Shown here piece after piece: positions 1 through 42,025 of a DNA stretch of 42,025 bases. This stretch comes from a virus. A program made the translations under genes and the position numbers. Every line of letters begins with the position of its first letter. Within the stretch, counting starts at the first letter, position 1. Below the pieces are notes generated by a model. That model was not told where the DNA came from, did not search any database, and saw only the letters and a program-made list of their open reading frames with translations. The DNA is taken from positions 1 to 42,025 of the IMG/VR virus record IMGVR_UViG_3300017527_000137, one strand, 5' to 3'.

Positions 1-139
1 AAGGCCGGGAGCCAAGTGGGAGGCCATTGGCTTCCTGCTCATTGTGGCAGGACTACTCACTGCCCTGGCAGACATCTGGCCTGGTGGCTGGGCCACAGCC
101 ACTGGCCTCATAGTGTTTCTGGTGGGCCGTTTCAAGTAG
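1..139 (+). CDS. C-terminal part of a small membrane protein (5' partial)
   Basis: An open frame (codons from base 2, stop TAG at 137-139) encodes about 45 residues with two hydrophobic stretches (FLLIVAGLLTALADIW and ATGLIVFLVG) and a basic end (GRFK). It lies directly upstream of the terminase ATPase gene. If the window is closed into a circle, the two bases GA at the right edge plus base 1 make a Glu codon, and the frame joins the Cys-rich frame at 41853-42025. The in-frame ATG at 42021 could also start this membrane peptide alone. Function unknown. Confidence 0.6.
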   Translation, partial: RPGAKWEAIGFLLIVAGLLTALADIWPGGWATATGLIVFLVGRFK

Positions 140-1201
140 ATGCACCCAGTCACCTCATATGCCAGGGCAGTGGTCCAGGGCAAGGTGCCAGCATGTCGAT
201 GGGCCATGCTGGCCTGTGAGAGGCTTCTCCTGGACCTGGCCCTCCAGAAAAAAAAGCCCTTCCCCTACAGGTTTGATGAGGAGCTGGCTGACAGGGCTGT
301 GGAATTCTACAGCTACCTCAAGCACTCAAAAGGCAAGTGGGCTGGGCAGGAATTCATCCTGGAGCCCTGGCAGATCTTCATAGTCGGCAACATTTTTGGC
401 TGGGTGAAAAAAGCAGATGGCCTCAGGAGGTTTCAGACAGTCTACATTGAGGTGCCCAGGAAAAACGGGAAAAGCACCCTGGCCTCAGGCATTGGCCTTT
501 ATTGTTTTATCGCGGATGGGGAGCCTGGGGCTGAGGTCTACACTGCAGCCACCAAGCGGGACCAGGCCAGGATCACTCATGGGGAGGCAGTCAGGATGGT
601 CCGAAAGTCTCCTTTCCTCAGATCCAGGATCAAGATCTACAAAGACAACATGCATATCATTGCCACTGCTGCAGTGTTTGAGCCCCTGGGGGCAGATGCT
701 GACAGCATGGATGGGCTCAATGTTTTGTGTGCTATTATTGATGAGCTACATGCCCACAAAAAGAGAGATACTTTCGATGTCTTGGAGACTGCCACTGGGG
801 CCAGGCAGCAGCCCATCTTATTTAGCATCACCACTGCTGGCTTTGATAGGCAGAGTGTCTGTTTTGAGCAGCATGACTACCTCACCCGAATCCTCAAGGG
901 GGCAGCAGACAGATCCTTTGTGGATGACACATATTTTGGGGTGATCTACGGCATTGATGATGATGATGACTACAGAGACCCCCATGCCTGGGCAAAAGCA
1001 AACCCAAACCTGGGGGTGAGTGTCAACCTGGAGGATCTGGAGAGGAAGGTGAGAAAAGCCTCAGCCTCTCCAGCCTCTTTGAATAATCTGCTCAGAAAGC
1101 ACTTTGATAAGTGGGTGCAGCAGAGTGTCAGGTGGATAGATATGGACCTGTGGAGGTCCAATGCTGACCCTGAGAAACCAGTCTATGAGGAGGTGGCATG
1201 A
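140..1201 (+). CDS. terL: terminase large subunit, ATPase half of a split gene
   Basis: 353 residues matching the N-terminal packaging ATPase of HK97-like large terminases (Terminase_1 type), which pumps DNA into proheads. Visible motifs: EPWQ adenine-contact motif (75-78), Walker A PRKNGKS (106-112), Walker B CAIIDE (197-202) and the coupling motif FSITTAG (228-234). The protein stops after a typical linker (RWIDMDLW...), where family members of roughly 500-580 residues continue into an RNase H-like nuclease. That nuclease is a separate gene at 2155-2832. The ATG at 140 directly follows the upstream stop. The end overlaps the next gene by ATGA. The ATPase call is firm; that the two halves act together is inference. 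Confidence 0.93.
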   Translation: MHPVTSYARAVVQGKVPACRWAMLACERLLLDLALQKKKPFPYRFDEELADRAVEFYSYLKHSKGKWAGQEFILEPWQIFIVGNIFGWVKKADGLRRFQTVYIEVPRKNGKSTLASGIGLYCFIADGEPGAEVYTAATKRDQARITHGEAVRMVRKSPFLRSRIKIYKDNMHIIATAAVFEPLGADADSMDGLNVLCAIIDELHAHKKRDTFDVLETATGARQQPILFSITTAGFDRQSVCFEQHDYLTRILKGAADRSFVDDTYFGVIYGIDDDDDYRDPHAWAKANPNLGVSVNLEDLERKVRKASASPASLNNLLRKHFDKWVQQSVRWIDMDLWRSNADPEKPVYEEVA

Positions 1202-1386
1202 AAACAGAGAGTTTCGATATGAGGTGCCTGCACTGTGGAGAGTATAATTCCACCATAAAGAAGCATTGGCCCAGCACTTCCCAGGAGATGCCAGACCCAG
1301 ACCTATACAGAATTGACTGCCCTGATTGTGGCAACTCTGAATTGATAAGAATCCCCACCTACCCTAATGGAGGATTAAAAGCATGA
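1198..1386 (+). CDS. small zinc-ribbon protein inside the terminase split
   Basis: 62 residues with two CxxC pairs (CLHCGE near residue 10 and CPDCGN near residue 41), the pattern of a zinc ribbon. It starts at an ATG overlapping the ATPase stop (ATGA), with GAGGAGG just upstream, and its end overlaps the methyltransferase start in the same way, so translation is coupled. No specific family recognised. It could be a nucleic-acid-binding or protein-contact module. Its position between terminase halves suggests, without proof, a link to packaging or to the adjacent methyltransferase. Confidence 0.75.
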   Translation: MKTESFDMRCLHCGEYNSTIKKHWPSTSQEMPDPDLYRIDCPDCGNSELIRIPTYPNGGLKA

Positions 1387-2015
1387 ACCACAGAGAGTAT
1401 GTAGGACCACTGAAAAACTGGGACAAGGTGGCAGCAGGGGCTTTCTGCCTGCTGGCCGGGCTGGGCCTCAGAGGGCACCACAAGCTGCTGGACATAGGCT
1501 GTGGCTCCATGAGGATAGGCAGGCTGCTCATCCCCTACCTGGACAAGGGGTGCTATTATGGGGTGGAGCCTGAGAAGAAAATGCTGGAGGCAGGGGTCAA
1601 GCATGAGCTGGGCATGGAGCTGAAAAGGGCAAGGGGGGCTCATTTCAACAGCTCTGCCAGAGCCTTTGCCACAGTCCACTCCAAGCTCAAGCTGGACTTT
1701 GCCCTGGCCAATTCCATCTTCACCCATGCAGGCCCTGACATCATTGCAGAGTGGCTCCAGGTTTGCAGCCACCACCTCAAGGCCAATGCCCTGCTGGTGG
1801 CCAGCTTTAGGCAGGGCAGGAGAGACCTGGGTACAAAGCCATGGTCCTACCCAGGGACCATCACATACCGCTTTGAGACCATGGCTGAGATGGCCAGGGA
1901 GCATGGCCTCCACTGCCTCATGCTGCCCATAAAGCACCCAGAGCCCACCCAGGCCTGGATAATTTTTATCAACCCCCTGTTTGACAGGAGAAGGCTGGAG
2001 AGGGTGGGGCTATGA
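1383..2015 (+). CDS. class I SAM-dependent methyltransferase
   Basis: 210 residues. Motif I for S-adenosylmethionine binding is clear (LLDIGCGSMRIGRL, about residues 36-49), followed by YYGVEPEKKML, where an acidic residue ends strand 2, and LDFALANSIFTH as the motif IV region. There is no DNA target-recognition domain and no DPPY or PC motif, so a small-molecule, glycan or protein substrate is more likely than DNA bases. It is translationally coupled (ATGA) to the zinc-ribbon gene before it and the membrane peptide after it. It sits between the two halves of the large terminase, an unusual place for such a gene. Substrate unknown. Confidence 0.85.
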   Translation: MNHREYVGPLKNWDKVAAGAFCLLAGLGLRGHHKLLDIGCGSMRIGRLLIPYLDKGCYYGVEPEKKMLEAGVKHELGMELKRARGAHFNSSARAFATVHSKLKLDFALANSIFTHAGPDIIAEWLQVCSHHLKANALLVASFRQGRRDLGTKPWSYPGTITYRFETMAEMAREHGLHCLMLPIKHPEPTQAWIIFINPLFDRRRLERVGL

Positions 2016-2155
2016 GAAAGCAGATGCATCTCATCTCAATCATAATGGGGCTGGGGGCTATGGTGGGCCTGGTTATCCATGCAGGTCTGGTGACCACTGC
2101 TCTCATCCTCTTGCTGATGTGGGGCAATAACATGGAGCAGGAGTACAGGGCCTGA
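2012..2155 (+). CDS. 47-residue membrane peptide in the terminase split
   Basis: The ATG at 2012 overlaps the methyltransferase stop (ATGA). The stop at 2153-2155 overlaps the nuclease start (TGATG). The peptide is basic at the N-terminus (MRKQ), then about 32 almost uninterrupted hydrophobic residues, enough for one long or two short membrane helices, and ends in a short acidic tail (EQEY). The tight overlaps on both sides support translation. No family recognised. Confidence 0.6.
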   Translation: MRKQMHLISIIMGLGAMVGLVIHAGLVTTALILLLMWGNNMEQEYRA

Positions 2156-2832
2156 TGTCTGTTGACTGGGAGGCCACAAAGAAAAAATACATCCACAGGG
2201 TCTGCTTTGGAGGGATTGACCTGTCTGCTGTGAAGGATCTCACAGTGTGGGTGCTGATCTTCCCTGATGCAGATGACTGGGAGCAGCTGGATATTCTCTG
2301 CCAGAGCTGGGTGCCTGAGGCCCAGCTGGTCAATCCAAAAAACAGATACAGGGACCAGTATGCTGGATGGGTCAGGGAGGGCTGGCTGACTGCCACCAGC
2401 GGCAATGCCATTGACTATGACCTGGTGAGAGCTGCTGTCAAAGCTGATGCCCAGATCTTCGACATTCAGTCTGTGGCCATAGACAGGCTTTTCCAGGGCT
2501 ATGAGTTTGAGCAAAAACTCAACACAGACCTGGGGGGCCATGAGAAAAGGCCCAGGGTTTTTCCCTGTGGGATGGGCTTTTTGTCCATGGCCCCCCTCAC
2601 TAAAGAGTTTGAGACCAGGCTGCTAAAGAAAAAATTAAACCATGGCCACAACCCTGTGCTGACTTTTTGCGCGGATAATGTGGCTGTGAGAATGGATACT
2701 GCAGGCAACCTGAAACCAGACAAGACTGAAAGCCAGGGCAAGATAGATGCCATTGTGGGCATCCTCCTGGCCCTTGACAGAGTGCTGAGGCAAAAGAAAC
2801 CTGAACCCCCACCCCTGCCATCTTTTATGTGA
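2155..2832 (+). CDS. terL: terminase large subunit, nuclease half of a split gene
   Basis: 225 residues equal to the C-terminal RNase H-like nuclease of HK97-type large terminases, which cuts concatemeric DNA at packaging. Expected acidic residues are visible: D22 in FGGIDLS, D110 in SVAIDRL and D198 in GKIDAIVG. The family stretch GMGFLSMAPLTKEFE is also present. It begins where the ATPase gene's linker would have continued, and has its own ATG in a TGATG overlap with the membrane peptide gene, so it is translated separately. The product is probably functional because all key residues remain. Confidence 0.92.
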   Translation: MSVDWEATKKKYIHRVCFGGIDLSAVKDLTVWVLIFPDADDWEQLDILCQSWVPEAQLVNPKNRYRDQYAGWVREGWLTATSGNAIDYDLVRAAVKADAQIFDIQSVAIDRLFQGYEFEQKLNTDLGGHEKRPRVFPCGMGFLSMAPLTKEFETRLLKKKLNHGHNPVLTFCADNVAVRMDTAGNLKPDKTESQGKIDAIVGILLALDRVLRQKKPEPPPLPSFM

Positions 2833-3041
2833 TGAGAGAGCAACTCTACCATGGCACAGAGGAGATAGCAAAAAGGCTCAATGTGAGCAGGAACAGGGTT
2901 CGTGCCTGGATAGAGTCTGAGAGTTTCCCTGTTTTTCGGGATAGAGAGGGAGGCACCTGGATGGCCCTTGAATCATCCATCTGTGAGTTTCTCAAAACCC
3001 TTGAGAAAAAATACCGCATCAGAGCCAGCCAAAAAAGATAG
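2832..3041 (+). CDS. small helix-turn-helix DNA-binding protein
   Basis: About 69 residues with a winged-helix/excisionase-like N-terminus (TEEIAKRLNVSRNRVRAWIE, then FPVFRDREGGTW as a wing) like HTH_17 or MerR-type modules. I place the start at the ATG at 2832, in a TGATG overlap with the nuclease gene; a GTG one codon earlier is possible. It stands between the terminase and portal, directly before the 185-base non-coding stretch with repeats spaced 21 bases apart, so it may bind there. It could instead be a packaging cofactor. Confidence 0.75.
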   Translation: MREQLYHGTEEIAKRLNVSRNRVRAWIESESFPVFRDREGGTWMALESSICEFLKTLEKKYRIRASQKR

Positions 3042-3226
3042 GCCCCCACCCCACCAAACCCCCTGTCAATGGTTTTTATCGCATCTTTATTGGTCTATTT
3101 GATGCCGATATTGGTCTACCTGTGCAGTGGCAAAAACCCTGTGGTATGGTTAAGGTGCCAATTTATGATCTGTTCATCTTAACTCTTTTGATGGCCGATG
3201 CCATGTAACCCACCCAGGACAAAACC
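3042..3226. promoter_or_regulatory. intergenic region with 21-bp phased direct repeats
   Basis: ATTGGTCTA occurs at 3089-3097 and again at 3110-3118, exactly 21 bases (two helical turns) apart. A weaker copy (AATGGTTTT) lies another 21 bases upstream at 3068-3076. Such phasing suits a DNA-binding protein occupying one face of the helix, plausibly the HTH protein encoded just upstream. I find no convincing -35/-10 pair, so calling it an operator for the portal gene is inference. Confidence 0.4.
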
Positions 3227-5272
3227 ATGTTGAAAAAAGCCAGGAGCTGGATCTCTCGCATTTTGAGAACAAGTCAATGGCCCCCTCCTGCAGATGATGA
3301 CTTCTGGTATAATATACCAGGCCAGGACACTGCAGCAGGGGTCAAGATCAATGAAGAAACAGCCCTGAAGTTTTTGACGGTATCGGCCTGCGTGGGGCTG
3401 GTGGCGGGAGATGTGGCCCAGCTGCCCCTGGTGCTGTATCGAAAAGATGCCCAGGGCACAAAGCAGGTGGTGACAGATCACCCCCTGGCAGAGGTATTCA
3501 AAACAGCTGTCACCCCTGAGATCTCCAAATTCAATTTCCTGGAGACAGGTCAATCCCACCTAATGCTCTGGGGCAACCATTATGCTTTCAAGGTGCCTGG
3601 GGATATGACAGGCAAGCCAGTGGGCCTGATCCCCATTGCCTCTCCTGCATCTATTACACCCCACTTTAACGATCAAGGGGGGATCTCCTATGAGTACACA
3701 CCCAAGGCAGGCAAGCGGACCATCAAGACCAGGGAGGAGATCTTCCATGTGCCAGGCTGGGGATTCAATGGCCTGATAGGCAAGTCACCCATCACCATGG
3801 CCAGGGAGGCCATCGGCCTGGGGGTGGCCAGCCAGAATTTTGGCTCCAAGTATTTTGGCACCGGAATTCATCCCACTGGGGTGGTGGAGATGGAGGCCGA
3901 CCTGGGCGAAAACAGGGATGAGTACCTCAAGGCCCTCAGAAAGCAATATGCAGGCCTGGGAAAGGCCCACTCCATAATGCTCCTTGAGTTTGGGATGCAG
4001 TATAAGCCCATGAGCATGAGCAATGAAGATGCACAATTCATTGAGACCAGAAAGCACCAGGCCACTGAGATCTGTGGCTTTTATCGGGTGCCCCCCCACA
4101 AGGTTGCCATCCATGGGGCCAATAGTAACTACAGCAACCTGGAGCAGGAAAATGCCAGCTATGTCAACACCACCCTGATGCCCTGGCTCAGGAGATGGGA
4201 GGCGGCAATCAACCTGCAGATGCTGACCAGGGAGGAGAGGGGGCAGGGCCTATTTTTTGAATTCAAGGTAGCTGGCTTGCTGAGGGGTGACTCAGTAGCC
4301 AGGGGGGCTTTCTATAGAGAGCTGTTTAACCTGGCGGCACTGAGCCCAAACGAGATCAGGGGCCTGGAAAACATGAACCCTGTGCCAGGGGGGGATCAAC
4401 GGTTTGTAGCTTTGAACATGATCCCACTGGACCAGGCCGGGGAGGGCCAGGACGATGGTGGAGATGGTAGCAATCGGGGCCGTATTATCAGCGTTTCTGC
4501 TGACTCTCCTCTGCTTTTGCCTTTGGAGGATACTGATCTGGGTGCTGTTGAGGGACGGTCCATACAGCATAGGGATCGAATTGCTAAGAGGTACAGGCCA
4601 CTCATTCATGACACTGCTCAGAGGCTTGTCAGCCTTGAGGCGAATGCTATCAGGAGAAAGCTCTCAGCCAGGTCAAAAAGGGAGTGGACTGACTTCATAA
4701 TGTGGCTGGATGAATTCTACAGGGAGCAGCTGCCAGCCAAGATAAAAAGGGCCTTTGGCCCAGTGTTCACCTCCTTTGCCAACAGCATCCTGGATGCCTC
4801 ACAGGAGGAGACCGGGATCTCAGAGCCTCCTGATGATGAGTTTCAAAAATGGTCTGACAGTTACATAGATTATTATGTGGACAGGCACATAGGCTCATCC
4901 ACAGGTCAGCTCAAGGAGCTGCTGGCAGAGGAGGAGCCTGCTGAGGCCATAGAGTCCAGGCTGGATGAGTGGACCGAAAAGAGGGCCGATAAAATCACCA
5001 GCAATGAGACAGTCAGGGGGGCCAGTGCAGTCTTTGCAGCGGTGGCCCTGGCTGGTGGCCTGAGGATGATTTGGAGGATCAGGGGCACCTCCACCTGCCC
5101 CTACTGCAAGCGGCTCAATGGCAAGGTGGTGGGCAGGAATGAAACCTTTGCCAATGATGGTGATGAGATCACAGATGAGAAAGATCAACTCCTCAAAATG
5201 AAAGTCAGGGGAGTGAAAAAGCACCCACCCCTGCACCGGGGGTGTGACTGCTACATTGAGGCTGTGTCATGA
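3227..5272 (+). CDS. portal protein fused to MuF-like head morphogenesis domain
   Basis: 681 residues. Residues 1 to about 420 match HK97-family portal proteins, the dodecameric ring at the capsid vertex through which DNA passes (VSACVGLVAGDVAQLPLVLYR, MLWGNHYAF, FYRVPPHKVAI, ENASYVNTTLMPWL). Residues from about 470 to the end match the MuF/SPP1 gp7 minor head domain and carry its terminal Cys-His pattern: CPYC at 624-627 and HPPLHRGCDC at 666-675. Portal-MuF fusions are known in some phages. The ATG at 3227 has only a weak AGGAC site upstream. It is followed after 36 bases by the protease gene. Confidence 0.92.
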   Translation: MLKKARSWISRILRTSQWPPPADDDFWYNIPGQDTAAGVKINEETALKFLTVSACVGLVAGDVAQLPLVLYRKDAQGTKQVVTDHPLAEVFKTAVTPEISKFNFLETGQSHLMLWGNHYAFKVPGDMTGKPVGLIPIASPASITPHFNDQGGISYEYTPKAGKRTIKTREEIFHVPGWGFNGLIGKSPITMAREAIGLGVASQNFGSKYFGTGIHPTGVVEMEADLGENRDEYLKALRKQYAGLGKAHSIMLLEFGMQYKPMSMSNEDAQFIETRKHQATEICGFYRVPPHKVAIHGANSNYSNLEQENASYVNTTLMPWLRRWEAAINLQMLTREERGQGLFFEFKVAGLLRGDSVARGAFYRELFNLAALSPNEIRGLENMNPVPGGDQRFVALNMIPLDQAGEGQDDGGDGSNRGRIISVSADSPLLLPLEDTDLGAVEGRSIQHRDRIAKRYRPLIHDTAQRLVSLEANAIRRKLSARSKREWTDFIMWLDEFYREQLPAKIKRAFGPVFTSFANSILDASQEETGISEPPDDEFQKWSDSYIDYYVDRHIGSSTGQLKELLAEEEPAEAIESRLDEWTEKRADKITSNETVRGASAVFAAVALAGGLRMIWRIRGTSTCPYCKRLNGKVVGRNETFANDGDEITDEKDQLLKMKVRGVKKHPPLHRGCDCYIEAVS

Positions 5273-5308
5273 ACCCAGCAAGAGAGAGGGCCATCATCCC
5301 ACAAACCT

Positions 5309-6025
5309 ATGAAAGCAGGCAGAAAAATGAAAGGAAAAGCTGCAAAAAAAAGAAATGTGATCGACGGGAGAGAGGTCAGGATTGCACCCCTCAACCTGGC
5401 CCTGGAAAGCAGAGCTGACCAGGAGCTGCCCCACATCACTGGTTATGCTGCTGTGTTCAACAAACCCAGTGTTGACATGGGCTTTGTGGAGAGGATTGCC
5501 CCTGGGGCCTTTGCCAAGGCTCTCACCAGGTCTGCCCCTGTGGCCCTGGTCAACCATCAGGTCTCCGAAATCATAGGCAGAGCAGGGGTCAACCTGGACC
5601 TGGCTGAGGACAAAAAAGGCCTGTGGATCGACATCTCTCCTATTGAGACCCCCAGGTTTGAGCAGGTAGTGGCAGAGATCAGGGCTGGCCTGTTTGTGGG
5701 CCAGAGCTTTGGTTTCACTGTCAAGGCCGATGAGTGGCAGGATCTGGATACCGACAAACCCAAACGGCTCATCACAGAGGTGAACCACCTCTATGATGTG
5801 GGGCCTGTGGTATTCCCTGCCTACACTGCCACAGACATTGGTGTGAGGTCTGTGGACCAGGCTCAAAAGACATTAGAGGCTGCACTTGAAGCCTTTCGGA
5901 TTCAAACCAGTGGGATCACTGGAAACCCTGGCAGTGATGATCAGAAGATCAAGGACAGTTATGCCAGGAATTTTGTAAGAGTCAAAACCCTAGCGGCACA
6001 ATTACTTTTTAAAGGAGGGCTGTGA
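5309..6025 (+). CDS. prohead maturation protease
   Basis: 238 residues of the HK97 gp4-like (peptidase U35) family, a serine protease with a herpesvirus-protease-like fold that trims the capsid's scaffolding delta domain. Catalytic candidates: His83 in VNHQVS and Ser133 in GQSFGF. The family opening HITGYAAVFN and the stretch VGPVVFPAY are also clear. It is the normal neighbour between portal and capsid genes and overlaps the capsid start (TGATG). The first 20 residues are basic. The start could instead be the ATG at 5327. Confidence 0.92.
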   Translation: MKAGRKMKGKAAKKRNVIDGREVRIAPLNLALESRADQELPHITGYAAVFNKPSVDMGFVERIAPGAFAKALTRSAPVALVNHQVSEIIGRAGVNLDLAEDKKGLWIDISPIETPRFEQVVAEIRAGLFVGQSFGFTVKADEWQDLDTDKPKRLITEVNHLYDVGPVVFPAYTATDIGVRSVDQAQKTLEAALEAFRIQTSGITGNPGSDDQKIKDSYARNFVRVKTLAAQLLFKGGL

Positions 6026-7362
6026 TGAATTATCTCAAACGACTCCAGGCCAGATATGCAAAGATCCTGGAAAGGATGCAGGAGATTGATGGCCTGCCTG
6101 AGGATGGCTTCACCGATGACATCAGGGCTGAGTTTGAGGGCCTGGTGGCAGAGGCCGAAACCCTGCAGGAAAAGATCAATGTGGCAAAGAGAGCCCTGGC
6201 AGTGTTCAAGGCAGACCAGCCTGCCCCCCCTGCCCCTGGTGACCTGCCCCCAGACCCCAACATGCCTGCCCAGGAGCCCAGAGGTCACCACCCTGCCCAG
6301 ATAACCAGGGACGGGGGGGATGCCCCCTTTGAGGATCTGGGTGAGTTCATGATGGCAGTCTATCGGGCTGCTGGCCCCAATCCCAAATGGGATGACCGGC
6401 TCAACTCCAGAGCTGCCTCTGGTGCCTCTGAGGGGGTGCCCTCAGATGGTGGCTTCTTGGTCCAGACGGATCTGACAAACCAGCTGCTGCAGCTGACCTA
6501 TGCTGCTGGCCAGCTGGCCCCCCGGTGCCTGCGGATTCCCATCGGCCCCAATAGCAATGGCCTGAATGCAAACCTGGTGGCCGAAACCTCCAGGGCTGAC
6601 GGCTCCAGGTGGGGTGGGGTGAGATCCTACTGGGTAGAGGAGGCAGGAGCCCTGACTTCCAGTAAGCCCAAGTTCAGGCAGACTGACATGAAGCTCAAAA
6701 AGCTGGCTGGTCTGTTCTATGCCACTGATGAGCTGCTGGCAGATGCTGTGGCCCTGGAGAATGCTGCTATGACTTTCTTTCCGGCTGAGTTTGCTTTCAA
6801 GCTGGATGATGCCATTGTGGAGGGCAACGGCACCGGGATGCCCCTGGGCTTCAAAAACTGTGGGGCACTGATCAGTGTCACCAAGGAGACCGGACAAGCA
6901 GCCACCACACTTGTCACAGAAAACATCGAAAAGATGTGGATGAGAATGAGCCCCATGAGCAGGTCCAAAGCCATCTGGCTCATTAACAATGACTGCTGGC
7001 AGCAGATCCTGGGCCTCACCAAGAGTGTGGGCACCGGGGGGGCTCCTGTATTCATGCGTCCTGGCTCTGGCATTGTGGATGCCCCTGAGGGCACCCTGTA
7101 TGGCAGGCCCATTGTCAGCATTGAACAGTGCGAGACCCTGGGCACCAAGGGTGACATCTACTTTGTGGATATGAGCAAATACTTGTTGATCGACAAGGGG
7201 GGCATCAAGACTGCTGCCAGCATCCATGTCAGGTTTCTCTACGATGAGATGACCTTTCGATGGATTCTGAGAGTGGATGGCCAGCCCATCCCTGATCAGC
7301 CTTTAACGCCTTTTAAAGGCACAGTCACCACCAGCCCCTTCGTGACCCTGAATGCCAGGTAA
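6025..7362 (+). CDS. major capsid protein, HK97 fold
   Basis: 445 residues. An N-terminal helical delta domain (residues 1 to about 60, charged and coiled-coil-like) is followed by a Pro-rich linker and then the HK97-fold shell domain (GGFLVQTDLTNQLLQL, TSRADGSRWGGV, FRQTDMKLKKLAGLFYATDELL, GNGTGMPLGF, SKAIWLINNDCW). The upstream protease is expected to remove the delta domain. The ATG at 6025 sits 6 bases after AAGGAGG and overlaps the protease stop; a GTG one codon earlier is weaker. This is the main shell protein of the virion. Confidence 0.95.
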   Translation: MNYLKRLQARYAKILERMQEIDGLPEDGFTDDIRAEFEGLVAEAETLQEKINVAKRALAVFKADQPAPPAPGDLPPDPNMPAQEPRGHHPAQITRDGGDAPFEDLGEFMMAVYRAAGPNPKWDDRLNSRAASGASEGVPSDGGFLVQTDLTNQLLQLTYAAGQLAPRCLRIPIGPNSNGLNANLVAETSRADGSRWGGVRSYWVEEAGALTSSKPKFRQTDMKLKKLAGLFYATDELLADAVALENAAMTFFPAEFAFKLDDAIVEGNGTGMPLGFKNCGALISVTKETGQAATTLVTENIEKMWMRMSPMSRSKAIWLINNDCWQQILGLTKSVGTGGAPVFMRPGSGIVDAPEGTLYGRPIVSIEQCETLGTKGDIYFVDMSKYLLIDKGGIKTAASIHVRFLYDEMTFRWILRVDGQPIPDQPLTPFKGTVTTSPFVTLNAR

Positions 7363-7432
7363 ATAGCCCCTGGCCAAAGCACCAGGCTGATGATGAGTGC
7401 AACCCTTTAAACTTTACAGGAGGGCCTGAGCC

Positions 7433-7927
7433 ATGAAGTGTGACTTCCTTGAGAAACATCACTTTGTCCATGTTGCCCCCAGTGCTATTGTGGCGGCAAA
7501 TGAGGACATCTTCAATGGTGATCCTGAGTCTGATGTGGTCAGCCTGCAAGAGGCTGACGGCATTGTTTTCATGATCATCACCAATGCCAATGCGGCAGGG
7601 GGCAATGCATCTGTCTATGTGTATGCCTGCGACGATACCACCCCTGCCAATACCACCCCCATCCCCTTCAAGTATCGGGCAATCACTGGGGCAGATACCA
7701 CACAGCCCATCTCAAGTGCCACCAGTGCAGGGTTTCTCACCTCCACTGGTGCGAACCATGTCTATATTGTGGAGGTGGATGCTGCTGATGTGCAGGCTGT
7801 GTCTGGCAGGGAGTTTTGCCAGCTGCACTGCATCGAGGTGACAAACCAGACTGTTGACGGGGCAATCATAGCGTTGCTGACGGGGTTACGCTATGCCGGG
7901 GAGAATGTCAGATCCCAGGTTGCCTAG
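7433..7927 (+). CDS. probable capsid decoration or minor structural protein
   Basis: 164 residues directly after the capsid gene, with a strong CAGGAGG site. The sequence alternates like a beta-sandwich and is rich in Ala, Thr and Val, without cysteine clusters, signal peptide or enzymatic motif. Position and size are typical of head decoration or capsid-stabilising proteins, but no family motif is recognised, so the role is inferred from context. A strong hairpin follows. The glycosyltransferase gene comes next and might act on this protein. Confidence 0.7.
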   Translation: MKCDFLEKHHFVHVAPSAIVAANEDIFNGDPESDVVSLQEADGIVFMIITNANAAGGNASVYVYACDDTTPANTTPIPFKYRAITGADTTQPISSATSAGFLTSTGANHVYIVEVDAADVQAVSGREFCQLHCIEVTNQTVDGAIIALLTGLRYAGENVRSQVA

Positions 7928-7939
7928 ACCTTGAACCCT

Positions 7940-7965
7940 GAGGCACCAGGCTGGCCTGGTGCCTC
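7940..7965 (+). terminator. strong hairpin after the capsid genes
   Basis: A perfect 11-bp inverted repeat, GAGGCACCAGG at 7940-7950 and CCTGGTGCCTC at 7955-7965, with the 4-base loop CTGG. No long T run follows (TCATCC), so it may be a weak terminator, an RNA-processing or an mRNA-stabilising element that sets capsid transcript levels apart from the following genes. Confidence 0.55.
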
Positions 7966-7989
7966 TCATCCACAGGAGGCGATAGAAAG

Positions 7990-8661
7990 ATGAGCAAGCA
8001 CAAAAAGAAACCAGCCGGAGATCCTGCCAGGATAAAGCTGGGCCTGGCCCTGCCCTGCACTGATGCCTTTATGCCCACACCCTTTGTGGACAGCTTTATC
8101 TGCCAGAGCAGGCCTGGCTTTGTCTACCTCAGGCCCACCTCTCATGGCCCCATCTACACTGTCAGGAATGAGCTGGTGGACCAGGCGCTCTCCCAGGGCC
8201 TGGAGTATATCCTCTGGATGGACACTGACCAGATCTACCCTGCTGACAGCTTCTATCAGCTGATCAATCACAGGAAAGACGTTGTAGTGGGCAAGACTCA
8301 CAGAAGATACCCTCCATATGATCCCATCCTGCTGAGAGGCAAGATGGGCAGCTGGGAGTCAGTGCCTGTGGAGGAGTGGGGCAAGGGGGGCCTGGTGGAG
8401 GTGGACAGCACTGGCTTTGGTTGTGTGCTGATCAAAACAAAAGTGTTTGAGGCCCTGGAGAGGCCCTACTTTGACCTGGTGTATACAGAGGAGGGCAAGC
8501 CCATTGGTGAGGACTTCTACTTCTGGGCAAAGGTCAAGGCAGCTGGTTTCAGAATTTTTGTGGACTGCTCTCTGAAAATTGGGCATCTCAAGTATACTGT
8601 GATCAATGAGCAGTCATACCATGCATATCAAGTCTCAAAGCCACAGGAACAGGTGGCATAA
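7990..8661 (+). CDS. GT-A type glycosyltransferase, copy 1
   Basis: 223 residues with a nucleotide-sugar transferase core: YTVRNELVDQAL, then the metal-binding DxD in WMDTDQ (78-80), RRYPPYDPIL (105-114), STGFGCVLI and GEDFYFWAKVKAAGF. It is clearly paralogous to the gene at 19913-20572, which keeps DTDQ, RRYPPFDPIL, ETGFGF and GED-xxx-AKAAGF. The site AGGAGGCGATAG precedes the ATG. It is the first gene of the cassette between capsid and connector genes and lies next to the likely decoration gene. Glycosylation of virion or surface proteins is a reasonable inference; donor and acceptor are unknown. Confidence 0.85.
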   Translation: MSKHKKKPAGDPARIKLGLALPCTDAFMPTPFVDSFICQSRPGFVYLRPTSHGPIYTVRNELVDQALSQGLEYILWMDTDQIYPADSFYQLINHRKDVVVGKTHRRYPPYDPILLRGKMGSWESVPVEEWGKGGLVEVDSTGFGCVLIKTKVFEALERPYFDLVYTEEGKPIGEDFYFWAKVKAAGFRIFVDCSLKIGHLKYTVINEQSYHAYQVSKPQEQVA

Positions 8662-8674
8662 AAGGAGGGAAAGC

Positions 8675-9649
8675 ATGAAACGCCTTTCGATCATCCTGGC
8701 TGCTGTACTGGTGGCCTGTCTAATCACTGCCCCTGCCTTTGCAGGGTGGTCCACTGTATTCTCCAAGAAACAACCAGGGGGCAGCTTTCTGGCTGCTGAC
8801 ATTGCCAAGGTCACTGGCGGCTCCATCTTCTTTGTGGACGGTAACACTGGCACTGATGCGGCTGGCTATGGCCAGAGCCCTGACAGCCCTGTGGACACTC
8901 TTGATTATGCCATCGGCCTCTGCACTGCCAATAAAGGCGACATCATTTATGTCTTTGCCCAACACGCAGAGACTGTCACTGCTGCCATCACTGCTGACAT
9001 TGCTGGCATCACTATTGTGGGCATGGGCCATGGGAACAGCAGGCCCACCATCACAGGCAATGGCACCATTGATGCCATGACGGTGACTGCCAATGATGTC
9101 ACCATTATGAACCTGATTTTTGCAGCCCCAGGCACCGATGCCCAGACGGCTGACATCAACATTGCTGCAGCCAGGTGCAGTGTGATCAACACTGTCCACC
9201 ATGGCAGTGACACTGGCGATAATAAAGTTGACATTATCACCATCACTGCTGCAGGCCATGATGCCTATCTGGATGGGGTCAGAATCTACAATGACACTGT
9301 GGAGTGTGTGGGTGGTATAACCTTGGAGGGGGCAGCTGCCAGAGTGGTGATCAAGGACACTATGGTTTTTGATAGTGTGGGGTTTACCAATGGCAGCTTA
9401 TCTGATGAGGCCACTGCCACTGCCCTGTTTGTAGTGGACAGCTACTTCTCCAATGCAAAGGCCGATACTGTCAACCTTGAATTCGGGAATAATACCACAG
9501 GCATGATGGTCAACTGCTTTTCCAATGGCAGGCACACCACCATTGGGTCCAACATTGCCCCTGGCACAGGCATGGCATTCTATGAGACCTACACTGTTGA
9601 GGAAGCAGCCAAAAATGGTATGCTCTCTCCAGCAGTGGATGCCGACTAA
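8675..9649 (+). CDS. exported right-handed beta-helix protein
   Basis: I start at the ATG at 8675, which follows AAAGGAGGG and opens a clear Sec signal peptide (MKRLSIILAAVLVACLITAPAFA, cleavage before GW, about residue 24). The mature part of about 300 residues looks like a pectate-lyase-type beta-solenoid: GSIFFVDGNTGTD, PDSPVDTLDYAI, then repeated Val/Ile/Asn-Gly rungs (ITIVGMGHGN, VTIMNLIF, VVIKDTMVFDS). Such folds bind or cut polysaccharides in tail spikes, but a signal peptide is abnormal for a virion protein. It lies between a glycosyltransferase and a sulfotransferase. Catalytic residues are not evident. Confidence 0.85.
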   Translation: MKRLSIILAAVLVACLITAPAFAGWSTVFSKKQPGGSFLAADIAKVTGGSIFFVDGNTGTDAAGYGQSPDSPVDTLDYAIGLCTANKGDIIYVFAQHAETVTAAITADIAGITIVGMGHGNSRPTITGNGTIDAMTVTANDVTIMNLIFAAPGTDAQTADINIAAARCSVINTVHHGSDTGDNKVDIITITAAGHDAYLDGVRIYNDTVECVGGITLEGAAARVVIKDTMVFDSVGFTNGSLSDEATATALFVVDSYFSNAKADTVNLEFGNNTTGMMVNCFSNGRHTTIGSNIAPGTGMAFYETYTVEEAAKNGMLSPAVDAD

Positions 9650-9675
9650 ACCCAGGGCAGCTGGAGGCGGGAAGG

Positions 9676-10239
9676 GTGAAAACAATCATCGTTCTTGGAA
9701 TGCACCGAAGTGCCACCTCTCTCATAGCAAAAGGCCTGCATGAGGCCGGGGTCTGGATGGGGGAGAGGCTCCTGGGGGCCTCTCCTTCCAACACTCACGG
9801 GCATTTTGAGAACCTTGATTTTGTGGCCCTCAATGACTACCTCCTCAGCCAGGCAGGGGGCTCCTGGGATAATATCCCAGCCCTGGACAGGATCATAGAA
9901 GCTGGGGCAAAGAATGCAGGGGCCATCCAGAGGACCATCCTGTGCAACATCAGGCAACCTGTCTGGGGCTGGAAAGACCCCAGGACCACACTCACCATCC
10001 CTGCCATCTATCCCTACATCAAAAAGTATAGCCCTGTTTTTGTGCCCTGCTTTAGGGCACCCAAGGATGTGGCGGCATCTCTTGAAAAAAGAAACGGAAT
10101 GCACCCAGCCGATGGGGAGAGGCTGGCCAGGGGCTATAACGCCAGGCTGCTTTCCTTTCTTACTGAATTCCTGGAGGTGGAGAAGTTTGGCAATTTCTAC
10201 AATTTTACCCCATCAGCCGAAGTGGTGGGGGGTGCTTAA
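9676..10239 (+). CDS. PAPS-dependent sulfotransferase family protein
   Basis: 187 residues with the PAPS-binding loop at the N-terminus (VLGMHRSATSL, residues 6-16), followed by the family stretches ERLLGASPSNTHGHFEN, LDFVALND, GWKDPRTTLT and APKDVAASLEKRNGM, matching bacterial and phage sulfotransferase-like proteins (Sulfotransfer_3 type). The start is GTG at 9676, after GGAGGCGGG. It probably moves sulfate onto a carbohydrate or protein. The next gene, another glycosyltransferase, follows with a TAATG overlap, so a sulfated glycan is an attractive but unproven product. Confidence 0.85.
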   Translation: MKTIIVLGMHRSATSLIAKGLHEAGVWMGERLLGASPSNTHGHFENLDFVALNDYLLSQAGGSWDNIPALDRIIEAGAKNAGAIQRTILCNIRQPVWGWKDPRTTLTIPAIYPYIKKYSPVFVPCFRAPKDVAASLEKRNGMHPADGERLARGYNARLLSFLTEFLEVEKFGNFYNFTPSAEVVGGA

Positions 10240-10838
10240 TGCAAGTATCAATCCTCATCCCCTACATCAGGCCAGAGAATATTGAGCAGGTGATGCACCT
10301 GGCTGTCAAGAATGCAGGCATCCCGGCCCCTGAGATCCAGATCCTGGCTGAGTATGACCAGGGCAGGGTAGGGTGCCCATTGATGGTCAAGAGGCTTGTG
10401 AGCAGGGCCTCAGGCAGCTATTTGTGCTTTATCGGGGATGATACCAGGCCCCTGCCAGGGTATTTGAAACATGCCATCGACCAGATGGCCCTGCTGCCTG
10501 ACGGCTGGGGCCTGGTGGGGTTCGATGACCTAAGTGGCAGGATACTGCCCACCCACTTCCTGGCAGACAGGAGGGTGCTGGACCTGCTGGGGGGTGAGCT
10601 GTTTCACACTGGGTACAGGCACTGCTTTTGCGATAATGAGTTGATGGACAGGCTGACTGCTAAAGGACGTTTTCTTTATTCAAAACTGGCTGTGGTGCTG
10701 CATGACAACCCCATTGTCAAGGGCACTGAGATCACTGGTGAGTATGCCAAAATATATCATAGCAACCAATATGTCAGAGACCAGATGCTGTACTTTAAAA
10801 GAAAAAAAGGGGGGTTTCCAAATGAAAAGCATTCATAG
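10239..10838 (+). CDS. GT2-like glycosyltransferase
   Basis: 199 residues. The start SILIPYIRPENIEQ and the DxD-like GDDTRPLPGYL (66-76) are those of inverting GT-A glycosyltransferases of family 2 type. A downstream CDNELMDRL segment fits the acceptor and catalytic region. The ATG overlaps the sulfotransferase stop. Its 3' end overlaps the start of the next exported-protein gene by 17 bases. It is not closely similar to the paralogous pair at 7990 and 19913. Acceptor unknown. Confidence 0.82.
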   Translation: MQVSILIPYIRPENIEQVMHLAVKNAGIPAPEIQILAEYDQGRVGCPLMVKRLVSRASGSYLCFIGDDTRPLPGYLKHAIDQMALLPDGWGLVGFDDLSGRILPTHFLADRRVLDLLGGELFHTGYRHCFCDNELMDRLTAKGRFLYSKLAVVLHDNPIVKGTEITGEYAKIYHSNQYVRDQMLYFKRKKGGFPNEKHS

Positions 10839-11283
10839 ACTTTGCCTGGCCATCATCCTCTGCCTGGCCTTTGCTGTGCCAGGGTTTGCAGCTGAGTCCA
10901 CCACCCCCACATATTACAACCCAGGCAGGCAGGCCTTTGTGGTCAAGATTGCATGGGTAGCTGCTGCTGGTGCCACCCATGCAGACTATGCCATCCCGTC
11001 AGCTGCCATGGATGTGATCCTGGCTGGGGGCTACTACCTGTTCAAAGCCAGGACAGTGCCCTCTGGGGTGGCTGTGCCAGCTGCAAACTATGACCTGACC
11101 CTGGACACTGCCAATGGCTTTGATGTCCTGGATGGCAACCTGGCCAACAGGTCCGACACTGCCACAGAGATTGCTGTGCCCAGTGTCTATGCAGAGCCAA
11201 TAGTGGACCAGCTGACGGTCACCTTTGCAAACCTGGGGGCCAATGGGGCTGGTGATTTGTATCTATACTTTGCAAGATATTAA
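10822..11283 (+). CDS. exported protein of unknown function
   Basis: 153 residues starting at the ATG at 10822, after GGGGGG. A signal peptide is visible (MKSIHRLCLAIILCLAFAVPGFA, cleavage before AES, about residue 23). The mature domain of about 130 residues is beta-rich (FVVKIAWVAAAGATHADYAI, YYLFKARTVPSG, YDLTLDTANGFDVLDG, QLTVTFANLGANGAGDLYLYF) and resembles small beta-sandwich structural modules of phage tail or capsid proteins. It has no cysteine and no enzyme motif. It is one of five adjacent signal-peptide genes. Confidence 0.8.
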   Translation: MKSIHRLCLAIILCLAFAVPGFAAESTTPTYYNPGRQAFVVKIAWVAAAGATHADYAIPSAAMDVILAGGYYLFKARTVPSGVAVPAANYDLTLDTANGFDVLDGNLANRSDTATEIAVPSVYAEPIVDQLTVTFANLGANGAGDLYLYFARY

Positions 11284-11295
11284 GAGGTGACCAAA

Positions 11296-12918
11296 ATGAG
11301 AAAACTATTCATAGCCACAGCCATGGCAGCTCTGCTCTGCTTTTCCTCTTTTGTTGCCTCTGGCCCCTTCCCCTATCCCACTGGCACTGCCGGGGGTGAC
11401 TTTGACTTGGATGGTGGCAAGCTCATCCTGGATGCAGATGGGGATACCTATTTTGAAGAAACAAGCGATGATGTAATCCGTTTTTACGCCTCCGGTCAGG
11501 CTTATGACTTTGGGCAAGCTGGGATATATCGAGCTACTGCCGGCCGAACTTCTATTCGCTTTGATACTGCGGGATCATTTTCGGGCGCTAACTATGGATT
11601 CTACTCCGATGGGAATACCGGCATGCTGCGATATGATGCCGATCAACTTGCATTCGCCGCTGGCGGCGTCGAAGCCCACCGCATAGTCGAAGCGAACTCC
11701 ATTGTCTATCAGATTTTCGGTTCGACTCAACAGGATAGCGTAACCGATTCCACCACTGATGGGACCACTGCACTCACCAAGGCTGGAGACAACTTTGCCA
11801 CCACCTGTCAGGTGGGTGATGCAGTCCTGATCTGGGGTGGCACCACTACTGCCGACTATGGCGTATATTATATCACAGTGGTTGTGTCTGACACTGAGCT
11901 GACCCTGAACACAGCACCATCTGGCAGTGACGCAGATGTTGACTTCTACGTCTTTAGGAATGGCACCATCCAGACAGGTGAGAGAACCTATTATCTGGAG
12001 GGCACTGCCACAGCAGGTGAGTCTCCCGATATCATAGGCTCCATCCATGAAGCAGGGCTGGGGGATCGGTTGACGTTTGGGCTGGATGAGGCAACAAGGT
12101 CAATGGTCGTTTGTGATGCCGGGGATGTTGATAAAGACTATGGCCTCACTGTAAATGCTGATCCAACATTTTCCTTATATAATGCAGCAGGGAACAAGAG
12201 GGCCGATATTGCCTGGAATATGTTCTATGGCCGAAGTGATGTTGTAAATATAATGGGCTATTATGGTGTTCGGCTTGCATTGTTTGGTGACATGGCCTCA
12301 GGCAGTCCCTTCACAATAGATTCAGATGCTGCAAAAGAACTGACCGACACAGACAATGAGCAAAACTGGCTGAATGTCCTTCCGAAAATCAATCAGTCTG
12401 CCACCGCCTCCTATAATGGCCTCAAAATCTATATCACTGAAACAGCCACTGGGGATGGCACCACTGGCACTGCTGGCCAAAATACCCTGATCCTGGCAGG
12501 CACAGACAGTGATGACGATGCCTTCATAGTGGACACTTCTGGCAACCTGGAAACCCCTGTGGAGTGCAAGACTAACAAGGCATCAGAGCTGAGTGACAAC
12601 TCAGACCCCCACTCTCTGGTGGTCAGAGAGCTGCACAACATCATTCTGACCAACAGTGAATCAGCTGGGGCCGATGAGTGGGACTTCCCTGCCAGGGCTG
12701 AGGGCTGGAATTTTATCTTCATTATTGAAGCAGCCCAGAACGTGACCCTGGACCCCAATGGTGCAGAGCAGTGGTATCTCAATGGCACCCAGCTGGCAGC
12801 AGGTGAGGCTGTAGTCAACACAGCCCCCACAGTGGGTGAGTCCATTACTTGTTTCTCAACTGAGTCAGCAGTCTACTGTGAGAGTGCCTATGCTGACTGG
12901 ACTGAGGAGACCCCTTAG
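11296..12918 (+). CDS. exported tail-fibre-like beta-repeat protein, mosaic composition
   Basis: 540 residues from the ATG at 11296 (6 bases after AAGAGGTG; a GTG at 11287 is weaker). The N-terminus is a signal peptide (MRKLFIATAMAALLCFSSFVAS). Residues about 40-130 carry short Asp/Gly-rich beta motifs (GGKLILDADGDTYFEE, DDVIRFYASGQ, IRFDTAGSF, GMLRYDADQLAFAAGG) as in phage fibre shafts. A C-terminal domain (NIILTNSESAGADEWDFPA...GAEQWYLNGTQLAAG) resembles structural receptor-region modules. Bases about 11455-11755 are rich in CG, unlike the flanks, which indicates recombination inside the gene. An exported fibre-like protein is unusual; function unknown. Confidence 0.8.
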   Translation: MRKLFIATAMAALLCFSSFVASGPFPYPTGTAGGDFDLDGGKLILDADGDTYFEETSDDVIRFYASGQAYDFGQAGIYRATAGRTSIRFDTAGSFSGANYGFYSDGNTGMLRYDADQLAFAAGGVEAHRIVEANSIVYQIFGSTQQDSVTDSTTDGTTALTKAGDNFATTCQVGDAVLIWGGTTTADYGVYYITVVVSDTELTLNTAPSGSDADVDFYVFRNGTIQTGERTYYLEGTATAGESPDIIGSIHEAGLGDRLTFGLDEATRSMVVCDAGDVDKDYGLTVNADPTFSLYNAAGNKRADIAWNMFYGRSDVVNIMGYYGVRLALFGDMASGSPFTIDSDAAKELTDTDNEQNWLNVLPKINQSATASYNGLKIYITETATGDGTTGTAGQNTLILAGTDSDDDAFIVDTSGNLETPVECKTNKASELSDNSDPHSLVVRELHNIILTNSESAGADEWDFPARAEGWNFIFIIEAAQNVTLDPNGAEQWYLNGTQLAAGEAVVNTAPTVGESITCFSTESAVYCESAYADWTEETP

Positions 12919-12919
12919 A

Positions 12920-14188
12920 ATGAAAAAGCTATTGCTTGCAACTATAGCCCTGCTGCTTTCCCCTGCCATTGCCTGTGCTGGTGCTGCCCTGATGACAGCA
13001 GCACAGCCAGCTGGTGGATCAGTCATTGTCAGAGTCACCCCTGTACTAGCAGCTGGTGAGAGGGGCGGGTTGATTATTTGCGGGAACGGGCCGGAATCGT
13101 TTACTGCCATTGCATTAGGCGATGACGATATGGAGGACGATGACTCGAGTTGGCTGGATGATTCGCTTGACGGTGGAGAAACGCAGGCCCAATCAGCCGC
13201 GCAAAAACACGGTGGATCGAATTCTCGCTTTATTGACCAGGCCGACGATAACGAGGGGATGTATCAGGTTTTTGGATCGCATACCTCTGGTGATTTGTTC
13301 CAGGTTGAGGCCTGGGCCTATTCGACTTCTGGCAACACACGGACACGGCTATGGGATGGTGCTACAGCTTGTATAAATGCGACTCATACTATACACGGGA
13401 CTGCCACATGGGTAAAATGCCTATCGCGGGGAACCTCCGCAAATACTGGCAACCATCAACTAATGATGGAAGTATCGTCGGCGGATTCTCAAATTTACTA
13501 TGACGATATTTCCATCAACAAAATCAATGCCCCTCTAACCGCCCTAATCTGCGAAATCGACCGCACCCAAGACTTGCTAATTCTGACGAAACGGGTTGCC
13601 GGCACCGAAACAGTTTTAATTTCTGAAAGCATTACTTACGCCGATAATCATGAGTTGGTAGTGGTCAAGGAAGGTCAGTCGGTTGTTGTTTTTTATACTG
13701 ATGCGGGAGACAACGACAACATCCAAATCGGCGCGACTCAAACTGTCACCGAAACATACGGACGACGGCATTATACGACCGGCGACGATTCGAGCTTCAC
13801 CGGATACTCTCATAAAATGTTGGCGATAGGCATAGACAAAATATCAACCTGGGCGAATATTAGTTTTGATACGTTTACCTCAAGTGGCACGGCGATCACC
13901 TCTGCTATAGATACAGAACCCGCGGGTGGTTATGCCGCCGCAGAGGCCACCTTATCTGCCGGTAGCATCTATCGAATAGAAGTTGTTTTAACATTAAATA
14001 GTGGTGATTCACCCGACGTCATGGTCGGTAGCGGTCAAGAAAATATGACAAGGCAAAACCTTTCGGCAGGGTCAAATATTTATTATTTTATCTGTGTCGC
14101 TACTTCTGGAAATAAGGACCATTTATATTATTACAGCCCGGTTTTAAGTAATTTTTCATCAACGCACAAGATGGAACTGGTCAAATAA
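12920..14188 (+). CDS. exported protein, mostly within a CpG-rich foreign segment
   Basis: 422 residues from the ATG at 12920, two bases after the previous stop, with GAGGAGA upstream. Signal peptide MKKLLLATIALLLSPAIACAG. A central part (about residues 90-200) looks like a carbohydrate-binding jelly-roll: FQVEAWAYSTSGNTRTRLW, ATWVKCLSRG, QIYYDDISI. Later residues resemble a second beta domain (HELVVVKEGQSVVVFYTDAGD). From about 13060 to its end the DNA is rich in CG and AT-richer, unlike the phage backbone, while its first 140 bases match the backbone. The body was therefore probably acquired by recombination under a resident signal peptide. Confidence 0.8.
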   Translation: MKKLLLATIALLLSPAIACAGAALMTAAQPAGGSVIVRVTPVLAAGERGGLIICGNGPESFTAIALGDDDMEDDDSSWLDDSLDGGETQAQSAAQKHGGSNSRFIDQADDNEGMYQVFGSHTSGDLFQVEAWAYSTSGNTRTRLWDGATACINATHTIHGTATWVKCLSRGTSANTGNHQLMMEVSSADSQIYYDDISINKINAPLTALICEIDRTQDLLILTKRVAGTETVLISESITYADNHELVVVKEGQSVVVFYTDAGDNDNIQIGATQTVTETYGRRHYTTGDDSSFTGYSHKMLAIGIDKISTWANISFDTFTSSGTAITSAIDTEPAGGYAAAEATLSAGSIYRIEVVLTLNSGDSPDVMVGSGQENMTRQNLSAGSNIYYFICVATSGNKDHLYYYSPVLSNFSSTHKMELVK

Positions 14189-14553
14189 TGAAAACACTAT
14201 TTCTCGCAATCCTACTATTCCCGGCGCTTTGCTTCGCCGATTCCGCGATTTTCAAGGTGCCGATTGATCCGGCAAAGATTGGAGACGAAACGGCGCAAGC
14301 GATGGCGGCACTCAGGGGAAAGTATGCTGGTGACATGGTGCTTGGCTACAGCCTGCTAGAGTCCACCACTAATCTGGCAGAGCCAGGTGTGGTCCTGGTC
14401 AGGGTGACTTTCCACCCCAAAAAGGATGCCAAGAAAACAGCCCAGGCCATTGTAGATGAGCTGAAAGCAAAGCCTGACGTATCAAGCGGTACTGGCGATG
14501 ATTTAAAGTCCTTTAAAATCCAGCATGTCAAAACAATGATCTCAGAAAAATAA
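14188..14553 (+). CDS. exported small protein spanning a composition boundary
   Basis: 121 residues. The ATG overlaps the previous stop (TAATG). Signal peptide MKTLFLAILLFPALCFA, then an alpha/beta domain (VVLVRVTFHPKKDAKKTAQAIVDELKAKP) with one repeating beta-helix-beta unit. Bases up to about 14325 are CpG-rich like the preceding gene; after that the backbone composition returns (AGG, CTG, GCC codons). The right recombination edge therefore lies inside this gene. No family recognised. Confidence 0.75.
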   Translation: MKTLFLAILLFPALCFADSAIFKVPIDPAKIGDETAQAMAALRGKYAGDMVLGYSLLESTTNLAEPGVVLVRVTFHPKKDAKKTAQAIVDELKAKPDVSSGTGDDLKSFKIQHVKTMISEK

Positions 14554-14567
14554 ATGGAGGTGACAGA

Positions 14568-14870
14568 ATGAAAGCCCTGCTGATTATCCTGGCCCTGTCT
14601 CTGGCCCTGCCCTGTGCAGCTGCTGAGTACGTTGTCAAAACGAAAGACTTCACAGTGTACTCAACTGACGATGTGATTGTGCAGGAGACTGTCACGGTTG
14701 AGCAAACTGAGGATTACACCCTGAGATATGTCAACCGGACCTTGGCTGCTACCAATGCAGCCATCACAGATCTCCAGGCAAAGAAAGCAGAGCTGGAAGC
14801 CATCAAGGTTATCCTTGACGATAAGGTCAAGGGTGTAAAGCTGAAGGAAAAGGAGCTGGCACCTGAATGA
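14568..14870 (+). CDS. exported coiled-coil protein
   Basis: 100 residues with GGAGGTGACAG before the ATG. Signal peptide MKALLIILALSLALPCAAA. A short beta part follows (EYVVKTKDFTVYSTDD), then a helical, probably coiled-coil C-terminus (ITDLQAKKAELEAIKVILDDKVKGVKLKEKELA). A periplasmic coiled coil near lysis genes can hint at a spanin-like or membrane-bridging role, but there is no transmembrane anchor or lipobox here. The end overlaps the next start (ATGA). Confidence 0.78.
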   Translation: MKALLIILALSLALPCAAAEYVVKTKDFTVYSTDDVIVQETVTVEQTEDYTLRYVNRTLAATNAAITDLQAKKAELEAIKVILDDKVKGVKLKEKELAPE

Positions 14871-15313
14871 GGATCACGGGAGAGCAAATACAGGCACTGT
14901 TCCAGGGGGTGGCAGGCAGGACTGTTGAGAAAAACCCCACCCCTGACAGGGCTTTCTGGGCTGCATCCCTGGCAAAGTATGAGTCCATCCTGTCTGAGCA
15001 GTATGCGTACAGCTACAGGTGGACCCCTGAAGTGTTTGACTGTGATGACTTTGCCCTCATAGTCTCTGCCTTTGTCAGGCAGAACAGGTACAAGGAGATG
15101 ATGGAGAGGGGCCTGGCCCTGGAGCAGAGATATGCCCTGGCCTTTGGCAGGGTATTCGTGCCAGGTCATGCCATCTGCTTTTTTGTCACAGATGAGGATG
15201 GGATGGGCAGGCTCTATTATTTTGAGCCCCAGAAAGTCCTCCATGAGAGCAAGGCCATCTGGAGGCCTGAGCCAGGCAGCAATGCTGACAGCCCCCAATA
15301 CTATGAGTTGTGA
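14867..15313 (+). CDS. papain/transglutaminase-like cysteine-hydrolase-fold protein
   Basis: 148 residues. The arrangement TPEVFDCDDFALIV (Cys59), PGHAICFFV (His101) and YYFEPQ (Glu120) matches the Cys-His-Glu order of transglutaminase-like and lectin/agglutinin-domain cysteine-hydrolase folds seen in phage and bacterial proteins. Without a signal peptide it is cytoplasmic or carried in virions. It is coupled to the exported coiled-coil gene (ATGA). It could cleave or crosslink peptide bonds in the cell wall or in phage proteins; substrate unknown. Confidence 0.65.
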   Translation: MRITGEQIQALFQGVAGRTVEKNPTPDRAFWAASLAKYESILSEQYAYSYRWTPEVFDCDDFALIVSAFVRQNRYKEMMERGLALEQRYALAFGRVFVPGHAICFFVTDEDGMGRLYYFEPQKVLHESKAIWRPEPGSNADSPQYYEL

Positions 15314-15325
15314 GCTGGGGAATAA

Positions 15326-15529
15326 ATGGAGTTTCTTAAAGAGATCCTCAAGTTCATCGTGGAGCATCCTGAGTACTTCCCATCAGCCTGCCTGCTGTTT
15401 GTGGTTTTGATGCTGTTCAAGATGATCAGGGATCATCTCAGTGGCATTTATGACAGATTAGGGGAGTACAATGGAACCTTGCAGGGTTTGGTGGAGCTGG
15501 TCAGGCACATTGCCAGAAAGGAGAGTTAA
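15326..15529 (+). CDS. small single-pass membrane protein
   Basis: 67 residues with one clear membrane helix (ACLLFVVLMLFKMI, residues about 21-34) and a charged C-terminal half (IRDHLSGIYDRLGEYNGTLQGLVELVRHIARKE), probably amphipathic helix. It precedes the lysis genes and has the size of accessory holin or antiholin proteins, but no family motif is seen. The ATG at 15326 follows a GGGGAATAA leader. Confidence 0.65.
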   Translation: MEFLKEILKFIVEHPEYFPSACLLFVVLMLFKMIRDHLSGIYDRLGEYNGTLQGLVELVRHIARKES

Positions 15530-15530
15530 T

Positions 15531-15734
15531 GTGGCCAGGCTCAGGGAATTACTGCTCAGGTTTTTTGCTGATCCTTTAAAGGAAAAGGCACAGAGATCCG
15601 CATATGACAGCCAGGAGCTGGCTGAAAAATATACCAGGGCCAGGAATGCATACTACGATGGGGAGGCGGCGCTTTTCGGCTGGCCTGAGGATGAGAAGCA
15701 GGACATTGAATGCCAGGTGCTGGGAGATGACTGA
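15531..15734 (+). CDS. small hypothetical protein, GTG start
   Basis: 67 residues. I choose GTG at 15531 because AAAGGAG lies 7 bases upstream and the start falls just after the stop of the previous gene. The protein is helical and charged (RLRELLLRFFADPLKEKAQRSAYDSQELAEKYTRARNAYYDGE), with an acidic tail. The stop overlaps the next ATG (TGATG). Unknown function; context suggests a lysis accessory. Confidence 0.55.
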   Translation: MARLRELLLRFFADPLKEKAQRSAYDSQELAEKYTRARNAYYDGEAALFGWPEDEKQDIECQVLGDD

Positions 15735-16069
15735 TGCCTACTGACCAGACTTTCTGGACCTATGCAGTGCTGATCCTGGGTGTGGCCCTGTCTTTTGCTG
15801 TGCTGTCTCTCAAGCTGGTCTATGTGAAAGCTGTCCAGAGGGGCAAGGCCAGGGTTGTTTTCATCACTCTATTTTTGCTGGCCACTGGTTGCCTGATTGA
15901 TGCAGGCACTGAATGGCTGGCCAGGTGGTATTTTCTATCCGACAGCCAGGCCCTGGCCAGGCTGGTCTCCTCAGATATGTGGCCCAGGAGGATGTGGTTC
16001 TATATCCTGGCCTGGTATTATGTATTCTGCAAGCTCACTGCCCAGTGGATCAGTGAGCTGAGAGGGTAG
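15734..16069 (+). CDS. three-pass membrane protein, possible holin
   Basis: 111 residues with hydrophobic segments near residues 9-29, 41-57 and 88-105 and basic connecting loops (KAVQRGKARV). The position immediately before the lysozyme gene and three predicted membrane helices are compatible with a class I holin, which would permeabilise the inner membrane. No diagnostic motif is present, and the 67-residue protein at 16534 is the better match to a known holin-like family. Confidence 0.6.
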   Translation: MPTDQTFWTYAVLILGVALSFAVLSLKLVYVKAVQRGKARVVFITLFLLATGCLIDAGTEWLARWYFLSDSQALARLVSSDMWPRRMWFYILAWYYVFCKLTAQWISELRG

Positions 16070-16073
16070 CACC

Positions 16074-16562
16074 ATGGATGTGGCTATTGTGCATGAGGTG
16101 AAAGCCCCAATGGAGATGACACTCAGCCAGGTGGCAGAGATGATCAAGGGCCGGGAAGTCTTGGTCCTGCATGTCTACAAGTGCCCAAATGGGTTTCTCA
16201 CCTGTGGCTGGGGCCATAAGGTCTGCACGGGTGACAAGATCACCCAGGAGGAAGCAGACAGGCTCTGGGAGCTGGACTTTCAGGAGGCTGTGGAGGGTTA
16301 CCGGAAGCTGGGCCTGGAGCTAGATCCTGTCAGGAGGGCTGTGATCATAGACATGATCTTCAACCTGGGCCTGGCAGGGGTCAGGGGCTTTAAAAAAATG
16401 CTGGCAGCAGTCAGGGCTGGTGATTTTGACAGGGCCTCTCAGGAGATCCTGGATTCAAAATACTCCAAGGTGGATCATGAGAAGTCCATCAGGGATGATG
16501 TGAATGCCAACATGATGAGAACGGGGGTGTATCATGGGGATGAAGTGGAACAAATGGGTTAA
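16074..16562 (+). CDS. endolysin, GH24-type lysozyme
   Basis: 162 residues of the phage lysozyme (GH24, T4/P22-like) family, which hydrolyses the glycan strands of peptidoglycan. The active-site row reads E28, C37 and T43 (KGREVLVLHVYKCPNGFLTCGWGHK); Cys replacing the T4-type Asp is known in one branch of the family. The core NLGLAGVRGFKKMLAAVRAGDFDRA is typical. No signal peptide, so release needs a holin. The start has GAGAGGG upstream. The end overlaps the next gene. Confidence 0.92.
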   Translation: MDVAIVHEVKAPMEMTLSQVAEMIKGREVLVLHVYKCPNGFLTCGWGHKVCTGDKITQEEADRLWELDFQEAVEGYRKLGLELDPVRRAVIIDMIFNLGLAGVRGFKKMLAAVRAGDFDRASQEILDSKYSKVDHEKSIRDDVNANMMRTGVYHGDEVEQMG

Positions 16563-16737
16563 GGGCCTGATCAGTGCTGCTATTGGTGGTGCTGCAAATA
16601 CCATTGTGGCTGCAGGCATTGCCCCAGAGACTTTTAACCTGGGAGAGGGCCTGCCCAAACTCCTGGCCATGGCAGGGGCAGGGGCCTTGCTGGCTGTGGC
16701 CAATTACCTCAAACAAAGCCCATTGCCTAAAGAATGA
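16534..16737 (+). CDS. holin-like small membrane protein
   Basis: 67 residues with two hydrophobic helices (KGLISAAIGGAANTIVAAGI and LLAMAGAGALLAVANYL), separated by APETFNLGEGLPK, and the ending LKQSPLPKE. This pattern matches a widespread family of small phage membrane proteins next to endolysins. The start (ATG at 16534, or 16540) overlaps the lysozyme 3' end, and its stop overlaps the next start. A role in membrane permeabilisation is inferred from family and place. Confidence 0.75.
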   Translation: MGMKWNKWVKGLISAAIGGAANTIVAAGIAPETFNLGEGLPKLLAMAGAGALLAVANYLKQSPLPKE

Positions 16738-17270
16738 ATGACCAGGGCATATATAGCAGCATCAGGCTGGGCCTGGACACTGGAGACCGGCTGGAGTTTG
16801 CCCACCAGGATGACTCTATCTCCCAGACAATCATGGCCAGGACAGGCAGCTACTCCTCCCACACTGGCATGGTGATCAGGAGCAGGGAGTTCAACAGGGT
16901 ATTTGTCATTGAGAGCCTGGAGGGTGGGCCAGAGCTTAACCGCTTGTCTACCCGTGTAGGCTCCTACAATGGCCATGTCTGGGTCTGCAAGCTCAGGGAT
17001 GAGTACCACCACCTGAGGATAAAGATAGGCCAGTGTGCCCTGGATTACGTTGACACAGGCTATGACTGGATTGACACAGGCAAGCAGCTATTTGTCAGGG
17101 TGCCCCCTGACGATGAACGGCTCAACTGCAGTGAGTTTGTCTACTTTGCCCTGTATAATGCGGGAATATTCGGGCAGCAGCTGCTGGATAAGGCCCCATG
17201 GCCTGGGAGGGAGATGGACAGGCTGGGGGCCTGGCACATCAAAACCCTGATCAAGGAGGCGGCAAAATGA
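16734..17270 (+). CDS. permuted NlpC/P60-like (YiiX-type) hydrolase
   Basis: 178 residues with the circularly permuted NlpC/P60 order: His43 in SSHTGMVI, Glu60 in VFVIESLE, then Cys132 in LNCSEFVYFAL near the end. Such enzymes cleave peptide, amide or lipid ester bonds, often in cell-wall or envelope components. It lies between the holin-like gene and the lipoprotein gene, so it may assist lysis or modify the envelope. The virion-associated alternative cannot be excluded. The 3' end overlaps the next start (ATGA). Confidence 0.78.
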   Translation: MNDQGIYSSIRLGLDTGDRLEFAHQDDSISQTIMARTGSYSSHTGMVIRSREFNRVFVIESLEGGPELNRLSTRVGSYNGHVWVCKLRDEYHHLRIKIGQCALDYVDTGYDWIDTGKQLFVRVPPDDERLNCSEFVYFALYNAGIFGQQLLDKAPWPGREMDRLGAWHIKTLIKEAAK

Positions 17271-17944
17271 AAGCATTGAGGCTGGCGATCATCATTTTTT
17301 TGGCCCTTACCCTGTCAGGCTGCATCCTCATGGTGGGGGGTGCCAAGCGGGTTCAGCCCCTGGACAAGGGGCCACTGGATGAGGCTTTCTTCAAGCCCTC
17401 AGACTTCCCGGCTGCAGGCCCTGGTGCTGGCCCCATAAAGGGGGTGGAGACTTTCTATGGCATAGTGATCAGGGCCAGGCTGCAGGAGGGTGACACAGCC
17501 CTGATAGACATTGCCAAGGATTATGCGGTCACAGTGCTGGGCGCAGACCTGCTGAAGCTCAGAAAGCAAGTGCAGGAGCCCTCTCCAAACCCCACCCCCA
17601 CCCCCTCCCCTGTAGTGGAGCCAGGGCCTGAACCCGGACCAGGCCCTGCGCCTCCAGCGGAAAAGCAGCTGGGGGCCATAGTGGAAAAGGGCCTTTGGAA
17701 GCCTGTGTCTGAGGGGGATGGCAAGCTGGCCATTGCCCAGAAGCAGGCCAGCCCTGGCAGTGCTGGGGCCAGGTGCAATGACCCCAGGATAGGGGATGAG
17801 GTGGGTGAGTATGTGGGCCAGGAGGGGCACCAGAGGCATGTCTGGAGATTTAATCACCCTGGCTCTCACTACACTGGCCAGGTGCTGCACTTCTGCTCAG
17901 GGCAGTACCGTGTTCATGATGGCAGCAAGCGGTGGGGGAAGTGA
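17267..17944 (+). CDS. Pro-rich lipoprotein, possible outer-membrane lysis component
   Basis: 225 residues starting at the ATG at 17267, after AAGGAGGCG. The N-terminus is a lipoprotein signal with lipobox LSGC (Cys19). A globular part of about 90 residues (VETFYGIVIRARLQEGDTALIDIAKDYAV) is followed by a Pro-rich linker (residues about 108-135, PNPTPTPSP...PGPEPGPG) and a C-terminal domain with two cysteines and HVWRFNHPGSHYTGQVLHFC. Lipid-anchored Pro-rich proteins next to lysozyme and holin can be outer-membrane spanin subunits, but this one is larger than usual. Confidence 0.75.
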   Translation: MKALRLAIIIFLALTLSGCILMVGGAKRVQPLDKGPLDEAFFKPSDFPAAGPGAGPIKGVETFYGIVIRARLQEGDTALIDIAKDYAVTVLGADLLKLRKQVQEPSPNPTPTPSPVVEPGPEPGPGPAPPAEKQLGAIVEKGLWKPVSEGDGKLAIAQKQASPGSAGARCNDPRIGDEVGEYVGQEGHQRHVWRFNHPGSHYTGQVLHFCSGQYRVHDGSKRWGK

Positions 17945-18735
17945 TGAGATTGACACTTGTGACAGGCCCAAGCTACATGCCTGTGACCCTGGCTGAGGTC
18001 AAGGTCCACCTCAGGATCACAGACACTGACAATGATGAATATCTGCAGAGCCTGATCCTGATGGCCACCCTCAGTGTGGAGGAGTTTCTCAAGAGGAGGC
18101 TGATCACCCAGACCTGGCAGCTGCACCTGGACAGGTGGCCTGATGGCAATGAGATAGTGCTGCCCATCGGCCCTCTGGCCTCTGTCACCCATGTCAAATA
18201 CACAGACACAGCAGAGAGCCAGTCAACCCTGTCCTCTGCTAACTACTCTGTGAAAACAGCAGGCACTGGCAGGATCATCCTGGACTATTCGGAGGCCTGG
18301 CCCACAGATGCCCTGTGGCCAGCCGACCCCATAGAGGTCCAGTTTGTGGTGGGCTATGGTGCCCACACCCCCCAGGCAATTACCGGGGCCACCAATGCCA
18401 CCCCCATAGTGCTGACGGCGGTGGGCCATGGGTACTCCACAGCCAACAGGGTCAAGGTGGTGGATGTGGGGGGCAATACCAATGCCGATGGCCAGTGGAC
18501 CATTGAGAAGGTGGGGGCCGATACCTTCAAGCTGCTGGGCAGTGCAGGTGCTGCAGAATATACCAGCGGGGGCACAGTGACCCTGCTCTCAGTGCCTGAG
18601 GCCATCAGGCAGGCCATGCTGCTGCAGATCTCTGGGGCCTATGAGGTGAGAGAGCCCATAGTCATTGGCACCATCACCAGTGAGGTGCCCATGATCTGGA
18701 GACTGCTCAACCCTTACAGGTACTGGGCGAATTAA
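17944..18735 (+). CDS. head-tail connector (HK97 gp6-like) with an inserted beta domain
   Basis: 263 residues. Residues 1-140 match the N-terminal part of gp6-like connectors (PVTLAEVKVHLRIT, DEYLQSLILMATLSVEEFLKR, DRWPDGNEIVLPIGPL). Residues 218-263 match the C-terminal helix (VPEAIRQAMLLQISGAYEVRE). Between them, about 145-215, sits a beta-barrel-like module (ATNATPIVLTAVGHGYSTANRVKVVDVGGNT...GTVTLL) resembling domains annotated in phages as E1 FCCH-like. It connects portal to tail, and the module probably decorates the neck. The start overlaps the lipoprotein stop (TGATG). Confidence 0.85.
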   Translation: MRLTLVTGPSYMPVTLAEVKVHLRITDTDNDEYLQSLILMATLSVEEFLKRRLITQTWQLHLDRWPDGNEIVLPIGPLASVTHVKYTDTAESQSTLSSANYSVKTAGTGRIILDYSEAWPTDALWPADPIEVQFVVGYGAHTPQAITGATNATPIVLTAVGHGYSTANRVKVVDVGGNTNADGQWTIEKVGADTFKLLGSAGAAEYTSGGTVTLLSVPEAIRQAMLLQISGAYEVREPIVIGTITSEVPMIWRLLNPYRYWAN

Positions 18736-18736
18736 A

Positions 18737-19069
18737 ATGCCATTACAAGCAGGACAGCTCAGGCACAAGGCAGTGATCCAGAAGCAGAGCAGGGGGTCTG
18801 ACTCCTCCATGTTTGGCAATGAGGTCAGCTGGGTGACCCACTGCACAGCCTGGGCTGGGATCTGGCCCCTGTCCAGTGACCAGGTGCTGGAGAATGAAAG
18901 GCAGGGGATCAAGACTAACTACAGGATCAGGGTGAGGTATCAGTCAGGCATCCTGTCTGGCATGAGGGTGGTCTGGAACAGCAGATATTTTCTGATCCAG
19001 GGCATCATCAACAAAGATGAGAGAAATGAATCCCTGGACCTGCTGGCTGAGGAGACAAAGGCACAATGA
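18737..19069 (+). CDS. head closure / head-tail adaptor protein
   Basis: 110 residues of the SPP1 gp16-like (Phage_H_T_join) type: LRHKAVIQKQS at the N-terminus, then WVTHCTAWAGIWPLSSDQVL and VRYQSGILSGMRVVWNSRYFLIQGIINKDERNESLDLL. It plugs the neck below the connector after packaging. It lies in the standard place between gp6-like and gp10-like genes and overlaps the next gene. Confidence 0.88.
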   Translation: MPLQAGQLRHKAVIQKQSRGSDSSMFGNEVSWVTHCTAWAGIWPLSSDQVLENERQGIKTNYRIRVRYQSGILSGMRVVWNSRYFLIQGIINKDERNESLDLLAEETKAQ

Positions 19070-19479
19070 AGGTTGAATTTTATCAGGGCAATTTCACAAA
19101 AATCCTGGAGGACGGCCTCAAGAAAGCCACCAAGAAAGGGGCAAAGATTGTGGCCGATGATGCCAGGGCCAGGTGCCCCAAAAAGACTGGCAAGCTGGCT
19201 GCAACCATCAGGGTGAAGAAAAGCAAGTTTGAGGACGGGGGCCACCTGGTCTATGTGGGAGATCGTGAGGCGTACTATGGCCTCATGGTGGAGCTGGGCA
19301 CCCCTGGCACCTGGAGCAGGTCCAGGAGGGCTGCAAAAAAGGCAGGCCTGAAAAGGAGAACCCTCAAGGTGGAGAGAAAGCCTGTGGGTCCAAAGCCCTA
19401 CATGAGGCCAGCCTTAAAAGCCAATAAACAAAGAATCCTGCAGGAGTTCCAAGACATCATAGGACATGACAAAAAATGA
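19066..19479 (+). CDS. HK97 gp10-like neck/tail protein
   Basis: 137 residues with the family pattern: an N-terminal helix, then RCPKKTGKLAATIRV, VYVGDREAYYGLMVELGT, and a basic stretch ending in KPYMRPAL before a C-terminal helix. It is very basic in the middle (RSRRAAKKAGLKRRTLKVERK). It acts in head-tail joining. Both ends overlap neighbouring genes (ATGA), as usual for this module. Confidence 0.88.
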   Translation: MKVEFYQGNFTKILEDGLKKATKKGAKIVADDARARCPKKTGKLAATIRVKKSKFEDGGHLVYVGDREAYYGLMVELGTPGTWSRSRRAAKKAGLKRRTLKVERKPVGPKPYMRPALKANKQRILQEFQDIIGHDKK

Positions 19480-19898
19480 AAGCACTCATCCAGGGCCTCT
19501 ATAATCTGTTTATGACGGTCAACACCTTTCGGACTGCCATCGGTGGCAGGATGTTTTTCGGTGAGGCACCCAGCAACACTGCCTATCCCTTTGCAGTCCT
19601 GCACCTGATCACAGACACACCAGAGAGGCTGCTGGATGACCAGCTGGAGGATGTGCTGCTGCAGATCAATATCTATAGCAACAAACCTGAGAGTGCCCAG
19701 GAGGTGGTGGAGATCTATCAGAAAGCCATTGCCCTGTTCGATGATGCCACAGTCACTGTGGCTGGCTATTTTTGCTACTATCTACACAGGGGCTTGAGCC
19801 ACCTGTTGAGAGATCCCAACACGGGGGATGATGAGAGAGGGGCCTGGCAGTACTCCATTGAGTATGAGGCCCTGATCAGAGTGCAGCCGGGAGACTAA
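19476..19898 (+). CDS. tail terminator protein
   Basis: 140 residues. The features PFAVLHLITDTPERLLDDQLEDVLLQINIYS, AQEVVEIYQKAIALFDD and a late beta strand fit the DUF3168/gpU-like tail terminator group that caps the growing tail tube and binds the neck. It has the canonical position after the gp10-like gene. In most related phages the tail tube gene follows immediately; here a glycosyltransferase gene intervenes. Confidence 0.82.
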   Translation: MKALIQGLYNLFMTVNTFRTAIGGRMFFGEAPSNTAYPFAVLHLITDTPERLLDDQLEDVLLQINIYSNKPESAQEVVEIYQKAIALFDDATVTVAGYFCYYLHRGLSHLLRDPNTGDDERGAWQYSIEYEALIRVQPGD

Positions 19899-19912
19899 AA
19901 GGAGGCGAAAAC

Positions 19913-20572
19913 ATGTTTGAGGGGAAAAGGATAGGCATAGGCTGGCCCATAGTTTCCAGGCGGGTGGATGTGGAGTTTGCTGCCACCTTCCTGCTCATGG
20001 ACAAACCCTTTGACTGGACCCTATATCTGCCATCGTTTCCAGCCGGGGAATTCCAGAGGAGCATTGCCTCAGTGAGAAACAACATTGCACAGAGGATGCT
20101 GGGGGATGGCATGGATGAGTGCATCTTCATGGACACAGACCAGGGCTTTGAGCCTGATGCCCTGGTCAAGATACTCTCCCATGATGTGCCCATTGTGGCA
20201 GGGGTGGTACATAGGAGGTATCCTCCTTTTGACCCCATCCTGATCAGGCTCAAGGATGGCAAGCCCAGCTATATCTCACCACAGGAGGCATACAGTGGTG
20301 AGCTGCTAGAGGTGGATGAAACGGGGTTTGGCTTTGTGAGAATTCAGTCCGATGTGTTCATGGATGTGCCCTGGCCCTGGTTTGAGTTCAGGAAAGATAA
20401 GAATGGCAAGGATATTGGAGAGGACATCCACTTCTATAGGCAAGCAAAGGCTGCAGGGTTTCCCCTGCATGTTGACACAAGCATCCAGTGCAGGCACTTT
20501 GCACACATAGCGGTCAATAGAGAGCTGCATGAGATCTTCCTGGACAGCAAGGGCATCACGGACCTGAGCTAA
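19913..20572 (+). CDS. GT-A type glycosyltransferase, copy 2
   Basis: 219 residues, paralogous to the gene at 7990-8661: VRNNIAQRML, the metal-binding DxD in FMDTDQ (74-76), RRYPPFDPIL (101-110), ETGFGFVRI and GEDIHFYRQAKAAGFPLHVD. AAAAGGAGGCGAAAAC precedes the ATG. It is inserted between the tail terminator and tail tube genes, while copy 1 sits next to the capsid decoration gene. Each copy may therefore modify the adjacent virion protein; donor and acceptor are unknown. Confidence 0.85.
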   Translation: MFEGKRIGIGWPIVSRRVDVEFAATFLLMDKPFDWTLYLPSFPAGEFQRSIASVRNNIAQRMLGDGMDECIFMDTDQGFEPDALVKILSHDVPIVAGVVHRRYPPFDPILIRLKDGKPSYISPQEAYSGELLEVDETGFGFVRIQSDVFMDVPWPWFEFRKDKNGKDIGEDIHFYRQAKAAGFPLHVDTSIQCRHFAHIAVNRELHEIFLDSKGITDLS

Positions 20573-20611
20573 CAACCAGAAACTATTGGAGGCAAGAAAG
20601 GGAGTCTGAAG

Positions 20612-21064
20612 ATGGGATTCAAGGTGGGTAAAGACTGTAAAATCTCTCTTGCTGCCAATAAGGTTGTGGGCATGGGAGACTGGAGCATGACTGGGATCAG
20701 CACTGAGGAGCATGACATCAGTGAATTCCAGGTGGACTGGAAAAAATTTGAGATGGGGCTCAAGGACGGTGGCAGCATTGCTGTCAGTGGCCTCTTTGAT
20801 CCTGACAACAGCCCCCAGGAGCAACTGAGAGAGGCAAATCTGCATGGCTCAGACCTGGCAACGGTGAGGCTCTATATCGACAAAACCAGTTATTATGAGC
20901 CCTGTCAGACAACTGGCTACTGGTCACCCACTACCACCACCAGCTCTGCCCCCACTGTCAAGAGCTGGGTGAATGTCAGATCTTTCAATGTGAAAGCTGA
21001 CAAAAACGGGATGGTCCAGATTGACTTCCAGCTCAAGGTCAGTGGCCTGATGGTGCTGGTGTAG
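20612..21064 (+). CDS. major tail tube protein
   Basis: 150 residues with tail-tube (TP901/lambda gpV-like) traits: VGKDCKISLAANKVVGMGDWSMTG, DISEFQVDWKKFEMGLKDGGSIAVSGLFDPDN, LATVRLYID and a C-terminal strand VQIDFQLKVSGLM. It forms the stacked hexameric rings of the tail. It lies between the tail terminator/glycosyltransferase genes and the tail chaperone genes. A long structured leader follows before the chaperone. Confidence 0.85.
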   Translation: MGFKVGKDCKISLAANKVVGMGDWSMTGISTEEHDISEFQVDWKKFEMGLKDGGSIAVSGLFDPDNSPQEQLREANLHGSDLATVRLYIDKTSYYEPCQTTGYWSPTTTTSSAPTVKSWVNVRSFNVKADKNGMVQIDFQLKVSGLMVLV

Positions 21065-21075
21065 TCAATACAATT

Positions 21076-21158
21076 CAGTGGGTGGGGGCTGTGGGCTGCT
21101 GCCAGGTTTCGCCTCCTCCAGCAGCACCGGCCTGCTCCCGTGAGGCCCCCACCCACTG
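21076..21158 (+). promoter_or_regulatory. long hairpin with an anti-ribosome-binding loop
   Basis: A perfect 14-bp inverted repeat (arms 21076-21089 and 21145-21158: CAGTGGGTGGGGGC / GCCCCCACCCACTG) encloses 55 bases. Inside, GCTGCTG (21095-21101) can pair with CAGCAGC (21119-21125), exposing CGCCTCCT at 21110-21117. That octamer is complementary to AGGAGGCG, which occurs twice downstream (about 21170-21177 and 21189-21196) before the chaperone ATG. A run of eight A follows at 21163-21170. It may be an attenuator, a terminator on the opposite strand, or a translational control element. Confidence 0.55.
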
Positions 21159-21200
21159 TCTCAAAAAAAAGGAGGCGGCAAACAAAAAGGAGGCGATTGA

Positions 21201-21623
21201 ATGAGACCCACAGAGCTGATGGAGCAGTGGTTTGAGTTGCCTGATGACCCTGATGGAGGGAGGATCAAGCTGAGGCAGCTCTCTCCTGGTGACAAGCAGG
21301 ACATCTATGACCAGACCCTGCCCATGGTCAACGAATTCAGGACCGACCCTGAGACAGGTGCCCTGATCCCCACCACCATACAAAAGATCAACCGAAAGCT
21401 GGACAGGGAGATCACCCTGACAAAGTGCCTGGTGGGCTGGGAGAATTTCTTTGATGAGAAGGGCAAGAAGCTGCCCTGCACTCCTGAGAATGTACTCAAG
21501 GCCATCAGGGAGTTTGATGGCCTACTGCCCTTCATCAATGAGTGCAGGCTCAAGCTGGACGAGGTGGCAGAGGCAGAGAAAACCAGGCAAAAAAAAACCT
21601 CAAGGCCTTCACCGAAAGGGTAG
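21201..21623 (+). CDS. tail assembly chaperone, zero-frame product (gpG-like)
   Basis: 140 residues, in the standard place between tail tube and tape measure genes. It is acidic and helical (LKAIREFDGLLPFINECRLKLDEVAEAEKT) and starts after AAAAAGGAGGCGATTGA. Near its end lies a run of nine A (21589-21597) that reads A-AAA-AAA in the zero frame, an ideal -1 slippery site. Ribosomes that do not slip end at 21623. Those that slip make the G-T fusion. It is expected to coat the tape measure protein during tail assembly and is absent from virions in known systems. Confidence 0.85.
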   Translation: MRPTELMEQWFELPDDPDGGRIKLRQLSPGDKQDIYDQTLPMVNEFRTDPETGALIPTTIQKINRKLDREITLTKCLVGWENFFDEKGKKLPCTPENVLKAIREFDGLLPFINECRLKLDEVAEAEKTRQKKTSRPSPKG

Positions 21624-21934
21624 CGGAAAAGCCCAGCTGCACCAGGTGCCTGCTGCTGCACCAGGAGATGGGCAAGACCCCACCCTGCAGCACCTGTCTG
21701 CCTCCCCTGGACCCCAAGAACAGAGAGGCCTGGGAGGTGTACAGGAGGATCAAAAGGCAATATGTGGCCCTGGGGGGTGACAGGGGTGGGGAGCCAGTGG
21801 ATCTGGACATCAATGCCATCATTGCAGTGATGAAGCTCCAGGAGGTGAAGCACCCCCTGGACTGCCTGGACAAAATTCTCTATGTTGGCAGGCATGAGAT
21901 TGCCACCATAGTGGATAGGATGAGGGAGATCTGA
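21542..21934 (+). CDS. tail assembly chaperone -1 frameshift extension (gpT-like)
   Basis: The frame one base back is open to 21934. Slippage at 21590-21596 would continue as NLKAFTERVAEKP and give a fusion of about 244 residues (about 132 from the zero frame plus 112). The 21542 coordinate is only the first ATG of the open frame; the piece probably has no separate start. The extension contains a CTRC...CSTC pair, a likely zinc site, then helices (NREAWEVYRRIKRQYVALG, AIIAVMKLQEV). It ends one base before the tape measure ATG. Confidence 0.82.
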   Translation: MQAQAGRGGRGRENQAKKNLKAFTERVAEKPSCTRCLLLHQEMGKTPPCSTCLPPLDPKNREAWEVYRRIKRQYVALGGDRGGEPVDLDINAIIAVMKLQEVKHPLDCLDKILYVGRHEIATIVDRMREI

Positions 21935-21935
21935 C

Positions 21936-24900
21936 ATGCCCAGTTTAGGCACAGGATGGATAGACATCAGGGCCGACCGGAAGGGCCTCAAGAAGGATCT
22001 GGATAAGTCAGAAAGGGATGTCAAGCGGTCTGCCGGGATCATGCAAAAGGAGCTGGGCAGGATCACTTTCAGACATGCTGGCATAGCTGCCACTGCCTTT
22101 GCTGCCACCTATGTGCTGGCCATGAGGTCTGCCATCTCTGCTGCCTCTGATCTCCAGGAGACCCAGGGCAAGTTTGACGTTGTTTTCAAGGGCCAGCAGG
22201 GCAAGGCTGAGGCCTGGGCACAGGAGATGGTGGATGGCTTTGCCATGAGTGAAAGGGAGGCGAAGCAGTACCTGGGGGCCATGCAGGATCTGCTGGTGCC
22301 CATGGGGATGATGCCTGATGCTGCTGGCAAGATGAGCAATGCAGTGGTGAGGCTGGCTGCAGACCTGGGCAGCTTCAACAATGTGGCCACAGGGGATGTC
22401 ATGGCCGACATCCAGAGTGCCATGGTGGGAAACTATGAAACCATGAAAAAATATGGTGTGGTGCTGACTGCCAATGTGGTCCAGCAGGAGGCCCTGGCCA
22501 TGGGCCTGGCATCCACCAAGGCAGAGCTGACAGCTGCTGACAAGGCCCAGGCAGCTTTTGCCCTTATCACAAAAGGCTCCACTGCTGCCATCGGTGATCA
22601 GTCCAGGACCATGGGCTCCTTTGCTAACCAGTCAAAGCAGCTCTCTGCAAACCTGGAGATGGTCAGGGCCTCTCTGGGTGACAAGTTGATGCCCATTGTC
22701 ACTGAGTGGGTGCAGGATCTCAATACCTGGATCAAGCACAACCAGGCCACCATTGACTCTGTGGGTGACCTGGCCAGGGCTGTGGGCACTGCTGCCGGGG
22801 CAGTGTTGAAGCTGGCCGGGGCTGGTGCCAGGTTTTTCAATGCCTGGAGTGATACCTTCAAGGGCCTGGGCCTGTGGAGTGCAGGCACCATCAGCCTGGC
22901 CCAGGCCAATAGTGATGCCTCAAACCAGGTGGCAAAATTCGATGAGCAGCAGGCAAAGCTCAACAAAACCCTCAAGGCAGGATCTGCTGCCCAGAAAGAC
23001 TATGCAAACTCCACCCAGGAGTCCATTGAGGCTGTCACTGGTGCTGCAAAAGCATTCAGGCCCCTGATAGATACCACCCAGGAGATTGCCCCCATCACAT
23101 ATGAGATGGTGGACGATGTGGACACTGCCCTGGCCCAGGCTGAGAATGCCTATGCAGACCTGATGAGTGGTGTGGGCACAGCAGCTGATGGGATCATCAG
23201 CTCCAACAGGGAGATAGCTGCAAGTGCCATGGCCATGGCAAGCGACACATCGTCTGCAATGCAGTCAGCTGCCTCAGTAGGCACCAGGCAGGCCACTGAG
23301 ATCTATGGTGGGGGCAGAGAGAGGGAGATCTCAAACTCTGAGAGGATTCATGGGGGCAGCAGCAGTGGCAGGGGCCTGACTTACCCAGGAGCTGGGGCCT
23401 ATTACACTGCAGCAGATGCACAACATGCTGCTATATGGGCGCAGAACCTGGCTGAGGCTGCAGAGCCTGTGGTGGAAGTAGTGGAGGAGCAGGCAGAGGT
23501 GGTACAGCAAGTCAACACTGCTTTCACTGATATGCTGCCATCAGCCCAGAGCCTGGACATGAACCTGGATTCTGCTGCCCTGGCCATCGGGGACGAGGTG
23601 AGTGCCAGGAATGATCTGGTCACCACCATTGACAATGAGGCTGCTGCCAGGCAGGCCAGCCTGGATGCGGCATATGGCTCATTTCAGTCTTATATGCAGT
23701 CCAGGACCAGGAGAGACTGGGGCATGGCTGACTATGTGGATGCATTCTCCGATGCCATGGCAGAGGCCCAGGGCTCTGAGATAGACAGGCAGATTGAGCT
23801 GGCTGAGGAGATGGTGGATCTGCTCCAGGGGATTGATTCTGCAGAGCAGGAATTTTTAGACAGCCAGAGGCAGCTGGCAGACTCACTGGGGATGACCAGC
23901 GGCTCCATCACAGACTGGCTGGCCGGGGTCATGGGGTCTGCAGCACCTGCCATGTCCACTGACTACTATGAGCAGAGGTACGCAGAGCTTTATGCCCAGG
24001 CCCTGGAAAACACGGGGGCAGAGACTGTGAGCGCGTTCCTGTCTCATGCCAGGGATTATCTGACCTATATGCAGGCGGCAAGCGGTGACTACCAGACAGC
24101 ATTCTCTGGGGTGGTGGGGGATGTGGGGGCCATAGGCACGGTGGTGGAGCTGATGGAGCTGCTCCAGGCCGGGGGCTATGGCAGCAATGAGGGTGAGCTG
24201 AGGCAGCTCATCAATGCCTTTGAGGAGATGGGGATCACTGCCCAGGAGCTGGCCACTGCTATTGAGGAGACAGGCTATGAGGGTGTGTTTTTGACAGATG
24301 CCCTGGCATCCACATCACCTGCTTTCCAGGCCATCAAGCAGAACACCGACTATTATGTCCAGGCTGCTGCCAATGCTGCAAAACAGATTGAGGAGTTTTT
24401 CGTTGATCTCTACAATGAGGTGGCAGGCAATGTGGGCTCTGGTGCTGGTGGCAGTGGGGGCTCATACTTTGGTGGGGGCTCCTATTATTCTGGGGGAGGT
24501 GGGGGGGTTGTTTCGCCTCCCCAGACGCACACAGTCACCCAGCAGTATGAATACTCACATGCCATAGGCTCTCCGACCTTGGGCTACTCACTCGCATACA
24601 TAATGTATGACCCAAGCATCGGGGCATACAATGCCACCATGGGCAGGGTGGTCCAGATGTCACCTGGCCTCATGCCCACGCCAGAAAATGTTGAGGGCTA
24701 CAGGCCACCTGCCAGGACTTTCATTGTGACTGGTGGCTATGCTGAGGGAGGCCTGGCCCAGGCCCCATCACTGGCCGGGGAGATAGGCCCTGAGTGGGTG
24801 GTGCCTACTTACGAACCACAGAAAAGCCGTTTTCTCTCCGACATAGGCATGGACCCTGGAGCTATTGGTGAGCAGATAGCAGCCAGACTGGCCCCCCTGC

Positions 24901-25013
24901 TGGCAGGCAGGCAGCAGGTGGTGGTCAGCATTGATGGTGAACCTGTGGCCAGGGCAGTGGTCAACCAGGTCAGGCGCAACACTGCCATGATTGATGCATT
25001 CAGGAGGGTTTAA
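21936..25013 (+). CDS. tape measure protein
   Basis: 1025 residues, the length ruler of the tail. The N-terminal part (IRADRKGLKKDLDKSERDVKRSAG, then a hydrophobic ATAFAATYVLAM and the TP901-type core MQDLLVPMGMMPDAAGKMSNAVVRLAADLGSF) is typical. The middle is Ala-rich and helical. A Gly/Ser/Tyr-rich low-complexity stretch (about 835-870) precedes a C-terminal domain with the common ending GGLAQAPSLAGEIGPEWVVP. At roughly 1.5 angstrom per residue it would specify a tail near 150 nm, a family rule of thumb. It directly follows the chaperone stop. Confidence 0.93.
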   Translation: MPSLGTGWIDIRADRKGLKKDLDKSERDVKRSAGIMQKELGRITFRHAGIAATAFAATYVLAMRSAISAASDLQETQGKFDVVFKGQQGKAEAWAQEMVDGFAMSEREAKQYLGAMQDLLVPMGMMPDAAGKMSNAVVRLAADLGSFNNVATGDVMADIQSAMVGNYETMKKYGVVLTANVVQQEALAMGLASTKAELTAADKAQAAFALITKGSTAAIGDQSRTMGSFANQSKQLSANLEMVRASLGDKLMPIVTEWVQDLNTWIKHNQATIDSVGDLARAVGTAAGAVLKLAGAGARFFNAWSDTFKGLGLWSAGTISLAQANSDASNQVAKFDEQQAKLNKTLKAGSAAQKDYANSTQESIEAVTGAAKAFRPLIDTTQEIAPITYEMVDDVDTALAQAENAYADLMSGVGTAADGIISSNREIAASAMAMASDTSSAMQSAASVGTRQATEIYGGGREREISNSERIHGGSSSGRGLTYPGAGAYYTAADAQHAAIWAQNLAEAAEPVVEVVEEQAEVVQQVNTAFTDMLPSAQSLDMNLDSAALAIGDEVSARNDLVTTIDNEAAARQASLDAAYGSFQSYMQSRTRRDWGMADYVDAFSDAMAEAQGSEIDRQIELAEEMVDLLQGIDSAEQEFLDSQRQLADSLGMTSGSITDWLAGVMGSAAPAMSTDYYEQRYAELYAQALENTGAETVSAFLSHARDYLTYMQAASGDYQTAFSGVVGDVGAIGTVVELMELLQAGGYGSNEGELRQLINAFEEMGITAQELATAIEETGYEGVFLTDALASTSPAFQAIKQNTDYYVQAAANAAKQIEEFFVDLYNEVAGNVGSGAGGSGGSYFGGGSYYSGGGGGVVSPPQTHTVTQQYEYSHAIGSPTLGYSLAYIMYDPSIGAYNATMGRVVQMSPGLMPTPENVEGYRPPARTFIVTGGYAEGGLAQAPSLAGEIGPEWVVPTYEPQKSRFLSDIGMDPGAIGEQIAARLAPLLAGRQQVVVSIDGEPVARAVVNQVRRNTAMIDAFRRV

Positions 25014-25430
25014 ATGGCTGCTGCTGAGGTCTACGACTATGTGAGTGCTGAGGCTGCTGACTATAACCAGACCTTTTCTGTGAGTCCTCAGAGGGTGCTG
25101 ACAGAGCAGGGTGGGTTCTACCAGGCAAAGCACCCTGCTGATGATACCAGTGAGAAGGTGGTCACCTTCTCCACCAGCCCCATCTTCTTTTTCCTGCTGC
25201 AGTGGGATGTCCTCAGTGCTGCTGATGCTGGCACTATTTTTGACTGGTACTTTGACACTGCCAAGTCAAAGGGGATGGCAAAGTCTTTCAAATTCACCCA
25301 CCCCACAGACGGTCACACCTATGTGGTGAAGTTTGACACTGATCTCAACCGGATCATCACTGCTGGGGTGACCCTGTACTCCATCAAGCAGATGAGGCTC
25401 AAGGTGGTAGGCAGGATCAATGATGCATAG
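25014..25430 (+). CDS. distal/minor tail protein
   Basis: 138 residues immediately after the tape measure (TAAATGG junction). The sequence PIFFFLLQWDVLSAADAGTIFDWYFDTAKSKGMAKSFKFTHP followed by a strand-rich end (YSIKQMRLKVVGR) resembles gpM/DUF2460-like minor tail proteins that start the tail tip. Its exact family is uncertain; the role is assigned mainly from position and general pattern. Confidence 0.72.
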   Translation: MAAAEVYDYVSAEAADYNQTFSVSPQRVLTEQGGFYQAKHPADDTSEKVVTFSTSPIFFFLLQWDVLSAADAGTIFDWYFDTAKSKGMAKSFKFTHPTDGHTYVVKFDTDLNRIITAGVTLYSIKQMRLKVVGRINDA

Positions 25431-25441
25431 GAGGCTGCTCA

Positions 25442-28400
25442 ATGCTCACCCATGATGCCACCCAGCAGAGCCTGGTGGCCTGCACCTATCCCACCATCAG
25501 CTGGCTTTTCAAGGTAGACAAAACAGGAGGCGGCACAGACTACTGGTCAACCAAGGCCATCACCTTTGATGCCCAGGCATACACTGCCCACATTATTGCT
25601 GACAGCCTTGGTGGGGTCACCCTGGCCAGGTCCAAAAGTGAAAACCACATCCTGGCCCCCAGCACTCTCACCTTTGATGTGGATGACAAAGACAATGCCC
25701 TGACTCCTGGTGACTATGACAATGCCATCATTCTGGCAAGCCTGGTGATCAGTGATGAGACTGACACTGAGATCTGTGCCCAGTGGAGGTTTCGGGTGGT
25801 GGCCACTACCCTGTCCATCTATCAGCAAATCAGGTTTGAATGTGAGGACATCCTCAGCAGCTACCTCAGGACAGAGTACCCAAAGACCAGGCTGGTGGAT
25901 GAGATCTTTCCCCTGGACAAGCCCAGTGGCAGCATCTGCTGTGTCCCTGAGCCCTTTGGCACCTGCTATGTGCCCTTGAGGAGTGTGTATGTGGGTGCAG
26001 CTTTCAGCTTGGCTGACAACGGGATCTCAGTGGTGGCCAGTGCCAGTGGTGCAAACTGCAAATACAGTGGGGGGGCTGGAGACTTCACCGGCCTGGTTGT
26101 GGGCAGGAATGCCACAGTGGCAGGCTTCACTGAGGCAGCAAATAATGGCACTTTCAGGGTGCTGGCTGTGGCAGCTGATGGCAGTGACTTTGAGATTGCC
26201 TACAATTCTGGCCTGGTCACAGAGGCTGCAGGTGATGCGATCACCTGCAAACAGGGTAAGAGGTACTTCCTGCTTGGCAGTCCTGATGGAGGGATCACCT
26301 ACACTGTCAGTGAGATCAGGAGCCCCAGGGAGTTTGGCCCAAAAAGCACCTATGCCAGTGGCAGCTACACTTTCACACAGGTCACCAAGGCAGATGGTGC
26401 TGCTGCTGACTGGAGGATGGTTGAGGCCATCATAGCAGACCTGGACAGGGACGGCACTGCTGATGCCCCAGGCCTGTGGATCTCAGGTGACAGGGTGCTT
26501 GACCCTCCTGTAAAATTTTCCAGATCCGACACTGCCAGCACTACAAACCCAGCTGATGTTATTGAGGCTTTCCTGCTGGATCTGGGCATCCATGCTGACT
26601 ACATTGACACAGGTGGGGGCAGCAGCTTTGCAGCTGCAGAGACTGTCTATGACGGCTGGAGCCTGACTTTCAATGGGGCTTTCTGGTATAAGCAAAAAGC
26701 AGAGGAGGCCCTGGCCATCCTGCTCATCCTGTGCCACAGCCAGCTGGTGATCACAGATAAAATAGAGCTGCATGTCCTGAGCAAGACCAGCCAGAAAACA
26801 GCAGACCAGGATGACATCCTCAAGGGCAGCTTTGCCTATCAGCTGGCTCAGAATGCCAATGACTATGACGGTGGGTACATAGAGTGCCAGCAGAGTGGTG
26901 AGGCCCAGGATGCCTTTTCAAAGCTCCTGGTGGCAGCAGATGCCAGCTGTGGCAACCCTTCCAGTGAGACTGTGAGGAACCCCTTTGTCTCTGACACTCA
27001 GGATGCCCAGAGGGCAGGTGAGCTGCACTTCCAGAAAAAGCTGATGAAGCAGGCCAGGGTCAGCTTTAAAAACGGGGGTGGGATGCTGGCTATTCAGCCT
27101 GGGGATGTGATCACCATCAACCATACTGACTATGGTGGCAACTATGTGGTGCTGGTGGATGAGATGACCATCCACTATGACCTGAGCATCACCTTCAAGT
27201 GTGACAAGTACTCTGTCAGCCTGGATGACTGGGGTGACCTGGCCCCCAGTGCAGTCACCTTTGTCACTGATGACACTGGAGAGACCATTGCCTGGCAACC
27301 AGACATGGTGGGGCCACTAACGGGGGAGGGGATTCTAATGCCAAACCACCAAACAAACGCAGGGGGGCAGCTAGTGGTGGGGCCTCAGACAGCCATTGGC
27401 CAATACACAGACATACAGGAGGCAGTCAATGCTGTGGCCCTGACTGGGGCCTCAAGCATATTTATCAAAAATGGGACATACACCCTCACTGATGCCATCT
27501 ACCTGCCAAATGAAAACATTGAAGTCATTGGAGAGAGCAGGGCAGGGGTGATCATATCCACTGCAAATGACAAGTCAGCTTTCAACATCACAGACAGGAC
27601 AAAGACTTTCAGGCTTTACAACTTCACCATCACCCACAACTGCACCATAGGAGCTGCTGACAAGGGCATCTATGTCTATGGCACTGCAAAGGCAAACAAC
27701 ACAGCCAACATCACCCTGGAGGACATCACTATCAACCTGGCTGGTGCGGGGGGCAATGCCACATATCCCGTATATTGTTTTACTGGCCAGGATGCCAACA
27801 TCATTATAAAAGGGCTGAGGTGTGTGGGGGGATATTATCAGGGCATTACAGTGTCCATATATGATGACTCTGTGTGTGTTGTCAGAGAGTGCTACTGCAG
27901 CGGCATGATTACAAACCCTGGGATCATGGTTTCTGGTGTGGGTGGCGCTGTTATTGATAAAAACAACATCGAGGACTGCAAACACTATGGCATCATTGCC
28001 CAGGTTGCTACCCATGACAGTTACACCTTGACCATCAGAGACAATGTGATCAAGGCTGAGGACAGCCTGGCATATCCCAGCCTGGAGTACTTCTATGGAA
28101 TTGTCGCTACCAAATGCAGTATCTCTCTCAGTGGCAATAAGATATTGATAAACAGGGCTGCAAGCTCTGGCACCTATGACCCTGTAGGCATAAAAGTGAT
28201 CGACCTGGAGGGTGGGCATATCAGGGGCAACTCCATCCTCATAGATGTGGATGAGGCTGGCACTGCTGCAATCCTGACCAGGGGCATCTGGACCAAGGAC
28301 AGCCATGCTGTGGTCATTGGTGAGAATAATATAGAGGTAGACAACGTGGACACAACCAGGAACCACTATGGGATCTATTTGGAGAATGGTGATGACCATG

Positions 28401-28570
28401 TAATCCAGGGCAACCATATTGACTTGAAAAACAATGATGCCAAGGACATTGGCATTGCCATGGATGGTAACTCAGATAACAATTATGGAGATGGAAACAT
28501 CACCAAGGCTGTGGGCACCTCCATCTCTGATGCAGGTGCTGGAAACAATGTGACAGCCCAGGACATTTAA
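25442..28570 (+). CDS. tail tip protein with C-terminal beta-helix (probable receptor-binding protein)
   Basis: 1042 residues. The N-terminal part of about 630 residues fits tail-hub/tip proteins (TLTFDVDDKDNALTPGDYD, DILSSYLRTEYPKTRL, WYKQKAEEALAILLILCHSQLVI, QARVSFKNGG...IQPGDVITINH) and holds an FCCH-like module near 183-275. Residues about 655-1035 are a right-handed beta-helix (AIGQYTDIQEAVNAV, IFIKNGTYTLTDAIYLPNENIEVIGES, then repeated rungs such as VIQGNHIDLKNNDA), as in pectate-lyase-like spikes. It probably recognises, and may degrade, a surface polysaccharide. AGGAGG precedes the ATG. Confidence 0.85.
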   Translation: MLTHDATQQSLVACTYPTISWLFKVDKTGGGTDYWSTKAITFDAQAYTAHIIADSLGGVTLARSKSENHILAPSTLTFDVDDKDNALTPGDYDNAIILASLVISDETDTEICAQWRFRVVATTLSIYQQIRFECEDILSSYLRTEYPKTRLVDEIFPLDKPSGSICCVPEPFGTCYVPLRSVYVGAAFSLADNGISVVASASGANCKYSGGAGDFTGLVVGRNATVAGFTEAANNGTFRVLAVAADGSDFEIAYNSGLVTEAAGDAITCKQGKRYFLLGSPDGGITYTVSEIRSPREFGPKSTYASGSYTFTQVTKADGAAADWRMVEAIIADLDRDGTADAPGLWISGDRVLDPPVKFSRSDTASTTNPADVIEAFLLDLGIHADYIDTGGGSSFAAAETVYDGWSLTFNGAFWYKQKAEEALAILLILCHSQLVITDKIELHVLSKTSQKTADQDDILKGSFAYQLAQNANDYDGGYIECQQSGEAQDAFSKLLVAADASCGNPSSETVRNPFVSDTQDAQRAGELHFQKKLMKQARVSFKNGGGMLAIQPGDVITINHTDYGGNYVVLVDEMTIHYDLSITFKCDKYSVSLDDWGDLAPSAVTFVTDDTGETIAWQPDMVGPLTGEGILMPNHQTNAGGQLVVGPQTAIGQYTDIQEAVNAVALTGASSIFIKNGTYTLTDAIYLPNENIEVIGESRAGVIISTANDKSAFNITDRTKTFRLYNFTITHNCTIGAADKGIYVYGTAKANNTANITLEDITINLAGAGGNATYPVYCFTGQDANIIIKGLRCVGGYYQGITVSIYDDSVCVVRECYCSGMITNPGIMVSGVGGAVIDKNNIEDCKHYGIIAQVATHDSYTLTIRDNVIKAEDSLAYPSLEYFYGIVATKCSISLSGNKILINRAASSGTYDPVGIKVIDLEGGHIRGNSILIDVDEAGTAAILTRGIWTKDSHAVVIGENNIEVDNVDTTRNHYGIYLENGDDHVIQGNHIDLKNNDAKDIGIAMDGNSDNNYGDGNITKAVGTSISDAGAGNNVTAQDI

Positions 28571-28739
28571 GCCCTCACTATAGCCTGGCCAGCCCCCTAC
28601 AATGATAGGATCACCCCCTCATTCTGGCCTGGTTTGTAAAAGTTTTGTAAAAGGCCCCCACCTATTAAATAAAGCCCTTTACTTTTTGTGAAGTTTCCTG
28701 TAAACTGACCCCAAAAAACGGAGTGAGGGGGTCAGGGGC
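28571..28739. promoter_or_regulatory. late/early boundary region with repeats, hairpin and promoter candidate
   Basis: This AT-richer gap carries a direct repeat, GTTTGTAAAA (28632-28641) then GTTTTGTAAAA (28642-28652). A possible promoter has -35 TTTACT (28678-28683) and -10 TAAACT (28701-28706), 17 bases apart and each 4/6 to consensus. An 8-bp hairpin follows (CTGACCCC 28705-28712 with GGGGTCAG 28728-28735) just before the regulator's TTG. It plausibly starts the early transcript and may bind the Cro-like protein encoded next. All assignments here are inferred. Confidence 0.4.
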
Positions 28740-29147
28740 TTGAAATCACAGAGAAACATTGCGGCAACCATAGGCATCACAGAGACCATGCTCTCCATGG
28801 TCCTGGGGGGCCACAGGAACCTGACCTACCCAAAGGCTTTGAGGCTTGCAGCCCATCTGGACTGTGAGCCTTTTGTATTTTTGAAGGGTGGAGGGACGGC
28901 TGCTGAGAGGCAGGCTGCTCTCCAGGCATCCCATGAGATGGATGCAAAGCGAGAGGCTGGACAAGCCCAGGCCAGGCCCCAGCCCAAATCAATGGCCAGG
29001 GAAAAGGAGCAGCACCATGGCAACAATTCCAAAGTGGCAGAAGGGACTGACAAAGGCAGAGAGGAAGCACATCCAGGAGGTGGCAGGCCCCACCCTGAGG
29101 GTGTTCAAGGGGAACCTCAGCCAGCACAGAAAGATGAGAGCAGCTAA
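28740..29147 (+). CDS. Cro/CI-like helix-turn-helix regulator, TTG start
   Basis: 135 residues read from a TTG at 28740; no in-frame ATG precedes the HTH. Residues 4-50 (QRNIAATIGITETMLSMVLGGHRNLTYPKALRLAAHL, then PFVFLKGG) are a compact Cro-like DNA-binding domain. The rest is hydrophilic low-complexity sequence, and its last 43 residues are read from DNA that also encodes the start of the next gene in another frame, so this tail may have little function. It is the first early gene and probably controls the region just upstream. Confidence 0.7.
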   Translation: MKSQRNIAATIGITETMLSMVLGGHRNLTYPKALRLAAHLDCEPFVFLKGGGTAAERQAALQASHEMDAKREAGQAQARPQPKSMAREKEQHHGNNSKVAEGTDKGREEAHPGGGRPHPEGVQGEPQPAQKDESS

Positions 29148-30750
29148 CCTGGTGAAATATGGGGATGACGCAACCCTTGCAGAGCCCTGCTGGGAGTGCA
29201 GGGCCATTGCCAGAAAGCTGCTGGAGAGGGGGGTGCTGACCGACACTGAGGCTGCACTCATAGAGGAGCCTGCCCCTGCAGGCTGGTTTTGCTCTGAGGC
29301 CCCCGAAAAGCCCAGCCCCTCATCCTTTTGCAAAAAGGATGTGCAGGTGGCCATGGCTGGCAATCGGCTGGCAGTCTTTGTCAACGGCAATTTTGACAGG
29401 GCCTACAAGGTCAAGAAAACAGAGGGCATGATCACTGAGGAGTGGAGAGAGGGCATCTGCTGCAGCCTGGAGTTTGCAGGCCTGATCCCAAACAAGCAGA
29501 GCCTGGCCAGCTTTCCCTGGCTGCATGACTACTTTGTCAAGCCCTGGCACAGGGAGTATGGCAAGGGGTGCCAGGGTGGCTGGTACTGCACTGAGGCCCC
29601 CCTTGAGGATGAAAGGCCCCAGGCTTGCCCCTGGTGTGGCAAGTACCACTCCCAGCATGAAACCTGTGCTGACCAGGCCCCCGTAGACACAGGCCCAGGA
29701 GGCACCTCCTATGAGAGCCTGGTGGAAGCAGTGGCAAAGGCCATCAACTTCTACCAGGCCAGTGTCAGGGGCAGTGAGCTGGCCCTTAGTGTGGACACTT
29801 TCACCCAAAAGGCCAGGGTCTATCTGGGGCTGGGCAGCTGCCACCACTCTGTACTGGTGGAGGGCATTTACAGTGTGTTCAATGAGGGTGCCACCAAGGG
29901 GGCCAGGGTGGCGCATGATGTCAATGGGTGTACCTACATTGCTATTGAGCTGCCCCAGCTGCCTGAGGGTTTTGTCTATACTCCTGGCTGCTGTGATGGC
30001 TGTGAGCAGGGCCAGGACTGTGGTGGTGACAACCATGGGTGCAGGGACTATCAAAACTGGCTGAGGTGGACTGAGACCTGCCCTGATGGCTATGCTGACA
30101 GCTTCTGGCAGCAGGTCAAGGAGTGGAGAGAGGACAAGCCCCCCTGGGCACCTCCTGAGGACCACCCCTGCAAGGACTGCATTGAGGCTGGGCCTGACTG
30201 TGAGAAGATCTGCAACAAGTTTCTGGACTGGAAAGCTGAGAAAAAGCAGAGAGCCCATGAGGCTCTGGTGGCTGACACCCTGGCTGAGAAGCTCCAGGCC
30301 CTCAGAGAGCATTGTGCTGGCCAGCTGGATGATGCCAGCCAGGCCTTGAGGAGTGCCTCCTACAGAGACCTGGAGAACAGCCAGGAGCTGGCCCAGGTAA
30401 ACCTCAAGATTGTCAAGCATGAAGCTGCACTCATTGCCCTCAAAAAGGAGAGGGCTTCTCTGAGGATCAGGGAGCAGAGAATCAACAGGTCACTGTCTTA
30501 TCAAAGGAGCAGGGTGGAGACCCTGGAACTTTTGGGCAAGGTAGACACTGAGGACAGGGGTGGCAGGGAGATCCTCTTTGAGAGGCCGGTCAACCTGAGC
30601 CATAAAGACCATCACCTCTCCTGGGTGCTGGCCAGGTACAATGGCCAGTATGTCACCTGGATGCACAACAGTGATGATGGTGGCTTCTACCATGGGCACT
30701 ACTTTGCTGGCCTGGAGGATGCTGAGGATGACTTCAAAAACAGAGGATAG
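29017..30750 (+). CDS. 577-residue Cys-rich protein of unknown function
   Basis: Start chosen at the ATG at 29017 (AAAAGGAG upstream). Several candidate zinc sites are spread along it: CWEC near residue 58, CPWC...HETC near 205, CCDGCEQGQDC near 325, and CKDC...DCEKIC near 385. A helical, likely coiled-coil segment follows (about residues 400-500), and the C-terminal 60 residues form a compact domain (LSWVLARYNGQYVTWMHNSDDGGFYHGHYF). I recognise no family. It overlaps the upstream regulator by 131 bases in another frame. The lack of CG dinucleotides shows long residence in this phage lineage. Confidence 0.8.
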   Translation: MATIPKWQKGLTKAERKHIQEVAGPTLRVFKGNLSQHRKMRAANLVKYGDDATLAEPCWECRAIARKLLERGVLTDTEAALIEEPAPAGWFCSEAPEKPSPSSFCKKDVQVAMAGNRLAVFVNGNFDRAYKVKKTEGMITEEWREGICCSLEFAGLIPNKQSLASFPWLHDYFVKPWHREYGKGCQGGWYCTEAPLEDERPQACPWCGKYHSQHETCADQAPVDTGPGGTSYESLVEAVAKAINFYQASVRGSELALSVDTFTQKARVYLGLGSCHHSVLVEGIYSVFNEGATKGARVAHDVNGCTYIAIELPQLPEGFVYTPGCCDGCEQGQDCGGDNHGCRDYQNWLRWTETCPDGYADSFWQQVKEWREDKPPWAPPEDHPCKDCIEAGPDCEKICNKFLDWKAEKKQRAHEALVADTLAEKLQALREHCAGQLDDASQALRSASYRDLENSQELAQVNLKIVKHEAALIALKKERASLRIREQRINRSLSYQRSRVETLELLGKVDTEDRGGREILFERPVNLSHKDHHLSWVLARYNGQYVTWMHNSDDGGFYHGHYFAGLEDAEDDFKNRG

Positions 30751-30940
30751 AGTCCTCATGGCCAGGGCAGATGCAGAGCAGAAAGCCTGGGATGCCCTGG
30801 CCAGGTACAAATTCTATATGGCTGGATACTGGATGGCAGCATGGGTGAAGTGCAACCAGCTGCTGGACAAGGGGAGCAGGGCAGCAAACCCATTTCGTGA
30901 CTTGGTGCAGCTGGCCAGGCAAAGGAGGCAGGGAAAATGA
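30728..30940 (+). CDS. small helical protein
   Basis: About 70 residues from the ATG at 30728 (GGAGG 8 bases upstream); the ATG at 30758, giving 60 residues, is an alternative. The protein is mostly helical and basic (AEQKAWDALARYKFYMAGYWMAAWVKCNQLLDKGSRAANPFRDLVQLARQRR), with a moderately hydrophobic middle. Its stop overlaps the next ATG. No family recognised. Confidence 0.6.
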   Translation: MTSKTEDRVLMARADAEQKAWDALARYKFYMAGYWMAAWVKCNQLLDKGSRAANPFRDLVQLARQRRQGK

Positions 30941-31371
30941 AAAAGCAGATTGCAGTGGCAGAGTACACCCCAGTGATCAGGGGCATCATGCCCATTGAAA
31001 ATGCACTGGCCCTGAGAGTGACCACTATCAGCAAGAAGATTGCAGAGCAGATGCCCGATGGCATCTGGCCCTCTGATGATGGGGCATTCTTTAAAAACTT
31101 CACTTTCATTGGCCACACCCCTGCCCTGGATAAATACATCTTCAAGGCTGAAGTGTCTGGGGAGTTCAGGAAGGTGGGCCATCTTGATATGGTGGAGTGG
31201 CTCATTCTGGAAAAGGCTGAGGTGGCCGGGATGCTGTGGGTGGGCAAGGCCAATTACACCCCTGTGGATCACATGGCCCTCATGGCCCCAGCAGAGCAGG
31301 CCAGGCTCAGGGATGAGGCCCAGGATGAGCTGCACAAACTCAAGGCCAGAAACCAGCTGTTTCTCAAATAG
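30937..31371 (+). CDS. hypothetical protein carrying the 41-bp repeat
   Basis: 144 residues, alpha/beta, starting in an ATGA overlap. Residues about 97-109 (AGMLWVGKANYTP) are encoded by a 41-bp stretch identical to one inside the gene at 35414-36091. There it is part of a conserved domain, whereas here it is followed by an unrelated helical tail (APAEQARLRDEAQDELHKLKARNQ). Function unknown. Confidence 0.72.
   Translation: MKKQIAVAEYTPVIRGIMPIENALALRVTTISKKIAEQMPDGIWPSDDGAFFKNFTFIGHTPALDKYIFKAEVSGEFRKVGHLDMVEWLILEKAEVAGMLWVGKANYTPVDHMALMAPAEQARLRDEAQDELHKLKARNQLFLK
31224..31264 (+). repeat. 41-bp exact repeat, copy 1
   Basis: Identical to 35728-35768, in the same orientation and reading frame relation (encoding GMLWVGKANYTP in both proteins). 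It begins GGCCGGGATG and ends TTACACCCCTG. Flanking sequence differs immediately on both sides. Confidence 0.95.
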
Positions 31372-31383
31372 GAGGGCAAACCC

Positions 31384-31578
31384 ATGGCAGGATGTGGGCA
31401 AAAAATGCTGGTGAGTGTGCCCAGCGGGTGGACCTATCGGGAGATCACTGTCAGCTGTGGCAGCACCAGCCCTGACGGCACCCCATGGCTCTGTGAGGAG
31501 TGTGAGCGAGTCCATGGGCACAGGGACTGGAGATATGAGGCTGAGATGGCTGGTGAGCAGTGGGATGATGACTATTAG
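31384..31578 (+). CDS. small zinc-finger-like protein
   Basis: 64 residues with AGGAGGGC upstream. Cys positions CG at residue 4, SCGS near 25 and CEEC near 37-40, with His near 44, could bind one zinc. The C-terminus is acidic (WDDDY). A rho-independent terminator follows directly, so it ends the first early operon segment. No family recognised. Confidence 0.65.
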   Translation: MAGCGQKMLVSVPSGWTYREITVSCGSTSPDGTPWLCEECERVHGHRDWRYEAEMAGEQWDDDY

Positions 31579-31585
31579 AGACCAG

Positions 31586-31611
31586 GGGGGCCACCAGGCC
31601 CCCTATTTTTT
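31586..31611 (+). terminator. rho-independent terminator
   Basis: GGGGGCC (31586-31592), loop ACCA, GGCCCCC (31597-31603), then TATTTTTT. Stem, short loop and T run are the classical form. It separates the regulator/Cys-rich operon from the ParB and recombination genes. Confidence 0.85.
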
Positions 31612-31632
31612 AACCCTGGAAAAGGAGGCGAT

Positions 31633-32466
31633 ATGGGCAAGCACATGCTGACAGGCATCAAGGGATGTGTGGGAGAAAGCAGGATCTTTCGGGTGGACCC
31701 CAGGATGATCAGGGTGGTTGCTGGGAGAAACCCCAGGAGCTATTTCGATGATGGGGGCATGGAGGATCTCAAGAAGTCCATCATAAAAAACGGGGTCAAG
31801 GTGCCCATCGTTATCAAGAAAAACAAGGACGGTCACCTTGAGCTGATCGACGGTGAGAGAAGGACCAGGGCCTGCATGGCTGCAATCAAGGAGGGGGCCG
31901 ACATCAAAAGTGTGCCTGCCATGGTGGAGAGGCCCACCATCACTGATGCTGAGATGCTGAGGGCCAGCCTGGTCTGCAATGATGGGATGCCCCTCTCTCC
32001 AGTGGATGAGGGCAGGGCATACAAGCGGCTGATGGACTGGGGCCATGGCCAGGCAGAGATAGGTGACATGGTGGGCCGGTCCAATGTCCACATTATCAAC
32101 AGGCTCAAGCTGGTGGACACTGCCCCTGTGGTGGAGGATGCAGTCAACAAAGGTCAGATCCCCATCTCCAAGGCAGTGGACATCGTGGACAAGTCCAATG
32201 GGGATACAGCAGAGCAGCAAAAACAGCTGGACCTGGCCCCCAAAAAAGGCAAGAGAGCCAAGAGGGTGCTGATCAAGTGGGCCGAAAAAAAGAATGAATA
32301 CCGTATCCAGTATGAGGAGAGGGAGGACAAAAAAGAGCAGCTCCTGGCCCTGGTGAATAATCCCAAAGGCCCCTGGAGAAAATTTGAGAAGCAGCTGTCC
32401 GACCTGGGCTATGACTATGGCAGCATCAAGCTCAGGGTGGAGCCCTACAAGGTGCAGGATGACTAG
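31633..32466 (+). CDS. ParB-like partition/CTPase-fold protein
   Basis: 277 residues with the ParB N-terminal domain: NPRSYFDDGGMEDLKKSIIKNGVKVPIVI and the CTP-binding GERRTRA (74-80). A helix-turn-helix follows (GQAEIGDMVGRSNVHIINRLKL, about 139-160), then a basic C-terminal part. ParB proteins clamp onto DNA beside parS sites. No ParA gene is visible in the window, so the role could be partition with a host ParA, gene control, or DNA organisation in infection. It has a strong AAAGGAGGCGAT site. Confidence 0.88.
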   Translation: MGKHMLTGIKGCVGESRIFRVDPRMIRVVAGRNPRSYFDDGGMEDLKKSIIKNGVKVPIVIKKNKDGHLELIDGERRTRACMAAIKEGADIKSVPAMVERPTITDAEMLRASLVCNDGMPLSPVDEGRAYKRLMDWGHGQAEIGDMVGRSNVHIINRLKLVDTAPVVEDAVNKGQIPISKAVDIVDKSNGDTAEQQKQLDLAPKKGKRAKRVLIKWAEKKNEYRIQYEEREDKKEQLLALVNNPKGPWRKFEKQLSDLGYDYGSIKLRVEPYKVQDD

Positions 32467-32560
32467 GCTCCTGGGCTGGCTGAAGGGGGCAGCAACTGTG
32501 GCGGCATGGTGTGCCATGGTTGCTGCCCTGCTGCTCACCATAGCCTCAGGGAGGTACTAA
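32459..32560 (+). CDS. 33-residue membrane micropeptide
   Basis: The ATG at 32459 overlaps the parB stop by 8 bases, and the stop at 32558-32560 lies just before the exonuclease GTG. The peptide has one membrane helix (AATVAAWCAMVAALLLTIAS), a basic/aromatic N-terminus (MTRLLGWLKG) and ends GRY. The GGGAGG inside its 3' end serves the next gene. Translation is plausible from the packing but unproved. Confidence 0.45.
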   Translation: MTRLLGWLKGAATVAAWCAMVAALLLTIASGRY

Positions 32561-32561
32561 G

Positions 32562-33434
32562 GTGGACCTTATACCAGTGAGACTCCCAGCAGCTGCCAAG
32601 TGGGATCTGAGGGAGGGGTTTTTCAGTTTCCCCATTGACTTCTATCATGCCCTGCCTGCCATGAGCAAAAGCAGCTGGGGCTCATTTGCTGTCAATGGGG
32701 ATAATTTTCTATTTGAGAGGTCCACTGTGGGCAAGGCCACCTCCTGGTACACCCTGGGCAGTGCTGCCCACTGTGCCCTCCTGGAGCCCTATCTCTTTGC
32801 AGACAACTATGTGGTGGCCCCACCAGAGGTGCTGGCAGCAGACGGCTCCAGGAGGGGCAAGAAGTACACGGCCTGGCAGGCCCAGCAGGCTGACAGGACC
32901 ATCCTGGCCCAGGACCAGATGGACCACATCAGGGGCATGGTCCAGTCTGTGATGACGGATCCTAGGAGAGAGCTGCCCAGGCAGCTGCTCACGGGAGGGG
33001 TGGCAGAGCTTTCTGGGGTGTATAGAGACCCTGACTTTCCTGAGATCTGGCAGAAGATCAGGCCAGACTACCTGCCAGGCAGGTGCCTGGCAGTGGATCT
33101 GAAAACAGGGAAAAAGGGCACTGCAGCCCCTGACAGGTTTGCCAGGGATTGTGTCAACTATGGCTACCACCACAGTGCCTGGCTGATTCTGAGGGGGCTC
33201 ACCCAGCTCACAGGCAAACAGCACACTAGGTACATCTTTGTGGTGGTGGAGACTGAGCCCCCATACCTGTGTGCCACCTATGAGATGAGCTGGGACAAAA
33301 ACCCAAAGTGGCTGATCAGGGCAGAGCAGGATCTCAAACCCCTCTTTGCCCAATTCAATGAATGCCTGCAGGTGGGAAAATTCTGGGGCTACCCTGATGA
33401 CCTGGTGGCCCTGGAGCCCCCCAGGTGGCTGTGA
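32562..33434 (+). CDS. RecE-like 5'-3' exonuclease (PD-(D/E)XK)
   Basis: 290 residues, GTG start after GGGAGGTACTAAG. The pattern matches exodeoxyribonuclease VIII-like phage nucleases: LGSAAHCALLEP (His70), AELSGVY (Glu149), KIRPDYLP (Asp169) and VDLKTG (Asp179-Lys181), then a helix with Tyr/His (YGYHHSAWL). It would resect double-stranded ends so that the annealing protein encoded two genes downstream can pair single strands. The pair is typical of phage recombination modules. Confidence 0.87.
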   Translation: MDLIPVRLPAAAKWDLREGFFSFPIDFYHALPAMSKSSWGSFAVNGDNFLFERSTVGKATSWYTLGSAAHCALLEPYLFADNYVVAPPEVLAADGSRRGKKYTAWQAQQADRTILAQDQMDHIRGMVQSVMTDPRRELPRQLLTGGVAELSGVYRDPDFPEIWQKIRPDYLPGRCLAVDLKTGKKGTAAPDRFARDCVNYGYHHSAWLILRGLTQLTGKQHTRYIFVVVETEPPYLCATYEMSWDKNPKWLIRAEQDLKPLFAQFNECLQVGKFWGYPDDLVALEPPRWL

Positions 33435-33793
33435 TGATGCCCCTTGATCAATACTTTGGGAGGCACAACCAGACACTTGTGCTGGAATCCAAGGGCTGGA
33501 GGGCCAACAGGATTGAAAGGGAGAGGCTTTGTGGCAGCAGGCTGGGCAGGCGATGCAAGGCCCTGTCATGGTATGAGGCAGTCAATGGGTGGGCCTTGGA
33601 TGACTGCCCAGTGGAGAGGCCCTGGGCCACAGGCACCAGGAGGTGTGAGCCAGGCCAGCTGAATATCCAGGAGATCTATGGAGAGATGCCAGTGCCACCC
33701 AGCCCGATGGAGGCATATGAGCATAGAGACCGAATGAGAGAAGTCCAATTCTTTAGATGGCAACTAAAAAAGGAGGCATCAAATGGAAAATGA
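33434..33793 (+). CDS. hypothetical protein between exonuclease and annealing protein
   Basis: About 119 residues from the ATG at 33434 (TGATG overlap, AGGTGG upstream; in-frame GTGs lie at 33425 and 33431). It is basic and contains RLCGSRLGRRCKALSWYEAVNGWALDDCP and an acidic-basic helical C-terminus (MEAYEHRDRMREVQFFRWQLKKE). No family recognised. Its end overlaps the next start by 11 bases. It may help the flanking recombination proteins. Confidence 0.7.
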   Translation: MMPLDQYFGRHNQTLVLESKGWRANRIERERLCGSRLGRRCKALSWYEAVNGWALDDCPVERPWATGTRRCEPGQLNIQEIYGEMPVPPSPMEAYEHRDRMREVQFFRWQLKKEASNGK

Positions 33794-35351
33794 ATTCTTT
33801 GCACCAGTGAGGCAGTCCACAGGGATGGGCCTGGTGGACCCTGCAGCAGTGTCAGCAGCAGAGCAGGTCAAGGCCATGGTCCAGGCGGCATATATCATGG
33901 CCCTGCAAAGGCCCAGGAATGAGGCAGATGCCAGGGACCGCATCTTGAGGGCCTGCAAGAGGCCTGAGTTTGCAGGCAAAGCTGAATACTCAAAGCCTGT
34001 GGGGGGTGGTTCGATCAAAGGCCCCTCCATCAGGTTTGCAGAGCTGGCCATGCAAAACTGGGGCAACCTGAGAGCTGAGACAGCAGTGGTCTATGAGGAT
34101 GAAAAGATCAGGCGGCTCAGAATCAGCTGTGTTGACCTGGAGACTAATGCCCAGTTTTGCAGGGACATCTCCATCAAGAAAACCATTGAGAGATCCAGCA
34201 AGGCAGGCAGGGCTGATGATGTCCTGGGCACCAGGACCAACACCAGGGGCAAGGTGGTCTATATCCTCAAGGCCACTGATGAGGAGATGCACACCAAGGA
34301 GAGTGCCTGGGTCTCCAAGGTTATCAGGAATGAAGGGCTGAGGCTGATCCCGTCTGACATCATTGACGAGGGGATGAGGATGGCCAGGCAGACCCTGGAG
34401 GACAGGGCAGCAGCCAGCCCTGACAAGGAGAGAAAGACCCTGCTGGATGCATTCTCTGGGGTGGGTGTGAGGCCTAAGGAGCTGGAGAGATACCTGGGCC
34501 ATGCCATTGATCATATCTCCCCTGGTGAGATCGTGGATCTCAGGACGGTCTACAGGTCCATCAAGGATGGGGAGAGCAGCTGGCATGAGATCCTCACCCT
34601 CAAGGCAGGGGGCTCCACAGAGGCCCCTCCTGATCCACCCCAGGACAAGCCTGGCACTGAGATCTATGATGCCCAGCCAGGCCCCCCGGGGGCTCCTCCT
34701 GAGCCCCCTCCTGGCCCTGCCCCTGCCCCAGAGCCACCTCAGGCTCCAAAGCCTCAGGAAAAGGCTCCTGTGCAGTCTGGTGAGGTCAACTGGTGGGCTG
34801 TGCAGAATGAGAGGGGGGCCTTGAAGCACTTCCAGTATGTCAGAGCCCTGGACACTTTCCTGGACAGGCTCAAGGCCCATCTGCAGGAGCTGTACCTGGC
34901 CCCCAATACAGTCCAGGCAGCAGTCTGGTCAAAATTCAAGCGGCTCCAAGGCTCCAGGGGAGACTGGCCCCAGCCCGATGCCATCCCTGGCCCCAGCCCC
35001 ATCAGGCTGCTCTGGGATAATGACCAGGCACCTGCTCCTGACCAGGAGCCAGGCCCTGAGCCTCCTCCCCAGCAAACCCAGGCCGGGTTTGCTTTCCCAG
35101 ATGGCTCCCAGGAGACCACTGGTGCCACAGATCCCAGGGAGCCCACCCTTGACGGCCCTGGGGCCGTAGAGGCCAAAGACAGGGCTTTCAAGGAGCTGGA
35201 TGAGCTGAAACAGCAAGACCCCCAGCTCTATGAGACTGAGAAATTTCTCCATGGGGAGCCAGAGACCACTGAGGAGGCCCTCAAGATAATTGCCAACATG
35301 AGAGCCCAGATAGATCAATACAAGGGCCTGGGGGGCAATCACGAATTTTAA
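33783..35351 (+). CDS. probable single-strand annealing recombination protein with long C-terminal tail
   Basis: 522 residues. The N-terminal 280 match a widespread phage family near RecE/RecB-type exonucleases: AAYIMALQRPRNEADARDRIL, GGGSIKGPSIRFAELAMQNWGNL, CVDLETNAQF and VSKVIRNEGLRLIPSDII. I infer a RecT/annealing role from this context; the fold assignment is not certain. Pro-rich linkers (about 285-340 and 410-440) separate a small helical domain (VRALDTFLDRLKAHLQELYL) and an acidic C-terminus. AAAAAAGGAGGC precedes the ATG. Confidence 0.72.
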   Translation: MENEFFAPVRQSTGMGLVDPAAVSAAEQVKAMVQAAYIMALQRPRNEADARDRILRACKRPEFAGKAEYSKPVGGGSIKGPSIRFAELAMQNWGNLRAETAVVYEDEKIRRLRISCVDLETNAQFCRDISIKKTIERSSKAGRADDVLGTRTNTRGKVVYILKATDEEMHTKESAWVSKVIRNEGLRLIPSDIIDEGMRMARQTLEDRAAASPDKERKTLLDAFSGVGVRPKELERYLGHAIDHISPGEIVDLRTVYRSIKDGESSWHEILTLKAGGSTEAPPDPPQDKPGTEIYDAQPGPPGAPPEPPPGPAPAPEPPQAPKPQEKAPVQSGEVNWWAVQNERGALKHFQYVRALDTFLDRLKAHLQELYLAPNTVQAAVWSKFKRLQGSRGDWPQPDAIPGPSPIRLLWDNDQAPAPDQEPGPEPPPQQTQAGFAFPDGSQETTGATDPREPTLDGPGAVEAKDRAFKELDELKQQDPQLYETEKFLHGEPETTEEALKIIANMRAQIDQYKGLGGNHEF

Positions 35352-35360
35352 ACCAGGGAA

Positions 35361-35389
35361 GGGGCCACCCCCTGGGAGCAGGTGGCCCC
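35361..35389 (+). terminator. GC-rich hairpin without T run
   Basis: A perfect 9-bp inverted repeat, GGGGCCACC (35361-35369) and GGTGGCCCC (35381-35389), with an 11-base loop. It lies just after the annealing protein stop and before AAGGAGGCGGCTC of the next gene. The missing T tract makes termination uncertain; it could adjust mRNA stability or translation. Confidence 0.5.
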
Positions 35390-35413
35390 CACAACCAATA
35401 AGGAGGCGGCTCA

Positions 35414-36091
35414 ATGGCTGTAGAAGCAAAGAGAGGCTGTGGCTACAGGAAGGTGGGCAACATCTACCTGTGCATTGATCCAGAGGCCATCAGTTTGCCC
35501 TGTGATCGTCTACCCTATCCACTGGAGACCTGCCACTGCTGTGGGGCAGGGTTTGAATTCTCCAGGGGCTGGAGGTGGTTTCATCCTACCAGCCTGTTCA
35601 AGTGTGACCACCCCCTTGACCCCTTCTGTATGGAGTGTGCCTGTGGGGATCTCCCCATGGTCTGCCCCACCTGTTTTCCCACCCAGATCTTTGGATGCAC
35701 CTCTGACCTGCCTGAAAACCAGACCAGGGCCGGGATGCTGTGGGTGGGCAAGGCCAATTACACCCCTGGAGAATTCACCCAGGAGGCCATCAGGATGGGG
35801 ATCTCCAGGAGAATCCACACCATCCCCAGGGACTTTGTGGTGGGTCAAACATGGGTTTACCTGGCCCACCTGGATGCTGTCAGCACCTATGACAGAACAG
35901 AGCAGGAGGATGCCACAAAGCCAGGCCTGATCATGGCCTATCGGCCCTCCAGGATAGAGATGATTGTCACTGAGACCCAGAGCAATGACGGTGACTTCAT
36001 GGAGGCCCTGGAGGACAGGGGCCTGACCCCTGTGGTGGTGCCCGATGATGACCCTGATCACCAGAAAACAGGGGGCTCAGGAGATGTGTGA
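35414..36091 (+). CDS. conserved phage zinc-binding protein
   Basis: 225 residues of a family I recognise as conserved in phages but without known function: KRGCGYRKVGNIYLC, PCDRLPYPLETCHCCGAGFEFSRGW, two further CxxC-type clusters (CMECACGDLPMVCPTC), then GMLWVGKANYTPGEFTQEA, MGISRRIHTIPRDFVVGQTWVYLAHLDAV. The Cys clusters should bind two zinc ions; the C-terminal half is a separate domain. It contains copy 2 of the 41-bp repeat. AAGGAGGCGGCTC precedes the ATG. Confidence 0.85.
   Translation: MAVEAKRGCGYRKVGNIYLCIDPEAISLPCDRLPYPLETCHCCGAGFEFSRGWRWFHPTSLFKCDHPLDPFCMECACGDLPMVCPTCFPTQIFGCTSDLPENQTRAGMLWVGKANYTPGEFTQEAIRMGISRRIHTIPRDFVVGQTWVYLAHLDAVSTYDRTEQEDATKPGLIMAYRPSRIEMIVTETQSNDGDFMEALEDRGLTPVVVPDDDPDHQKTGGSGDV
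35728..35768 (+). repeat. 41-bp exact repeat, copy 2
   Basis: Identical to 31224-31264. Here the encoded GMLWVGKANYTP belongs to the conserved core of the zinc-protein family, so this copy is probably the source. Confidence 0.95.
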
Positions 36092-36311
36092 TCACCTGTG
36101 GCTGGTTTTGTCAGCTGCCCTGTGCCCACCCACCATCATGGTCCAGTGTGCCCACTGTGACCAGCTGGGCTATGTTGAGGACTGGACCACCAAGGAGTGG
36201 AGGGCTGCTTTTTTTACACCCAGCTGGAGCTATAAGTGGGAGGGCAAAGGCAGGGTCAAACTATACGATGAGGAGGGAGCAGAGAGAGATGACAAAGTAC
36301 ATAGTATGTAG
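36084..36311 (+). CDS. small zinc-ribbon protein
   Basis: About 75 residues from the ATG at 36084, overlapping the previous stop by 8 bases. CDHLW at the start and VQCAHCDQLGYVED form a Cys/His zinc site, followed by WTTKEWRAAFFTPSWSYKWEG, a combination seen in small conserved phage proteins. Function unknown; likely nucleic-acid or protein contact. It overlaps the next gene by 23 bases. Confidence 0.72.
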   Translation: MCDHLWLVLSAALCPPTIMVQCAHCDQLGYVEDWTTKEWRAAFFTPSWSYKWEGKGRVKLYDEEGAERDDKVHSM

Positions 36312-36465
36312 AGACTGTCAGAGACTCACGGGGGCTGGCCCTGGAATCAAGCAAGGCAAGCAATATTGCCACTGTTGTGGCAAGGAGAAGGATGACACTG
36401 CAGCATATGGCAGTGACAGCTGGGATGCTATTGCTGATGAATACCTCAAGCATATCACAGCTTGA
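36289..36465 (+). CDS. small CxxC zinc-finger protein
   Basis: 58 residues. CRDC (7-10) and CHCC (about 27-30) form a four-cysteine site (YIVCRDCQRL...QYCHCCGKEK), followed by an acidic helix (DSWDAIADEYLKHITA). The ATG at 36289 lies inside the previous gene's end with a purine-rich GAGCAGAGAGAG leader. Its stop lies in the left arm of the long two-tier hairpin. Confidence 0.65.
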   Translation: MTKYIVCRDCQRLTGAGPGIKQGKQYCHCCGKEKDDTAAYGSDSWDAIADEYLKHITA

Positions 36466-36515
36466 TTTTTAATTCTGAGGGCCAGCTTATGTTGGCCCTC
36501 ATGGTGAAAAATCAA
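36462..36515 (+). promoter_or_regulatory. two-tier hairpin upstream of the HNH/IS110-like gene
   Basis: Outer arms TTGATTTTT (36462-36470) and AAAAATCAA (36507-36515), and inner arms TGAGGGCCA (36476-36484) and TGGCCCTCA (36493-36501), both perfect 9-bp pairs, enclose 5x5 internal loops and an 8-base apical loop. The ribosome binding site AAAGGAGGTGG begins at the foot of the outer stem. In RNA it could limit access to that site or mark the left edge of a mobile module. Confidence 0.65.
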
Positions 36516-36527
36516 AGGAGGTGGTGA

Positions 36528-37472
36528 ATGGCTAAAGAGGCACTGAAAGAGAAAATGGTGGAGAGGCAAAATGGAGTTGACCCTCTGAGTGGAGAGCCCC
36601 TGGGGGCAGCTCTATCACTTGTGGACACGCACAGGAAAAGGCCCAGGTGTGATGGTGGGGGCTATTCGGATGACAACTACATTGTGACAAACCCTGTGCC
36701 ACACCTGCAGGAGCATGGGGCCTGGGTGGATAGAGACCCTGCCCTGGCTGGTCTCAAGGCTGTGTTTGACTCCAGGCAGGTGATCATCAAGAGAAAGGTG
36801 GCAATGGACAACCAGCTCCTGGCTTTCAAAAGGGGCACTGATGTGATCACCCCAGAGGAAGTGGAGGCCCTGGCAGCAGGATCAACGGCCCTGGCAGCTA
36901 TCAAGGCCAGGAAAGACAAGGAGCTGAGGGGTTTGGTCAAGGCAATGGACAACCCCCATGCCAAGGCCATCATAAGTGTGCCAGCCACAGGGGAGATCAC
37001 TGCTGCAGCCTGCCTGGTCTACCTGGACCCCTACAAGGCAAAGTACCCATCCTCATATGTCAAATATGCAGGCCTGCACTGTGCTGCAAAAGACAGATAC
37101 AGAAAAAATGAGGCTGGTGGGGGCAATAAGAGCCTGAGGTGCATTTTGTGGAATTTTGCCAATTCACAAATCAAGCTGGGAGGCCCCTACAGGGTAGACT
37201 ATGACAGGCAAAAGCTCAGGAGGGCAAACAGCAATAAAATGACCATGACCAACATCACGGGCAAAACAGGAGCCCATGAGAGAAGATGGTCAGAGGTCTC
37301 TGCTGGCCATAGGCATGGGGATGCCCTCAGAAAGGTCATGAAACTGTTTCTGTGCCACCTGTGGCTGGTGCAGAGGGATATTGAGGGCCTGCCCCTGGTG
37401 ACCCCATACCCATTGGACAGGCTGGGGCATAGCACCATCATCTCACCAGAGGACAGGGGGTGGATCTACTGA
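36528..37472 (+). CDS. HNH-like nuclease fused to an IS110-type (Transposase_20-like) domain
   Basis: 314 residues. The N-terminus (VERQNGVDPLSGEPL, LVDTHRKRPRCDGGGYSDDNYIVTNPVPHLQEHG) has the Asp-His...Asn...His order of an HNH/beta-beta-alpha-metal nuclease (D33, H35, N50, H59/H63). A helical region follows. Residues about 145-235 resemble the C-terminal domain of IS110-family transposases (IISVPATGEITAAACLVYLDP, YVKYAGLH, GGGNKSLRCILWNFA). The IS110 N-terminal RuvC-like DEDD domain is absent. The gene is flanked by the two-tier hairpin and, from its stop codon, by the 36-bp periodic array. Perfect AAAGGAGGTGG site. Confidence 0.7.
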   Translation: MAKEALKEKMVERQNGVDPLSGEPLGAALSLVDTHRKRPRCDGGGYSDDNYIVTNPVPHLQEHGAWVDRDPALAGLKAVFDSRQVIIKRKVAMDNQLLAFKRGTDVITPEEVEALAAGSTALAAIKARKDKELRGLVKAMDNPHAKAIISVPATGEITAAACLVYLDPYKAKYPSSYVKYAGLHCAAKDRYRKNEAGGGNKSLRCILWNFANSQIKLGGPYRVDYDRQKLRRANSNKMTMTNITGKTGAHERRWSEVSAGHRHGDALRKVMKLFLCHLWLVQRDIEGLPLVTPYPLDRLGHSTIISPEDRGWIY

Positions 37473-37483
37473 TCAAAACCATT

Positions 37484-37835
37484 AAGAAACCCATGGTTGT
37501 AAAATGAACCAGGCTGACAAAGAAAACCAAGCTGAGAAAATGAGCCATGAGAGATAAGAAGCCCATGGAAATTTAATGAATCACCTGAATGAAGAAACCC
37601 AACCAGTGCAAATGAGCCATATGGATCAAGAAACCCAAATTAGCTGAATGAACCATAAAATATAAGAAGCCCATGGAAAATGAATGAATCATGCAAGGCA
37701 AGCAACCCACTGCCAGTAAATGAACCATTACCTATAAGAAACCCACAGAGGACAAATGAACCATAGCTGCCAAGAAACCCAGAGAAGCTAAATGAACCAC
37801 CAGCACCAAGAAGCCCATCTTGATAGAATGAATTG
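37484..37835 (+). repeat. 36-bp periodic array of alternating 10-bp motifs with 8-bp variable spacers
   Basis: Motif B (AAGAAACCCA) and motif A (AAATGAACCA) alternate, each pair separated by exactly 8 variable bases. B copies start at 37484 and every 36 bases after it (10 copies, last at 37808). A copies start at 37502 and every 36 bases (9 good copies, last at 37790, plus a decayed one at 37826). Motif changes are mostly A/G or C/T at fixed positions; spacers look unrelated. A and B are not complementary, so no hairpins form. The array begins 11 bases after the HNH/IS110-like stop and fills the gap to the next gene. Confidence 0.9.
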
Positions 37836-37847
37836 AGGGCCAATAAC

Positions 37848-38060
37848 ATGCCAAAAATAATGAGGCCACCACCACAAAAGAGTGACAGAACCTGTTTCCA
37901 TGACATCCACCAAAAATGCCGCTTTTTTTGTGACAACCCCCAGGACGTATCCATAGAACCAGGCCCCAGGGACAGCTGGATGTATTGCAGGAAAAAAGAG
38001 AGATACTTTCCCATGACAATCAAGGTGGGATCATTTACTTGTAGCGAATGGACATGGTGA
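37848..38060 (+). CDS. small Cys-rich protein
   Basis: 70 residues from the ATG at 37848, directly after the periodic array, with GAGGG 8 bases upstream. Four spaced cysteines (TCFHDIHQKCRFFCDN, WMYCRKKERYF, FTCSEW) and a basic N-terminus (MPKIMRPPPQKSDR) suggest a zinc-binding, possibly nucleic-acid-binding protein. It stands between the array and the replication initiator gene. No family recognised. Confidence 0.65.
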   Translation: MPKIMRPPPQKSDRTCFHDIHQKCRFFCDNPQDVSIEPGPRDSWMYCRKKERYFPMTIKVGSFTCSEWTW

Positions 38061-38064
38061 GAAA

Positions 38065-39081
38065 ATGGATGCAAAAAAAGGCAAAAACATGAGGCCCCCA
38101 TCATTCCCTTTCTATGTCAAAGACTACCTGGGAGACACTGAGCTGAGGAGGTGCCACAGGTCCACCAGGGGCATCTGGATGGACCTGCTCTGCTTTATGT
38201 GGGAGGCCGATGACCAGGGCAGGCTGGATGACACACCAGAGGGTTTGGCCTCACTGAGTGGGGCTCCTCCAGATGAGATGGTGCTTTTTTTCAGAGATGC
38301 CCTGGCAACGGGGTTTTGTAAAATTGATGAAAAATTTGCTGATTTTTTCGAGAATTCCTACAGAAAAACCCACAGAAAATCCACAGACTGGTCACACCTC
38401 TGCCAGGAGGTCTGGTCACAGCTCTGTCACACCCCTGTCACGGTGGTCAATAGGAGGATGTTTAGAGGGGCTAAACGACGTTTATCACAGAGAGAAAGGC
38501 AAAGGAGGTCCAGGATGAGCAAGCGGGTGGCACCCGTTTGTCACACCTCTGTCACACCCCCTGATAAAAAACCTGTCACACCAGATGTCACGCCCAATGT
38601 CACAGCTTTGTCACACCCAAAAAACACCCCCCCTGCTTTTGCTTCTGCTTCTGCAGTACATGTTAATGATAAATCATTAACCCCAGAGACTGGCCAGGGG
38701 CCAGCTCAGGGGTCTGCTTCTCAAGTGAGATTTGACTTGAGAGCTGACATGGCCAGCCATGTGGATGAGCTGGTGGATCTGGCCAATGAGGCTCAGTCAA
38801 GACCCCATACCTCAGGTAGGCAGTTTCGATCCTTTGCCTGGATTCAAGACATGACCAATAAGGGCAAACACCCTGCAGCTCAAATCTATGCACTCCAGTC
38901 CACTTTAGACAACTGGGGTGATATTGACATACCATGGGCATGGGCCACAAAGGTGGTTAAATCAACAGACGGTAGATTTAAGGGGGATGAATTAAAAAAA
39001 CAGGCACAAAACTTTAAAAAGACTGTCTGGCCAGAAAAGCTCAAAGAGCTGGCAAAAAATGTGGGGAGGGATATATTGTGA
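38065..39081 (+). CDS. phage replication initiator (lambda O/DUF1376-like)
   Basis: 338 residues. The N-terminal winged-helix part (SFPFYVKDYLGDTELRRCHRSTRGIWMDLLCFMWEADDQGRLDD) is typical of phage origin-binding proteins. The middle (about 105-215) is a basic, disordered linker whose codons contain ten TGTCACACC-type iterons and an AT-rich palindrome, as in lambda, where the origin lies inside O. The C-terminal part (FRSFAWIQDMTNKGKHPAAQIYALQSTLDNW) would recruit a helicase loader or host helicase. No phage polymerase or helicase is visible. The start could also be the ATG at 38089. Confidence 0.8.
   Translation: MDAKKGKNMRPPSFPFYVKDYLGDTELRRCHRSTRGIWMDLLCFMWEADDQGRLDDTPEGLASLSGAPPDEMVLFFRDALATGFCKIDEKFADFFENSYRKTHRKSTDWSHLCQEVWSQLCHTPVTVVNRRMFRGAKRRLSQRERQRRSRMSKRVAPVCHTSVTPPDKKPVTPDVTPNVTALSHPKNTPPAFASASAVHVNDKSLTPETGQGPAQGSASQVRFDLRADMASHVDELVDLANEAQSRPHTSGRQFRSFAWIQDMTNKGKHPAAQIYALQSTLDNWGDIDIPWAWATKVVKSTDGRFKGDELKKQAQNFKKTVWPEKLKELAKNVGRDIL
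38390..38681 (+). other. predicted replication origin: phased iterons and AT-rich palindrome
   Basis: TGTCACACC-like 9-mers start at 38390, 38414, 38425, 38436, 38539, 38550, 38574, 38586, 38598 and 38609. Within each cluster the steps are 11, 12 or 24 bases, that is one or two helical turns, so the sites face one side of the DNA. Downstream an inverted repeat, GTTAATGAT (38662-38670) and ATCATTAAC (38673-38681), gives an easily melted element. All lie within the linker region of the initiator gene. Confidence 0.72.
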
Positions 39082-39179
39082 TCATCAGAAAATACGGTGA
39101 GATCGTTTTGACTGAGGATGCCATCATAGTGAGGGACTTCATCTTTGATGGGGAGGGGGAAACCAAGCCATCACCTTGA
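39078..39179 (+). CDS. 33-residue hypothetical peptide
   Basis: GTG start at 39078 in a GTGA overlap with the initiator stop, with GGGGAGGG about 7 bases upstream. The peptide (IIRKYGEIVLTEDAIIVRDFIF, then an acidic GEGE tail) looks like a small beta-hairpin. Codons match the phage. Its reality rests on the good ribosome site and tight overlap only. Confidence 0.4.
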   Translation: MIIRKYGEIVLTEDAIIVRDFIFDGEGETKPSP

Positions 39180-39221
39180 TAAGTCAGCCGACAATAGAAA
39201 AGCAACTGAGTTTGAAAAGGA

Positions 39222-39626
39222 ATGGAAAAGACTCAGCTCTGGGGGGAAACAATGACAACAGAACATTACCACCAGGTTGCAGTGGTCAGATGGGCCAATA
39301 TCTATGCCACAAGGGTGCCTGAGCTGTATCTGCTCTTTGCCATACCTAATGCAGGCAAGCGGGGCAGGAAAGCAAGAGGCCAGATGCTGGATGAGGGCCT
39401 CAAGGCTGGAGTGCCTGACCTGTGCCTGCCAGTGGCCAGGGGTGGATACCATGGCCTGTTCATTGAGATGAAAACAGCCAAGGGCAAAGTCACCCATGAG
39501 CAAAGGGCCTGGCTGCAGAGGCTGGACTGTGTGGGCTACAGGGCAGTGATATGCAGAGGATCTGATGCAGCCATCAGGGAGTTGAGCAGGTATATCAATG
39601 GGCAGATAGAAAGGGGGCCAGCTTGA
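39222..39626 (+). CDS. VRR-NUC domain nuclease
   Basis: 134 residues of the VRR-NUC (PD-(D/E)XK) type: EHYHQVAVVRWA at the front, AIPNAGKRGRKARGQMLDEGLKAGVPDLCLPVA, then FIEMKTAKGKVTHEQRAWLQRL with catalytic Asp in GVPD and Glu-x-Lys in IEMKT, and GYRAVICRG. Phage members are thought to resolve DNA junctions or process flaps during replication and packaging. The start may be the ATG at 39252 rather than 39222. Confidence 0.85.
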   Translation: MEKTQLWGETMTTEHYHQVAVVRWANIYATRVPELYLLFAIPNAGKRGRKARGQMLDEGLKAGVPDLCLPVARGGYHGLFIEMKTAKGKVTHEQRAWLQRLDCVGYRAVICRGSDAAIRELSRYINGQIERGPA

Positions 39627-39865
39627 TTCACATCGTAAATGAGACAGGGGTGGGTAGGGACACTCAGCTGTATGATGTGAGAACAGGCCTGGCCATCAAG
39701 TCCTGCAGGTCAGTGGAGATCAAAGGCATCAGTGTCCATGAGATGGTGACTGCAAGGGTGGAGCTGGTGCTGACCAGGCTTAATATCATTGCCCATGAGC
39801 CTGACATCGACCGGCTCCAGGAGGCAGAGGAGAGGGAGGCCCAGCTGGAGAGGCTGGACCTGTGA
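39623..39865 (+). CDS. small hypothetical protein, TTG start
   Basis: 80 residues from a TTG at 39623, overlapping the nuclease stop and preceded by AAGGGGG. A beta-rich first half (IVNETGVGRDTQLYDVRTG) and a helical, acidic second half (EPDIDRLQEAEEREAQLERLDL). No family recognised; codon choice fits the phage. Confidence 0.6.
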   Translation: MIHIVNETGVGRDTQLYDVRTGLAIKSCRSVEIKGISVHEMVTARVELVLTRLNIIAHEPDIDRLQEAEEREAQLERLDL

Positions 39866-39893
39866 CACACACCACAACCGGGGAGGACCGACA

Positions 39894-40133
39894 ATGGGAG
39901 AGATCATCTTCAAAACCAAGCAAGAGGCTTATGATGCACTGGGCAACACATTACTGGTGGCACCCACCTGGCACTGCCCATGGGTGCATGGCAACTGCAG
40001 GGACGATTGCAAGCACTATGTCCCTGCCTTTGTGAACCCACTGCCTGGCAAGAAAAGGGGCTATGTCCTGGCGCAAGGCGGCTGCAGGGTGGATCTCGCA
40101 CTGAGGGCCATCTCCAGCATGACTGGGGAATAG
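39894..40133 (+). CDS. small Cys/His-rich protein
   Basis: 79 residues from the ATG at 39894, after GGGGAGGAC. CPWVHGNCRDDCKHYVPAF gives three cysteines and two histidines, a probable metal site, and a late LAQGGCRVDLALRAI helix contains one more Cys. Function unknown. It is one of the many small metal-site proteins of the early region. Confidence 0.65.
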   Translation: MGEIIFKTKQEAYDALGNTLLVAPTWHCPWVHGNCRDDCKHYVPAFVNPLPGKKRGYVLAQGGCRVDLALRAISSMTGE

Positions 40134-40135
40134 GG

Positions 40136-40480
40136 GTGGCCCCCCTGATCAAGACAGCCTGTAGAAACAGGGGTTGCCCTAATTTTGCAGGCCCCACTGG
40201 ATACTGCCCAGCCTGTGAACCCATCAGGCTGGCAGTCCAGAGGGACAGGGCAAACCCTGACCCATTCTACCAGGGCAACCTCTGGAGAAAAACAGCCAGA
40301 GCCTATAGGGCCAGGCACCTGCTCTGCCAGGCCTGCCAGGCCAGGGGTAGGACCACCCCAGGTGCCCTGGTGGACCATATCATCCCCATCAAGGACGGTG
40401 GAGCCAAGTACGTCTGGAGCAATCTACAGACACTCTGCAAACTTTGTCATGAGAGAAAGCACTCAAAGGGGGGTCTATGA
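40136..40480 (+). CDS. HNH endonuclease next to the small terminase
   Basis: 114 residues from a GTG at 40136 (GGGGAATAGG upstream). An N-terminal zinc pair (CRNRGCPNF, GYCPAC) precedes the HNH core: CQACQARG, LVDHIIPIKDGG, NLQTLCKLCHERKH. Phages with HK97-type heads often carry such an HNH protein beside terminase, where it is known to stimulate terminase cutting at cos or pac sites. It overlaps the next gene by ATGA. Confidence 0.88.
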   Translation: MAPLIKTACRNRGCPNFAGPTGYCPACEPIRLAVQRDRANPDPFYQGNLWRKTARAYRARHLLCQACQARGRTTPGALVDHIIPIKDGGAKYVWSNLQTLCKLCHERKHSKGGL

Positions 40481-40791
40481 GCAAGGACCAAGTGGATGAG
40501 TATGTGGGCCTCAAGAGGGCCATATTGGCCCAGGTGAGGTCTCTGGCCCTGAGGGGCATGGGGGATACCCTGAGAGACCTTACGGCTGACCTGCGCGAAG
40601 TGAGGAGCATCCTGGAGCCATGGTCCAAAAGGAGCAAGGCCCTGCACAAACGGAGGGGAGGGTGGTCAAGATCACGGGAGACCCAGGCCCCTACATCGCG
40701 GCATCAGTCTTTCCCGGACGGCCCCATGTTCCAAAAGGGCAAAGTCAGGGACAAAACTGGCAGTGGTCCTGCCCCTGGCGAAACAGCCTAA
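40477..40791 (+). CDS. hypothetical helical protein
   Basis: 104 residues. The first 55 (DQVDEYVGLKRAILAQVRSLALRGMGDTLRDLTADLREVRSILEP) form a clear amphipathic helix region and are probably real, starting from an ATG in an ATGA overlap with the HNH gene. The last 50 residues are low-complexity and overlap another open frame (40620-40808). A shorter real product or a frameshift into that frame is possible. Confidence 0.55.
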   Translation: MSKDQVDEYVGLKRAILAQVRSLALRGMGDTLRDLTADLREVRSILEPWSKRSKALHKRRGGWSRSRETQAPTSRHQSFPDGPMFQKGKVRDKTGSGPAPGETA

Positions 40792-40808
40792 GGATAAACG
40801 GCATTTAA
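40620..40808 (+). CDS. overlapping small hypothetical protein
   Basis: 62 residues in a second frame over the 3' part of the previous gene. The composition looks protein-like (GRVVKITGDPGPYIAASVFPGRPHVPKG...QNWQWSCPWRNSLRI), and GGAG lies a few bases before the ATG. In this stretch the frame looks more protein-like than the other, but the two cannot be separated with confidence. Confidence 0.45.
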   Translation: MVQKEQGPAQTEGRVVKITGDPGPYIAASVFPGRPHVPKGQSQGQNWQWSCPWRNSLRINGI

Positions 40809-40851
40809 TGGGATGATTGACAGATGAGGACTATGCAAAAGGAGGCGAAAA

Positions 40852-41349
40852 GTGGGGATCAAAGTGCATCCTGAGTATGACAAAAGGTGGCCAGCTGGCA
40901 AGTACACCCTTGAGATCTGGAGTGAGGCCCATGGCATACCTAAGCCATGGGTTAGGGCTGCAAGCACCCTGGGCAAGTATGCCTCTGGGGCCAATAAAGC
41001 TGCCCAGCAGGGCAGGATCATGGCCATTAAGGTGATGAGGCCTGGCGGGAAACATGCCAGTGCTTTTTTTGTCCACAAGAACCAGACCCAGGCCTGGCTG
41101 GTAGACTACAAACAATACCAGGTCAGGGGGCCTGTAACCAGGAAAAGGGAAGGGCAGGCCCCCACAAAACCCCCAGCCCAGCAGGCCATTTTTGCTGATG
41201 GGATCATCAGCTCCAACAGGGATGATATAACCAAGGAGCAGAGGCAGACCAGAGGCATCCTGGCAAAGATACTTGAGGCCCAGGAAAAGCAGGTCAGGAT
41301 GATGTATGCCCTGATCCTCCACATGGGAGTGAGAATGCCCGGAAAGTAG
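40852..41349 (+). CDS. hypothetical protein upstream of terminase small subunit
   Basis: 165 residues from a GTG at 40852, preceded by AAAAGGAGGCGAAAA. The N-terminus (PEYDKRWPAGKYTLEIWSEAHGIPKPWVRAASTLGKY) looks like a helical DNA-binding region, followed by a strand-rich part (HASAFFVHKNQTQAWLVDYKQYQV), a basic Pro-rich linker, and a helical C-terminus (ITKEQRQTRGILAKILEAQEKQVRMMYALILHM). Position suggests a packaging or late-control function; no family recognised. Confidence 0.7.
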   Translation: MGIKVHPEYDKRWPAGKYTLEIWSEAHGIPKPWVRAASTLGKYASGANKAAQQGRIMAIKVMRPGGKHASAFFVHKNQTQAWLVDYKQYQVRGPVTRKREGQAPTKPPAQQAIFADGIISSNRDDITKEQRQTRGILAKILEAQEKQVRMMYALILHMGVRMPGK

Positions 41350-41856
41350 GTGACTATGACCATACCAGGTACAAAACCAAAGCCATCAGCAGTCAAGAAG
41401 CTGGGGCCAAAGCCCCACCACAAGCAAAACAAAAAAGAGCCCCAGCCCACCCATAGAGCCCAGAGCCCCCCCTACTATCTGGATGGCAAGGCCAAATATC
41501 TGTTCAAGCAGCTGGTGGAGATCCTGCACACCCAGATGAGGGTGCTGACTGATGCTGACAGGCTCATGCTCACAGCCCTATGTGAGGCCTATGGTGAGTG
41601 GAGGCAAGCCAAGGCAGTGCTGCAGGACAAGAACCTGACCTATGAGACCAAAACAGCCTCTGGGGATGTGATGATCAGGCCCAGGCCTGAGGTGCAGATC
41701 AAAAAGGATGCTGCTGCCAGAATGCTCAAGATCTCTGTGGAGTTTGGCCTCACCCCCAGCTCCAGGACCAGACTGGAGGCCAAAGGGGCTGGTGATGAGG
41801 TGGACCCCTTTGAGGAGTTTCTCAAGGGTGGTGGAAAGCCAAAGGTGGTGAAATGA
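41350..41856 (+). CDS. terS: terminase small subunit, P27 family
   Basis: 168 residues. The basic, Pro-rich N-terminus is followed by the P27-type helical core (LVEILHTQMRVLTDADRLMLTALCEAYGEWRQAKAVL) and the signature RPRPEVQIKKDAAARMLKISVEFGLTPSSRTRL. It recognises phage DNA and recruits the large subunit. The large subunit genes begin across the circular join, one gene later. The start is GTG at 41350 or ATG at 41356. The end overlaps the next frame (AATGA). Confidence 0.92.
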   Translation: MTMTIPGTKPKPSAVKKLGPKPHHKQNKKEPQPTHRAQSPPYYLDGKAKYLFKQLVEILHTQMRVLTDADRLMLTALCEAYGEWRQAKAVLQDKNLTYETKTASGDVMIRPRPEVQIKKDAAARMLKISVEFGLTPSSRTRLEAKGAGDEVDPFEEFLKGGGKPKVVK

Positions 41857-42025
41857 GAAAGCTGGAGATGGTGCTGTCCAGCTGTGATGGCTGCCCATTT
41901 TATAGATACATCAGGTGCTGTGGGGATGATTGCCACCACCCTGACGCACCTGATGAGAGGGGTGACCATGAACCACTGGCAGAAAATAGAGAGGGTAATT
42001 TTCCTGAATGGTGCCCACTAATGGA
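41853..42025 (+). CDS. Cys-rich protein running off the window end
   Basis: Start ATG at 41853 overlapping the terS stop. 57 residues are visible with CDGCPF, RCCGDDCHHPD and FPEWCPL, the Cys/His pattern of small zinc proteins that usually end near WCPL. No stop occurs before the edge, and the frame joins that of bases 1-139 if the genome is circular. That would add a two-helix membrane segment (about 103 residues in total), unless the ATG at 42021 starts a separate peptide. Confidence 0.65.
   Translation, partial: MRKLEMVLSSCDGCPFYRYIRCCGDDCHHPDAPDERGDHEPLAENREGNFPEWCPLM

Follow-up and report, generated by a model that had tools for sequence, protein, structure and literature searches.

Glycosyltransferase and sulfotransferase-like genes beside the capsid and tail tube genes of a siphovirus, and their probable role in dressing the virion

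Why would a siphovirus keep genes for glycosyltransferases and a sulfotransferase-like protein among the genes for its own particle? This question is raised by IMGVR_UViG_3300017527_000137, a virus record of 42,025 bases that was analysed over its whole length (the window) and compared with a sample of about 270 loci of relatives (L numbers below). A first-pass annotation had proposed that virion proteins, or exported proteins encoded nearby, carry glycans that are possibly sulfated. Our analysis indicates that glycans, perhaps sulfated, are probably attached by the phage to its own particles, because one glycosyltransferase (GT) family is almost always found beside the tail tube gene and evolves with it.

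Gene order and enzymes of the window

The gene order of the window is of the siphovirus type, and the location of the terminase small subunit at the right end (41350) and of the large subunit (TerL) at the left end suggests that the genome is near-complete. All four enzyme ORFs (GT1, GT2, GT3 and the sulfotransferase-like ST) were found on the plus strand at the positions annotated before, and most ORFs have good ribosome-binding sites (Table 1). A group I or group II intron as the source of the split terminase (140-2832) was not supported, with no Rfam intron match. Since SAM methyltransferases are frequent partners of GT3-GT1 cassettes in relatives, the methyltransferase between the TerL halves possibly takes part in the same glycan pathway, although we suggest this only weakly. 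Within the late operon, the product of 14867-15313 matches Agglutinin_C (PF18021) near threshold, at 26.5 bits.

Table 1. Features of the window that are referred to in the text
Feature	Position	Strand	Remarks
TerL ATPase half	140-1201		TerL split, ORF 1
SAM methyltransferase	1383-2015	+	PF08242; between both TerL halves
TerL nuclease half	2155-2832		TerL split, ORF 2
Major capsid protein (MCP)	6022-7362	+	HK97-type, phrog_10; likely head substrate or neighbour
Putative decoration protein, 164 aa	7433-7927	+	Named by position only; no PHROG match
GT1, 223 aa	7990-8661	+	PF03452, phrog_1574; head-slot lineage
Beta-helix-like protein	8675-9649	+	ORF 8606 of the first-pass annotation; GGAGG site before the start at 8675
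ST, 187 aa	9676-10239	+	Short sulfotransferase-like P-loop protein
GT3, 199 aa	10239-10838	+	Predicted GT-A domain; start overlaps ST stop
Signal-peptide protein, 153 aa	10822-11283	+	Mature part homologous to head-slot proteins
Tail terminator	19476-19898	+	phrog_176, phrog_78
GT2, 219 aa	19913-20572	+	Predicted GT-A; tail-slot lineage
Tail tube protein	20612-21064	+	phrog_158; weak PF16460

GT1 and GT2 had been described as paralogous GT-A enzymes placed next to capsid and tail genes, and both statements were borne out. The two proteins are 35% identical (E 1e-38) and have intact DxD and ED motifs; GT1 is encoded behind MCP and the 7433 ORF, and GT2 between the tail terminator and the tube. 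Both match phrog_1574 and phrog_34859, which are annotated as glycosyltransferase. R59, D78, D80, E174, D175 and H199 (GT1 numbering) are invariant in the family alignment that includes both proteins. The DxD-type motif was located at DTD78-80 in GT1, DTD74-76 in GT2 and GDD66-68 in GT3, where it reads GDDT, and the ED motif at E174-D175 in GT1 and GED169-171 in GT2. Donor-binding residues, whose lack the first-pass annotation had named as speaking against its proposal, were thus found in the enzymes by alignment.

GT3 itself gave weak family matches only, and the closest of the 68 GT3-related viral loci are 43-50% identical. In many relatives the GT3 and GT1 domains form a single protein of about 400-460 aa. 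A structure model was made of one such fusion (L017), in whose alignment the GT1, GT2 and GT3 of the window are included. The model (pLDDT 91.7) contains two GT-A domains with Z scores of 15-19 to GT-A enzymes, so that GT1, GT2 and GT3 are all predicted to have the GT-A fold. Its first, GT3-type domain has WrtF and polypeptide GalNAc-transferases as nearest fold relatives (Z about 16.6). The best fold match of its GT1-type domain is A197 of STIV (PDB 2c0n; Z 19.2 over 172 residues), a GT-A protein of an archaeal virus, although the identity is about 15%, the viruses are unrelated and the gene context is different. GT1 also resembles the Anp1/Mnn9 mannosyltransferases of family GT62 in its DxD motif and overall fold and scores above the Pfam cut-off (PF03452; 31.0 versus 28.8 bits), but this match is short (51 residues) and there is no eukaryotic polymerase complex. 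From fold and motifs, transfer from nucleotide-sugars is predicted for GT1, GT2 and GT3. No 19-residue stretch with a mean hydropathy above 1.2, i.e. no transmembrane segment, was found in these three proteins or in ST.

ST carries the motifs GMHRSATS (P-loop), KDPR and RAPKDVAASL. The GMHRS P-loop, KDPR and the 3'-phosphate motif R127-x7-S135 are kept across the ST family, for which use of PAPS is predicted. Sulfotransfer_3 (PF13469) was matched by 14 of the 23 members of the family alignment (E<=0.1, best 1e-7), while ST of the window alone gave no Pfam match at E<=1 and a PDB sequence search with the ST profile found nothing. In the fold ranking of the ST model (pLDDT 90.3), seven tyrosylprotein sulfotransferase rows came first (Z 8.9-9.9), followed by adenylate kinases (Z 8.2); the Foldseek E value was only 0.014, and the first viral match was a phage sulfotransferase, albeit a weak one. 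This ranking is supportive, not conclusive, for a sulfotransferase fold. ST is probably a short PAPS-sulfotransferase-like protein, which resembles the PAPS sulfotransferases (PF13469; TPST1/2) in P-loop and 3'-phosphate motif, and probably in fold, and differs from them in size, the viral members having about 170-190 aa and all of them a short C-terminus. Bacterial relatives are about 30% identical, several are annotated as sulfotransferase, and they mostly lie in polysaccharide regions beside GT genes. The sole INPHARED match, in Pseudomonas phage Y4, is an unannotated record marked 'unverified' and was not counted as support.

The coupling of ST to a third glycosyltransferase was also confirmed. 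The two reading frames overlap in the window, and in relatives ST lies immediately 5' of the GT3-GT1 fusion (L014/L090, L043/L097 and L092). A scan of the viral collection gave 32 ST loci. Behind MCP genes, ST was found with three capsid types, namely phrog_10 (window and L117), phrog_1328 (L090, L092, L095 and L098) and phrog_283 (L093). In the tail terminator/tube region it was found in L089, L091, L097 and L112, by gene order in L113 and L118, and also in L180 and L193. Near virion genes a GT is usually adjacent to ST; about half of the viral ST homologues are located elsewhere, not beside MCP or tube genes. Given the nature of the enzyme family and the repeated occurrence of its members together with GTs near virion genes, sulfation of the virion may reasonably be proposed.

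A glycosyltransferase family linked to the tail tube gene

When viral contigs were scanned with GT1, ST or GT2 as single proteins, no relative was retrieved, and the broad GT1 alignment held no stretch conserved enough for scanning. The tail tube served as query in a further scan of the viral collection, so that loci would not be chosen for their GTs, and the 109 tube loci obtained over all scans were clustered at 80% identity into 60 clusters. A GT1-family gene lies directly upstream of the tube gene in 52 of these clusters, and the GT slot before the tube is empty in a single one. Within three genes upstream, a GT1-family gene is present in 56 of the 60. Because the tube-scan motifs were derived from GT-linked loci, these clusters do not represent tail tubes at random, and the frequency applies to the present tube family only. 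A scan of genome contigs gave two loci only, a prophage in a Desulfovibrionaceae MAG (L088), with the order terminator-methyltransferase-GT3GT1, and a Parachlamydia MAG contig.

The distances of tube and GT1 proteins are also correlated. Over 49 non-redundant loci the rank correlation between tube and GT1 was rho 0.638, compared to 0.105 for terminator and GT1, 0.267 for chaperone and GT1, and 0.111 for tube and chaperone. The chaperone gene adjoins the tube gene too, yet it hardly tracks the distances of tube or GT1. The partial correlation between tube and GT1 was 0.635, a value reached in 0 of 2000 permutations. It was seen in fused (0.70) and unfused (0.58) loci alike; in the unfused subset the terminator tracks GT1 as well (0.51), and co-divergence has to be read with the caveat that neighbouring genes can be transferred together. 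The GT family is thus a near-obligate neighbour of the tail tube gene and evolves with it. For the tail tube, the proposal of virion-protein glycans is well supported by this pairing and co-divergence, whereas for the head it depends on gene placement and a lineage of three members.

Candidate acceptor sites in the tube protein are Ser93, in YIDKTSY, and an S/T-rich segment at residues 99-119. Tubes of loci that are free of a GT (L227, L232, L239, L249, L250 and L266) differ within residues 88-119, with Asn at the position of Ser93 and no S/T-rich segment. The Ser93/Asn contrast holds for 30 GT-linked versus 6 GT-less loci, or 19 versus 1 after clustering (p = 0.05); all six GT-less tubes form one clade. 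Ser93 is possibly the acceptor; the contrast is striking but based on this single clade.

In L089, the interval between the tail terminator and tail tube genes is precisely the site of a cassette of about eight genes (8001-13723). It encodes ST, two radical SAM enzymes, GT17, a GT2/GT92-like enzyme (family names), GT3, GT1 and a 201-aa ORF, and is a candidate for a complete glycan pathway. The full order in this locus is MCP-dec-GT1 ... terminator-ST-rSAM-GT17-rSAM-x-GT-GT3-GT1-tube, and it therefore has both a GT in the head slot and a cassette in the tail slot.

Head slot and neighbouring signal-peptide proteins

In the GT tree, GT1 of the window groups with the head-slot GTs of L117 and L089 (SH-aLRT 99), and GT2 falls among the tail-slot GTs. 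According to this tree, GT1 and GT2 are old lineages that have been faithful to the head and the tail slot, respectively; a recent GT1/GT2 duplication was ruled out. The arrangement is not due to chance, because homologues stand in the same order in L117 (MCP-dec-GT1-x-ST) and in a related order in L089. Head-slot GTs are rare: the lineage has three members only, and of the 80 best relatives of the window MCP, 70 loci could be evaluated, and no GT1 gene occurs among the four genes following MCP in any of them. In more distant phages (L006, L007, L008 and L010), GTs of the phrog_1574 type lie close behind unrelated capsid genes.

The gene before GT1 had been called a capsid decoration gene. It is indeed conserved behind MCP in relatives (L117, L089, L204 and others), but 'decoration' remains a name given by position. 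The notion of adjacent exported proteins was likewise retained in part. Textbook Sec signal peptides open six ORFs of the late operon (8675-9649, 10822-11283, 11287-12918, 12920-14188, 14188-14553 and 14568-14870). Homologues of the 8675 and 10822 products in other phages (L141, L197, L217 and L213), on the other hand, are head-slot proteins that begin at the mature N-terminus and have no signal peptide. Judged from these homologues, the neighbouring 'exported' proteins include head-slot proteins of virion type to which signal peptides have been added. By eye, the same add-on was seen in L030:7928 versus L014:7934 and in L204:8884 versus L201:4787.

Possible roles of the enzymes and their meaning

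We consider it fairly likely that these genes form one virion-dressing set in two places, with GT2 acting on the tube, GT1 on a head protein, and GT3 and ST extending and sulfating the glycan. During late expression in the host cytoplasm, GT2 would transfer a sugar from a host nucleotide-sugar to the tail tube protein encoded by the next gene, possibly to Ser93 of the YxDxTSY motif or to the adjacent S/T-rich loop. Its head-slot paralogue GT1 would carry out the same reaction on the capsid or on the 7433-encoded protein. GT3, which in relatives is part of a two-domain GT3-GT1 enzyme, would add a further sugar and ST a sulfate from PAPS. The donor and the order of these steps are inferred from the genes. 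The outcome would be a short, possibly sulfated and negatively charged glycan coat on the particle, which may provide shielding, adsorption or stability.

Serotype-converting gtr cassettes consist of a membrane-bound bactoprenol glycosyltransferase and a flippase. The four enzymes of the window are free of membrane segments, which argues against the idea that they remodel the O-antigen or capsule of the host, for superinfection block or serotype conversion, and that the virion-gene site merely tolerates them as cargo. The location of bacterial ST relatives in polysaccharide regions beside GTs fits this idea, as do pelagimyophage GTs near tail fibre genes, which are read as O-chain modifiers in PMC7029224. 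A near-obligate, co-diverging partnership with the tail tube is unexpected for surface conversion, however; no integrase was recognised in the window, and both slots are free of annotated GT genes in Caulobacter phage Kronos, an MCP relative. We regard host-surface remodelling as unlikely. That the genes are ordinary morons, i.e. mixed cargo acquired horizontally at insertion-tolerant junctions with no role in modifying the virion, we strongly doubt. Cassette content is variable (methyltransferases, radical SAM enzymes and several GT families), and some promoter-like and terminator-like matches were found, the promoter-like sites above the shuffled mean. Against this speak the recurrence of the same GT family beside the tube in 56/60 clusters, the retention of slot-specific lineages and genes that abut or overlap in operon fashion; nor was a clear flanking promoter-terminator pair of their own found.

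If the 9676 protein were a different P-loop transferase, for instance a kinase with the glycan as its substrate, this would explain why adenylate kinases come close behind in the fold list and why the C-terminus is short in all viral members. This identity is quite unlikely given the seven tyrosylprotein sulfotransferase rows ahead of them, the conserved 3'-phosphate motif and P-loop, PF13469 in the majority of the aligned family and the phage sulfotransferase, though weak, as first viral fold match. Modification of phage DNA (base hypermodification) is a known activity of phage GTs, as stated in PMC12619734, and is highly improbable here: the GTs are located with virion genes, the substrates of their fold relatives are proteins or glycans, and no hydroxymethylpyrimidine or base-modification gene was recognised among the part of the ORFs that was scanned. 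Virion modification is the best reading, because membrane-free cytoplasmic enzymes are encoded next to both of the most abundant surface proteins and one of these enzymes co-diverges with the tube.

A precedent exists in mycobacteriophages, whose capsid and tail tube have been reported to be glycosylated, with the glycans acting as a shield (Freeman et al. 2023 as cited in PMC12619734). Phage-encoded GTs and the same two virion proteins are concerned there as is predicted for the window; in the present case the putative target genes each have an adjacent GT gene, ST is linked, and the divergence of the tail GT follows that of the tube. PF13469-type sulfotransferase genes also occur in the genomes of OM43 phages and cyanophage S-SRM01; their function is stated to be unclear, and the relevant portion of PMC10580990 does not report linkage to capsid or tail tube genes. 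Neither a sulfated phage virion nor a phage sulfotransferase acting on virions was described in the papers searched. GT lineages dedicated to the head and to the tail, the pairing of GT and tube genes and cassettes with ST are apparently new.

More tentatively, and with some doubt on our part, the system may be widespread, each major virion surface protein having its dedicated adjacent GT, with optional GT3, ST, methyltransferase and radical SAM modules leading to a sulfated, glycosaminoglycan-like coat. If the virion-dressing explanation is true, tail tube glycosylation would be inherent to a large group of siphophages from the environment, and the GT-tube pair would be an enzyme and its substrate encoded by two neighbouring genes, testable by co-expression. 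The linked sulfotransferases would point to virions that are sulfated, a state that seems not to have been described and that would affect adsorption, the charge of the particle, its diffusion in mucus or sediments and its recognition by the immune system. This would also supply a function for the phage sulfotransferases whose role is now called unclear.

Follow-up and report, generated by a model that had tools for sequence, protein, structure and literature searches.

Sec signal peptides on a head-module gene block of a tailed phage: predicted export and a possible route to the virion

Tailed phages are generally regarded as making their virion proteins in the cytoplasm, and a gene with a signal peptide is read as a non-virion gene. 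The 42,025-base viral record IMGVR_UViG_3300017527_000137 (the window), assigned to a tailed phage by its gene content, carries a block of genes with Sec signal peptides (tagged genes) within its head module. Are the products of this block exported and, if so, do they act outside the virion or become part of it?

From the start of the + strand, the window contains the large terminase (split), portal, protease, capsid gene 6022, gene 7433, the tagged block and a lysis cassette, followed by the head-tail adaptor (17932), closure, terminator, tail tube, tape measure and J-like tail tip (25442) genes. Replication genes occupy the far half, with the small terminase last. Since structural, lysis and replication genes and both terminases are in the record, it appears to be a near-whole tailed-phage genome. 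No integrase of the usual kinds and no repressor were seen among the genes scanned. The large terminase (140–2832) consists of two pieces, which correspond to positions 169–473 (140–1201) and 466–669 (2155–2832) of one PHROG and enclose two ORFs, one of Zn-ribbon and one of methyltransferase-like type; its counterpart in L146, a sister genome, is unsplit (a single 611-aa ORF). The following genes frame the block, and the head-tail adaptor gene closes it in the window phage and its relatives alike.

6022–7362, + strand: major capsid protein, HK97-type (PHROG major head protein, 2.6e-39)
7433–7927, + strand: small protein 3' of the capsid gene, possible decoration protein (equal slot in related loci)
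17932–18735, + strand: head-tail adaptor (PHROG 442, 7.7e-28)

The block itself comprises the following predicted features.

8675–8743, + strand: Sec signal peptide of 23 aa (signal rule, start inspection)
8744–8818, + strand: adaptor at the mature N-terminus, GWSTVFSKKQPGGSFLAADIAKVTG (profile 16.2 bits; capsid-type partition; low pLDDT)
8819–9649, + strand: right-handed beta-helix domain, spike-like (AlphaFold2 pLDDT 89)
10822–11283, + strand: signal peptide and jelly-roll protein, decoration-like (signal rule, model, untagged relatives beginning MAGTVTIT)
11296–12918, + strand: signal peptide and fibre-like protein (tagged, 52% identical relative in locus L026)
12920–14188, + strand: signal peptide and 402-aa protein (signal rule; relative not found)
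14188–14553, + strand: signal peptide and 104-aa protein (signal rule)
14568–14870, + strand: signal peptide and 81-aa protein (signal rule)

A sequence-only reading of this DNA had named six Sec signal peptides, and all six were recovered, each showing a short n-region with positive charge, a hydrophobic core free of charges and a cleavage motif of the small-X-small type. With the predicted cut marked by ^, they read MKRLSIILAAVLVACLITAPAFA^G (8675), MKSIHRLCLAIILCLAFAVPGFA^AES (10822), MRKLFIATAMAALLCFSSFVAS^G (11296), MKKLLLATIALLLSPAIACA^G (12920), MKTLFLAILLFPALCFA^D (14188) and MKALLIILALSLALPCAAA^E (14568); for 10822 and 12920 the cut was read by eye, and the placement by our script differs by a few residues. 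The same reading had described five of these genes as adjacent, which is borne out, 8675 being separated from 10822 by genes 9676 and 10239. It had also proposed signal peptide prediction as a check. This was run with our own rule (n-region, core and cleavage motif; the strict form adds a ribosome-binding site) rather than with SignalP, and the products showed the sequence features of Sec and signal peptidase I substrates. With the lipoprotein gene 17267 as the seventh tagged gene, the strict form accepted five of the seven (55 genes scored) and missed 11296 and 14188, both of which were taken by the looser form and have signals that are typical by eye. A single stretch of 16 genes holds all seven (for a given block, P = 6e-5). 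Chance hydrophobic N-termini were dismissed as an explanation, because the strict rule called only 3 ORFs when applied to 123 antisense ORFs, and only 1 gene among 240 that lie further away in related loci. Ribosome-binding sites were found upstream of the tagged starts, the one at 14188 being weak, and 11296 and 12920 are likely the true starts rather than those of longer mechanical ORFs. Within the tagged genes scanned, no further start had a clear ribosome-binding site of its own from which an untagged form could arise, and dual starts yielding a tagged and an untagged product per gene were dismissed on this ground.

The mature 8675 protein was modelled as a right-handed beta-helix (AlphaFold2 pLDDT 89) preceded by ~25 poorly ordered residues, and the model resembled polysaccharide lyases and phage tailspikes among known structures (Z 20–25, VIA). 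Two products had been said to look like spike or fibre proteins; the model supports this for 8675, and for 11296 the likeness to a fibre comes from the sequence only. Like 8675, beta-helix tailspikes and polysaccharide lyases have a short adaptor on the N-terminal side of a right-handed beta-helix. Tailspikes, however, are tail parts, whereas the 8675 gene is located in the head module, between the capsid and head-tail adaptor genes. The tail tip encoded by the window itself (25442) has a C-terminal beta-helix and, unlike 8675, no signal. The mature 10822 protein was modelled as a jelly roll (pLDDT 85) with middling PDB matches to capsid chain H of cyanophage Pam1 (Z 8.0) and the KHP40 cement protein (Z 7.0), which, for so common a fold, is no more than consistent with a decoration role. 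The structure prediction set was without the database record L027. Neither 8675 nor 10822 had a Pfam or PHROG match above chance, and a few members of their families showed weak PHROG matches. Sequence matches in the PDB to coronavirus spike and to designed Pizza proteins were rejected, as they seem to reflect repeats or composition.

The same series was to be sought in related phages. An alignment scan with the beta-helix family yielded 80 viral loci, and the N-terminus of each was read. About 80 phage contigs have a member of this family following the major capsid gene. Almost all members are untagged and begin with the adaptor (such as MAKTELFVRKTSGGVYVV...TTGNIFFVDSG), in most cases preceded by a ribosome-binding site. 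Tagged members were found in the window, L005 (= L047), L041 and L086, and in each the cut site coincides with the start point of the untagged relatives, as in ^SKTELFVR of L041 compared to (M)AKTELFVR of an untagged form. A later scan added tagged L142 and L144, which are near relatives of L086; weak signal calls in L070, L087, L098 and L101 were set aside as false. A second family shows a comparable pattern, with untagged N-termini MAGTVTIT or MAGTVTQT and, behind signals, VGTLTVTD or AVGTVTQT. In a third family L013 and L026 are tagged, and L094, L099 and L100 are untagged.

Tagging extends over whole blocks in these relatives. Based on the signals of the next genes, three consecutive genes are tagged in L005, three in L041, four in L086 and six in the window, and L144 has at least four if one gene missed by the rule is counted. 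Neighbouring genes were tagged in 4 of 4 tagged compared to 2 of 37 untagged loci (dereplicated, window included; Fisher p = 1.5e-4), and both of the latter cases look like false calls. A tagged block is present in L005, L041, L086 and L144 as well, and in the L144 genome tagged genes are confined to the stretch between the capsid and connector genes. As an exception, L130 has a single tagged, fibre-like gene (4069–4770) adjoining an untagged one. Genes 12920, 14188 and 14568 are without relatives for a comparison of tagged and untagged forms.

These data support export of the block products from the cytoplasm well at the level of sequence, because the signals are complete, persist with drifting sequence where the mature parts have diverged by about 50%, and coincide with fewer cysteines. 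Cysteine was roughly halved in tagged helices (0.6–1.7%, compared to a mean of 2.1% in untagged ones; p = 0.012; four sequences, partly dependent). Export driven by a need for disulfides was dismissed, since cysteines are fewer in tagged forms, not more. The hydrophobic N-termini might instead remain uncleaved as membrane anchors, or be unused, with the proteins acting in or at the cytoplasm as the untagged ones do. The failure of two of the six signals under the strict rule would fit such a reading, export and cleavage being predictions. However, the placement of small-X-small motifs at the adaptor boundary, the persistence of the signals under drift and the depletion of cysteine all argue against it, and we consider it very unlikely.

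Whether exported products could still belong to the virion depends on the residues that follow the cut. A profile of the adaptor, covering the first ~25 residues and built from untagged members that share the capsid type of the window, scored ≥16 bits in 52 of 52 loci with this capsid and ≤3.1 bits in 24 of 24 loci with another. Adaptor presence thus matched capsid type in 76 of 76 scored loci, a count that overstates the number of independent events as the loci are related; four further loci end before the capsid gene and were left out. The profile took the place of a regular-expression test for the adaptor, which had proved too loose. The scores of the tagged lineages fell inside the leave-one-out range of the untagged ones, and the adaptor behind the signal therefore seems to be under a constraint similar to that in untagged forms. 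The helix domain of the window protein groups with L024 and L028, which are of podophage type and have another capsid, whereas its adaptor is of siphophage type and matches its own capsid, indicating that adaptor and helix were exchanged. Searches with the adaptor profile for other gene types found none. In seven loci (L011, L013, L014, L017, L131, L133 and L138) the slot behind the capsid gene holds other proteins, which begin with a motif like MPVTNVKSxWxSGxLVF and then diverge. This motif is perhaps a second head adaptor; its profile comparison with the LF..GG adaptor was weak (P 0.02), and kinship of the two is only possible.

The linkage between adaptor and capsid also bears on the idea that the family functions outside any virion, as glycan-binding or glycan-degrading enzymes which are mostly freed by lysis and in a few phages by Sec. 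The fold is common among glycan-active enzymes, and one uncultured relative is annotated as a lacto-N-biosidase. Arguing against this idea are the constant position of the gene after the capsid gene, the change of adaptor with capsid type and, in the window, the combination of a helix akin to podophage-type relatives with a siphophage-type adaptor. We regard this explanation as improbable. A virion role of the untagged relatives is suggested by gene position and adaptor-capsid linkage.

The sequence-only reading had considered the products to be probably in the periplasm or on the surface of infected cells, since virion proteins assembled in the cytoplasm carry no signal peptides. Their departure from the cytoplasm agrees with our data. 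A non-virion status does not follow from it, as the untagged relatives lie in the head module by the capsid gene and the mature N-terminus retains an adaptor that tracks the capsid. Of the three roles that had been considered, an unusual mode of addition to virions agrees best with our data. We tentatively favour, at slightly less than an even chance, a mechanism in which accessory head proteins would be exported via Sec, held outside the cytoplasm and docked on heads at lysis. The segment 8675–14870 would provide a beta-helix spike, a jelly-roll decoration-like protein and fibre-like proteins, with Sec signals placed before N-termini of the cytoplasmic type. Late in infection the products would pass through SecYEG, and signal peptidase I would remove the signal, baring an adaptor equal to that of the untagged relatives. 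They would gather outside the cytoplasm while heads fill inside, until lysis by holin and endolysin mixes both pools and the adaptors dock on the freed heads. We infer these steps, above all docking after lysis, and dilution at lysis would count against docking. The product of 7433 as the docking partner of the adaptor is a guess. That exported protein could meet filled heads at lysis is suggested by the lysis cassette (endolysin 16074, amidase 16734, a lipoprotein and small membrane proteins), which follows the block.

16074–17944, + strand: lysis cassette (phage lysozyme 16074, small TM protein 16534, C92-type amidase 16734, lipoprotein 17267)
17267–17944, + strand: Pro-rich lipoprotein, last gene of the lysis cassette (lipobox; relatives searched, none found)

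The lipoprotein had been counted with the secreted series. Its lipobox (LTLSG^C) confirms the lipoprotein signal, but it more likely belongs to the adjoining lysis cassette than to the spike block, and it may be a spanin. The gene 5' of the cassette (14867–15313) has a weak Agglutinin_C match slightly below the cut-off.

The main rival to docking is that the exported products stay with the cell or its surroundings, in the periplasm, on its surface or in the medium, where they would bind or trim surface glycans, block superinfection or keep progeny from adhering to debris in the manner of T5 Llp, the head-type N-terminus being a relic or serving another ligand. To our knowledge, the single exported proteins with such roles, T5 Llp and lambda Lom, have no virion-type relatives. 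Like the block products, they are phage-encoded, signal-bearing and found in the envelope, whereas the window has a gene block with untagged relatives in the head module. T5 Llp blocks receptors and limits loss to cell fragments (PMC9586334), and lambda Lom is an exported envelope protein (PMC12309495). A surface role would accord with the signals, the glycan-lyase-like helix and the glycosyltransferase-like genes among the block, and the block shares with Llp-type superinfection exclusion proteins the presence of a signal peptide or lipobox. Against it stand the position of the genes in the head module, from capsid to connector, the tagging of a whole block rather than one gene and, as our main reason for preferring a virion role, the adaptor, which is kept equally in tagged and untagged lineages. 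We thus consider a pure surface role unlikely, if deserving of more than passing weight.

Capsid decoration and head fibre proteins such as T4 Hoc and the phi29 head fibres offer a comparison for a virion role. The block resembles decoration and head fibre proteins (Pam1 chain H, KHP40 cement) in its head-module position next to the capsid gene and in the fold of 10822. However, these have no sequence match to the block proteins, the block proteins carry Sec signals, and their attachment to heads is putative. As decoration and head fibre proteins are cytoplasmic and without signal peptide, the block products are not ordinary members of this group.

The tagged forms did not form a single clade. 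In the tree of mature helix domains they required three changes in every bootstrap tree inspected, and one gain by descent of the helix gene was rejected (AU p = 0.005). The tag therefore arose or was moved at least twice, judging from these trees. In the capsid tree the window and L005 were sisters, L041 was distant and the placement of L086 was not resolved. As this tree unites the window and L005, inheritance with the backbone, combined with exchange of the helix domain, is likely for these two. More generally, some tailed phages may build two-compartment virions, with cytoplasmic heads and Sec-exported spikes and decoration proteins that mature outside the cytoplasm and are joined to the heads at lysis, and with more than one origin by block-wide tagging; this is a real possibility, which we put forward with some doubt, and only about four tagged lineages were found. 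The occurrence of a tagged head-type block in more than one lineage makes the rule that virion proteins are cytoplasmic testable, and tagged and untagged relatives sharing one adaptor are clear test pairs. Docking after lysis, if true, would be a new step in phage assembly; without docking, the block would represent a means by which phages convert parts of the virion for use as exported tools. In both cases it would account for a class of secreted proteins that are hypothetical in phage contigs from the environment. Our literature search, made within one library of papers, found no report of Sec signals on head proteins of tailed phages, which is weak evidence of novelty. For the two main families (beta-helix and jelly-roll), no relative was found in cultured phages, isolates or proteomes. 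A host search with the capsid profile covered 395 genomes from the phylum to which one relative belongs and gave matches in 6 of them; the tagged block was in none of the four regions read.

Lone tagged fibre-like genes were observed elsewhere (L088: 7794–9329, L031: 10971–11540, L033: 8954–9532), and the protein of L088 shows kinship, in its C-terminal part, with tail-fibre and virion proteins of cyanophages. Glycosyltransferase-like or sulfotransferase-like genes lie within the head and tail modules of the window (7990–8661, 9676–10838 and 19913–20572); 7990 and 19913 are apparent paralogues, with relatives in L018, L025 and L147. The replication half contains an IS110-like transposase gene (36528–37472; Transposase_20, phrog_4285, E 8e-27). 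Two exact repeats each link otherwise unrelated genes in frame, one of 41 nt (31224–31264 and 35728–35768; peptide AGMLWVGKANYTP) and one of 29 nt (23184–23212 and 41194–41222; peptide ADGIISSNR).

What the first reader, a model, noticed from the sequence alone, without database searches (positions are those of the whole stretch)
36528..37472. HNH domain in place of the RuvC-like domain of an IS110-type protein
IS110 transposases combine an N-terminal DEDD domain with a C-terminal helix-hairpin-helix/serine domain and use a structured RNA from flanking non-coding DNA. Here the C-terminal part looks related, but the front looks like an HNH nuclease, and structured or repeated non-coding DNA lies on both sides. 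It could be a domesticated or new kind of phage nuclease using neighbouring RNA or repeats.
Basis: partly seen in the sequence, partly recalled or inferred. Interest (0 to 1): 0.75.

Follow-up and report, generated by a model that had tools for sequence, protein, structure and literature searches.

The report
Phage RNA-guided DNA cutter with guide array
A phage gene next to a row of short repeats is a new example of a recently described RNA-guided DNA-cutting system (TIGR-Tas, nuclease TasH); what its guides are aimed at is still unknown.

Summary
The 314-aa protein at 36528-37472 is TasH: a small HNH-type module (residues about 1-66) fused to the Nop/IS110-like RNA-binding body. It matches solved TasH by sequence (E 2e-58) and fold (Z 27.7). 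The repeated DNA downstream is a TIGR dual-repeat array: 36-nt units of 10-nt loop repeat, 8-nt spacer, 10-nt edge repeat, 8-nt spacer, ten predicted guides. Its first, truncated edge repeat contains the tasH stop codon. The closest characterised relative is TasH of Salicola phage CGphi29 (40% identity), for which Faure et al. 2025 report tigRNA-guided cleavage. All 45 viral loci with related Tas genes carry a 36-nt array. Departures: no terminator found after the array, a strong hairpin just before tasH, and His for Asp in the HNH motif, shared by two relatives. Target hunting gave no own-genome target and no excess over shuffled guides. The best lead, from a TasA relative rather than the window, is an exact match to an invariant helicase motif in other phages; it cannot be separated from chance.

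The parts
36528..37472 (+). tasH, 314 aa: HNH-type module plus Nop/IS110-like body; predicted tigRNA-guided DNA endonuclease
36624..36716 (+). HNH-type beta-beta-alpha motif, codons 33-63 (D33, H35, R36, N50, H59, H63)
   Evidence: alignment of TasH proteins; predicted secondary structure
36735..37469 (+). Nop/IS110-like RNA-binding body, residues 70-314 (coiled coil about 71-139 and C-terminal domain)
   Evidence: structural alignment to TasH, TasR and IS621; NCBIfam NF052498 residues 78-282
37466..37833 (+). TIGR dual-repeat array: edge repeat AAATGARYCA and loop repeat AAGAARCCCA alternate with 8-nt spacers, 36-nt units, 10 predicted tigRNAs; first edge (37466-37475) and last edge (37826-37833) truncated
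37470..37472 (+). tasH stop codon TGA, inside the truncated first edge repeat CTACTGATCA
36462..36515 (+). long imperfect hairpin directly before the tasH ribosome-binding site; role unknown
   Evidence: window z -5.7 and -7.1; a strong fold also before tasH in L009, none in six other loci
36514..36521 (+). Shine-Dalgarno-like AAAGGAGG before tasH
   Evidence: sequence

Best explanation
The locus is a TIGR-TasH system of a tailed phage. [quoted passage not shown] A TasH dimer holds one tigRNA through its Nop body and opens DNA where spacer A pairs with one strand and spacer B with the other; each HNH module nicks one strand, giving a double-strand break (guided cutting shown for CGphi29 TasH and the dimer for TasR by others, inferred here). 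The likely use is to damage the DNA of rival mobile elements or of the host during infection; no target was identified here.
For: Sequence: phmmer to solved TasH, E 2.2e-58 over residues 12-313; tblastn to Salicola phage CGphi29, 39.8% over 99%; NCBIfam TIGR_Tas_endo E 5e-28. Fold: best nine Foldseek PDB rows are TasH, E 6e-26 for the top one; VIA-align Z 27.7, rmsd 2.6 over 242 residues, ahead of TasR 18.8 and IS621 16.7. HNH residues conserved, with His35 shared with L008 and L011. Array in the position and 36-nt period that Faure et al. describe, 8+8-nt spacers as they report for the CGphi29 system (paper sections 4-6). The same arrangement was read directly in CGphi29 and Microcystis phage Mvi-JY20. 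A 36-nt array lies near the gene in 45 of 45 IMG/VR Tas loci, lag 36 ranking first in 44.
Against: NCBIfam score 98.5, cut-off 100; Pfam Transposase_20 below cut-off and no Pfam HNH match; no PADLOC match. No rho-independent terminator was found on the + strand after the array up to 38200, whereas Faure et al. describe one as typical and both CGphi29 and Mvi-JY20 show one. No RNA data. Ten guides without an identified target (guide 4).
Confidence: 0.95

Rival explanations
1. A genuine TasH fold whose nuclease is inactive, so that it binds or bends DNA without cutting, like TasA. The window has His at the position that is Asp in the tested CGphi29 TasH.
For: DTHR instead of DVDR; residues 41-43 have pLDDT under 50.
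Against: The same His is present in L008 and L011, so 3 of 9 distinct TasH carry it; R36, N50, H59 and H63 are kept in all. That pattern does not look like decay.
Confidence: 0.15
2. A domesticated or diverged IS110 transposase that lost its DEDD domain, using a bridge-type RNA.
For: Weak Transposase_20 and transpos_IS110 matches; IS621 fold match, Z 16.7 over 182 residues.
Against: TasH matches far better (Z 27.7, 242 residues). NCBIfam IS110 gives 17.9 bits against a cut-off of 140. The best IS621 alignment begins at model residue 69 and IS621 residue 124, so it leaves out the DEDD part. The array is of the dual-repeat TIGR type.
Confidence: 0.02
3. The 36-nt repeats are ordinary iterons or a leftover repeat array unrelated to the protein.
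For: No RNA data; no terminator found after the array.
Against: Related genes have repeats of the same period but different sequence beside them (45 of 45 IMG/VR loci; dual repeats), so repeat and protein travel together. Of 22 capsid-chosen loci, lag 36 ranked first in one.
Confidence: 0.02

Closest known systems
TIGR-TasH of Salicola phage CGphi29 (HQ634153, SLPG_00018)
   Same: HNH plus Nop architecture, 39.8% identity over 99%; array directly downstream, 36-nt units with 10-nt repeats and 8-nt spacers, repeats ending in CCA or a variant.
   Different: Different repeat sequences; DTHR instead of DVDR; no terminator found after the array, where CGphi29 has a clear one; strong hairpin before the gene.
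TIGR-TasR (PDB 9mty)
   Same: Nop body, Z 18.8 over 195 residues; dual-repeat array principle.
   Different: RuvC instead of HNH; 9-nt spacers (paper, section 6).
TIGR-TasA, e.g. Microcystis phage Mvi-JY20 and most of L015-L050
   Same: Nop body and dual-repeat 36-nt array.
   Different: No nuclease domain in the cases read in full (L004 and L005).
IS110/IS621 recombinase
   Same: C-terminal body, Z 16.7 over 182 residues.
   Different: DEDD domain and bridge RNA, not HNH and an array.

Membership tests
TIGR-Tas (TasH subtype) | Nop domain body of the Tas family | tested here: met
   (NCBIfam score 1.5 bits under its cut-off)
TIGR-Tas (TasH subtype) | N-terminal HNH nuclease module with conserved site | tested here: met
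   Pfam HNH models do not detect it
TIGR-Tas (TasH subtype) | Array of two alternating 8-12-nt repeats separated by short spacers, 36-nt unit, next to the gene | tested here: met
TIGR-Tas (TasH subtype) | Array begins and ends with truncated edge repeats | tested here: met
   37466-37475 and 37826-37833 by reading; edge/loop assignment is by analogy with CGphi29 and Mvi-JY20
TIGR-Tas (TasH subtype) | Predicted rho-independent terminator after the array (described as typical, not required) | tested here: not met
   none on the + strand from the array to 38200; no unusually stable fold there (z 0.09)
TIGR-Tas (TasH subtype) | Box C/box D motifs shared by edge and loop repeats | tested here: inconclusive
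   loop repeats end in CCA and the complete edge repeats in CCA or TCA; box D not clearly the same in both (AAG and ATG)
TIGR-Tas (TasH subtype) | Processing into 36-nt tigRNAs and dual-spacer guided cleavage | not testable with these tools
   needs expression and in vitro assay
IS110 transposase | N-terminal DEDD/RuvC-like domain | tested here: not met
   N-terminus aligns with the TasH HNH module; IS621 aligns only from model residue 61-69 on
IS110 transposase | Element ends and bridge RNA in flanking DNA | not tested
   -

The most novel reading that the evidence does not exclude
TIGR arrays in phages are lists of guides against invariant sites in the replication genes of competing phages, with variant guides following codon variants of the same motif. 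In a TasA array family (L030-L041) the recurrent guide TAGAGGTCA/AGCGAACTA, written as spacer A plus the reverse complement of spacer B with no gap, is an exact 18-nt match to the KGLRGHSSL motif of an AAA_25 helicase/primase in two phage contigs, and 4 of its 5 variants still encode RGHSS. TasH in this window would be the cutting version of the same weapon.
Probability: 0.15. Interest if true: 0.85.

Novelty: new member of a known kind. Interest (0 to 1): 0.35.

Why it matters
TIGR-Tas was described in 2025 and few TasH examples came up here: this one, CGphi29 and the nine IMG/VR loci fetched (two of them near-identical). A further TasH at about 40% identity with its complete array is useful for mapping HNH site variation, repeat and spacer rules, and guide repertoires. 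Faure et al. state that the natural targets and the way guides are acquired are unknown; the set of arrays gathered here, and the helicase lead, make the target question testable.

Tried and rejected
Own-genome targets: the ten window guides as spacer A + 0-2 nt + reverse complement of spacer B gave 0 matches with up to 2 mismatches in the window and 20 with 3; shuffled pairs averaged 1.4 and 19.65. Two other geometries did no better than their controls in that call.

Guides of 29 arrays (30 parsed, L049 left out) against 785 kb of fetched loci: 8-nt form, 27 and 34 one-mismatch hits against 27 and 35 (plus 3 exact) in rotated-pair controls; 9-nt form, 41 two-mismatch plus 3 one-mismatch against 57 plus 1, and 44 against 57 plus 1. 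No excess.

Spacer A/spacer B covariation: none in TasH or TasA arrays.

Viral collection scan with window guide 4: 48 stretches, scattered over unrelated genes. The largest cluster was 11 contigs with one gene at gap 1; I recall its DECLNEHWF stretch as IS3-type transposase, not tested. This number also calibrates chance: about one hit per exact 18-mer. The other nine window guides were not scanned against the collection.

Helicase lead: pattern scan 3 stretches, two of them homologous contigs. The gene is AAA_25 and the motif is KGLRGHSSL in 77 of 77 sites found by a pattern that already required most of it. Against it: other guides of the same arrays gave no excess in 1.04 Mb of that phage family. 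Guide variants are not more synonymous than random over 64 related guide pairs (P 0.36). Scans with two other recurrent guide families gave 22 stretches, 6 of them one T4-type sliding-clamp site (gp45-slide_C), and 5 stretches in one gene: numbers chance could give. RGH-coding guides over all 398: 5, shuffled mean 4.2. Guides shared between array families: 34 cross-family pairs at 13/18 or more against 19-32 in shuffles; the best pairs join arrays with the same or similar repeats.

Genome collection: first scan with the TasH alignment found none; second with the mixed Tas alignment found 12 MAG loci.

Rfam and tRNA scans of the window: nothing.

Full report
WHAT IS THERE. The window is the whole of one IMG/VR virus record of 42,025 bases with terminase, portal, capsid and replication-type genes of a tailed phage. 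ORF 36528-37472 (+) encodes 314 aa. Directly after it lies an array with a 36-nt period: lag-36 identity 0.61 over 300 nt against 0.38 for the best place elsewhere in the window and 0.40 for the highest of 200 whole-window shuffles. Before it lies a long hairpin at 36462-36515 (-33.8 kcal/mol for 36455-36527, z -5.7).

WHAT IT IS. The protein matches the solved TasH sequence over residues 12-313, E 2.2e-58. NCBIfam TIGR_Tas_endo matches residues 78-282 at 98.5 bits, cut-off 100. Transposase_20 matches 146-216 below its cut-off and no HNH Pfam model matches. An AlphaFold2 model from nine TasH proteins (mean pLDDT 84) finds the TasH-tigRNA complexes as its best nine Foldseek rows, Z 27.7 with rmsd 2.6 over 242 residues (9vzx) and Z 27.4 with rmsd 5.5 over 300 residues (9w04), then TasR (18.8) and IS621 (16.7).

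HNH MODULE. Among nine distinct TasH proteins with a readable N-terminus (window, CGphi29, L006, L008-L012, L014; L007 is nearly the same as L006, and L013 was left out because the start I chose lies inside the gene) D33, R36, N50, H59 and H63 are always kept. Position 35 is Asp in six and His in three, the window among them. The model shows strand 33-36, strand 51-54 and helix 56-62, the beta-beta-alpha order of HNH nucleases, with low confidence around residues 41-43. I infer an active site but cannot show activity.

ARRAY. Loop repeat AAGAARCCCA and edge repeat AAATGARYCA alternate with 8-nt spacers, giving ten predicted tigRNAs. The loop/edge assignment follows CGphi29 and Mvi-JY20, where the edge repeat runs into the terminator. 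The first edge repeat is truncated and contains the tasH stop codon; the last is truncated at 37826-37833. The base before the edge motif varies (A, G or T), so spacer B may be 9 nt. No terminator follows on the + strand. Guides 3 and 6 have near-identical B spacers (7 of 8).

RELATIVES. An IMG/VR scan gave 45 Tas loci, nine of TasH type (L006-L014). All 45 have lag-36 periodicity near the gene, the strongest lag in 44, the weakest case 0.45 (L031) against a shuffle maximum of 0.39. Of 22 capsid-chosen control loci, lag 36 ranked first in one (L056, 0.44); two others showed 0.52 and 0.62 at lag 36 with equal or higher values at lag 42, which I take for repetitive genes. Automatic parsing misplaced the array in L015, which the repeat chain then recovered; L049 chained only three repeats although one search had 26 units. 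Of 12 loci from bacterial and archaeal MAGs, about 10 show lag 36-37 or twice that, one of them (L242) weakly, with no shuffle control. Of 22 contigs chosen for a related capsid, one (G020) has a Tas-like match; its 468-aa ORF gave no Pfam match and is followed by GC-rich repeats of about 69-72 nt.

HOW IT LIKELY WORKS. From Faure et al. 2025 (PMC12045711; [quoted passage not shown] From their text I derived that a target reads spacer A followed by the reverse complement of spacer B. For this locus all of this is inference by homology.

TARGETS. No own-genome target and no excess in 785 kb of fetched loci. One TasA array family (L030, L032-L035, L037-L039, L041) carries a recurrent guide with variants. 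Its composite TAGAGGTCATAGTTCGCT is exact in two homologous phage contigs inside an AAA_25 helicase/primase gene, coding LRGHSSL, a motif found unchanged at 77 of 77 sites located in 80 homologous loci by a pattern that already fixed most of it. Four of five guide variants code RGHSS. However, about one exact chance hit is expected per 18-mer in this collection (scaled), other guides of these arrays show no excess in that phage family, and guide variants in general are not enriched for synonymous change. I keep it as a lead at 0.15.

VERDICT. Searches of the open-access library for TIGR-Tas and tigRNA returned Faure et al., one review on the subject (PMC12385481, passages read) and papers that mention it (listings only); none of the listings reports natural targets, but most subscription papers are not held.

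Noticed in passing
window 140-2832: The large terminase gene is split inside its nuclease domain: ORF 140-1201 covers TerL_nuclease model positions 4-81 and ORF 2155-2832 positions 94-283. The gap of about 950 bp holds a methyltransferase ORF (1383-2015, Methyltransf_12; weak PADLOC mad2 match). Rfam finds no intron there.
   Followed up: partly
L058/L232 (G020): A phage contig whose capsid is 44% identical to the window's encodes a 468-aa protein with a weak Tas match, followed and overlapped by GC-rich palindromic repeats of about 69-72 nt; this could be the stem-loop type of TIGR array.
   Followed up: partly
L030, L032-L035, L037-L039, L041: Related TasA arrays share many guide units in the same order, with losses, duplications and point changes in both spacers: material for studying how TIGR arrays evolve.
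   Followed up: partly
L006/L007, L008, L010, L012: In these TasH loci, repeat units also lie directly upstream of tasH, so arrays lie before the gene and, at least in L007, L008 and L012, also after it.
   Followed up: no
window 37834-37843 and 36462-36515: The 10 nt after the last truncated edge repeat (TGAGGGCCAA) are the exact complement of part of the 3' arm of the hairpin before tasH. GAGGGCCA occurs 13 times in the window against 5.2 expected.
   Followed up: no
window 31633-32466: A ParB-like gene lies about 4 kb upstream of tasH. Faure et al. mention parB-like genes beside some TasA loci, but here it is not adjacent.
   Followed up: no
L210, L221, L222, L224, L226, L229: A degenerate pattern from a second recurrent TasA guide family hits one site of a T4-type sliding clamp in six contigs; the number is within what chance could give.
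   Followed up: partly

What the first reader, a model, noticed from the sequence alone, without database searches (positions are those of the whole stretch)
37484..37835. Strict 36-bp array: two alternating 10-bp motifs, each followed by an 8-bp variable spacer
About ten units keep exact spacing with no indels while all spacers differ, so spacing is under selection or the array is made by a precise process. It starts at the stop of an HNH/IS110-like gene and ends at a small Cys-rich gene. It lacks CRISPR-like palindromes and long spacers. Possibilities: a multi-site binding array for a phage protein (centromere-like, as with short direct repeats bound by plasmid partition proteins); a non-coding RNA with serial short guides linked to the IS110-like protein; or an auxiliary origin. 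None can be decided from sequence alone.
Basis: partly seen in the sequence, partly recalled or inferred. Interest (0 to 1): 0.87.

Follow-up and report, generated by a model that had tools for sequence, protein, structure and literature searches.

The report
Phage TIGR guide array with TasH
This strict 36-base repeat is a TIGR array, a string of ten two-part RNA guides that sits directly behind the gene for its RNA-guided DNA-cutting protein (TasH) in an uncharacterised tailed phage: a new member of a system first described in 2025.

Summary
The gene at 36528-37472 encodes TasH (HNH nuclease fused to a Nop domain). It matches the solved TasH of Salicola phage CGphi29 over almost its full length (40% identity; phmmer E 2e-58), and its AlphaFold model finds the TasH-tigRNA-DNA cryo-EM structures first. 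The array (37470-37835) meets nearly every sequence-level criterion published for a dual-repeat TIGR array: alternating 10-nt edge (NAATGAACCA) and loop (AAGAAACCCA) repeats, 8-nt spacers, 36-nt units, box C 'CCA' in both repeats, a 5'-truncated edge overlapping the tasH stop codon and a 3'-truncated edge at the end. It encodes ten predicted tigRNAs. Of 59 Tas relatives found in viral contigs, nearly all carry an adjacent array with a 34-37-nt period, and the edge-repeat pair covaries (C-G or T-A). The protein is TasH, not an IS110 transposase. No natural target was found. Two minor points: no terminator follows the array, and two units look like a block duplication. New member of a known kind; low-to-moderate interest.

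The parts
36528..37472 (+). tasH: TIGR-associated HNH-Nop RNA-guided endonuclease, 314 aa (HNH about aa 15-64, coiled coil aa 71-139, Nop/RNA-binding region aa 140-312)
   Evidence: phmmer vs PDB TasH 21kl_A E 2.2e-58, residues 12-313; family profile vs TasH E 1.8e-151; AlphaFold pLDDT 89.9, best PDB match 9w04 TasH-tigRNA-dsDNA TM 0.83; NCBIfam TIGR_Tas_endo 98.5 bits, cut-off 100
37470..37475 (+). 5'-truncated edge repeat (TGATCA), overlapping the tasH stop codon
   Evidence: register of the array; many relatives likewise show a TCA or CCA end 8 nt before their first loop repeat; typical of TIGR arrays (PMC12045711)
37476..37511 (+). TIGR unit 1: A AAACCATT, loop AAGAAACCCA, B TGGTTGTA, edge AAATGAACCA
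37512..37547 (+). TIGR unit 2: A GGCTGACA, loop AAGAAAACCA, B AGCTGAGA, edge AAATGAGCCA
37548..37583 (+). TIGR unit 3: A TGAGAGAT, loop AAGAAGCCCA, B TGGAAATT, edge TAATGAATCA
37584..37619 (+). TIGR unit 4: A CCTGAATG, loop AAGAAACCCA, B ACCAGTGC, edge AAATGAGCCA
37620..37655 (+). TIGR unit 5: A TATGGATC, loop AAGAAACCCA, B AATTAGCT, edge GAATGAACCA
37656..37691 (+). TIGR unit 6: A TAAAATAT, loop AAGAAGCCCA, B TGGAAAAT, edge GAATGAATCA (loop-B-edge block 26/28 identical to that of unit 3)
37692..37727 (+). TIGR unit 7: A TGCAAGGC, loop AAGCAACCCA, B CTGCCAGT, edge AAATGAACCA
37728..37763 (+). TIGR unit 8: A TTACCTAT, loop AAGAAACCCA, B CAGAGGAC, edge AAATGAACCA
37764..37799 (+). TIGR unit 9: A TAGCTGCC, loop AAGAAACCCA, B GAGAAGCT, edge AAATGAACCA
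37800..37835 (+). TIGR unit 10: A CCAGCACC, loop AAGAAGCCCA, B TCTTGATA, then the 3'-truncated edge GAATGAA (37826-37832)
   Evidence: 3'-truncated edges are typical of TIGR arrays (PMC12045711)

Best explanation
The locus is a phage TIGR-TasH system. tasH and the array read in the same direction. The array is probably transcribed as a precursor, most simply together with tasH because no gap separates them (inferred). By analogy with SpTIGR, the precursor is cut within each edge repeat, probably by a host RNase assisted by TasH, into ten 36-nt tigRNAs of the form half-edge / 8-nt spacer A / loop / 8-nt spacer B / half-edge (inferred). A TasH dimer holds the edge and loop repeats through their box D/box C ends. 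Spacers A and B then pair with opposite strands of adjacent 8-bp stretches of a DNA target, and the two HNH domains cut both strands without a PAM. That mechanism was shown for the 40%-identical SpTasH in PMC12045711 and is inferred here. The likely use is competition with, or exclusion of, other mobile elements in the phage's host. The actual targets are unknown.
For: Protein: full-length match to solved TasH; AlphaFold model with TasH-tigRNA-DNA structures as the first nine PDB hits, then TasR, then IS621/ISCro4; NCBIfam TIGR_Tas_endo 98.5 bits; conserved HNH-region residues D33, R36, G43-G44, Y46, N50, H59 and H63 across 20 TasH. Array: 10-8-10-8 grammar, 36-nt unit, CCA ends, truncated edge at both ends, identical in layout to the SpTIGR array of Salicola phage CGphi29. 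Association: 59 Tas relatives in viral contigs, nearly all with an adjacent short-period array, mostly 36 nt. Edge repeat positions 4/7 are C-G in 36 of 49 arrays and T-A in 12 (two near-duplicate contig pairs included), never mainly C-A or T-G, which is the kind of covariation described in PMC12045711. Naked array RNA does not fold beyond chance (z 0.06), as expected for dual-repeat TIGR arrays.
Against: Expression, processing to 36 nt and cleavage have not been shown for this locus. No rho-independent terminator follows the array, unlike typical TIGR arrays. The NCBIfam score is 1.5 bits below its curated cut-off. No convincing natural target was found in its own genome or in about 1-2 Mb of other phage DNA. 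The edge repeat lacks the G at position 3 seen in most relatives (AAT.. instead of AAG..).
Confidence: 0.96

Rival explanations
1. The array is a multi-site DNA-binding region (a partition/centromere site for the phage ParB-like protein at 31633, or an auxiliary origin) in which only the 10-bp motifs matter and the spacers are filler.
For: A ParB-domain protein is encoded in the window (Pfam ParB_N E 1.8e-13), and regular short repeats are typical of such sites.
Against: 18- and 36-bp periods are not whole helical turns. Arrays recur beside tas genes in dozens of phages, and the window's ParB and Cys-rich genes do not. The motifs covary as RNA pairs, and the same layout is a proven guide array in SpTIGR (PMC12045711).
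Confidence: 0.02
2. An IS110-type transposon whose bridge RNA has been multiplied: the protein is a transposase and the array a set of bridge-RNA loops.
For: Pfam Transposase_20 (E 0.0016) and PHROG 'transposase' labels; IS621 and ISCro4 appear among structural neighbours.
Against: There is an N-terminal HNH domain in place of the DEDD RuvC domain. TasH is far closer than IS621 (E 2e-151 vs 1e-3; TM 0.83 vs 0.44). The IS110 NCBIfam score is 17.9 against a cut-off of 140.
Confidence: 0.01
3. A decayed or inactive TIGR-TasH remnant: array and protein are recognisable but no longer functional.
For: No target was found. There is no terminator, and some repeat copies deviate (AAGAAAACCA, AAGCAACCCA, edge AATCA).
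Against: The TasH frame is intact with its HNH residues conserved and a strong ribosome-binding site (AAAGGAGGTGG). There are no indels in ten units, and wobble changes (TGAG for TGAA) keep the edge pair.
Confidence: 0.05

Closest known systems
SpTIGR-TasH of Salicola phage CGphi29 (HQ634153 / NC_020844), Faure et al. 2025, PMC12045711
   Same: HNH-Nop protein of about 310 aa followed downstream by a dual-repeat array; 10-nt repeats, 8-nt spacers, 36-nt unit; both repeats end in CCA; 5'- and 3'-truncated edges; tailed phage of about 41 kb.
   Different: TasH only 40% identical; edge AAGCGAGCCA (C-G pair) against NAATGAACCA (T-A pair) here; loop AAGACAACCA against AAGAAACCCA; the CGphi29 array runs into a terminator-like hairpin with a T-run, this one does not.
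TIGR-TasR (RuvC; PDB 9mty) and TIGR-TasA systems, PMC12045711
   Same: Nop-domain protein, 36-nt tigRNA units, CCA box C, dual spacers.
   Different: Other or no nuclease domain; 9-nt spacers in the characterised examples; box D 'UG' at the start of the TasR repeats (here AA).
IS110-family transposases with bridge RNA (IS621, ISCro4)
   Same: Homologous Nop-like/Transposase_20 RNA-binding region.
   Different: DEDD recombinase, single bridge RNA with two loops, no array; no HNH domain.
CRISPR arrays
   Same: Repeats separated by variable guide sequences.
   Different: One long repeat and long spacers in CRISPR; here two alternating 10-nt repeats and 8-nt spacers acting in pairs; no Cas genes found among the scanned neighbours.

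Membership tests
TIGR-Tas (dual-repeat type), TasH branch | Tas protein with a Nop domain homologous to known Tas | tested here: met
   E 2.2e-58 to solved TasH; profile E 1.8e-151 to TasH and 5.5e-23 to TasR; Foldseek; NCBIfam TIGR_Tas_endo E 5e-28, 98.5 bits, just under the 100-bit cut-off
TIGR-Tas (dual-repeat type), TasH branch | N-terminal HNH nuclease with conserved residues | tested here: met
   Alignment of 20 TasH: D33, R36, G44, N50 invariant; H59, H63 at least 90%; full-length structural match to TasH including the N-terminal domain (9w04)
TIGR-Tas (dual-repeat type), TasH branch | Adjacent array of two alternating 8-12-nt repeats with short spacers, most often 5-15 units | tested here: met
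   10-8-10-8, ten units, directly downstream of tasH
TIGR-Tas (dual-repeat type), TasH branch | Box C (CCA) at the 3' end of both repeats and matching box D at the 5' end | tested here: met
   CCA in all loop copies and in 7 of 9 full edge copies, TCA in the other two. Box D is not the TasR-type UG but AA in both repeats, so it matches between them; divergence of this kind is described in PMC12045711
TIGR-Tas (dual-repeat type), TasH branch | Covarying inner base pair of the edge repeat | tested here: met
   T-A (or T-G wobble) here; C-G or T-A in the relatives, no mainly mismatched locus
[quoted passage not shown]
   TGATCA at 37470-37475; GAATGAA at 37826-37832
TIGR-Tas (dual-repeat type), TasH branch | Rho-independent terminator after the array (typical, not obligatory) | tested here: not met
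   No terminator-like site downstream on the + strand; several relatives show none in the first 30 nt after the array either
TIGR-Tas (dual-repeat type), TasH branch | Processing into 36-nt tigRNAs and tandem-spacer DNA cleavage | not testable with these tools
   Needs small-RNA sequencing and a cleavage assay
IS110-family transposase | N-terminal DEDD RuvC-like domain and IS110 family score | tested here: not met
   HNH in its place; NCBIfam IS110 17.9 bits against a cut-off of 140
ParB/parS-type partition site | Array associated with the partition gene across relatives | tested here: not met
   The window's ParB-like gene has no homologue in the Tas loci; arrays follow tas
CRISPR array | Single repeat of about 25-36 nt with spacers of similar size, cas genes | tested here: not met
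   Two 10-nt repeats and 8-nt spacers; no cas genes among the scanned neighbours

The most novel reading that the evidence does not exclude
TIGR arrays grow and change without an acquisition machinery: short internal blocks (loop-spacer B-edge) are copied and the spacers then drift by point mutation. Here units 3 and 6 share a 28-nt block at 26/28 with the same repeat variants, and two close rumen phages (L047/L048) share a 98%-identical TasA region while their spacers are about half diverged between fixed repeats.
Probability: 0.3. Interest if true: 0.5.

Novelty: new member of a known kind. Interest (0 to 1): 0.3.

Why it matters
TIGR-Tas was described only in 2025, with one characterised TasH. 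This locus adds a clean, compact second phage TasH system (40% identity) and, through the scan, about twenty TasH loci with arrays. These allow tests of repeat/protein co-evolution, array turnover and natural targets, which the discoverers list as open. It also shows that the motif grammar alone (18-nt alternation, CCA ends) can point to TIGR arrays in raw sequence.

Tried and rejected
Self-targeting: best A + rc(B) matches in the window are 12-13 of 16, no better than re-paired controls. Targets of 353 unit pairs from 43 arrays in 1.19 Mb of phage loci: 2 exact hits, one homologous site in two related loci (L066, L067), against about 0.6 expected; near-matches equal the control arrangements (45 against 39-49). 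A scan of viral contigs for unit 7 as A-N0-2-rc(B) gave 80 hits (listing cap) and the A-N0-2-B control 44; both are plausibly chance and composition, and no hit locus carried an exact match to another unit. TasH in 84,980 bacterial and archaeal genomes: no relative confirmed by the pattern scan, so no host or provirus was identified. The portal protein found no viral relatives; the terminase found 68 relatives, best 58%, none naming the host clearly. Rfam: nothing relevant. PADLOC: nothing. Coding reading of the array: stops in all six frames; the longest overlapping minus-strand ORFs (37640-38104, 37573-37728) are 12-residue repeats, as expected from the DNA period.

Full report
Check of the observation. 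The 36-nt array is real. Ten loop-type motifs AAGAAACCCA stand exactly 36 nt apart from 37484 to 37817, and a second motif NAATGAACCA lies midway between them; each is followed by 8 variable bases. Lag-36 identity is 0.64 over 144 nt, against 0.46 for the best shuffled genome and for the rest of the genome at any lag from 20 to 119. The region is not coding in any frame, and its RNA does not fold better than shuffles (z 0.06).

The neighbouring protein. The 314-aa product of 36528-37472 matches one solved protein over residues 12-313: TasH (PDB 21kl and seven more entries, E 2.2e-58). The second hit is 9mty, TIGR-TasR. A profile of 20 relatives gives TasH 1.8e-151, TasR 5.5e-23, IS621 1.2e-3 and ISCro4 9e-3. 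An AlphaFold model (pLDDT 89.9) finds nine TasH chains first (TM 0.65-0.83), then TasR, then IS621/ISCro4. NCBIfam's TIGR_Tas_endo scores 98.5 bits, just under its 100-bit cut-off, while IS110 scores 17.9 against 140. Pfam and PHROG labels of 'transposase' reflect the shared Nop-like region. The HNH region is conserved: D33, R36, G44 and N50 are invariant, and G43, Y46, H59 and H63 are nearly so.

What a TIGR array is. Faure et al. 2025 (PMC12045711; [quoted passage not shown] The repeats are 8-12 nt and the spacers about 9 nt (8 in SpTIGR). [quoted passage not shown] TasR and TasH then cut both strands without a PAM. Box C is CCA in both repeats, box D matches between the repeats, and the TasR edge repeat holds a covarying inner pair.

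Test here. Read in that register, the window holds a truncated edge TGATCA that overlaps the tasH stop (37470-37475). Ten units follow at 37476 + 36n, ending in a truncated edge GAATGAA (37826-37832). Both repeats start with AA (after one variable base in the edge) and end with CCA (two edge copies end in TCA). The prototype SpTIGR array of Salicola phage CGphi29 has the same 10-8-10-8 layout with AAGCGAGCCA / AAGACAACCA. A scan of viral contigs with a Tas alignment gave 59 relatives, about 20 of them TasH at 37-43% identity. Nearly all have an array with a 34-37-nt period, mostly 36, next to the gene. Across 49 arrays the fourth and seventh bases of the edge repeat are mainly C-G (36) or T-A (12, including two near-duplicate contigs), never mainly C-A or T-G. 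The scan pattern allowed all four combinations, so the covariation is not built in. The window uses T-A, with T-G wobble in two copies. One published feature is missing: a terminator after the array. Several relatives also show none directly after the array.

Do spacers change while motifs stay? Yes. Among 353 units from 43 arrays there are 679 distinct spacers. In the close pair L047/L048 (TasA region 97.7% identical) corresponding units keep their repeats while spacers are about half diverged and unit numbers differ. Do neighbouring genes travel with the array? No: the ParB, Cys-rich and pre-tasH genes have no homologue in the Tas loci, and the 38065 gene has only one weak match. The array belongs to tasH.

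Mechanism. Shown here by sequence: a TasH protein of the cleaving type and a complete guide array. Shown for the relative SpTasH in the literature: 36-nt tigRNAs and tandem-spacer, HNH-dependent cleavage of target DNA. Inferred here: the same processing and targeting, co-transcription with tasH, and a use against competing mobile elements. From the published 8-nt 3' overhangs I infer that the target's top strand reads spacer A followed by the reverse complement of spacer B; the opposite order was searched as well. Neither gave a self-target or a significant target elsewhere. The paper also reports that natural targets are hard to identify.

Array growth. Units 3 and 6 share a 28-nt loop-B-edge block at 26/28, including the same uncommon repeat variants (AAGAAGCCCA, NAATGAATCA). 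Together with L047/L048 this suggests duplication and point drift rather than CRISPR-like acquisition. Two cases do not prove it.

Verdict. The array is a new member of TIGR-TasH, not a new kind. Confidence is 0.96 for the identity, lower for the function in the phage's life.

Noticed in passing
window 31224-31264 and 35728-35768: An exact 41-bp direct repeat 4504 bp apart, lying in the same frame inside two different ORFs (shared peptide AGMLWVGKANYTP); perhaps a recent duplication or recombination point.
   Followed up: partly
window 37556-37583 and 37664-37691: A 28-nt block (loop, spacer B, edge) of TIGR units 3 and 6 is 26/28 identical and shares uncommon repeat variants, which looks like duplication within the array.
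   Followed up: partly
window 36476-36501: A strong hairpin (TGAGGGCCA...TGGCCCTCA) between the previous gene and tasH, just before its ribosome-binding site, without a T-run; the string TGAGGGCCA recurs at the end of the array (37834-37842).
   Followed up: no
L047 and L048 (viral contigs): Near-identical TasA genes followed by arrays with conserved repeats but diverged spacers and unequal unit numbers; L048 also carries extra DNA between tasA and its array.
   Followed up: partly
L018 2980-3933: A TasH relative whose HNH-region residues are lost (RMKKQG in place of HMxxHG, DANR in place of DTDR), a natural candidate for an inactive nuclease with an intact array.
   Followed up: no
L031, L035 (34 nt), L056-L058 and L061-L063 (35 nt), L059/L060 (37 nt): Tas-linked arrays whose unit is 34, 35 or 37 nt instead of 36, with different repeats (e.g. 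GATGTAGCA / GAGCGAGCCA).
   Followed up: no
L004 (Microcystis phage Mvi-JY20): A Tas-like gene annotated only as hypothetical, without HNH, followed by a TIGR-like array (ACGAAACCC / ATGCGAGCC) and a terminator-like hairpin, in a named cyanophage.
   Followed up: partly
L066 2318 and L067 275: Exact 16-nt A + rc(B) match (gap 0) of one unit of the L016 array in two related phage loci; about 0.6 such hits expected by chance, so only a lead.
   Followed up: partly

Follow-up and report, generated by a model that had tools for sequence, protein, structure and literature searches.

Origins of replication located inside initiator genes are of a kind already established, since SPP1, TP901-1/Tuc2009 and pSK41 all carry origins in this position. 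The repeats of ori-lambda also lie inside gene O. Four repeats are bound by the O protein and wrapped into the O-some, as described in an excerpt of PMC3985674. For SPP1, an excerpt of PMC6316719 reports that the initiator G38P binds direct repeats in its own gene (oriL), with an AT-rich element. Direct repeats inside the own gene are likewise bound by the Rep protein of Tuc2009/TP901-1 (PMC8965321, in part), and the Rep boxes of the RepA_N plasmid pSK41 are placed centrally inside rep, so that the linker of the protein is encoded by origin DNA (PMC5703833, in part). Here, these systems are compared with a virus locus in which short repeats are found inside a putative initiator gene.

The initiator gene and its predicted product

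The window, by which we mean the whole stretch of DNA that was analysed, is a virus record of 42,025 bases. Its large terminase gene starts at position 140, its small terminase gene occupies 41350-41856, and the contig appears to be a phage genome, almost complete, that was opened between the terminase genes. A ParB-like gene (31633-32466) and an exonuclease VIII-like gene (32562-33434) are also present. The gene of interest (38065-39081, + strand) is an open reading frame encoding a replisome-organizer-like initiator of 338 amino acids, which belongs to an uncharacterised family as judged from homologs found by protein search and from an AlphaFold2 model. The protein gave no Pfam match at E ≤ 1, PF09681 and RepA_N (PF06970) included, and no NCBIfam match at E ≤ 0.1, TIGR01714 included.

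The AlphaFold2 model was obtained from 30 sequences and had a mean pLDDT of 73.8. It displays a winged-helix-like N-terminal domain (about residues 14-128, codons 38104-38448, pLDDT mostly above 90) followed by a continuous basic helix, NRRMFRGAKRRLSQRERQRRSRMSK, at residues 130-154 (38452-38526), for which the pLDDT is about 92-94 up to residue 150. The proposed reader motif QRERQRRSR, defined by alignment columns, is located in this helix (38488-38514), with Q at +4 and S at +7. From the end of the helix, near residue 154, to residue 222 the chain is predicted to be disordered. The C-terminal helical region (residues 225-333, 38737-39063, + strand as for the other domains) is modelled with lower confidence, is conserved with the homolog L191 and is presumed, by analogy, to recruit helicase or primase. 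The model of a PF09681 member showed the same order, with a winged helix, a helix at residues 106-132 and a disordered segment.

The PDB chains nearest to the winged-helix domain were 4pql (Z 6.8), 4pt7 and 5kbj (Z 6.4), which are plasmid initiator domains solved with DNA complexes; the scores, between 6.4 and 6.8, are middling and below the decisive level. These three chains are RepA_N proteins.

Another repeated element was observed in the window at 37486-37835, where exact 18-nt units of the form ATGARYCA+N10 alternate with units of the form GAARCCCA+N10. This array lies directly 3' of an IS110-like ORF (36528-37472, Transposase_20/phrog_4285), and in the viral contigs L545 and L546 arrays of the same type, with different spacers, adjoin the 3' side of an ORF that is 40% identical. 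It had no Rfam match and presumably resembles TIGR arrays with their Tas protein.

Iterons and adjacent elements

Ten GTCAC cores, all on the + strand, were found inside the initiator gene. They start at 38391, 38415, 38426, 38437, 38540, 38551, 38575, 38587, 38599 and 38610, with spacings, in order, of 24, 11, 11, (103), 11, 24, 12, 12 and 11 nt. Exact copies of TGTCACACC occur five times and of TGTCACGCC once. Of the 46 GTCAC present across the whole window, nine fall in the densest 300-bp bin, which is the iteron region, and two in the next-densest bin. These positions confirm the ten iterons of the preliminary description, their 11-, 12- and 24-nt spacing and their distribution in clusters, and the 11/12-nt steps support the one-turn spacing that it proposed. 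Cluster A (38391-38441) contains the first four sites and codes for folded residues 109-126, whereas cluster B (38540-38614) contains the six sites from 38540 to 38610 and codes for disordered residues 159-183. The earlier placement of the sites in the codons of a disordered linker is therefore valid for cluster B only, since cluster A codes for a part of the model that is confidently folded. The reading frames of the ten sites are, in order, 2, 2, 1, 0, 1, 0, 0, 0, 0 and 2. All three frames are thus used, in which GTCAC encodes SH/SQ, CH and VT.

After the iterons, a T-rich tract with a 6-nt period, TGCTTTTGCTTCTGCTTCTGC (38634-38654, + strand), is nearly identical in L191 and is a possible candidate for the unwinding element. 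The AT-rich palindrome expected behind the iterons is indeed present: GTTAATGATaaATCATTAAC (38662-38681) consists of perfect 9-bp arms around a 2-nt non-palindromic centre. In L191, a different perfect palindrome with 10-bp arms occupies the same relative place after the T-rich tract. Of the 14 array-bearing family members examined, three (the window, L191 and L215) have a palindrome with arms of at least 9, a length reached in 0.9% of the 100-nt segments of the window. In L199, L201, L271 and L273, pyrimidine-rich poly-Ser tracts made of TTC/TCT repeats were observed directly 3' of the iterons, and these are possibly a DNA-level unwinding tract. The GC-skew analysis suggested at the outset was carried out and proved uninformative, as the skew was positive almost throughout and gave no origin signal in the window. 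Rfam gave no match in 36500-39200.

Several null models were applied to the repeats. Raw density gives no signal, since the commonest 5-mer reaches 15 per 240 bp in a Markov shuffle. Similarly, TGTCACRCC with one mismatch was found 19 times genome-wide versus 19.1 expected, without excess. Because such blunt count tests give no signal, the evidence consists of the spacing, the single strand, the three frames and the conservation. Permutation of the gene's own synonymous codons, which is the harshest null, gave p=0.052 for the GTCAC+GTGAC count alone. Six GTCAC pairs at 11/12 nt were observed versus a mean of 0.38 in synonymous recodings, a value reached in 0 of 5000 of these. Genes recoded synonymously with the phage codon usage contained on average 3.0 GTCAC and at most 9, so that none of the 5000 sequences reached 10. 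When the own codons were permuted, the best multi-frame 5-mer was obtained with p=0.005, the floor for 200 shuffles.

Homologs of the window protein

The window protein used as a single query detected no relatives in viral contigs or genome contigs. An alignment used as query yielded 180 homologs from viral contigs, 80 of them retained, and another 3 from genome contigs; three of the 80 loci, under 150 residues, were dropped before counts were made. The best homolog, L191, is 30% identical over nearly the whole protein length. It contains eight GTCAC in the same two segments, one immediately preceding the NRRM/NRRV element and the other immediately following the basic stretch, and these sites are read in other frames and encode other peptides. 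The two-cluster layout was also found in L201, L223, L271 (a Geobacteraceae MAG) and L273 (a Pirellulales MAG).

Because L191 keeps its sites in the same places in different frames, the comparison indicates that the iteron DNA itself is under selection and that the VT, CHT and SH peptides are a by-product. The earlier suggestion that the VTP and CHT repeats of the protein follow from DNA selection is borne out by this result and by the use of three frames. Relatives conserving the peptide and losing the DNA repeats, the case that would have spoken for the opposite, were not encountered among those read; the reverse was.

Clear multi-frame GTCAC/GTAAC arrays were present in only 7 of the 80 kept homologs (L191, L201, L223, L199, L204, L215 and L226), most of the others having other repeats or none. 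One of them, L262, has a one-frame PNRS repeat. In the window-family members L216, L234, L237 and L240, and also in L192, other multi-frame repeats were observed together with other basic stretches; they include AGGTT mostly 12 nt apart and, in one homolog, 11 ATAAC. The AGGTT and ATAAC repeats are other iteron classes. When sister phages were sought through the terminase, the 68 loci obtained, many of which stop short of the replication gene, contained no cluster of at least 4 GTCAC within 200 nt.

Co-variation of the basic helix with the iterons

When the DNA of viruses was scanned for sets of three TGTCAC spaced 11/12 nt, at least 120 loci were detected. Many of the matches listed were one-frame peptide repeats, and others were replication proteins in which a basic stretch precedes multi-frame TGTCAC; 6 of 10 such proteins among the matches listed match Phage_rep_org_N, and others match PHROG replication-initiation families. 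A protein search for PF09681 yielded 61 loci (57 distinct), and the linkers of these proteins contain GTCAC in some cases and GTAAC/GTTAC in others. In two PF09681-like initiators, L301 and L312, linker repeats of the GTCCC or GGGAC type were observed, possibly a third iteron class. At least 120 loci were also detected by a DNA scan for GTAAC arrays, with at least 25 distinct multi-frame ORFs. These arrays use two frames only, because the third frame holds a TAA stop, and a scan requiring three phases returned no GTAAC array.

Across the homologs, the base in the middle of the site varies with the basic helix, whose positions are numbered here along the motif x0 R/x1 x2 R3 X4 x5 x6 X7 R8. K or Q at +4 accompanies GTCAC, while V or M at +4, or Q with F, Y or H at +7, accompanies GTAAC. 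For a column-by-column comparison, 138 proteins were clustered at 70% identity into 96 representatives, 50 from the window family (D) and 46 from PF09681 (P). In P, 36 of the 46 representatives could be labelled, 18 as GTAAC and 18 as GTCAC, and 10 were left unlabelled. Column +4 split the two sets perfectly (V/M/Q versus K/N/T), and its mutual information (MI), 1.0 bit for the 36 labelled proteins, was the highest in the protein. Column +7 came third, the other leading columns being mostly linker residues encoded by the iterons themselves, and the best winged-helix column reached an MI excess of only 0.33.

On a tree constructed from the winged helix only, the iteron class and the +4 residue each change eight times, and the independent pairs with support, all four of which agree, are too few for significance (p=0.125 by sign test, the lowest value attainable with four). 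Helix and iterons differ together between L330 (GTCAC) and L331 (GTAAC), which are 66% identical over 175 residues, and between L304 and L308 (56% over 263); L308, with 4 GTCAC/GTGAC versus 2 GTAAC/GTTAC, is just below labelling. GC content was rejected as an explanation of the iteron classes, as these overlap in GC.

In D, where the labelled set was small (14 proteins), the column scan did not single out +4. Read directly, this family has K or Q with GTCAC in the window, L191, L193, L201, L223, L271 and L273, and V with GTAAC in L199, L215, L272, L357 and L409; at +4, L226 has A and L204 has Q, in the latter case combined with F at +7. The motif of L272, REHTRKRVSEFR, which was misaligned in the column scan, was identified by eye in the protein sequence. 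When P and D were pooled and the motifs extracted automatically, V, M, A or I was found at +4 in 10 of 14 GTAAC and in 0 of 24 GTCAC proteins (p=2e-6).

The ORFs obtained by the DNA scans were analysed in the same manner. Among the matches listed, R-[VMAI]-x-x-[FYHC]-R precedes the array in 18 of 25 GTAAC ORFs and in none of 15 GTCAC ORFs (Fisher p=6e-6), with V at +4 in all 18 motif-bearing GTAAC ORFs listed; the background is 24 of 2613 other ORF segments. Two of the GTAAC ORFs scored as misses, L357 (TKLRVQRYR) and L409 (TRLRVDKHR), have the motif just beyond the searched segment. L384, L385 and L396 show RV..LR by eye, outside the 18 of 25, and L355 and L415 are the remaining misses. A C-type motif is lacking in 6 of the 15 GTCAC ORFs among the matches listed (in L103, AERQRKSR lies downstream), and at least one of those scored C-type, L089, looks spurious.

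The rule was declared beforehand and applied to a hold-out of 16 new distinct PF09681 proteins. A readable motif was present in 14, and 13 of these had a clear array class; all 13 predictions were right, including cases of Q at +4 decided by +7. Eight named phages were also inspected. Five have a clear class, and all five fit (phiEf11, 29, Bo-Finn, StB12 and IPP58, the last of which is probably not independent of the hold-out protein L498). PH15 and S-CoN_Ph19 are mixed, and 031MP003 has a V-type motif and no array in the gene.

At the level of sequence, one or two helix residues were thereby shown to predict the middle base of the site, and these data suggest that the 25-residue basic helix encoded between the clusters reads the iterons via an amino-acid-to-base code. 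The comparison of iterons and binding domain in relatives, recommended in the preliminary description, thus did reveal a co-variation, with the basic helix. The N-terminal domain had been expected to bind the sites; the comparative evidence favours instead the basic helix that follows it.

A model for the probable origin and alternative explanations

Sequence comparison establishes the selection of the sites at the DNA level, the bipartite layout and the co-variation of helix and iteron base. The locus is probably a phage replication origin situated inside its own initiator gene, with iterons that would be read by the basic helix. We infer that the protein binds the DNA, that the locus functions as an origin, and that it is opened and loaded with helicase, which may be pictured as follows. 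The protein is predicted to consist, in order, of the winged helix, the 25-residue basic helix, the disordered linker and a C-terminal recruiting region, and the two clusters sit just before and just after the basic-helix codons, with the T-rich tract and the AT-rich palindrome next. The basic helix would be inserted in the major groove, one GTCAC per site, and would read the DNA chiefly by positions +4 and +7 of its motif. Owing to the one-turn spacing of the sites, the protomers would be aligned on one face of the DNA and would form a nucleoprotein body able to open the adjacent T-rich/palindromic DNA, and the C-terminal region would bring in the host helicase. Since about 100 nt separate reader and sites, both could be transferred and altered jointly, as a cassette.

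The same origin sites could be read by the winged helix, as in RepA_N, in which case the basic helix would add non-specific affinity only and the co-variation would reflect joint recombination. The nearest folds are those of RepA_N-like initiator domains, the N-terminal winged HTH of pSK41 binds Rep boxes inside rep according to an excerpt of PMC5703833, and helix and iterons are physically near each other. However, the sister proteins L330/L331 and L304/L308 share very similar winged helices and differ in helix and iterons. Moreover, hitch-hiking should mark all helix columns equally, whereas +4 and +7 dominate, and identical pairings of residue and base recur in families P and D. We consider recognition by the winged helix unlikely.

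It is highly improbable that the sites serve autoregulation or another phage or host protein and not an origin. A ParB-like protein is also encoded by the phage, but several families carry such arrays within their replication initiator genes, the iteron base correlates best with a residue of the initiator itself, and in-gene origins are established in other systems. Even less credit can be given to a low-complexity VTP/CHT linker maintained at the protein level, from which the DNA repeats would simply follow. This reading fits many viral matches of the TGTCAC pattern, which are one-frame peptide repeats (VTP or GNVTG, for example), as well as the PNRS repeat of L262; here, it is contradicted by the use of all three frames, by the different frames in orthologs and by the synonymous-codon nulls. 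Reading of in-gene origin iterons by the basic helix is thus the explanation that we retain.

In a broader perspective, several phage initiator families unrelated in sequence may share one self-contained cassette of about 60-100 codons, made of a zipper-less, bZIP-like basic helix and its iterons, in which a code chiefly of +4 and +7 would set GTCAC versus GTAAC in parallel, by convergence or ancestry, to the bZIP TGAC/TTAC code. We advance this generalisation tentatively and rate its chances slightly below even. If it is true, phages could acquire another origin specificity and another compatibility by changing helix and iterons jointly. Should the code hold, origins and their specificity could be deduced from sequence in many uncharacterised phages and prophages, named cases covered including phiEf11 and Staphylococcus phage 29, and the system would be a prokaryotic case in which a basic helix alone recognises DNA in the bZIP manner. 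Sister pairs that occur in nature and differ in helix and sites would constitute tests of a change in origin specificity without loss of function.

Comparison with known systems

The bZIP basic-region consensus, as in Yap1/Pap1 and Gcn4, is N0-x2-A3-A/Q/V4-x2-S/C/F7-R8. By analogy, our hypothesis is that the basic helix of the window protein resembles a zipper-less bZIP basic region. Both are basic helices, and the contrast between TGAC and TTAC half-sites is similar to that between GTGAC and GTTAC. The invariant R at +8 and the N at 0 are also alike, as is Q or V at +4 with an aromatic residue at +7 for TTAC-like sites. Yap1 sites are given as TTACTAA and TGACTAA in PMC3865217. Unlike bZIP proteins, the window protein is devoid of a leucine zipper, its helix ending near residue 154 and being followed by disorder to residue 222. 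PDB sequence searches with short basic-helix queries returned no bZIP chain at E ≤ 10.

Among replication proteins, Phage_rep_org_N (PF09681/TIGR01714) likewise combines a winged helix, a basic helix and a disordered linker whose codons contain GTCAC or GTAAC iterons, but its HMMs miss the window protein, and half-sites that alternate or form palindromes are frequent among its members whereas the window has only direct repeats in two clusters. The pSK41 Rep protein of the RepA_N family shares the in-gene boxes and the origin-encoded linker and, possibly, the fold of its winged-helix N-terminal domain; it differs in being a plasmid protein, in the winged HTH recognition reported for it and in the sequence and number of its boxes (PMC5703833, in part). 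TP901-1 and Tuc2009, tried as GTCAC positive controls, failed in this role: their rep genes carry other repeats and, unlike the window gene, are without GTCAC/GTAAC arrays.

The parallel with lambda O drawn at the outset holds for the layout only. The initiator matched no lambda O-like PHROG family, the only hit being the marginal phrog_27155 (E=0.11), and lambda has four 19-bp repeats whereas the window has ten short sites. For this layout, pSK41 RepA_N and SPP1 are closer precedents than lambda. The helix-iteron code was not found described in the literature searched, in which subscription journals are thinly covered. As far as our searches extend, three features seen here are new among in-gene origins: the family to which the window protein belongs, the arrangement of the sites in two clusters and the helix-iteron code.
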